DNA of 28,248 nucleotides from a virus. The translations under genes and the position numbers were made by a program. The notes beneath the pieces were generated by a model, which was not told where the DNA came from, did not search any database, and saw only the letters and a list, made by a program, of their open reading frames with translations. Location of the stretch: positions 1 through 28,248 of the IMG/VR virus record IMGVR_UViG_3300034418_000321; one strand, 5' to 3'. Below, one piece after another: positions 1 through 28,248 of this stretch; within the stretch, counting starts at the first letter, position 1; every line of letters begins with the position of its first letter.

Positions 1-172
1 AGATATGATTATTGATTCAGGATATGGAGAAGGATTCTGTCTTGGAAACATTATGAAGTATGCTATGAGGTTTGGAAAAAAGAATGGAAAAAACAATTTA
101 GACTTGTATAAAATAATACATTATGCTATAATAGCACTTTATATAAACAACAAGGAACAGGATAATGGTTGA
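1..172 (+). CDS. DUF3310-like protein, C-terminal part (5' end outside window)
   Basis: The second forward frame is open from the window edge to a TGA at 170-172, giving about 56 residues. The stretch GFCLGNIMKYAMRFGKKNGK, followed by a D-L-x-K-I-x-H-Y-A helix, matches the C-terminal pattern of DUF3310 (SaV-like) phage proteins: F-x-L-G-N-x-x-K-Y, then R-x-G-K-K, then an L-x-K-A-x-x-Y-L helix. These small proteins are common in phage replication and nucleotide modules and are often labelled nucleotide kinase, but I see no kinase motif here, so I do not assign a reaction. The stop lies inside the start of nrdA (8-base overlap), so the two genes are probably translationally coupled. The assignment rests on motif resemblance in a fragment only. 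Confidence 0.6.
   Translation, partial: DMIIDSGYGEGFCLGNIMKYAMRFGKKNGKNNLDLYKIIHYAIIALYINNKEQDNG
104..132 (+). promoter_or_regulatory. Possible sigma70-type promoter with extended -10 upstream of nrdA
   Basis: TTGTAT at 104-109 is followed after exactly 17 bases by TATAAT at 127-132. The TG at 124-125 makes an extended -10 (TGCTATAAT). It lies inside the end of the DUF3310-like gene, about 33 bases before the nrdA start. A perfect -10 with a TGn extension is more than the AT background readily explains, but the -35 is poor (3 of 6) and AT-rich coding DNA produces such boxes by chance. If real, it would let the host RNA polymerase transcribe the RNR genes separately from the upstream operon. 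Confidence 0.3.
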
Positions 173-2060
173 GGATAAAATAGGAACTAAGCCTTACTTA
201 GGAATTGAAATAGACTATGATAAAGAAAAAACATTTGACAAGTTTAGTCTAGACACACTCAAAGATAGATATTTTTGGGAAGGAGAAACACATGCACAAG
301 AAGCATTCGCAAGAGCCTCCGTCTTCGGAGCAACATTCAAAGGTGAGACAGATTTTGAATTGGCTCAAAGACTTTACAACTACTCTTCCTCTAGGTGGTT
401 CATGTTTAGCACTCCTATACTTAGTAACGGGGGTACCACTCGTGGGCTTCCTATCAGTTGTTTCCTTAATTATGTTCCTGACAGTAGGAGTGGTCTATCT
501 GCTCACTATGATGAAAATATATGGTTGGCAAGTTCGGGTGGAGGCATCGGTGGATATTGGGGCGATATTAGGAGCAACGGTATTTCTACTACTCATGGCA
601 GTCGTTCTACTGGTTCAATTCCTTTCATCCATGTAGTTGATTCACAGATGTTAGCCTTTAACCAAGGCACAACAAGACGTGGTAGCTATGCAGCTTACAT
701 GGATATATCACACCCTGAGATTGAAGAGTTCATTAACATGAGAAAAGAATCAGGTGGAGATATAAACAGAAAGAATCTTAATCTACATAATGGTATAAAC
801 ATTACAGATGCTTTTCTTGAAGCTGTAGAACAAGATGAAGATTGGAGATTGATAGACCCTAAAACTAATGAAGCTGTTAAAGTTATAAATGCTAGAGACC
901 TTTGGTGGCAGATAATAAATGCTAGAGCTGAAACAGGTGAGCCTTACATGATTAATATTGATAGATGTAATGAAGCTTTACCAAAACAACAAAAAGATTT
1001 AGGTCTTAAGATACGTCAAAGTAACTTATGTTCTGAAATAACTTTACCGACTGATGAAGAAAGAACAGCAGTCTGTTGTTTATCTTCTGTCAACTTAGAA
1101 TACTTTGATGAATGGTCAAAGGATGATAACTTTATACAAGATTTAATAACCATGCTTGACAATGTAATTCAACATTATATTGACAATGCAATAGATACAA
1201 CACAACTAGGAGAATACAGTGCAAATTTTAAACGTTTTCAAAAATATGTTAAAGAAGGTAAGGAGGGCTTTACCAAGTCTGCCTACTCAGCGTATCGAGA
1301 AAGAAGTCTCGGTCTTGGTGCTATGGGTTTCCATGCTTATCTTCAACGTAGGTCAATACCTTTCGAAGGAATTTTCGCATCTGGGTTTAACTATAAGGCA
1401 TTTACTTACATTAAAGGAAAGGCAAAAGAAGCAACTAAAAAACTCGCTATTGAGAGGGGTGAGGCTCCTGATATTAGTGGTAGTGGTATGCGTAATGCTA
1501 ATCTTCTTGCTATTGCTCCTAACGCTAGTAGTGGTATCATCTGCAGTGGGACTTCTCCTAGTATCGAGCCTTACAGGGCTAACTGCTATACTCACAAAAC
1601 TTTATCCGGCAGCTACCAAGTTAAAAACAAATACTTAGAAAAGCTTTTAAAATCTAAAGGACTTAAAGCTGATGAGTTAAATGCACTATGGAAAGACATA
1701 TCGGGTAGTGATGGTTCAGTCCAACACTTAGATGTTCTTACTGATGATGAAAAAGAAATATTTAAAACAGCTAATGAGATAAATCAAATATGGATTGTTG
1801 AACATGCTTACAAAAGACAAGAGTTTATTTGTCAAGCACAGTCAGTCAATCTATTTTTTACATTACCTAAAGCTACAGAACCTCAAGAAGTACATGATGA
1901 ATACATGCAGTATGTAAATGATGTTCACTGGTATGGTATGAACAAACTTAAATCGCTTTACTATTTCCGTTCTAATGCAGCAAGAACTGTTGAGAATGTA
2001 AATGTTAAAGTACCTAGAATAAATTTAGAAGATACTGAGTGTCTAGCTTGTGAGGGATAA
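165..2060 (+). CDS. nrdA: Ribonucleoside-diphosphate reductase, class Ia alpha (large) subunit
   Basis: This is the catalytic subunit that reduces ribonucleoside diphosphates to deoxy forms for phage DNA synthesis, using a radical supplied by NrdB. The family's key residues are visible. The redox pair is C99 (in PISCF) and C304 or C305 (in AVCCLSSVNL). The thiyl-radical site is S-N287-L-C289-S-E291. The radical-transfer tyrosines are Y599-Y600, and the C-terminal shuttle cysteines are C626-x-x-C629. The loops SSGGGIGGYWG (about 123-133) and PNASSGIICSG (about 452-462) fit the substrate and phosphate sites. At 631 residues it is shorter than E. coli NrdA (761). It starts directly in the RNR N-terminal domain and has no ATP-cone, so the usual dATP overall-activity control is probably absent. 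AAGGA lies upstream of the ATG. The stop shares one base with the next start (TAATG). Confidence 0.97.
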   Translation: MVEDKIGTKPYLGIEIDYDKEKTFDKFSLDTLKDRYFWEGETHAQEAFARASVFGATFKGETDFELAQRLYNYSSSRWFMFSTPILSNGGTTRGLPISCFLNYVPDSRSGLSAHYDENIWLASSGGGIGGYWGDIRSNGISTTHGSRSTGSIPFIHVVDSQMLAFNQGTTRRGSYAAYMDISHPEIEEFINMRKESGGDINRKNLNLHNGINITDAFLEAVEQDEDWRLIDPKTNEAVKVINARDLWWQIINARAETGEPYMINIDRCNEALPKQQKDLGLKIRQSNLCSEITLPTDEERTAVCCLSSVNLEYFDEWSKDDNFIQDLITMLDNVIQHYIDNAIDTTQLGEYSANFKRFQKYVKEGKEGFTKSAYSAYRERSLGLGAMGFHAYLQRRSIPFEGIFASGFNYKAFTYIKGKAKEATKKLAIERGEAPDISGSGMRNANLLAIAPNASSGIICSGTSPSIEPYRANCYTHKTLSGSYQVKNKYLEKLLKSKGLKADELNALWKDISGSDGSVQHLDVLTDDEKEIFKTANEINQIWIVEHAYKRQEFICQAQSVNLFFTLPKATEPQEVHDEYMQYVNDVHWYGMNKLKSLYYFRSNAARTVENVNVKVPRINLEDTECLACEG

Positions 2061-2191
2061 TGAGTCAGTGGCACGGAGGAAAAGGTTCTAGACGTAGGAA
2101 CCCTAACGAAAAAAAGTACCAAGAGAATTGGGACAAAATATTTAATAACAAAAAGAAAAAGGAAAAGAAAAATGAGCTTACTAAAAACTAG
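2060..2191 (+). CDS. Small basic hypothetical protein (43 aa) between nrdA and nrdB
   Basis: An ORF of 43 codons starts on the last base of the nrdA stop (TAATG) and runs 20 bases into nrdB in another frame. The product begins MSQWHGGKGSRRRNPNEKKY, continues with QENWDKIF, and ends in a lysine-rich tail. The pattern G-G-K-G-S-x-x-R followed by Y-x-x-N-W-D-x-I-F recurs, as I remember it, in short uncharacterised proteins of many phages; this is recall, not a search. It has no cysteines, membrane segment or signal peptide. Its position suggests co-translation with the RNR subunits, and its last codons contain the Shine-Dalgarno of nrdB (AAGGAAAAG), so translating it could influence NrdB synthesis. 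Function unknown; the gene itself is likely real. Confidence 0.65.
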   Translation: MSQWHGGKGSRRRNPNEKKYQENWDKIFNNKKKKEKKNELTKN

Positions 2192-3146
2192 AGACTATTA
2201 TAAACCGTTTGAATATCCATGGATGTTTGACTACTATGTATTACAGAATCAAATGCATTGGATGCCTGAATCTGTACCACTACATACAGACGTTAAAGAT
2301 TGGCAGGAACTTTCAGATATAGAAAAGAATTTACTTACACAAATATTTAGATTGTTTACTCAGTCTGATGTAGATGTAGGTGCAGGATATGTAGATAAAT
2401 ATATGCCATTATTTAAGAAACCTGAAGCAAGAATGATGATGGGTTCTTTTGCAAACATGGAATCAATACATCAACATGCTTATAGTTTGTTACTTGATAC
2501 AGTCGGTATGCCTGAGATAGAGTACAAAGCTTTTGCAGAGTACGAAGAGATGTCAGATAAGCATGACTATGTCGGTAACTTTAAACCTACTAAAGCTAAG
2601 AAAGAAAGCATTGCAAAAACTTTAGCAGTCTATTCAGCTTTTACAGAAGGACTACAACTCTTTTCAAGCTTTGCAATCTTGTTAAACTTTCCAAGGTTCG
2701 GTAAGATGAAAGGTATGGGACAGATAGTAACCTATTCTATACGTGATGAATCTATGCACGTTGAAGCAATGACAAAGTTATTCAGAGAGTTTATAAAAGA
2801 GAACATAGAAATATGGACAGATGATTTTAAGAAAGAACTATATGAGATATGTAGACATATGGTTACACTTGAAGATAAGTTTTTAGATTTAGTATTTGAT
2901 ATGGGAGATATTCAAGGACTAACTAAAAAAGATATGTATGCTTACAATAGATACATAGCAGATAGAAGGTTACTTCAGTTAGGATTAAAAACTAACTACG
3001 ACCAAAGAGAAAATCCTCTTGGTTGGATTGATGAAGTGACAGGTGTAGAACACCAGAACTTCTTTGAAGGACGAGCCACTACCTATATGAAAGCTGGGTT
3101 ACGTGGTAGACAAGATAACATTACATTCACAGGAATAGAAAGATGA
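2172..3146 (+). CDS. nrdB: Ribonucleoside-diphosphate reductase, class Ia beta (small) subunit
   Basis: This is the diferric-tyrosyl radical subunit that partners NrdA. All six metal ligands and the radical tyrosine can be placed, with spacings equal to E. coli NrdB. D66 is the first ligand. E97, H100 and Y104 sit in MESIHQHAY (E115, H118 and Y122 of E. coli). E159 sits in FTEGLQLF (E204). E193 and H196 sit in RDESMH (E238 and H241). The radical tyrosine is present, so this is a standard Tyr-radical class Ia protein and not a Tyr-less type. Its 324 residues are slightly shorter than E. coli NrdB (376). AAGGAAAAG precedes the ATG closely. It overlaps the 43-aa gene upstream by 20 bases and the next gene by ATGA. 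Confidence 0.97.
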   Translation: MSLLKTRDYYKPFEYPWMFDYYVLQNQMHWMPESVPLHTDVKDWQELSDIEKNLLTQIFRLFTQSDVDVGAGYVDKYMPLFKKPEARMMMGSFANMESIHQHAYSLLLDTVGMPEIEYKAFAEYEEMSDKHDYVGNFKPTKAKKESIAKTLAVYSAFTEGLQLFSSFAILLNFPRFGKMKGMGQIVTYSIRDESMHVEAMTKLFREFIKENIEIWTDDFKKELYEICRHMVTLEDKFLDLVFDMGDIQGLTKKDMYAYNRYIADRRLLQLGLKTNYDQRENPLGWIDEVTGVEHQNFFEGRATTYMKAGLRGRQDNITFTGIER

Positions 3147-3373
3147 GAACAAAAAGAGAAGAAGCCAAGTTATTAGGCTATGAGCTTCTTTATAATCGAG
3201 CAGGTAATTTAGTAACTGAAAGAACTTCAGTAGATATATCTAAACTTAAAAAGTATTTTACTCAAGAAGAATATGCAACATTACAAACTGTAGTACGAGA
3301 AGCTACAAAAAAGCTAGATGAAGTGCATAATTATATCGAAGCTAACTTAAATGCTCGAAAAATGACAGATTAG
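3143..3373 (+). CDS. Hypothetical protein (76 aa) after nrdB
   Basis: It begins inside the nrdB stop with an ATGA overlap, the usual sign of translational coupling, and is the last gene of the rightward operon. The product is soluble, charged and helical, with a likely coiled helix over about residues 40-70 (EEYATLQTVVREATKKLDEV). It has no CxxC, so it is not a glutaredoxin or thioredoxin partner of the RNR, which is often what follows nrdB in phages. I recognise no family. Co-transcription with the RNR genes suggests a role in nucleotide metabolism or in regulation, but nothing in the sequence shows it. Confidence 0.7.
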   Translation: MRTKREEAKLLGYELLYNRAGNLVTERTSVDISKLKKYFTQEEYATLQTVVREATKKLDEVHNYIEANLNARKMTD

Positions 3374-3394
3374 AGAAAATTGACCTCACCAAAT

Positions 3395-3472
3395 GCTCTG
3401 TGTTAACATATCTGATAGTACCTAATACGATTACTTCAGATGTAAGAACTTTTTAATACAGAGCTTCTCTGT
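3395..3472 (+). other. Structured non-coding region between converging operons, with competing stems
   Basis: No ORF is supported between 3374 and 3508. GCTCTGTGTT at 3395-3404 can pair with AATACAGAGC at 3455-3464 (10 base pairs, one of them a G-U on the plus-strand RNA). Inside this, ATCTGA at 3410-3415 pairs with TCAGAT at 3436-3441, and AGTA at 3417-3420 pairs with TACT at 3432-3435, around an 11-base loop with one bulged T. The right arm can instead fold locally: ACAGAG at 3458-3463 with CTCTGT at 3467-3472 around CTT. The two pairings exclude each other, as in attenuators. It could be the 3' end of the nrd transcript, a small phage RNA, or a bidirectional end signal. The wobble pair favours the plus strand. 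Confidence 0.45.
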
Positions 3473-3498
3473 TAGTCTAAGAGGATTTAGTTATTTTT
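3458..3498 (+). terminator. Candidate terminator at the end of the nrd operon
   Basis: A perfect 6-bp hairpin (ACAGAG-CTT-CTCTGT, 3458-3472) is followed by a second weak hairpin (CTAA-GAGGAT-TTAG, 3477-3490) and then TTATTTTT. No U-run directly abuts the strong stem, so this is not a textbook intrinsic terminator. Its position 85 bases after the last rightward gene, facing an oncoming late operon, is where a terminator is expected. On the minus strand the same hairpin is followed by ATTAAAAAG, which is less convincing. Confidence 0.35.
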
Positions 3499-3508
3499 AC
3501 TGTAAAAT

Positions 3509-3631
3509 TTAAAATAATTTACTGTTTATCCAAAAAGCTAACAACATGAAACCAAATACAGCTACTTGAACTATAGAAGCTACAGTAATTTGTGTCATAG
3601 GATGTACTTTTTCTAAATCGTTTAAGTTCAT
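3509..3631 (-). CDS. Small single-pass membrane protein (40 aa), last gene of the late operon
   Basis: A 40-codon minus-strand ORF starts with MNLNDLEKVHPMTQ, followed by one hydrophobic segment (about 16-35, TVASIVQVAVFGFMLLAFWI) and a short polar end. Its ATG overlaps the stop of the 27-aa ORF upstream as ATGA. There is no clear Shine-Dalgarno, so translation would depend on that coupling. A charged soluble head plus one membrane helix, at the end of a lysis cassette, would suit an antiholin, a pinholin or an accessory lysis protein, but no family is recognised. In AT-rich DNA a short hydrophobic ORF can arise by chance. The coupling and packing with its neighbours are the main support. Confidence 0.5.
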   Translation of the reverse strand: MNLNDLEKVHPMTQITVASIVQVAVFGFMLLAFWINSKLF

Positions 3632-3711
3632 AATTGTTCTAATATACTTATTATAAATAAAAATATAAAGATACTTATAATAGGTAATTCTAATTTAATC
3701 TTTTCTTTCAT
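3628..3711 (-). CDS. Very small membrane protein (27 aa)
   Basis: A minus-strand ORF lies two bases after the 120-aa membrane protein and overlaps the next ORF by ATGA. The product has a basic start (MKEKIK), then LELPIISIFIFLFIISILEQ and a final leucine, giving one membrane helix of about 16-18 residues with the positive end inside. No good Shine-Dalgarno is visible, so expression would rely on re-initiation from the gene upstream. It may be a micro-protein of the lysis module. Because T- and A-rich sequence easily encodes I/F/L strings, chance is a serious alternative. Confidence 0.4.
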   Translation of the reverse strand: MKEKIKLELPIISIFIFLFIISILEQL

Positions 3712-3713
3712 GT

Positions 3714-4076
3714 TTATTTTGATAAAGATTTGTAAATAAAGAAAGCTGACAATAGACCTGCACCTACTCCTGTTGCTAAAGCTTCAGTCCAAAACAAACC
3801 AAAATGAGTTGGATGCACTAATAAGTCTGCAACAAAAGTACAAACACCTAGAATAATTGCTGGTGAATATTTATGCTGCATAAAGTTTTGATACCAAGAC
3901 TTCTTAGTAAGTGAAGCTAGAGTAGCTGCTATGATACCAGTCACATTAGCTTTCCAAAAATGTGTAAAAGTTAATGCTGATAAATCACCTTCAACCATCA
4001 TTGGATAACAAACAGCAAATGCTTTTGTCCAGTTTTGATAGAACTCAGTATTTTTTATTTTATTTATTATTTGCAT
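3714..4076 (-). CDS. Multi-pass membrane protein (120 aa), possible second holin or lysis accessory
   Basis: After a polar N-terminal part (about 1-44, with FYQNWTKAFAVCYPMMVEGD) there are likely membrane segments at about 46-62, 71-90 (SPAIILGVCTFVADLLVH) and 96-116 (ALATGVGAGLLSAFFIYKSL), with a lysine-ending tail. It follows the endolysin, the 3TM holin and the spanin-like gene, and overlaps the latter by 17 bases. Size, topology and place suit a holin-class or antiholin protein, but the 3TM holin upstream is the more recognisable holin, so its exact job is open. The ATG lacks a strong Shine-Dalgarno, consistent with coupled translation. Confidence 0.6.
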   Translation of the reverse strand: MQIINKIKNTEFYQNWTKAFAVCYPMMVEGDLSALTFTHFWKANVTGIIAATLASLTKKSWYQNFMQHKYSPAIILGVCTFVADLLVHPTHFGLFWTEALATGVGAGLLSAFFIYKSLSK

Positions 4077-4347
4077 TTTGTTTTTTATATGCTTCTAGTT
4101 CTGTTCTTAATATAATAACTTCTTTTTCTAATTGTATTACTTGTTCTTCTAATTTTCTTATATCAGGAAATAAATATTTATTTTGATTAGCTCTAAGGTT
4201 TTGTGTTTCTCTTAGATTAAAATCTATTCTTTCAGTTGTATGTGCATAACCCCAAACAGCTACAGCTATAACACCAATGATTTGTAAAAGATAACTAAGT
4301 GATATATTAAGACTTGATTTATCATCAACTTTAGCTATCCTAGTCAT
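4060..4347 (-). CDS. N-terminal-anchored coiled-coil protein (95 aa), i-spanin-like
   Basis: The sequence starts with a polar 13-residue head. One membrane helix follows (about 15-35, SYLLQIIGVIAVAVWGYAHT), then a charged region that becomes a heptad coiled coil over about 60-90 (IRKLEEQVIQLEKEVIILRT). This is the layout of inner-membrane spanins (Rz type), which span the periplasm and fuse inner and outer membranes in the last lysis step. It begins on the last base of the holin stop (TAATG) and overlaps the next gene. No small lipoprotein (Rz1/o-spanin) with a lipobox is visible nested inside or downstream, so the spanin assignment is inference from topology and place. Confidence 0.55.
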   Translation of the reverse strand: MTRIAKVDDKSSLNISLSYLLQIIGVIAVAVWGYAHTTERIDFNLRETQNLRANQNKYLFPDIRKLEEQVIQLEKEVIILRTELEAYKKQNANNK

Positions 4348-4718
4348 TACTTACCTACGCCTTTAATTCTTTCAAAGCTCCTCATACCACCAAGTCCTAA
4401 CATACCCATTAATACAGGTAGCATAGTAGATGTATCTGCTTGTGGTACATCAATACCAAAAGGTGCTAACAAAGGACTAATTAAAAAGTTAACTGCAAAA
4501 CCTGCAACACATACCCAAGCAGTTGCTGGTCTCCAAGATGATTGAAACCAGTTACCTTTAGCTTCTTCTCTGTTTACTTCTATTTGTGCTTTAGCAATTT
4601 CGTGTATATGTTTTTCAGACATAGTAGCAATCTCATGTGCAATCTTTTGTTTAGTGTCAGCATCAGGTATAAACTTATCTAATAGTTTACTGACCGGTTG
4701 TATTAATTTATCTATCAT
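4347..4718 (-). CDS. Holin, GTA-type 3TM family
   Basis: This is the membrane pore protein that releases the endolysin. The layout matches the 'holin of 3TMs, for gene-transfer release' family (GTA_holin_3TM). A charged amphipathic N-terminal half (about 1-55) is followed by the hallmark GNWFQSSWRPATAWVCVAGF, then NFLISPLLAPFGIDVP, then a helix TMLPVLMGMLGLGGMRSFER and a basic end. This pattern is very common in alphaproteobacterial phages and gene transfer agents. It overlaps the endolysin gene by 11 bases, the classic holin-endolysin pairing, here with the endolysin first. A good Shine-Dalgarno (TTAGGAGC) lies about 5 bases before the ATG, so this gene may be translated more strongly than its neighbours. 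Confidence 0.88.
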   Translation of the reverse strand: MIDKLIQPVSKLLDKFIPDADTKQKIAHEIATMSEKHIHEIAKAQIEVNREEAKGNWFQSSWRPATAWVCVAGFAVNFLISPLLAPFGIDVPQADTSTMLPVLMGMLGLGGMRSFERIKGVGK

Positions 4719-5169
4719 TCTTAGCTCCTAATACCATTTTTTGTAATTCAATACTTCTTCTGCCCACTTGTTTAAACCAACGACTATCTTCCATTTCAAC
4801 AGCCATCTTTTCCCAATCATGTTGTCTACAAGCTTTTAACATGTTACGAAACTTAGAAAGCTTTGAAGCTCCTAAATTAAAACACATGTTTACTAAGACT
4901 CTTTGTATAACTTCAGGTAGCTCGTCCCAGTCTTCATGACTTCCAAAGACATGTATAGCTTCCATATAGTGTTTATCAAAGTCATCATCGTAATACATAT
5001 CGACAACTTCTTGAGGTACTTTAGTTCCTACTTCCCATTTATATTCAGGGTCTTGAGGTTGGCAAAGATGTCCAACTCCTAAAGTTTTATAACCTAAACT
5101 ATCTAAATAGATTTCTAAGACTTCACCTTCGTGTCGCTTTATTTCAGCTTTACAAAGTTCTATATTCAT
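4708..5169 (-). CDS. Endolysin, T4-lysozyme-like muramidase (GH24)
   Basis: This enzyme cleaves the peptidoglycan glycan chain at lysis. The catalytic triad is visible with T4 spacing: E14 (KRHEG), D23 (IYLDSLG) and T29 (YKTLGVGHL), matching E11, D20 and T26 of T4 lysozyme. The C-terminal half also follows the fold, with VLVNMCFNLGASKLSKFRN and DSRWFKQVGRRS corresponding to the T4 FNMG and SRWYNQ regions. Its 153 residues are close to T4 lysozyme (164). There is no signal peptide or anchor helix, so export must depend on the holin. It overlaps the 1671-aa gene upstream by four bases (ATGA) and the holin downstream by 11. Confidence 0.93.
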   Translation of the reverse strand: MNIELCKAEIKRHEGEVLEIYLDSLGYKTLGVGHLCQPQDPEYKWEVGTKVPQEVVDMYYDDDFDKHYMEAIHVFGSHEDWDELPEVIQRVLVNMCFNLGASKLSKFRNMLKACRQHDWEKMAVEMEDSRWFKQVGRRSIELQKMVLGAKNDR

Positions 5170-8100
5170 TTTAATTTACCAATTATTTCTATTTCATTAT
5201 ACTTAATAAAATCTGGATTATATTCATCATATATTCCTAATCCTTTATAATCTAATTCACTTATACCTTGGGGATTTTCATTAAATTTTGTTTTTAAAAA
5301 ATCTCTTATTTCTTTAGATTTTGTTTCTAATAAATTTATAGAGTCTTCTAATCCTGTTTTATCTTCTAAGTTACGAGCATCCATTAAAGCTCTTTGCATT
5401 TCCCAGTAATCTTCTCTTGCTTGTTGTCTTTGTTTTAATTCAAATTCAGAATATTTTTCAAGCCTTTCTATGTTTCTTTTCATCATTACAAATTGTTCAG
5501 GAGGCATATATTCTACAGCTCTTTTTATATCAGGATTAATTTTTTTAAAGCTATCAGCATATGATTTTTGATAATATCCTATATCTGGTTTTTTATATCC
5601 CTCTCTTTTTTTTGCAATGTTATCGTATTCACTAATTAATTTTTCAGGTAATTCTGAAGAATTAATTCTTGCAAACATTTCACCCTCTTCTCCTGTTATA
5701 ATATAACTGTCATCTTCTTCTATTAACTTAGCTTCATCATAAGTTAAATCTTCTTCTTTTTTAATCTTATCTTTTACTTTAACTGCTGTAGGTTCAGAAG
5801 GTGGATTTTTTAAATGTTTAGGATTATTAATTTGTTCAGTCATTAACTTCATTAAATTTTTTCTACCTAACATAGATAAACCACCAAAAACAAAAGGTTC
5901 TCTATAGCTTATAAAATCATCACCAAGCCCATAACCAACTTCTTTAAAACTTCTAACTATTTTCTTAACAGTTTCATTTTGATAGCCATAATCTTTTAAA
6001 TAAGTCTCAGCTTCCTTAACAGTAATTTGTCCATCCATTAATAAATCATAAACATCTTTTGCAGATTTATTAAACTTAGATTCAGAAGCTGCTTTAGCTG
6101 ATTTAGGTTTTAAGGTTTCTAAATAGTCTGGGTTTAAATAATCTTTTCTTAATCTTTTACTACTTCTTTGTTTACCTTTAATAGTTTTAGTTAAAGCTTT
6201 TGCTAATCCACCAACTACATAAGGTTCTCTTAAACCTAAAGATTCCATTTGAGCTTTTAATGCTCTATCTTCTTCATCTTGCACAAACTCTGCTGTACTA
6301 TTAAATGGTCTTTTTGTAACTCTACTTTTCATTTCATCAGGTTCATCAGTTACATTAGATACATTTTTAACTATACCACCTTTTGAAAATAAAGGTTTAA
6401 AATCATCTTTTCTTTTTCTACCTCTTCTTGGTCCAGTAGCAAATAAATTTATATCTGGTGTTTCATCTTCAGGTAATAACCTACCTTTATCTATTTGTCT
6501 TGCTCTTTTTCTTAATTCAGCTCTAGTTCCTTCGCCAAATATTAAATCATAAGCACCATATCCCGGTAAATTTTTAGCAAGTAGTTCTGTTAAACCTTGT
6601 CTATATTGTACAGATTCCATTACATCTTGACCTATTGGACCAGATATACCTTTTAATCCACTTGCAATTAATCCATCTTTTCTAGCATTAGATTCTGATA
6701 TTCTATTTACATAGTCAAAAGGTCCATATCCACCCCAACGTCTGACACCGTCCAATATAACTCTACCTGCTGGTAAGTCTTGACCTGTTTCATAGTCTTG
6801 TAAAGATTTACCTTGGCTTCTAATTAAGTTACCAATAACTCCTACTCCTGTCATTAACATAACAGTAGGTAAAACTTTAGGTAATCCTGCTTGTAATGGG
6901 TAAGTCCTTGTTTCTCTTACAAATCTTTTTAAAACGGTATTACTAAATACTGTAGGATATCCAGCAAACTGTGTTAATAATGAACCTGATGGACTTGAAA
7001 ACCATAAAGGTCTATTAGCTTCAGCTACACTTGGATTTAAAATAACTTCTTTAGTAAATCTATTAGCACCACCTAGTACATTTCGTTTATAAAATCTTTG
7101 TTGGAATAATTGTAATTCAGCTTCTGTATCATTTTTAGGTTCAAACAATCCTTTTGCTCTAGCACTATTCATTCTACCGTCAGGATTTAAAGAATTTTTA
7201 TACCATTGCATTGCAGTAGCTTTATCAATTCCTAACTCTTGTAATTGACCTTCATAATATTCGATACGTTTTTTATCTTTAATAACTTTTGCACCAGTAG
7301 AATGATTATATAAATCTCTAATTCTATTTCTAATCATCATTTTACCAGTAGTAAATGAAGCTAATTGTACAGCTTTAGTCCACTGTGTTAATAAGTTTAC
7401 TTTAAAAAAAGCACTCTGAGCTTCTTTAACTGAAAAAACTCCAGCAAAAGTACTACCATGTAAAGCTTCACCAGCAAGACCAGCAATTCTTTCTTGAACA
7501 GATTGTTCTAAAGCTAATCCAGTTTGATAAAGTTCTTCCCATTGCCAATCGTCTAAATCTTTAAAACCTTTTTGTATTCCAGCAGCTTTTGCTTCTTCAA
7601 TAGTTTTAATTTTAGCAGTACCTATTCTTTTAATACCTTTGATACTTCTGTCTATTATATTGGCACCTTCTTTTTTCAAAGCTGTTCCAATGTTTCCTAC
7701 AGTTTCTCCTACTTCATGAGTACCTACACGACTTAAAAGAATTAAAGGTTCACTGATACTAGATAATGTAGCTAATGGAAGGTGAGCCATTTGTTGTGAA
7801 AGCTTACCCCAATCTGAAGCTGCTTTTGCAACATTACTTCTCCCAATTAAAGTATCTTTATATTGTTCAATACCTGTAACTTGTTTAAAAATAGTTCTAA
7901 TTTTATCTCCAACTTTATTACCTTCAACTCCACCACCTAATTCATCAATAATTTTAGAAACTTCTTTTTCTTCAAACTCTCTAATGTTAGCTCCAAAATA
8001 TTTTTTACGAGCCATGGTTTGTGCAATATTAGTTGTGTATTGTTCTAAGATATCTTGAACATCTCCTTCTAAAAATTCATCTAAGTCATCATCAGAAATA

Positions 8101-10181
8101 TTAGTAAATCTTCTAGGCTGCATGTAACCGTTAGAATCTCCAGCTCCTTTTTGTCTTAATTCAAAAGGAGTATATCTATACTCTAACATATCTTGTATAA
8201 TTGCATCAGACTTAAGTTCTTTAGCTTTTTGTAATTCTACATTTAATAAATCTTCAACTTTATCTGTTCTTCCACCTGAAGCTTCAAGTGCAAAATTTCT
8301 ACCAAATGAATTTACATCTGTTCCTTCATCATTATATTTACTAACTAAAAGTGGTTTACCGTCAGGACCTTTAAGCTCTTTTCCTTCTGCATCTTTAGCT
8401 TTAAACATTTGAGTTTCGTTAGTAGGGTCAGCATGTCCAGAATTAATTAAAAGTTGTTTAAACTTACTAGTTTCTCCTAATCCAAAATCTTTTTCTAAAG
8501 CAGAATAATTAAACATTCTTGGAAAATATCCAAACTTATTTAATGTTCCAGCTCTAAATAACTCTAAGTCACTTGCTTCATCATATATATCATTTAAAAG
8601 TTTTTTAACTCCAGTATATGCTAAAGCTACATCTTCATCTATTATAATACCACGATATTCTTTACCTATTAAATCTTTAACAGCATCATCGCCTTTATTA
8701 ACAAACTTTCTTCCTAAATTTTCATCTCTTAATAAAAACTTTAATTGTTCATTTTGCTCTTCAAGTAACTTACTTCTGTATCCTACACGATATAAATTGT
8801 TAAAAGCTTTACCTAGACCGTAATGAAATCTACCAAATAAACTTCCTAAATATTCTCCATAGGTAAACTCAGATGTTCCTTCAGGACCATTAGCTAATAC
8901 AGCTTGATTCTTTTTAGCTCTACCTTCTTTAAAAACTCCTTCATCATAATCATATCTTAACTTTCTTAAAAAGTTTTCTAGTGTTGGAGATTTATCTACT
9001 AATTCTAAAAACTCTGTAGTTGGTTTACCAAAAGTTTTTGCAAGTGTTGCGTTTAATCTACCTTTATTTTTTTCAGAAAGTTCTAGTTTATACTGTGATA
9101 ATTTTTTATCAACGTCTAAATATGGTTTACCTGTTTCAGGATTAATAGGAACACCGTCTTGATTTGTTTCTACAAACTTAGGGTCTATATTAAAAAATAT
9201 ATCTTCAGTTTGTTCGTCTAGTCCACTATTAAAAACAGCATCCATTTCAAATTTAGCTAGTTCTTCTTCTCTTGCACTTGGTCCTACATAATCAATACCG
9301 TCTTCATTTACAAATTTATATTCTTTATCTACAAATTTAGAATGATATTTACCACTAGCAGCACCTAAACCAGCACCTACACCACCACCAAAAAGACCAC
9401 CAACTCCTGCCATAGCAAGTACTTGACCATAATCTATATCTTCACCTAAACCTAAATTTATATCCGTGTCTTGCATAAAATAATTATGTAAGCCACCCCA
9501 TCCTAATCCTTCAGCAGCACCGTAAATTCCATAAGATTTTGCAGTTTCTTTAGTTATAGCATCTTGTAATTTAGCTTTAGTTAATCTTTTTACACCTTGT
9601 CTAGCAGCTTCACCTATAGCAGCTCTACCAGCTACTGTAGCTCCACCAGACGGTATAGCAAATAAAGCTGTTACAATGTTAAGAGGGTCCAGTAAAACGT
9701 CTCCTGCGACATCTTTAACCATTCCAAAATTTTCTTTAAAACCTCTTAACTCAGCGTTATTAAATTGGTCACGTAAATATACATAATCTTCTTTTTGCTC
9801 ATCAGTCCATTTACCTGTTTCAAAAGAACGAACTATTGCTGAACCTAAACTATAATCTGCATCTCTTAAATATTCAAATATATTTTCATTACTACCAATA
9901 CCATCTAAGAACCTATCAGCTCTTGTGGCAAATTCAGAATCTTTTTTTAAGTCACCTAAACTTTTCTTTGGAGATAATGTAGAAACTGGAGTGGTGGCTT
10001 GTTTTACAGATGCATCTAAGTCTTTTAAGTTTTGTACACCAATAGGAGTATCCTCAACTTTTTGTTGATTTATTTGCTCATAAAATTCTTTTAAAAGTTT
10101 TTGACGTAACTTTTCGGGGTCATCTTGAGTTTGCCTATCTCGCATCAATTCTTGATAGGCTTGAAGAGTATATCTAGACAT
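5166..10181 (-). CDS. Very large internal virion / DNA-ejection protein (1671 aa)
   Basis: This is the largest gene of the window. Its place among internal-protein genes and its size fit the T7 gp16-type ejection protein, although I see no clear T7 homology. Visible parts are: a charged N-terminus (1-130); a glycine-rich hydrophobic stretch at about 250-277 (VLAMAGVGGLFGGGVGAGLG); a motif I associate with marine-phage internal proteins at about 1069-1087 (FAGYPTVFSNTVLKRFVRE); and a hydrophobic helix at about 1105-1120 (LPTVMLMTGVGVIGNL). GG motifs follow at 1268-1269 (FSKGGIVKNV), 1324-1325 (REPYVVGGLAK) and 1433-1434 (REPFVFGGLSM). The last 200 residues are highly charged and helical. No polymerase, transglycosylase or other enzyme motif was found. 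It shares one base with the gene upstream (TAATG). Confidence 0.72.
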   Translation of the reverse strand: MSRYTLQAYQELMRDRQTQDDPEKLRQKLLKEFYEQINQQKVEDTPIGVQNLKDLDASVKQATTPVSTLSPKKSLGDLKKDSEFATRADRFLDGIGSNENIFEYLRDADYSLGSAIVRSFETGKWTDEQKEDYVYLRDQFNNAELRGFKENFGMVKDVAGDVLLDPLNIVTALFAIPSGGATVAGRAAIGEAARQGVKRLTKAKLQDAITKETAKSYGIYGAAEGLGWGGLHNYFMQDTDINLGLGEDIDYGQVLAMAGVGGLFGGGVGAGLGAASGKYHSKFVDKEYKFVNEDGIDYVGPSAREEELAKFEMDAVFNSGLDEQTEDIFFNIDPKFVETNQDGVPINPETGKPYLDVDKKLSQYKLELSEKNKGRLNATLAKTFGKPTTEFLELVDKSPTLENFLRKLRYDYDEGVFKEGRAKKNQAVLANGPEGTSEFTYGEYLGSLFGRFHYGLGKAFNNLYRVGYRSKLLEEQNEQLKFLLRDENLGRKFVNKGDDAVKDLIGKEYRGIIIDEDVALAYTGVKKLLNDIYDEASDLELFRAGTLNKFGYFPRMFNYSALEKDFGLGETSKFKQLLINSGHADPTNETQMFKAKDAEGKELKGPDGKPLLVSKYNDEGTDVNSFGRNFALEASGGRTDKVEDLLNVELQKAKELKSDAIIQDMLEYRYTPFELRQKGAGDSNGYMQPRRFTNISDDDLDEFLEGDVQDILEQYTTNIAQTMARKKYFGANIREFEEKEVSKIIDELGGGVEGNKVGDKIRTIFKQVTGIEQYKDTLIGRSNVAKAASDWGKLSQQMAHLPLATLSSISEPLILLSRVGTHEVGETVGNIGTALKKEGANIIDRSIKGIKRIGTAKIKTIEEAKAAGIQKGFKDLDDWQWEELYQTGLALEQSVQERIAGLAGEALHGSTFAGVFSVKEAQSAFFKVNLLTQWTKAVQLASFTTGKMMIRNRIRDLYNHSTGAKVIKDKKRIEYYEGQLQELGIDKATAMQWYKNSLNPDGRMNSARAKGLFEPKNDTEAELQLFQQRFYKRNVLGGANRFTKEVILNPSVAEANRPLWFSSPSGSLLTQFAGYPTVFSNTVLKRFVRETRTYPLQAGLPKVLPTVMLMTGVGVIGNLIRSQGKSLQDYETGQDLPAGRVILDGVRRWGGYGPFDYVNRISESNARKDGLIASGLKGISGPIGQDVMESVQYRQGLTELLAKNLPGYGAYDLIFGEGTRAELRKRARQIDKGRLLPEDETPDINLFATGPRRGRKRKDDFKPLFSKGGIVKNVSNVTDEPDEMKSRVTKRPFNSTAEFVQDEEDRALKAQMESLGLREPYVVGGLAKALTKTIKGKQRSSKRLRKDYLNPDYLETLKPKSAKAASESKFNKSAKDVYDLLMDGQITVKEAETYLKDYGYQNETVKKIVRSFKEVGYGLGDDFISYREPFVFGGLSMLGRKNLMKLMTEQINNPKHLKNPPSEPTAVKVKDKIKKEEDLTYDEAKLIEEDDSYIITGEEGEMFARINSSELPEKLISEYDNIAKKREGYKKPDIGYYQKSYADSFKKINPDIKRAVEYMPPEQFVMMKRNIERLEKYSEFELKQRQQAREDYWEMQRALMDARNLEDKTGLEDSINLLETKSKEIRDFLKTKFNENPQGISELDYKGLGIYDEYNPDFIKYNEIEIIGKLK

Positions 10182-12637
10182 TAAACGTTATCTCTTATAA
10201 ATTCTGCAAATCTTTTAGCTCTTTCTGGAGTTTGTTCTTTTGCCCATACAGAATCTAAAGCTTCTGCATAAGCTTTTTCACCGTCACCTTCTTCAAAAGC
10301 TTTCCACATTTTTTTGAAATCGTCTCCTCTTGCTTTACCTAATTGATAATAGAAAGAAGATACCATAGTTACTATTTCTTTATTATCTAAAAGGTCTGGT
10401 CTTACATCTTGTAATTTTGTTACAGCATCATTGTTTGCAATTTTAGCATCTTTAATTAACCAACTTTTTACAACATCAACTGGAACTTCATATCCTTCTT
10501 GATATTGTTCATCTTTATTAACCCATTGAAGATTACCATCATTATCTCTAAACTGTAATGCATGTCCTACACCAGCAGTTAAAATACCTAAACTATCTTT
10601 ATATACTTTAGTATTTTGAGGTCCTATTCCACCTTTTCTTTTACCAAGACCTTCTTCTTCGTATATTAATGTAACTAAACCCGGTAGTTTTTCATATATT
10701 GCTTCAGGTTCTTTTGTTATTTGTTCTTGAAAGACTTTAAATTTAGCATCTTCTATTTGTTCTGTAGGAGCATTCTCTTCTTTTAAATTTGCTAATTCTA
10801 TTTTTGCTTCAACAAGACTTTTATCTGTTCGTTGTGAAATATCTTTAGAAGTTTCTAAAACATCTAAAATAGTTTTTCCAACTGCTTGTGAAGTACTTGG
10901 AGTTCCTAATATATTTCTACCTACTTTAAATAATGAACTTGTTGCAATATCTCCTAAATCTTTACCTTTTAAAGCTGCATAGTCTTCAGGATTTAGATTA
11001 TCAGGATGTCTTACATTTGAAAATAAATCTTCAATTAAAATATCTTTTTTTCTATCTGATAATTGTGAAGTAACAATATTATTATAGTGTGAATCAAATA
11101 CAGTTATTTTATTTTTTCTATCTAATTTTTCCCAGTTTTCATCTTCAGAATATCCACCTGTTTTTGATTCAGAAGGTGTGTTAATACCTTCGTTTAACAT
11201 ACTCGGCAACATACCTGAAAATCTATCATAAGAATAACCTTTTTCAATTCTTCCTACAATACCTGTTCCATCATATTGTTCTGAACCTCTTTCATACCAT
11301 GCTTTTTCTACTTTAAAACCTTCACCAGATGTAACCATTACAGCAAAATTTCTTTTATAAACATCATCGTTCATAAAACTTCTAAATTCTTTTAATGTTT
11401 CTTCTGATGCTGTCTTGCCATATAGCTTTTCATATTTTGCTTCATAGATAGATTGAGCTAATTCAGGTTTCATATCCATTAATTTTTCAATAGCTAATGT
11501 ATCTCTAATGAATGCTTTACTTTGAATAGCATCTTGACTTATATCTTCCCAAAAATCATCAAACCTTCCTTTCTTACCACTCATTCTAAGTAATTCAGCA
11601 GTAGGAGTTTTTTCATTATATTTTACTCTAGTATTTTGGTCGTTACTAAAATTTTGTACAAATACTGAAACACTTTCTTGACCTGAAACATCTTCATTTG
11701 CTTGAAGTACTGCATCTCTTTCTGAACCTTTTAGTTCTGCCATATACTTTTGAATAGATGTTGTCATAGTAGCAGTAATATCTAAATCAGTTATTACATC
11801 ATCTATTCTACCATATACATCTTCAGGATTAATTTTTCTAAACAAATTAATTCTTCCATTTTCTTCTTGCTTACGTCCAATTTTTTGAAAAGCATGTTTA
11901 AAACCTTCAAAGACTCCAACGTTTCTGTACTTTTGTTTTTCTCTATTAAATACAGCTCTTTCTAATTTTGTTAATTCATGAGGAGTTAAAGACATAGCAT
12001 TTTCTAATAACTCAGCTCTTGACATAAACTCTTCTTTTGGTACACCATATAATTTTCTTAACTCAGTATCAAATTGTTGATATCTATTATTTTCTAAAAA
12101 ATGTCTTATTATATTTCTAACAGCAGTATTTTTTGCTCCTCGATATAATGGTTTATTAGATTTAAAAGTTGAAAAGTCATCAAAAATATTAGCTTGTTCT
12201 ATAACTTTATCTAAAGGTAATTTTAATGTTTGTTCTAATGTATCTTTGTATGGACTATTATATAACGCTTCTGTTCTTTCATCTAAAGACATAGTAGCCC
12301 ATTCTCTATTAGGACCTGCTAGTTCTTTTATTTTATCTTCATCAAAAATATTTAAAACATTAGCCATTCCTTGAATTCTTCCAGCTTGAGCTTCATTATT
12401 AGATAGTTCAAATATTTGTTTTTCTTCAATTTCTTTTTCTCTTTTATTATATGCACCTTTAAATAACTGTTGACCTACACCTATTACAGCAAGAGCTTGT
12501 CCAATTCTTTTAGACTTTTTAGCTTCTTTAGCTCTTTTTTGATTTATTTCAGCTTGTCTAGATAATAAAGATGAACCAAGTTCTTCTATACTTTTATCAC
12601 CATAGTTTGCAAATATGTCACTAAAATCTTCTGCCAT
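10181..12637 (-). CDS. Internal virion protein with C-terminal GH24 muramidase domain (818 aa)
   Basis: It is probably a virion-borne protein that opens a local hole in the cell wall at infection. The N-terminus (about 30-75) has a strongly basic helix, a short hydrophobic patch (IGQALAVIGVGQQLF) and an acidic coil. The middle is helical and unassigned. The last ~170 residues look like a T4-type lysozyme: E662 (IYEEEG), D681 (VYKDS) and T687 (ILTAGVGH), followed by VSSFYYQLGKAR as the FN-x-G-like region. The D-to-T spacing is canonical. The E-to-D spacing is enlarged by about ten residues (GKRKGGIGPQN). A clear Shine-Dalgarno (GAGGAAAA) precedes the ATG. It lies beside the 1671-aa gene, as expected for an ejection complex with a wall hydrolase. 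Confidence 0.78.
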   Translation of the reverse strand: MAEDFSDIFANYGDKSIEELGSSLLSRQAEINQKRAKEAKKSKRIGQALAVIGVGQQLFKGAYNKREKEIEEKQIFELSNNEAQAGRIQGMANVLNIFDEDKIKELAGPNREWATMSLDERTEALYNSPYKDTLEQTLKLPLDKVIEQANIFDDFSTFKSNKPLYRGAKNTAVRNIIRHFLENNRYQQFDTELRKLYGVPKEEFMSRAELLENAMSLTPHELTKLERAVFNREKQKYRNVGVFEGFKHAFQKIGRKQEENGRINLFRKINPEDVYGRIDDVITDLDITATMTTSIQKYMAELKGSERDAVLQANEDVSGQESVSVFVQNFSNDQNTRVKYNEKTPTAELLRMSGKKGRFDDFWEDISQDAIQSKAFIRDTLAIEKLMDMKPELAQSIYEAKYEKLYGKTASEETLKEFRSFMNDDVYKRNFAVMVTSGEGFKVEKAWYERGSEQYDGTGIVGRIEKGYSYDRFSGMLPSMLNEGINTPSESKTGGYSEDENWEKLDRKNKITVFDSHYNNIVTSQLSDRKKDILIEDLFSNVRHPDNLNPEDYAALKGKDLGDIATSSLFKVGRNILGTPSTSQAVGKTILDVLETSKDISQRTDKSLVEAKIELANLKEENAPTEQIEDAKFKVFQEQITKEPEAIYEKLPGLVTLIYEEEGLGKRKGGIGPQNTKVYKDSLGILTAGVGHALQFRDNDGNLQWVNKDEQYQEGYEVPVDVVKSWLIKDAKIANNDAVTKLQDVRPDLLDNKEIVTMVSSFYYQLGKARGDDFKKMWKAFEEGDGEKAYAEALDSVWAKEQTPERAKRFAEFIRDNV

Positions 12638-12638
12638 T

Positions 12639-13232
12639 TTATTTTCCTCTTTCTAATAAACTTTCTCTAGGTTCTACTTTTGGTTTTTGTAATATACTTT
12701 CTGTTAATTTTTTTGTATCTAATGTTTCTAATTGTTTTTTAATTTCTGGACCTACTGAAGCTTCTTGAATATTTTTAACTTTAGCATCTTGAAATCTTCC
12801 GCCTTTACCAATAAATGATTTAGCTTCTTCTACAAGTTCTGGAGAAGTTTCATCTTCCTCTTCTAAACTTCCATCACTTTCAATTACAGGCTCTACTCCT
12901 GCTCTTTCAGCAATAGCCATAAGCATATACATAGTAGGCTCTAAAAGATTTAACATCATGTCAGGATTAAATTTACCTTTATTAAATCCTTCTTTTAAAA
13001 CAACCTGACTAATAGCATTTACAGGTATACCATTAGACATTAAATCTATTACACCTTTTAATCTTGAAGGTTCTAATAAATCTAAAAATATTTTTTCTCT
13101 AGCTGCTTTAACAGAAGTAAATTCTGGAGAAGATTCCCAAGGATATTTTTGGTCGGGAGCATTTGTCAAAGACTGTCCTGCAATTGGTTTTTCAAATAAA
13201 ACTTCTTGTAATGATTCTGGTGTACCTGCCAT
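12639..13232 (-). CDS. Conserved structural/internal virion protein candidate (197 aa)
   Basis: This is a soluble, helical protein without recognised enzyme motifs. The segment PIAGQSLTNAPDQKYPWE (about 16-33), followed by a helical region with GVIDLMSNGIPVNAIS and DMMLNLLEPTMYMLMAIAER, recalls small proteins found beside internal-virion genes of marine T7-like phages, where a GQSLT-x-x-P-x-x-x-x-W-E start is typical in my memory. A very acidic linker (about 118-135) precedes a KGGRF motif (K143-G144-G145). It sits one base before the 818-aa gene and has a good Shine-Dalgarno (AGAGGAA). A role in the ejection apparatus is inferred from place only. Confidence 0.6.
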   Translation of the reverse strand: MAGTPESLQEVLFEKPIAGQSLTNAPDQKYPWESSPEFTSVKAAREKIFLDLLEPSRLKGVIDLMSNGIPVNAISQVVLKEGFNKGKFNPDMMLNLLEPTMYMLMAIAERAGVEPVIESDGSLEEEDETSPELVEEAKSFIGKGGRFQDAKVKNIQEASVGPEIKKQLETLDTKKLTESILQKPKVEPRESLLERGK

Positions 13233-13242
13233 GATATTCCTC

Positions 13243-14103
13243 TTATCCTAAAATTAATCCGTAAGCATTGTTTAAATTATACATATCTTCATCGCTTGGA
13301 TTAGGGTTGTTAAAATCTATATAACTAGTAGCAGGGTCTTGTTGTCTTACTAATGCTTGTTGTCCGAAGTCTGAAAAATATTCTCTTTGATATTCTTTAG
13401 CTTGGGCTATAGCAAACTTTTCAGCTTCATCAGTAGCTACAAGTTCTGCTCCTACTTTTTTAAGAGGTGCTACTCCTTTAAAAGCTGCGTACTCAGCACT
13501 ACCTCTTAACTTACCCATAGCTGTATAAGCTTCTCCTGTTTTAGGGTCAATCTCACCTTTAACAGAATCAAGAACAGAAGGTTTATCCACAGTGAACATT
13601 CTCTCACCTCTAGCTTTAGCTGCTTCTACAAAAGATTCTGGTTTAGCAGCAGTAGCTACAGTTTCACCCATTGCTTCTGGAGTTGCTTGTAGTTGCATAG
13701 TTCCTGCCTCTACATCTGTTGGTTTAACAAATCCATTAGTAACTTCACTTACAAAGTTTTGAAAGTTAGAACCTACTTCTGGTCTATTAAATAAACCACC
13801 TACTTTATTCATTCCTGCACCTATTGCATCAGTAACTCTAGTAAATATTCTACTAGCACCTTCTCCAATAAATCCAGCAGCATTTTGAATACCTGTAGCT
13901 ATAGTTCCTAAAACTCCAGTTTGTCCTGCAAGTTGACCTATCCATCCTCCTATACCCGGAATAATAAAAGATAAAGCAATAGAACCTAAAGGACCTAATT
14001 TACCAAAAGCTCTAGCAATTTTTCCTAAACCTTTTTTAAATTTTTTACCTATGCTCTTAATACCCCTACCTATTTTTTTACCTATCTTTCTTAATTTTCC
14101 CAT
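13243..14103 (-). CDS. Virion protein with cationic amphipathic N-terminus (286 aa), membrane-active candidate
   Basis: The first 35 residues hold 14 Lys/Arg, and there is no acidic residue before position 81. They begin MGKLRKIGKKIGRGIKSIGK. Hydrophobic residues at 4, 7, 11, 15, 18, 22, 26, 29 and 33 fall on one helix face with 3-4-4 spacing. A glycine-rich hydrophobic stretch (about 36-75, LGSIALSFIIPGIGGWIGQL) follows, then a soluble mixed C-terminal part ending NLNNAYGLILG. This resembles membrane-binding peptides fused to a virion domain and suits a protein that inserts into the host inner membrane during DNA entry. The family is not recognised. AGGA lies seven bases before the ATG. Neighbours are the 794-aa repeat protein and the 197-aa protein. 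Confidence 0.65.
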   Translation of the reverse strand: MGKLRKIGKKIGRGIKSIGKKFKKGLGKIARAFGKLGPLGSIALSFIIPGIGGWIGQLAGQTGVLGTIATGIQNAAGFIGEGASRIFTRVTDAIGAGMNKVGGLFNRPEVGSNFQNFVSEVTNGFVKPTDVEAGTMQLQATPEAMGETVATAAKPESFVEAAKARGERMFTVDKPSVLDSVKGEIDPKTGEAYTAMGKLRGSAEYAAFKGVAPLKKVGAELVATDEAEKFAIAQAKEYQREYFSDFGQQALVRQQDPATSYIDFNNPNPSDEDMYNLNNAYGLILG

Positions 14104-14120
14104 AATAAAATCCTAATTAA

Positions 14121-16505
14121 TTATCCGTCTAACCAACCATCTAAAATACTTGTAATAGATTGTAAACTATCATCCCATACATCTTGTTTACCTACACCTG
14201 CTTCATTACCTAAAGCAGCTATAAGTAAAGATGCTTTACGTTGTTGGTCATTATCCCATCTTTTAAATTCAAAATCTGCTTCATCTCTTAATTCTTGCCA
14301 TAAAAAATTATTTGCTGCTGCTGTTAATTGGAATGCATTCTGTGCATTTTTTTGAGCAATAGCATTTTCAGCAGCAGTATCAGCAGTATTAGCTTTACGT
14401 CTCCATTCTACATTAGACTGTGCAATAGCTGTTGCATTTTGAACATTGAATTGTTCTCTTGCAAATTCTTGTTGAGCAGTAAACTTTTCAACATCTGTTT
14501 GTAATTGTGCTTCAATTATTTCTGCTTGTGCTTCTCTATTAGCTCTTCTAGCTTCAGCAGCATTTTCTTGTTGAGCATTAAACTGATTCATAGCATTTAA
14601 TTGACTAGCATTGTATTGCTCATTTTGTTGTTTAATACTTTCCATGAACTGATTAACTTGATTCTGACTTGTAGCATTAAATTGTGCAGCAGCATTTTCA
14701 GCAGATTGATTAGAGAGTAATCTTTGTTGTATCTGCTGAGCTTTTAACATACTTGCTTGTTGCTTATTATTTAAATTAGCCATATCCATTTGCAAAAATG
14801 CTTGAGCATTAGTAATTGCTAATTTAGTATTTTGGTCAGCTTCTGCTAAATTCATTTGTGACATTATAATAGCATCTTGCATTACAGCTTGTTGAGAAGC
14901 AGTTGCATTTTGTAAACTTGCAGTCTGTAAAAACTTAGAATTATTTATAGCTCTTTGTTGGTCAGCACTAAACTGAGCCATATCCATTTGAAATACATTT
15001 TGTGCATTAAACATAGCTGTCTGTTGTGCCATCTCTGCATTTTTTAATGCAGCAGTAGCTTCAATAGATTTCTGTTGTGACACACTAGCTTGGATAGCTT
15101 GTGCATTACTTTGAGCTATTGGTAAAGCAGAAGTCATAATAGCATTTAACAATGCATCTCTACCTACTGTAGAAGCTGACATACCTCTTTGTGCTAACAT
15201 AGCTTCAACACTAGCAACAGCCGGTCTAGCCCATATAGGTATTTCACCATTTTCCATACCTTCTAACAAACCGTTTATCTGTGTAGATACTAAAGCCTCT
15301 TCAGGTAATCCTTCTATAATACCTCTTTGTTCTTCAGTAAAATCAGTTAGTCTAGCTTCTAAGTCTTCAGGGTCATTACCAATTTCTGCAATTTCATCTT
15401 CACTTAAACCTGCATTTCTTAATTGTTTTTTAGCTCTAGTAATTTTAGCTAATGAAGTACCGGCTACTTTAGCTGCTTGAATTTTAACTTCTTTACTAAT
15501 AGTTCCTACAACTCTTTCTTGTAATGCACCGGGGATAACTTCAACTTCAGCAGCATCAATAGGAGCAACTTTTTCAATACCAGCAGCTTTAGCTAATGTT
15601 TCAGAAACTTCAGGAGATACGCTACCAGAAGCAGCTTCAACTACAGCATCTTCAGGAACTTTAGAAATATCTTCATCGCCTAACTTAGCTGCTGCAAAAG
15701 GCTCTGGAGCTTTAGCAGTTGCTACATCATTAATAATAGAAACTTGTTCTGGAGACACAGCACCAACTGTAGCAGCTTCAGCTTCTTTAGTAGCTTTCAT
15801 TTGTAATTTACCAGCTTCTTCTGGAGTTATTTCTGTATCTGTTCTATCAATTTTTCTAGGGTCAGGTATTGTTGGAATATCTTCTGGCATAACACCTTGA
15901 GCCATTTGTTGAGCTTGTTCTGCTGTTTCTAAGATTCTAGTTTTTCTATCAGATTGAAACTTAGTTTCTTTTTGTTCATCTGTTAATTCAATATCACCTA
16001 CAATATCATCAGTAGTTGTATTTGTATCTGTACTTGCTCGTTGATTTGTATTTACATATGTAAAACCATCCCATGCATAAATAAATCCTTGTCTTACTAC
16101 TGTAGCTTGACCATTTGGAGGGTCTTTAGGCTCATTACGTTCATCTCCAATTCTTTCGTCTTCTACATTTTTTACTGACATAGAAGGTTTAACCTCGCCT
16201 TCTCTACCTATAAAAGTTTGGTCAGAGCCTTTACCAGTTGTTGGAGCTTGTTTAAATGTAGGCTGTACAGGTTTAGTTCCTGTTACAGGAGGAACATTTT
16301 TAGGTGTAACTGCAGGTTGAACAGTAGGTCTAACCTCTTCTTCTCTTTCTATAGACATAGGAGGTTTTTTAGGTTCTACTGGAGCTTTTTGCATACCACC
16401 TACTTGAGCTTTTACTCTACCACCTTTAGACATATCTAACCTATTAGCAGTAACATACTTACCTTGATATTTTTTTACTCTTTTCTTTTGTTGTTTCTTT
16501 TTCAT
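14121..16505 (-). CDS. Internal virion protein candidate with long eleven-residue-repeat helix (794 aa)
   Basis: Three regions can be seen. Residues 1-40 are very basic (MKKKQQKKRVKK) with two GG motifs (MSKGGRVKAQVGG). Residues about 41-200 are proline/threonine/charge-rich and probably disordered, and about 200-460 are Ala/Glu-rich and helical. From about 467 to 763 the chain is an unbroken array of eleven-residue repeats rich in N, A, Q and M, predicted to be one extremely long helix or coiled coil. It ends with LDGWLDG. There is no enzyme motif. Its position between the fibre genes and the other internal proteins, and its length, suit an ejection-conduit or periplasm-spanning role, which is inference. 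The Shine-Dalgarno is weak (AGG six bases before the ATG). Confidence 0.65.
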   Translation of the reverse strand: MKKKQQKKRVKKYQGKYVTANRLDMSKGGRVKAQVGGMQKAPVEPKKPPMSIEREEEVRPTVQPAVTPKNVPPVTGTKPVQPTFKQAPTTGKGSDQTFIGREGEVKPSMSVKNVEDERIGDERNEPKDPPNGQATVVRQGFIYAWDGFTYVNTNQRASTDTNTTTDDIVGDIELTDEQKETKFQSDRKTRILETAEQAQQMAQGVMPEDIPTIPDPRKIDRTDTEITPEEAGKLQMKATKEAEAATVGAVSPEQVSIINDVATAKAPEPFAAAKLGDEDISKVPEDAVVEAASGSVSPEVSETLAKAAGIEKVAPIDAAEVEVIPGALQERVVGTISKEVKIQAAKVAGTSLAKITRAKKQLRNAGLSEDEIAEIGNDPEDLEARLTDFTEEQRGIIEGLPEEALVSTQINGLLEGMENGEIPIWARPAVASVEAMLAQRGMSASTVGRDALLNAIMTSALPIAQSNAQAIQASVSQQKSIEATAALKNAEMAQQTAMFNAQNVFQMDMAQFSADQQRAINNSKFLQTASLQNATASQQAVMQDAIIMSQMNLAEADQNTKLAITNAQAFLQMDMANLNNKQQASMLKAQQIQQRLLSNQSAENAAAQFNATSQNQVNQFMESIKQQNEQYNASQLNAMNQFNAQQENAAEARRANREAQAEIIEAQLQTDVEKFTAQQEFAREQFNVQNATAIAQSNVEWRRKANTADTAAENAIAQKNAQNAFQLTAAANNFLWQELRDEADFEFKRWDNDQQRKASLLIAALGNEAGVGKQDVWDDSLQSITSILDGWLDG
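14217..15107 (-). repeat. Array of 27 eleven-residue (hendecad) protein repeats, also readable as 22-residue units
   Basis: Residues 467-763 of the 794-aa protein divide without gaps into 27 units of eleven residues, for example NAQNVFQMDMA, QFSADQQRAIN, NAQAFLQMDMA, NATSQNQVNQF and NASQLNAMNQF. The first position is Asn in 14 of 27 units and the second is Ala in 16 of 27. The last position is often Phe or another hydrophobic residue. Two near-identical units (NAQNVFQMDMA and NAQAFLQMDMA) lie 66 residues apart, exactly six units. DNA-level identity between units is low, so the repeat is old and kept at the protein level. Confidence 0.85.
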
Positions 16506-16526
16506 TTAAAAACCTATATGTATATT

Positions 16527-16769
16527 TTACTTGACTTCGAACAGTTTGTCAAGCTTTTCACTTAATTTATCTATTCTACTTATAAGAACATCAAAGTCAT
16601 TTTTCAATTCTGTTTTAGTTACATACTCTCTTGCTAACTCTTCACGAGTTTTATTTATAAGTATATCAAGTCTTTTAGTCTCGTCAGAGTTCTGTCTAAT
16701 GCTATAAAGCACTGGTGCTAACACCAAAGTTATAAATATATTCCAAAATAAATAAGGTGTTAGCTCCAT
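16527..16769 (-). CDS. Small N-anchored coiled-coil membrane protein (80 aa)
   Basis: One N-terminal membrane helix (about 5-24, PYLFWNIFITLVLAPVLYSI) is followed by a charged region with a heptad coiled coil at about 28-78 (LISRIDKLSEKLDKLFEV). The topology is like an inner-membrane spanin or a small membrane-tethered adaptor. It is encoded between a fibre-associated gene and the repeat protein, about 12 kb upstream of the lysis cassette, so a lysis role is less obvious. GGAGC lies nine bases before the ATG. No family is recognised. Confidence 0.6.
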   Translation of the reverse strand: MELTPYLFWNIFITLVLAPVLYSIRQNSDETKRLDILINKTREELAREYVTKTELKNDFDVLISRIDKLSEKLDKLFEVK

Positions 16770-16773
16770 GATG

Positions 16774-17121
16774 TTATGCTCCGATAGTTTTAGTTACAGA
16801 TGTTGGATTGATTTTAGCTTCGATTTGAGCATCTAATCCGTCTTTAAGACTTTGTACAGCTTCAGAACCCATAGCAGCTTCTACCCAGCCTTGTACGTCT
16901 GAAGCAGATAAATCTGCAAAAGCTGTAAAGCTTGACAAGTCTGAAGTATCTACAGATTGAGTTCCGTATGATGTAGCAGTCCAGTTGTTGCCATCAGCAT
17001 CCTGATTAGCATCATCTTCTGCGGTTAGTCTCCAATGCACGTTATAAACAACGTCTGCATTACTTTCTAGTGTTGGGTAAGTATCAACTGTTGAAACATC
17101 CCAAGTATAATTAATTGCCAT
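16774..17121 (-). CDS. Small fibre-associated virion protein (115 aa), DUF7936-like
   Basis: The protein starts MAINYTWDVSTVDTYPTLES and continues with DVVYNVHWRLTAEDD. It has a central beta-rich part, then FTAFADLSASDVQGWVEAAM and a helical end of the form Q-I-E-x-K-I-N-P. This matches my memory of a small family common in cyanophages and other marine phages (annotated DUF7936; name recalled, not searched), usually encoded beside tail-fibre genes. There is no transmembrane segment. It directly follows the third fibre gene, suggesting a fibre-tip or baseplate-like accessory. A strong Shine-Dalgarno (AAAGGAGAA) implies good expression, as for structural proteins. Confidence 0.7.
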   Translation of the reverse strand: MAINYTWDVSTVDTYPTLESNADVVYNVHWRLTAEDDANQDADGNNWTATSYGTQSVDTSDLSSFTAFADLSASDVQGWVEAAMGSEAVQSLKDGLDAQIEAKINPTSVTKTIGA

Positions 17122-17139
17122 TTTATTTTCTCCTTTGGT

Positions 17140-18624
17140 TTATGAGTTTTTCAACTCGTTAATTTCAGATTGTAAGGCATCAATCTGTGCTTGTTGTTCT
17201 TGTATAGCTTTGACAAGTAATGGTGTGATTCTTCCATAGTCCATGCCCTGCATATCTTCACCATCTTTTTCACCTGTTACTGCATCTGGAAATACCTCTT
17301 GTGCTTCATGTGCTATAAATCCTTCGCTTGATTTACCATTCTCTTTCCAATCAAATTTAACTGGTTTTAGATTGTTAAGTCTTTCTAAACCATTTTCTAA
17401 AGGTTGAATATTTTCTTTTAATCTATAATCAGATGAAGTATTGTAAGTTACTGAACCAGTTGTAGAATAGACTGTTCCTGAAGTACCATTATTTGTTCTA
17501 AATTCTAAAATAGTTCCAGAAGAGCCTTTTCTATTAAGATAAAGAGGGATAGATTCAGAAGTTGAATAAATAGTATCACTTCTAAGCTCAACTCCTACAG
17601 TTGCTATACCAGTAGAAGTCTTAGCCACCAACAAGGTGCCTGAAGAATCAATACGCATTCTTTCTGAACTGTTGGACATAAATTTTACAGGATGTGCATT
17701 TGTTGTCCCAATAACAATTCCTGCTGCTGTATCATACGACCTTACAAAAGCATTATTAGCATCTGAGCCAATATTAAGTCTTGCTCCTGACGTATTCCCT
17801 ATACCACTAATTTCAACCTCACCATTTGACTGAATACGCATTCTTTCTGAACTGTTTGTAACAATTCTTGCTACATTACTTGCACCTAATATATTAAAGC
17901 TGTTTGTTCCACCTATAGAGCCATCATCATCTCCAAACCAAACAGCATCAAGGTCACCACCTATTAATGCAGTTTTACCACCTGAATAACCTTTAAATTT
18001 AGCACCTATAAAACTAGTACCACCAAAGGTTTCTAGAACTGCACTAGGACTAGTCGTTCCAATTCCAACGTTGCCACCTGGCGTAATAGCCATTCTCTCA
18101 GATGTACCACTAAAAAAAGCCAGTCTACCTGTAGACACATTTTCTCGTTTAATATCCCAGTAATTAGTTCCAGTGCCATTAAAACCAATACGAATACCAC
18201 CATAAGATGCTGTATTATAAAAATAACCATCACCACCATTTACTTCTAACTTTGCAGTAGGACTAACAGTTCCAATTCCAACATTGCCTGATGCATCAAT
18301 ACGCATTCTTTCTAAGCCTGTCGTAGCAAATTGCATACTGTCATTTGTGTGGACATATACGACATAGCCTCTATACCTATTGTCCCCTGATGTACCGTCT
18401 GCAAAATGAATACGACTTGTGCTTGACGTTCCAGAATTGATAGTTAGACCACTATCTCCAGTTCCAGAAAGAACTAAATTAGTTGCTCCGGAGTAGTAGC
18501 TACTAGGACTACTCGTTCCAATTCCAACATTTTCACTACTATCAATAGTTATAGCTGTAGCATTACTATTATCTACAATTCCGGGAGTGCTTGATAACTC
18601 TACTGGGATTTTTGTATTTGCCAT
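17140..18624 (-). CDS. Tail fibre protein with S74 intramolecular chaperone, third of three (494 aa)
   Basis: A host-binding fibre or spike subunit. After a short start with NATAITIDSSENVGIGTSSP it holds several copies of the unit (S/T)-S-E-R-M-R-I-x-S-x-G-N-V-G-I-G-T, a triple-beta-helix style typical of marine phage fibres. The last ~97 residues are an S74 peptidase/chaperone domain: SDYRLKENI with S398 and K403 as the self-cleavage dyad, then GFIAHEAQEVFPDAVTGEKD and a C-terminal trimer coiled coil (QIDALQSEINELKNS). The chaperone trimerises the fibre and is then cut off. AGGAGA precedes the ATG. It shares a 61-base exact DNA repeat with the 536-aa fibre gene. Confidence 0.85.
   Translation of the reverse strand: MANTKIPVELSSTPGIVDNSNATAITIDSSENVGIGTSSPSSYYSGATNLVLSGTGDSGLTINSGTSSTSRIHFADGTSGDNRYRGYVVYVHTNDSMQFATTGLERMRIDASGNVGIGTVSPTAKLEVNGGDGYFYNTASYGGIRIGFNGTGTNYWDIKRENVSTGRLAFFSGTSERMAITPGGNVGIGTTSPSAVLETFGGTSFIGAKFKGYSGGKTALIGGDLDAVWFGDDDGSIGGTNSFNILGASNVARIVTNSSERMRIQSNGEVEISGIGNTSGARLNIGSDANNAFVRSYDTAAGIVIGTTNAHPVKFMSNSSERMRIDSSGTLLVAKTSTGIATVGVELRSDTIYSTSESIPLYLNRKGSSGTILEFRTNNGTSGTVYSTTGSVTYNTSSDYRLKENIQPLENGLERLNNLKPVKFDWKENGKSSEGFIAHEAQEVFPDAVTGEKDGEDMQGMDYGRITPLLVKAIQEQQAQIDALQSEINELKNS
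18505..18565 (-). repeat. 61-bp exact repeat, copy A (other copy at 23837-23897)
   Basis: These 61 bases near the 5' end of the 494-aa fibre gene are identical to 23837-23897 near the 5' end of the 536-aa fibre gene. They encode NATAITIDSSENVGIGTSSP. No synonymous change separates the copies, although flanking sequence differs, which implies recent duplication or ongoing recombination. Confidence 0.95.
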
Positions 18625-18635
18625 TATTTATTCTC

Positions 18636-21600
18636 CTATATTGCTGCAATAATAAATGCTAGAAGTTCGCTATAACGTACTCCTAGTCTTGTTTGTTCTA
18701 CTCCGTCATCATCAGTCCAAGTGCTGCTAATAAACATAGCATAGTCACCTGCATCTAATCCTTCAGCAGTAAAAGCATCTTGTAAGTCTTGAGCTATGAT
18801 TCCAAAATGGGTTCTAGCTTCATCACCTTTTTCTTCAACAGAATCTATCCACCTGAACTTTCTTAATAATCCTTTAGCTGCAACAGCTACTCTAGTTTCT
18901 GCATCTGTTAAAGCTTCTATATCTTGTTTTTCGTTTCTGTCTGAGGTATTAATTGTTCCGTTAGTTGCGTATATGTCATCAAATCTAGCAGAAGAAAATC
19001 CTAAATCAACAGCATTATCTCTTGAAGAATTTGTGCTTAAATTCCAAGGATATATTGAAGCTACAGTTTTATTAAAAATTAAACCAGTATCATTATTACC
19101 TACCGTTATATGTCCACTTGCAGTACCAATACTTCCAACTGTTGAGGTGTCTTTTTTAAAGTTTATTATTTCTCCGTCATTAGTATTCCTACGCAAGTAC
19201 AAAGGTGTATCACCTGCTGAAGTTATTGTTGTAAGGTTTGGTCTTATTTCAGTTCCTGCAACAGAGGCATTAAGACCAGTCTTACCCACCAACAAGTTGC
19301 CTGAAGAGTCAATACGCATGGCTTCTGTTGTAGTTGTAGTAACATCTCCTGAACTACCTCTTGTACCAAATACTAAAGCACCTTGACTGTTACTACCTGT
19401 TCTAGTAAAACCAATAGTCCCACCAGCATAGGCTTGACCATCACCTGATTCAGAAAATAGTATTTGTGGACCTTGTCCATTTGTTGCACTATCGCCTATT
19501 AAAGCAATATGTGAATTTACAGTTCCAGTTGTACTTGCACTTTCTACTACAAGTTTATGACTACCACTTGCAGTTCCTGTTGTACCAATATTTACATTGC
19601 CTGAAGAATCAATACGCATGGCTTCTGCTACGTTAGTACTAAATCGCAATTCACGTAATCCATACAAATCAACACCTGCATCATCAAAACCATCTGCATT
19701 GTATGTAGCTATTGTCATTCCTCTAGTTGAGTTTGAACCTGTAAAATGAGCTATGTTTGAGTTAGCAGTTCCTGACTGTACATCTAAAGGTTTTGCAGGA
19801 CTAGTCGTTCCAATTCCAACTCTATTATTTGTAGAATCTATATAAAGCGTATCAGTATCAAAATAGAAATCACCACTTGCAATCTTTGCAGGTGTTATAG
19901 TCCCATCAACAGGAACATTAACACTTGTCTGTGTATGTGTAATAGCTTCTACAGCTACACCACTTGGAGGTGCTGTTGTAAAAGTTAATGTAGTTCCTGA
20001 AATACTATAATTACTTTTAGCCTGATAAACACCATCAAAGTATACTTGTATATTATTTACGCTTACAGGAGCTACAGATAGTGTTAAAGTTGTATCACTA
20101 CCATCACCTGTCATGCTATCAACAATCATGTTAGCACCGCTTACACTGCTTCTTACATGATACACTGTAATAACTCTACCACTCACCGGAGCTGTAGAGA
20201 ATGTTAAAGTTGTACCTGAAACACTGTAGCTATCTTGTGCTTGGAATACACCGTCTATAAAGACAAGTAAATTATTTTCAGTAGCTGCTGCAGTTGTTAA
20301 AGTAAAGTCTGTCTGACTTCCTGTACCTGCAAATATTTGTTGCTCTACTGCTGAAGCTCCACCAGAACCTGCAATAGAACCCCACTCATCTGTAAAACCT
20401 TCAAACTGTCCTAAGTCTGAATTATATCTAAAGTAACCTGCTGCACCTGTTGGTCTTTGTGCTGTAGTACCAACTGGCATATGTATAGCATCTGTAGAAC
20501 TACCTATGTCTAAAGTAACATCTGGAGTTGCATTAAGTATACCAACTCTGTTATTTGTAGAGTCTACTTTTAAAGTGCTTGTATCGACTGTAAGGTCTCC
20601 AGAGACTGTTAAAGAACCTAAAGTACCTACAGAAGTTATTTGTGTTTGAGCTGCATCAACTGATAAAGTATCTGTACTTAATGTTAAACCTGTACCTGCT
20701 GTTAATAAAGTTTTAGAAACTTCAATAGAGCCATCTAGTTGTGCATTAGTTATAGTTCCTGTTAAAGAACTTGTCGGGTAATTTGTTGCATCACTAAGGT
20801 CAAAAGCTGGTGTAGCATCTGAAGCACCTAGTGCTAAACTTACACCACCGTATGAAACTGTAGAGTTTGTAAGTGAACTATTAGCAATGTTACTTAAAGT
20901 ATTTGAAGCAGCATCTATAGTTTTATTTGTTAAAGTCTGTGTACCTGTAAGAGTTGCAACAGTTGAATCAATTGCAAGTGTTACTGCATTACCTGTAGCA
21001 GAACTATCAAGACCTGTACCACCTGCAATAGTTAATGTTTCACTATCTAAATCTATAGCTATCGTGCCACTATCTGTTGTAATGTCTAAGTCTTCTGCAG
21101 TAATCTGTGTATCTACATAATCTTTTACTGCTGCTGAAGTTGGTAAACTTGTATCGTTATCGTTAGAACCTATACCTTCTGACTCTAATACAATTGCAGA
21201 AGCTTTAAAATTATCTACTTCAATATTTGATACAGTGTTATTATCAACATCTATTGTTTTGTTTGTAAGTGTATCTGTTGTAGCTCTACCAACTAAAGTA
21301 TCTGTTGAAGTTGGTAAAGTAATTGTACCAGTATTAGATATAGAACTAATAACTGGAGTTGTTAATGTTTTGTTTGTTAAAGTTTGTGTGCCAGTCAATG
21401 TAGCAACTGTAGAGTCTATATTAACTGTAATAGTATTACCTGAACCTACAGTATCTAAACCTGTCCCTCCAGCGATTGTAAGGCTTTCTGAGTCGAGGTC
21501 AATACTTAAAGCACCTCCGGTATCACCTTGGAAATCTAAGTCCTGTGCGGTCACCTGAGAGTCTACATAAGCTTTTACAGATTGTTGAGTTGGTACAAGT

Positions 21601-22343
21601 GTTGCAGAATCTGAAGACATATCATCTTCATCAGCAAAAGCTGTTATAGTAATTGTACCGTCTGACAAGTCTGTAAAGGTAACAGCTCCAGCAGTTGTAC
21701 CACCTATAGTAACACCATCAATCGTACCACCATTAATATCTGCTGTATCAGCTACAAGGCTATCAATGTTTGCAGTACCATCTATGTAAAGGTTTCTCCA
21801 CTCTTGTGAAGAACTACCTAGGTCATAGCTGTCATCGTCATCAGGTATAATGTTTGAGTCTACATCAGCACCGAATACTACGTTATCAGTAGCTGCATCA
21901 CCCATAGTGATTGTACCACCGTTAAAAGTTGTAGTACCTGTAACTGTTAGATTACCACCAACATCTACGTTACCTGTAGTTGTAATAGTATCTGTATATG
22001 TATCTTTGAATCTTAAACTTGTTGTACCTAAATCTATATCACTATCTGTTACAGGTATAATAGCTCCATCAGCTATGTATAGTTGTTGTACAGGTGCTGA
22101 AGATACTTCAACATAAAATTCTATGTAGTTGTTTGTTGTGTCTATTAAGACTTTATTGTTTGGAGAAGTTTCACCAGCATCACCAATTAATCCTATAACT
22201 GGTCCACTTGCTGCTGTACCATCATGGCTGTGACCTGTAGTATTGCTAAAAGCATTTACTAATTGGTTATATTCGTTATTGAATAAAGCAGCAGTAATTG
22301 TATCCCCATCTGCGAATGTACTTTGTCTTGTATAACCTGCCAT
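18636..22343 (-). CDS. Large tail fibre protein with S74 chaperone, second of three (1235 aa)
   Basis: The main fibre by size. The N-terminus (MAGYTRQSTFADGDTITAAL, then GHSHDGT) is likely the virion-attachment end. A long beta-rich shaft has repeats, including two ~70-residue modules (256-326 and 406-475). Two beta-sandwich-like modules of the form V-F-I-D-G-V-x-Q-x-x-x-x-Y-S-V-S-G-T-T-L-T-F follow (about 671-734 and 744-806), then VGIGTTSP units. The C-terminal ~102 residues are a different S74 variant, TSDRNEKQDI with S1134 and K1139, ending RYSELLAFIIAAI instead of a coiled coil. The gene starts one base inside the 536-aa fibre stop (TAATG) with GGAGAA upstream. The product is expected to be a trimer that self-cleaves near S1134. 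Confidence 0.88.
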   Translation of the reverse strand: MAGYTRQSTFADGDTITAALFNNEYNQLVNAFSNTTGHSHDGTAASGPVIGLIGDAGETSPNNKVLIDTTNNYIEFYVEVSSAPVQQLYIADGAIIPVTDSDIDLGTTSLRFKDTYTDTITTTGNVDVGGNLTVTGTTTFNGGTITMGDAATDNVVFGADVDSNIIPDDDDSYDLGSSSQEWRNLYIDGTANIDSLVADTADINGGTIDGVTIGGTTAGAVTFTDLSDGTITITAFADEDDMSSDSATLVPTQQSVKAYVDSQVTAQDLDFQGDTGGALSIDLDSESLTIAGGTGLDTVGSGNTITVNIDSTVATLTGTQTLTNKTLTTPVISSISNTGTITLPTSTDTLVGRATTDTLTNKTIDVDNNTVSNIEVDNFKASAIVLESEGIGSNDNDTSLPTSAAVKDYVDTQITAEDLDITTDSGTIAIDLDSETLTIAGGTGLDSSATGNAVTLAIDSTVATLTGTQTLTNKTIDAASNTLSNIANSSLTNSTVSYGGVSLALGASDATPAFDLSDATNYPTSSLTGTITNAQLDGSIEVSKTLLTAGTGLTLSTDTLSVDAAQTQITSVGTLGSLTVSGDLTVDTSTLKVDSTNNRVGILNATPDVTLDIGSSTDAIHMPVGTTAQRPTGAAGYFRYNSDLGQFEGFTDEWGSIAGSGGASAVEQQIFAGTGSQTDFTLTTAAATENNLLVFIDGVFQAQDSYSVSGTTLTFSTAPVSGRVITVYHVRSSVSGANMIVDSMTGDGSDTTLTLSVAPVSVNNIQVYFDGVYQAKSNYSISGTTLTFTTAPPSGVAVEAITHTQTSVNVPVDGTITPAKIASGDFYFDTDTLYIDSTNNRVGIGTTSPAKPLDVQSGTANSNIAHFTGSNSTRGMTIATYNADGFDDAGVDLYGLRELRFSTNVAEAMRIDSSGNVNIGTTGTASGSHKLVVESASTTGTVNSHIALIGDSATNGQGPQILFSESGDGQAYAGGTIGFTRTGSNSQGALVFGTRGSSGDVTTTTTEAMRIDSSGNLLVGKTGLNASVAGTEIRPNLTTITSAGDTPLYLRRNTNDGEIINFKKDTSTVGSIGTASGHITVGNNDTGLIFNKTVASIYPWNLSTNSSRDNAVDLGFSSARFDDIYATNGTINTSDRNEKQDIEALTDAETRVAVAAKGLLRKFRWIDSVEEKGDEARTHFGIIAQDLQDAFTAEGLDAGDYAMFISSTWTDDDGVEQTRLGVRYSELLAFIIAAI
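20919..21578 (-). repeat. Two ~70-residue shaft modules in the large fibre
   Basis: Residues 256-326 and 406-475 of the 1235-aa fibre align almost without gaps. Each has V-K-x-Y-V-D-x-Q-x-T-A-x-D-L-D, then IDLDSE-x-LTIAGGTGLD, then IDSTVATLTGTQTLTNKT. They are separated by about 80 residues. The identity of the ends (STVATLTGTQTLTNKT) suggests duplication or exchange between modules. Confidence 0.85.
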
Positions 22344-23953
22344 TATGCGTTCTCCAATGTTTCTATTCTAGTTGTTAAGTTATCTATTATTGTTTGTTGA
22401 TTGTCCACTTTGTCGGACAACTCTTGTATAGCTTTAGTTAAAAGAGGTACAAGTTTGCTTTGGTCTATGCCTTGATATTCAGGTACTTCTCTTGTTCCTA
22501 TTACAGCTTCAGTAACAACATTACCATCATCATCTAATACTGCTGGTGTGATTTCGTATTCTTCTTCTTTAACTGCATCTTTTTCACCTGTAATAGCTTC
22601 AGGAACTATGTCTTGTACTTCATGTGCTAAGAAACCATCAACCAATGTATTTGTTTCATCAGCTATAAAGTTAAATATTTTTGGTTGTAATTGATTTACT
22701 CTATCTAATGCACCTGTTAGGTCAACTATATTTTCTTTTAAGCGGTAATCTGAGTTGCTTACTAAGGAAACTGCACTGCCATTACCTAAAATGTATCCAC
22801 ATTGCGTCCCACTCGCCGTGTAAAACTCAACAAGAGCAATATATGTATCATCTGCCGATGCAACCTTTAAAGGTACATTATTGTTGCCTTGAGATACTAT
22901 TTCTGAACCACCATTTGCCCCTAAACGGCAACCTGCTGTTGTCATAGAAGAGCTTGTTTTAGCTACATTTAAGTTGCCTGAAGAATCAATACGCATTCTT
23001 TCTGTACTTCCAGTAACATCATATACATTTAAAGAACCATCAGTTCTACTTCCAATTAAATATTCTCTTCCACTACCGCCACTTGATTCAAGAATTAAAT
23101 CTGCTGTATCTGAAGATTTTTTGATATGTAAAGAACCACTAGGAGAAGTTTCTCCAATTCCAACTCGTCCTAAAGAATCAATACGCATGGCTTCTGTGGA
23201 GCTAGTGTAGAACTGCATTGAGTTATTAGTGTGGTAATACTGAATAAGACCAGCGTACTGTGCTGTAGAACTAGAAGTATCAGAGTCAGCAAAGGCTAAA
23301 GAACCATAAGTAGTACCAAACAACGTAAGGTTTGAATCAGTGCTATCACCAATAACCAGCTTGTCTGTAGCACCTAATGAGTTAAATGCGGAGGGATTAG
23401 AGTTTCCAATTCCAACGTTGCCTGAAGAATCAATACGCATTCTTTCTGTATTACCAGTATATAAAGCAAAATCTAAAGCAGATATACTTCCTATATAAGG
23501 AATCCCACTTCGTATACCAGCTCTCATTTGACCATAATCATTTTGAGCAAGTATTGTTTGATTTTCACTAGTACCTGAATAGGTTGCTAAAGATACGTTT
23601 CCTGCAACGTCTAGCTTATTTGAAGGACTACTCGTTCCAATTCCAACATTGCCATCATAATCAAGATGCATTAAGACATTGTAAGAATTATTAGCATCAT
23701 TTACAGTTCTAAATTGTAAACCTTCATAGCCTGAAGCTCCTATTGCTCTCATTTCGTAACGAGATTTGTCAGCCACGCCACCAGTAACAGTAAGTCTTAT
23801 AATTGAATCTGCTGCTGCTACTTCTAGTGGAGTGTAAGGACTACTCGTTCCAATTCCAACATTTTCACTACTATCAATAGTTATAGCTGTAGCATTAGAC
23901 TGGTCATCTATACCCGTACTTAAAAGAGTTCTTGTTACTTTTGTTATTGCCAT
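22343..23953 (-). CDS. Tail fibre protein with S74 chaperone, first of three (536 aa)
   Basis: It is built like the 494-aa fibre: a short leader ending in NATAITIDSSENVGIGTSSP, a beta-rich shaft with repeated ERMRIDSSGNVGIG units, and a C-terminal S74 domain beginning SDYRLKENIVDL with S401 and K406 as the expected self-cleavage dyad. FLAHEVQDIVPEAITGEKD follows, and the C-terminus is a coiled coil (about 508-536, with DKVDNQQTIIDNLTTRIETL). Compared with the 494-aa protein, its chaperone has an insert of about 30 acidic residues (VKEEEYEITPAVLDDDGN) after GEKDA. AGGAGAT lies eight bases before the ATG. Six bases separate it from the nozzle-type gene upstream. Confidence 0.86.
   Translation of the reverse strand: MAITKVTRTLLSTGIDDQSNATAITIDSSENVGIGTSSPYTPLEVAAADSIIRLTVTGGVADKSRYEMRAIGASGYEGLQFRTVNDANNSYNVLMHLDYDGNVGIGTSSPSNKLDVAGNVSLATYSGTSENQTILAQNDYGQMRAGIRSGIPYIGSISALDFALYTGNTERMRIDSSGNVGIGNSNPSAFNSLGATDKLVIGDSTDSNLTLFGTTYGSLAFADSDTSSSTAQYAGLIQYYHTNNSMQFYTSSTEAMRIDSLGRVGIGETSPSGSLHIKKSSDTADLILESSGGSGREYLIGSRTDGSLNVYDVTGSTERMRIDSSGNLNVAKTSSSMTTAGCRLGANGGSEIVSQGNNNVPLKVASADDTYIALVEFYTASGTQCGYILGNGSAVSLVSNSDYRLKENIVDLTGALDRVNQLQPKIFNFIADETNTLVDGFLAHEVQDIVPEAITGEKDAVKEEEYEITPAVLDDDGNVVTEAVIGTREVPEYQGIDQSKLVPLLTKAIQELSDKVDNQQTIIDNLTTRIETLENA
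23837..23897 (-). repeat. 61-bp exact repeat, copy B (other copy at 18505-18565)
   Basis: Identical over 61 bases to the segment in the 494-aa fibre gene, in the same orientation and frame, 5.3 kb away. A shorter shared core (ACTACTCGTTCCAATTCCAA) recurs at about 23628-23647 inside the same gene. Variants with ACTAGTCGTTCC occur near 18048 and 19800. Confidence 0.95.
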
Positions 23954-23959
23954 TTGTTT

Positions 23960-25564
23960 TTATCTCCTGCCTGAAGGTATAAAGTCTACATATAATCCAT
24001 TGATTGTATATGGAGCTTTGTTGTCCTCACTTATAAATGTAAAATTATTACTTGTCCCACTTCCTTGTAAAGGTACTCTAATCATAGGATTCTCTGCTCC
24101 ACCAAAAACATTAACACCAAATAAAGCTTCACCAAATAAAGACGGTGGGTCTATAACTCCTAAATCAAATAGTTCAGGAGGTTGTGGTATATTGGTATTA
24201 CCGTATTCAAATCTAACTTGTACATCAGGTTCTACGACACCTTCAGCACTTGCAGAGACTCTCATATAGTGTAAAGTTTTTAAAGTTCCTAAATCACCAT
24301 AATCATAATCTGGTGTAGCATATCTTGCTAAGATGTTAGAGCCATTAAAGTCGTTACCTGAATCATGTATATAGATGTAACCGTCAGTATCTCCATGATA
24401 GTATTCTTCAACACCGTTTTCATTAAATCCAGAACCTATTTCTGTTGATTCAATGCCTCTTGTTTCTGACCACTGAAATCCTTCTGGTCTTAATGTTCCT
24501 ATAATACCACGTTGTTCACTATTATTTTTTGTAGTATCTGTGTAGAATAATCTGTATTGAGATTTTTCTCTCAAGACTATACTAGATATTATATAGCTAT
24601 TTATCGATTCTGTCAAGTTTGTTATTAAAGGTTGTATAGCTTTACTAACAGTTCCTAACTCAACGTCACCAATTCTTGCTGTACCAGCTACTGTTCTTAA
24701 TCCATCCGGTGCTAAAAATATTAAGTCACCACCAATCTCTTGAATACTATAACCACTTAAACAACCTACGTTCTCTGTTATAGGGTCAATACGTATATTA
24801 GAACTATCGTTAATATTAATTAATTTATGTATGCTATTTTCTGCAAAGACTATTAAGTCTGTTCTAAATCCTTTAATGCCTTGTATTTGGTCTGATATAG
24901 TTACAGAACCTGCACCAGCACCTGTAAAGTTATCAGGGTCATTATAAACACTATAATATACTGTGCTTAAATTATTTTCTACTCCTGCTGCAATTAAATG
25001 ATGGTCGTGTACAGCTATATACTTTACACCATTAGTACCGTCTACAGTTATTTCACTTGTAAAAAATGTTCTAGTATTTAATGCTCCTGTGCCTTCCATT
25101 CTAAAAGACCAAAGCTTATTAGCACCATCAGCTATAATTACTTCACCATAATCAAATGTTGCACCTTCAAATACTACAAACTGACATTGTCCTTGTCCAG
25201 TTCTTGCAGTAGCTGACTTACCTGTAAAGGTTGCGTAATCATCTCCACCACCTGCTGATAATTTATTTATTTGTAACCAAGTAATTCCATCTTGACTAAA
25301 ATAAATATTAGTACCTGCTGTAGCTACTACACCATCTGCATAAGTAGTAACACCAAGTATATTTGTTGTGCTTCCTGTAGGTTGTGTAGCACTTGAGCCA
25401 CCAAACTTTTCAAAACCATTAATACGTCTGTATCCACCTTCTATAGAGACTTCAAAGTTTCTAAGCTCTCTTGCAACTCCGGGGCTTTTAAGTAAATCAA
25501 TTGAGTTAGCTGATTTAATTAAACCACCGTTACATGCAACAGTATAAGGTTGTGAACGTGCCAT
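23960..25564 (-). CDS. Tail nozzle/hub-type structural protein (534 aa)
   Basis: The start contains LLKSPGVARELRNFEVSIEG followed by GYRRINGFEKFGG. The rest is beta-rich with propeller-like repeats (for example TTYADGVVATAGTNIYFSQD, VYYSVYNDPDNF, QGIKGFRTDLIVF, LIFLAPDGLRTV). The opening 'N-x-E-x-x-x-x-G-x-x-R-x-x-G-F' pattern is shared with phage proteins that seal the DNA exit channel. In gene order (coat, adaptor, this gene, fibres) it takes the place of T7 gp12 or P22 gp10. I therefore call it the distal tail-tube/nozzle component, without certainty as to which family. No enzyme motif and no signal peptide are seen. The Shine-Dalgarno is weak, so translation may be coupled to the adaptor gene ending five bases before. 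Confidence 0.65.
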   Translation of the reverse strand: MARSQPYTVACNGGLIKSANSIDLLKSPGVARELRNFEVSIEGGYRRINGFEKFGGSSATQPTGSTTNILGVTTYADGVVATAGTNIYFSQDGITWLQINKLSAGGGDDYATFTGKSATARTGQGQCQFVVFEGATFDYGEVIIADGANKLWSFRMEGTGALNTRTFFTSEITVDGTNGVKYIAVHDHHLIAAGVENNLSTVYYSVYNDPDNFTGAGAGSVTISDQIQGIKGFRTDLIVFAENSIHKLININDSSNIRIDPITENVGCLSGYSIQEIGGDLIFLAPDGLRTVAGTARIGDVELGTVSKAIQPLITNLTESINSYIISSIVLREKSQYRLFYTDTTKNNSEQRGIIGTLRPEGFQWSETRGIESTEIGSGFNENGVEEYYHGDTDGYIYIHDSGNDFNGSNILARYATPDYDYGDLGTLKTLHYMRVSASAEGVVEPDVQVRFEYGNTNIPQPPELFDLGVIDPPSLFGEALFGVNVFGGAENPMIRVPLQGSGTSNNFTFISEDNKAPYTINGLYVDFIPSGRR

Positions 25565-25569
25565 ATAAT

Positions 25570-26337
25570 TTAAAAGTATCTTCTATCGTCTGTCATATAC
25601 TTTGGAGCTGGATTCATAAGATTAGATTTCATATACTTCATTCCTCTCTTATAATCATCCAATGCGAAAGCTGCTTGTTGTGGGCTTTCTTTAAACTGCC
25701 AAACATAGTAACGAACTCTAGCTGTTATTACATTACTGTATTGCTCTGGTAAAGTAATTGCATCATCATATAATGATAAAGCAGTCGGTCTTACGAAAGC
25801 ATAAAAGTGTATGTTATAAACTTTGTCAGGTATTGGACTTAATCCAAACTTTCTATTATCTGGAGACTTAATTACAAATTTAGGTTCTCCATGATTTTGA
25901 GTATCTGCATCATCTGCATTCTCACTATCTCTATAGTATCTTTTCCAATCATCAAGTGTAAGAAATCTTAAACCTTTTGAAACGTAAGGAGATGTTTCTC
26001 CACTTACATTAATTGTAGTTACATAAAAATCATCCCAATCGATTGATGCGTAGTCTGTAGTGATACTAGAACTATCAGACTTTAACGTATACCATCTTTG
26101 TCCTGCTACTGTAGGTACTGTTACATTACCGTAGAATGGGTCAGTAGCTCCACTAACGTTAGCAGCAAAGAAAGGTAGTTGTGGCTCTTCATTAGCTATA
26201 TCAAATATAGATTTGTTTACAGCATCTTTAACAAACTTTTGAAGACCTATAGCGTTTGCAAAGTTTGCAGACGTTAATGGAATCTCGTTAAGTTCTCTTA
26301 ATACTTCGTTAGTTATGTCAAGATATGTATTAGCCAT
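25570..26337 (-). CDS. Head-to-tail adaptor / tail tubular protein A-like (255 aa)
   Basis: An N-terminal helical part (TYLDITNEVLRELNEIPLTS, then a helix with KFVKDAVNKSIFDIANE) is followed by a beta-rich middle and a helical C-terminus (NVITARVRYYVWQFKESPQQ, then AAFALDDYKRGMKYMKSNLM). This helix-beta-helix order and about 200-260 residues are typical of gp11-like (T7) or gp4-like (P22) adaptors that join portal to nozzle. LSPIPDKVYNIHFYAFVRP is typical of this family in podoviruses. It is placed just after the coat-protein block and before the nozzle-type gene, as expected. AAAGG lies about 11 bases before the ATG. Confidence 0.75.
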   Translation of the reverse strand: MANTYLDITNEVLRELNEIPLTSANFANAIGLQKFVKDAVNKSIFDIANEEPQLPFFAANVSGATDPFYGNVTVPTVAGQRWYTLKSDSSSITTDYASIDWDDFYVTTINVSGETSPYVSKGLRFLTLDDWKRYYRDSENADDADTQNHGEPKFVIKSPDNRKFGLSPIPDKVYNIHFYAFVRPTALSLYDDAITLPEQYSNVITARVRYYVWQFKESPQQAAFALDDYKRGMKYMKSNLMNPAPKYMTDDRRYF

Positions 26338-26392
26338 TATTTTTTATGTACCTTTTAAATTTTTAAAAATTAATAAATTTAATTTTAGTTTA

Positions 26393-26554
26393 TTAATTAG
26401 CTTTAGCTTTTGGTATGTCTCCAGAATATACTGGCTGACAGCTTCCACCCATGCGATAACCTTTACGCTTCATAGTAGCTTTACCGCCACCATATTTTAA
26501 TTCTCTTTTAGCAGCTTTATTTCCCATATCGTTTTTGTAATCACCTTTTTTCAT
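26393..26554 (-). CDS. Small basic glycine-rich protein (53 aa)
   Basis: A 53-codon ORF fills the gap between the coat-protein terminator and the adaptor gene. The Shine-Dalgarno AGGGAG lies seven bases before the ATG. The product starts MKKGDYKNDMGNKAAKRELK, continues YGGGKATMKRKGYRMGGSCQ and ends PKAKAN. It is highly basic, has one cysteine and no membrane helix. It may be a DNA- or RNA-binding virion component or a head decoration; nothing is proven. The GG clusters with flanking Lys/Arg resemble the KGG motifs of the internal virion proteins in this window. The good ribosome site and position support a real gene. Confidence 0.68.
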   Translation of the reverse strand: MKKGDYKNDMGNKAAKRELKYGGGKATMKRKGYRMGGSCQPVYSGDIPKAKAN

Positions 26555-26567
26555 TCTTTATCTCCCT

Positions 26568-26597
26568 GTAAAAGTGGAGGGTCAATGAAGACCCCCC
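26568..26597 (-). terminator. Terminator-like hairpin directly after the major capsid gene
   Basis: On the minus strand GGGGGGTC (26597-26590) pairs with GACCCTCC (26583-26576) around TTCATT. This is eight base pairs with one G-U, the most GC-rich structure in an otherwise AT-rich operon, and it is followed by ACTTTTAC. The short U-run makes a partial, readthrough terminator plausible. It starts 10 bases after the coat-gene stop. The place is the same as Tphi after gene 10 in T7, where it limits expression of the genes downstream. Confidence 0.65.
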
Positions 26598-26607
26598 GTA
26601 TTGATTA

Positions 26608-27576
26608 TTAGTCAATTGTGTAGATAGCTTTAACCATAGCATCATCTCTAAGTACTTTCGCACCATAGACATGTAAACCTCTAACAATATCACCAAAAGA
26701 ACTAGGGTCTCTAATTACTTCTGTTGATAAAATTGTGTTAGCAGTTGCTGTGGATGACATATGTCCGCCTAAACATTGACCTGTAGCAGTTGAAACTGAA
26801 GGTACGTTGTTAGACTTATACATATCAAAGCCTCTTAATTTTCCACTTGAAACTAAACCATTTCTGATTGAGCCTTGACCAGCGTTGAAGTCTACTGATA
26901 ACAACTTAGAACCACTTTGTGATAGTTCTTCGTAGAAATCAGGAGATGCAACAAACCATCTGTTTTCTTCTGGGACTGATTGGTCGTCAAGAAGTCTAGC
27001 CATTCTAGCCATTAAGTCTAGAGGGTCAACTTCTGATGCAGAACCTAAGTCTACAGAAGTAGTTGTTGAGCCTACACCACCAGTACCAACAGCAGCATCA
27101 GCACCAATGACATGGTCAGGTGCAGAAGCAGATACTCCAGCAAACATTGTAGTAAGTACAGCAGCATCATATGCATCTTTTAAAGAGTAAGCTGCAGAGC
27201 TTGAAGCTACTTCTTTAAAGTTTACATGTGACATATTACTTTCAATATCATCTACGATGAATTTAAAAGCTTTAGCACTGTCTACGACCAATGTAATCTC
27301 TTGGTCTGTTAGTTTAGTTGATGTTGTGTCACTACCTCTTGTGTAGTCATACACAGAAATAGTAGGTTCCTTGATAATCTTTACTGAGTCTCCATAAGCA
27401 GATATCTCACCAGCATAGTCGGTGTTAGTAATAGCTTCAACTACCGATGCCTTTCTAAAGAAGTTTAAAACCTTTTTAGAGTATATCGAAGGTAGGAAGA
27501 AACTATTAGCTTGTCCACTTACGGAGTTTGCAAAGTTTGCACCGGTATCCGGTGAAGGTTCAAAATATTGAGCCAT
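26608..27576 (-). CDS. Major capsid protein (HK97-fold type, 322 aa)
   Basis: The shell subunit. A long N-terminal segment (SFFLPSIYSKKVLNFFRKAS, then TNTDYAGEISAYGDSVKIIK) is followed by a helical spine region (about 100-145, FKFIVDDIESN and YDAAVLTTMF). A domain with VPEENRWFVASPDFYEEL follows, then a C-terminal beta part ending FGDIVRGLHVYGAKVLRDDA. These are characteristic of podovirus coat proteins, and the length is in the usual 300-400 range. It follows the scaffold gene by 31 bases. AAAGGAGAA at 27591-27583, six bases before the ATG, is among the strongest ribosome sites in the window, and a terminator-like hairpin follows the stop, both as expected for the most abundant virion protein. 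There is no visible N-terminal protease domain. Confidence 0.87.
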   Translation of the reverse strand: MAQYFEPSPDTGANFANSVSGQANSFFLPSIYSKKVLNFFRKASVVEAITNTDYAGEISAYGDSVKIIKEPTISVYDYTRGSDTTSTKLTDQEITLVVDSAKAFKFIVDDIESNMSHVNFKEVASSSAAYSLKDAYDAAVLTTMFAGVSASAPDHVIGADAAVGTGGVGSTTTSVDLGSASEVDPLDLMARMARLLDDQSVPEENRWFVASPDFYEELSQSGSKLLSVDFNAGQGSIRNGLVSSGKLRGFDMYKSNNVPSVSTATGQCLGGHMSSTATANTILSTEVIRDPSSFGDIVRGLHVYGAKVLRDDAMVKAIYTID

Positions 27577-27608
27577 GATACATTCTCCTTTAAGTTAATT
27601 AATATAGT

Positions 27609-28248
27609 TTACTTTACGATTCTGCCTTCTTGCATAGCATCGCTGATTTCACTTTCGTATCTATCAAACTCGTCTATACTCATGGCAGCAATCTCCTTTT
27701 CAGACCATACTTTCTTTTGCTTTGGTTCTACACTTGTTGTTTTTGTAGAAACCATATCAGCAGCAGATTGTCTAGTCTGTTTAGAAGATGACTTAGTCTT
27801 CGTAGGTTCAATGCCAAAATCTTTTTTAAATAAATCTAAAGCACGTGAGGCTAGGTCAGCATCGTTAGCGTTATTGTATATCCAATCTTGGATAGACTTA
27901 GGTTGCTCTTTTGCCCAACCATGGAAGTCGTCACTGTTTCTGATATCTTCAAAATCAGGATGTCTTTCCATTAACCTTTTTTCTGCATCTTGTCGTACCA
28001 GTTGATTTTCTCTCTCTTGGAGTTTACTAAGGCGTTCTTCTAGAACTTTTGCTTTAGACTCCGATTGTAGATGTGCAACTGTTTCTACAACTTCATAAAC
28101 ATCAGGATAGTCGTTTTTAAACCTTTCGAGTTCTTCTTCAGTTTTTGGAGCTTTATATTCAGGTTGTTTTACCTGATTTAATAACTCTTCTTCTCTGCTT
28201 TTAAACTCATTAAGTTTACTATCGTAATGTTTTTTTAAATCGTCATAC
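27609..28248 (-). CDS. Capsid scaffolding protein, 5' end beyond the window
   Basis: The frame is open from the stop at 27609 to the window edge, giving at least 212 residues. The internal Met at 27971 is not the start, because coding continues upstream without a stop. The visible N-terminal part is a long charged coiled coil (KVLEERLSKLQERENQLVRQ). HPDFEDIRNSDDFHGWAKEQ follows, a signature of podovirus scaffolds (a D-F-x-x-W segment after H-P-D-F), and then a lysine/serine-rich linker. The C-terminus is a short basic-acidic helix (SIDEFDRYESEISDAMQEGR), where scaffolds usually contact the coat. It lies directly upstream of the coat gene. Confidence 0.78.
   Translation of the reverse strand, partial: YDDLKKHYDSKLNEFKSREEELLNQVKQPEYKAPKTEEELERFKNDYPDVYEVVETVAHLQSESKAKVLEERLSKLQERENQLVRQDAEKRLMERHPDFEDIRNSDDFHGWAKEQPKSIQDWIYNNANDADLASRALDLFKKDFGIEPTKTKSSSKQTRQSAADMVSTKTTSVEPKQKKVWSEKEIAAMSIDEFDRYESEISDAMQEGRIVK

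Follow-up and report, generated by a model that had tools for sequence, protein, structure and literature searches.

A proline-free hendecad array that varies in length by whole units in podoviral proteins, and its possible role in DNA ejection

What is a long run of 11-residue repeats (hendecads) doing in a protein encoded among the ejection-type genes of a virus, and how much of it is one helix? The question is raised by IMG/VR record IMGVR_UViG_3300034418_000321, whose 28,248 bp we call the window. It contains a P22-like coat gene, an SU10-type adaptor, tail-fibre-like genes and an ejection-type gene block (minus strand), and is a fragment of an HMO-2011-type podovirus. Podoviruses of this type are short-tailed ocean viruses and form an abundant group. 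An earlier note on the same DNA had read the repeats as one straight helix of about 44 nm, serving perhaps as a trans-envelope conduit or as a measuring rod.

The hendecad array and its protein family

The protein that carries the repeats has the following parts:

14121..16505, minus strand: hendecad protein of 794 aa, an ORF with homologs in cultured phages, IMG/VR and MAG contigs
15309..16505, minus strand: variable N-terminal region, residues 1-399, Pro/Gly-rich and of unequal length between relatives, with MSKGGRV at about residue 26
15108..15308, minus strand: conserved N-cap block, residues 400-466, with invariant or near-invariant columns, a landmark in the length test
14367..15107, minus strand: hendecad array, residues 467 to about 713, comprising 22-23 Pro-free units, defined by register scan, lag test and positional profile
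14646..14717, minus strand: central motif within the array, residues 597-620, LLSNQSAENAAAQFNATSQNQVNQF, at a distance from each cap that is fixed modulo 11
14226..14447, minus strand: conserved C-terminal block (NVxWRR...FLWQELRD), residues 687-760, the second landmark block

Homologs of this protein are present in 26 cultured-phage records, in many IMG/VR contigs and at five loci on MAG contigs. The nearest cultured relatives are HMO-2011-type podoviruses, and further off are phages of Vibrio, Aeromonas, Pseudoalteromonas and rhizobia. Every annotated relative is called a 'hypothetical protein', the window protein has no family match in Pfam or PHROG, and a sequence-profile search of the PDB with it found nothing relevant. 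Alignment and HMM landmarks place in its single ORF an N-cap block (consensus EALVSxQxxxLLxGxExGxIPxWAxxAVxxVxxxLAxRGxSASxxG...SAxPIAQ), an in-phase hendecad array and a C-terminal NVxWRR...LW block, and it belongs to the family of HMO-2011-type podovirus hendecad proteins (HMO-2011 gp25, CHOED_013 and others). The MAG homologs lie on short contigs binned with Maricaulis (L119, L121 and L123) or Campylobacteraceae (L120 and L122), and are probably phage contigs in these bins rather than prophages. A further match, in a Planctomycetota MAG (L124), is short and weak.

The earlier note described an unbroken array of 27 units at residues 467-763 of the 794-aa ORF (15107-14217), in which 14 units have Asn at position 1 and 16 have Ala at position 2. 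The position and both counts are exact, and the periodicity is above chance: self-identity at lags of 11, 22 and 33 residues gives z = 4.1, 4.1 and 5.8 relative to composition shuffles, and Gln recurs with a strong period of 3.67 residues (power 16.5, against a maximum of 8.6 in 300 shuffles). We scanned the register in 33-residue stretches, using an 11-position profile made from the homologs with the window's own cluster left out. Between residue 458 and about 721, no stretch scored better in another register than in the expected one, whose lead was usually >20 bits, but from about residue 710 to 763 the hendecad profile score is near or below zero. The claim of an unbroken array therefore stands for units 1 to about 22-23, which are in phase, and falls for the last 4-5 units, which misfit the profile. 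Residues ~710-763 belong instead to a distinct conserved C-terminal block, also predicted to be helical, and the block at 687-760 takes in most of the final units that had been counted.

Whole-hendecad variation in length

The inter-block distance, measured from the N-cap (which ends at residue 466) to the NVxWRR block (which starts at residue 687), is exactly divisible by 11 in all but one of the 110 homologs, with 13 different lengths ranging from 132 to 517 residues. Of the 110, 105 are distinct homologs, 104 of them in phase, at distances of 132, 143, 154, 165, 198, 209, 220, 264, 286, 297, 407 and 517 residues; the remaining five, from MAG contigs, have distances of 220, 231, 297, 407 and 407. 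Assuming net length changes that are random modulo 11, and treating distinct lengths as independent, we estimate the chance of finding twelve further distinct in-phase lengths to be approximately 3e-13. The sole out-of-phase homolog (L080, 3146-5224) has a distance of 216 residues, four short, with the change near the start of the array, as if one hendecad had been shortened to a heptad. A change from hendecad to heptad is the one that a coiled coil tolerates best.

Each side of the array obeys the same rule. Leaving aside phiM6 and CRP-212, in which the central LSNQ...QFNA motif has no score, the arm on the N side of this motif is 46, 68, 90, 123, 134, 145, 189, 200, 310 or 420 residues long, and the arm on the C side is 64, 75, 97, 108 or 119 residues; the only arm out of phase is the N-arm of L080 (119 residues). 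The N-terminal regions of these proteins behave differently: just 2.3% of the gaps there have a length divisible by 11. We used landmark distances rather than pairwise gap statistics within the array, which were dropped as unreliable because the repeats can be aligned in a shifted register.

This phase rule for the inter-block distance is new here. Lengths range four-fold, yet 109 of 110 relatives keep the helical phase; this is a strong and simple constraint, from which one would expect the protein to tolerate changes of 11 residues and not changes of 3-5.

The long length classes are spaced by exactly 110 residues, or 10 hendecads: 297 (L014, L028 and L029), 407 (L011 and others) and 517 (L098 and L103). 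A lag of 110 is also the top self-similarity lag in two 517-residue arrays, at a weak 0.26-0.27, hinting at an old duplication of 10 units.

Could the array be a by-product, without structural meaning, of Ala/Gln/Asn-rich low complexity and slippage of 33-bp DNA repeats? Ala, Gln and Asn together make up about half of the array, a strong bias in composition, but the periodicity is lost in shuffles that preserve this composition, and neither the indels in the N-terminal regions nor the phase kept in the array would be expected from such a process. Tandem Repeats Finder detected no 33-bp DNA array in the window's array, nor in a 517-residue array, so the array repeats at the protein level only and recent slippage is not its cause. 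We regard this explanation as extremely improbable. The units could have been made by old repeat recombination, with their phase kept since then.

The idea of a measuring rod is weakened by two observations. Among phages that infect the same host strain, FZCC0040, the inter-block length is 198 residues in CRP-207 and 143 in CRP-212 and CRP-235 (phages on Pelagibacter have lengths of 143 and 297), so a strict envelope ruler is unlikely. Secondly, arrays of 407-517 residues would measure ~70-86 nm as a single helix, which is beyond the envelope's need, and the longest of them would exceed the 65-nm head of a relative, Slicky (PMC10507051). The protein may therefore be folded while in the head and straighten only afterwards, as T7 gp15 is known to do (PMC8954989); if not, the longest forms must be something other than a single straight helix. 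Natural length variants, even among phages of one host strain, allow tests of what sets the length of a conduit.

Helix, seams and gene neighborhood

Proline is absent from the arrays, with none among 26,488 residues in 103 arrays, whereas the N-terminal regions of the same proteins have 7.1% Pro (and 8.2% Gly). AlphaFold2 predicts helices at residues 449-520, 558-609, 614-725 and 729-767 in a full-length model, and at 449-530, 558-608 and 614-767 (window numbering) in a C-terminal construct. The family-wide phase locking, the lack of proline and this helical secondary structure agree with the hendecad helix of the earlier note. Its single helix of 44 nm is not established, because the models are low-confidence monomers (mean pLDDT 61-62, and low over most of residues 1-399) with breaks near residues 513-557 and 610-613; they show no compact bundle, and equally fall short of proving one continuous helix. 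Foldseek searches found no significant match in the PDB and only four among viral models, three of which are nameless and the fourth is a DUF4214 protein; the low confidence of the model keeps their TM-scores low. We considered a transmembrane C-terminal tail and did not adopt it, the hydrophobicity there being modest (KD19 ≤1.37 in relatives and 0.61 in the window).

In a positional profile of 522 units from 25 sequence clusters, charged residues are concentrated at positions 5 and 9, and Gln at 3, 6 and 7. The Gln direction (193 degrees) and the charged direction (37 degrees) are on opposite faces of the helix. Hydrophobic residues form two seams, at positions 2/10 and 4/8/11, which are separated by about 165 degrees on the amide side, and hydrophobicity is correspondingly bifacial (second harmonic 0.083, versus 0.011 for the first). 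Seams at this angle would fit helices arranged in a large ring or in a sheet.

The bifacial helix also suits sheets or bundles, and the hendecad region could fold back on itself in the virion, giving at least two antiparallel helices (a hairpin or bundle), in which case a straight rod overstates its length. The low-confidence breaks in the models and the excessive length of the longest arrays as straight rods in a head are consistent with this. The N-arm and the C-arm, however, change in length separately (46-420 and 64-119 residues), so that a symmetric hairpin at the central motif is excluded, and the array is free of Pro. Overall we think folding back quite unlikely, and it may be true of the pre-ejection state only.

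The hendecad gene heads the ejection-type block, after the tail fibre genes, and the order is similar in cultured relatives. Its neighbors in the block, and the adaptor gene, are:

13243..14103, minus strand: 286-aa protein with a basic N terminus and a Gly-rich hydrophobic stretch (KD19 maximum 1.46)
12639..13232, minus strand: 197-aa protein, conserved in order across relatives (synteny)
10181..12637, minus strand: 818-aa protein with a match to internal virion lysozyme (phrog_2083, E 3.8e-6, residues 677-812)
5166..10181, minus strand: 1671-aa giant virion/ejection-type protein (phrog_7348, endolysin, E 5e-39; phrog_6958, virion structural protein, 4e-10)
25570..26337, minus strand: SU10-type adaptor (PF24175, 52 bits, cut-off 27)

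Thus the location among ejection-type genes that the earlier note assumed is upheld, both by the lysozyme-family match downstream and by the gene order kept across the family. The SU10-type adaptor marks a short-tailed virion. Judging from its sequence, the 286-aa protein is a candidate membrane-contacting ejection protein, and a LysM domain at the N terminus of the CRP-235 homolog suggests contact with peptidoglycan.

Three homologs (CRP-738, CRP-235 and CRP-212) have a Peptidase_S74 domain at the C terminus, which the window protein lacks, and mainly through this domain they match a PHROG named DNA ejection protein (phrog_4287). A trimeric coiled-coil tail needle or fibre, folded in some relatives with the aid of this endosialidase-type chaperone, is therefore another candidate, and S74 is present in the window's tail-fibre-like proteins as well. 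On the other hand, S74 is also found in podoviral proteins whose annotation is DNA ejection or injection, and the hendecad gene heads an ejection-type block. A trimeric or tetrameric coiled coil requires a single hydrophobic stripe. The wheel has two seams and no single core stripe, and we judge a needle or fibre to be improbable.

The three neighboring tail-fibre-like genes that bear S74 (17140-18624, 18636-22343 and 22343-23953) all contain ERMRIDSSGNVGIGT-like repeats, and two have a similar N terminus, suggesting duplication of a fibre gene. A KGG[RI]-type motif recurs in the ejection block (MSKGGRV, GKGGRF, SKGGIV and RKGGIG, plus VVGGL/VFGGL), at residue 26 of the hendecad protein (14121-16505), residue 143 of the 197-aa protein (12639-13232), residues 1267, 1324 and 1433 of the giant protein (5166-10181) and residue 668 of the 818-aa protein (10181-12637). 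Of 109 hendecad homologs, 34 have a KGG[RKIL][VI]-like motif in their N-terminal 80 residues. The recurrence may be due to chance, or may reflect a signal for docking or processing that the proteins share. The ejection block is followed immediately by a lysis cassette (4347-5169), in which a GTA_holin_3TM-type holin (PF11351) adjoins a phage lysozyme (PF00959). The window also encodes the large and small chains of a class I-type ribonucleotide reductase (165-3146; PF02867/PF00317 and PF00268), unlike HMO-2011, which in the corresponding place has a reductase annotated as adenosylcobalamin-dependent.

A possible ejection conduit and known systems

The closest likeness in design is to protein H of phiX174, a decameric alpha-helical tube that starts with three hendecads and whose lumen is lined mainly by Asn, Gln and Arg (PMC7354561). 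Scored against the family profile, the H hendecads give +11.3 in one register and ≤ -10.7 in the other ten; for these three hendecads only, the fit has p = 0.0003 by residue shuffle and a marginal p = 0.03 by the stricter column permutation. In the fitting register, the two Gln positions common to all three H hendecads coincide with positions 3 and 7 of the array. Both proteins thus have hendecad helices with Gln on one face and hydrophobic flanks, and there is a functional analogy in that H is delivered along with the genome. They differ in that phiX174 is a tail-less ssDNA phage, that H has only three hendecads followed by heptads, and that H has Lys at one seam position where the array has Ala, Met or Val. 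The resemblance is one of design and not of homology. The suggestion of a trans-envelope conduit gains some support from the bifacial wheel and from this amide face, in the one register that fits.

Our preferred reading, to which we would give about an even chance, is that the hendecad protein is an ejected internal virion protein of HMO-2011-type podoviruses whose helices pack into a tube-like bundle that guides DNA. What the sequences themselves show is the family, the array, the phase rule, the lack of proline, the bifacial wheel and the gene neighborhood, whereas we infer the protein's location in the virion, its ejection, its oligomerisation, tube formation and a Gln-lined lumen. Each copy would have a Pro-free alpha-helical rod of in-phase hendecads spanning from the N-cap domain to the C-terminal block. 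The protein would be stored in the head, and several copies would leave through the portal and tail ahead of the DNA, packing side by side by means of the two hydrophobic seams. The Gln face (3/7) would then look one way, plausibly into the lumen, with the charged face (5/9) looking the opposite way. The resulting tube or tube-like bundle would extend the short tail and guide DNA across the envelope, as the H tube of phiX174 does. We propose that the rod changes length almost only by whole hendecads because any other step would rotate part of it out of register with the adjacent rods. That dsDNA podoviruses of the HMO-2011 group have, specifically, a phiX174-H-like, Gln-lined conduit tuned in whole hendecads, with 12 to 47 units between the caps, is a tentative idea on the doubtful side.

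A helical trans-periplasmic tunnel is already known from T7, where it is made by gp14, gp15 and gp16 (PMC8954989). The T7 ejectosome is encoded by the same kind of cassette: a lysozyme/transglycosylase and a giant protein are among the internal proteins whose genes lie beside the tail genes. P22, whose coat family is matched weakly by the window coat, provides ejection proteins from a phage with a similar coat type. The hendecad protein has no sequence homology to either set that hhalign and HMM comparisons could detect: there is no profile similarity to T7 gp14 or gp15, no match to T7 gp16 (compared with the N-cap profile only) and no profile match to P22 gp7, gp16 or gp20. Salmonella phage 7-11 gp20 likewise has no significant profile similarity to it, and no array turned up when the P22 and 7-11 proteins and the window's other ejection proteins were scanned for hendecads. 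Ejection proteins of the phiEco32/7-11 type (phrog_4287) have the C-terminal S74 in common with some family members; the match is mainly to S74, and the rest is without significant similarity.

Tape measure proteins of long-tailed phages are the precedent for growth by 11-residue units, which are duplicated and lost in them (Belcaid et al. 2011, PMC3271669). Like the hendecad protein, they are virion proteins whose length is set by a variable number of such units; unlike it, they belong to long tails and carry Trp/Phe markers, and their repeat consensus is unlike that of the array. The unit-wise variation is found in 109 of 110 homologs, but a long tail that scales with the protein is not, the adaptor being of SU10 type and the RCA phages of this group short-tailed (PMC6918029). 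The precedent raises the alternative of a scaffold or tape-like rod inside the virion, stacked on the portal or lying along the DNA axis, that sets a spacing in the head or the tail channel and does not itself conduct DNA; the weak structural matches, none significant, include tape measure proteins. With short tails, however, there is no tube to measure, arrays differ two-fold in length (143-297 residues) at similar genome sizes (53-55 kb), and the longest array exceeds the head diameter if it is a single straight helix. We consider such a rod unlikely.

Precedents therefore exist both for growth by 11-residue units, in long-tailed phages, and for helical trans-periplasmic tunnels, in T7. If HMO-2011-type podoviruses do build a phiX174-H-like, Gln-lined conduit tuned in whole hendecads, then the pilot tubes of microviruses, tape measure proteins and the ejectosomes of podoviruses would be linked by a solution that is either convergent or shared.
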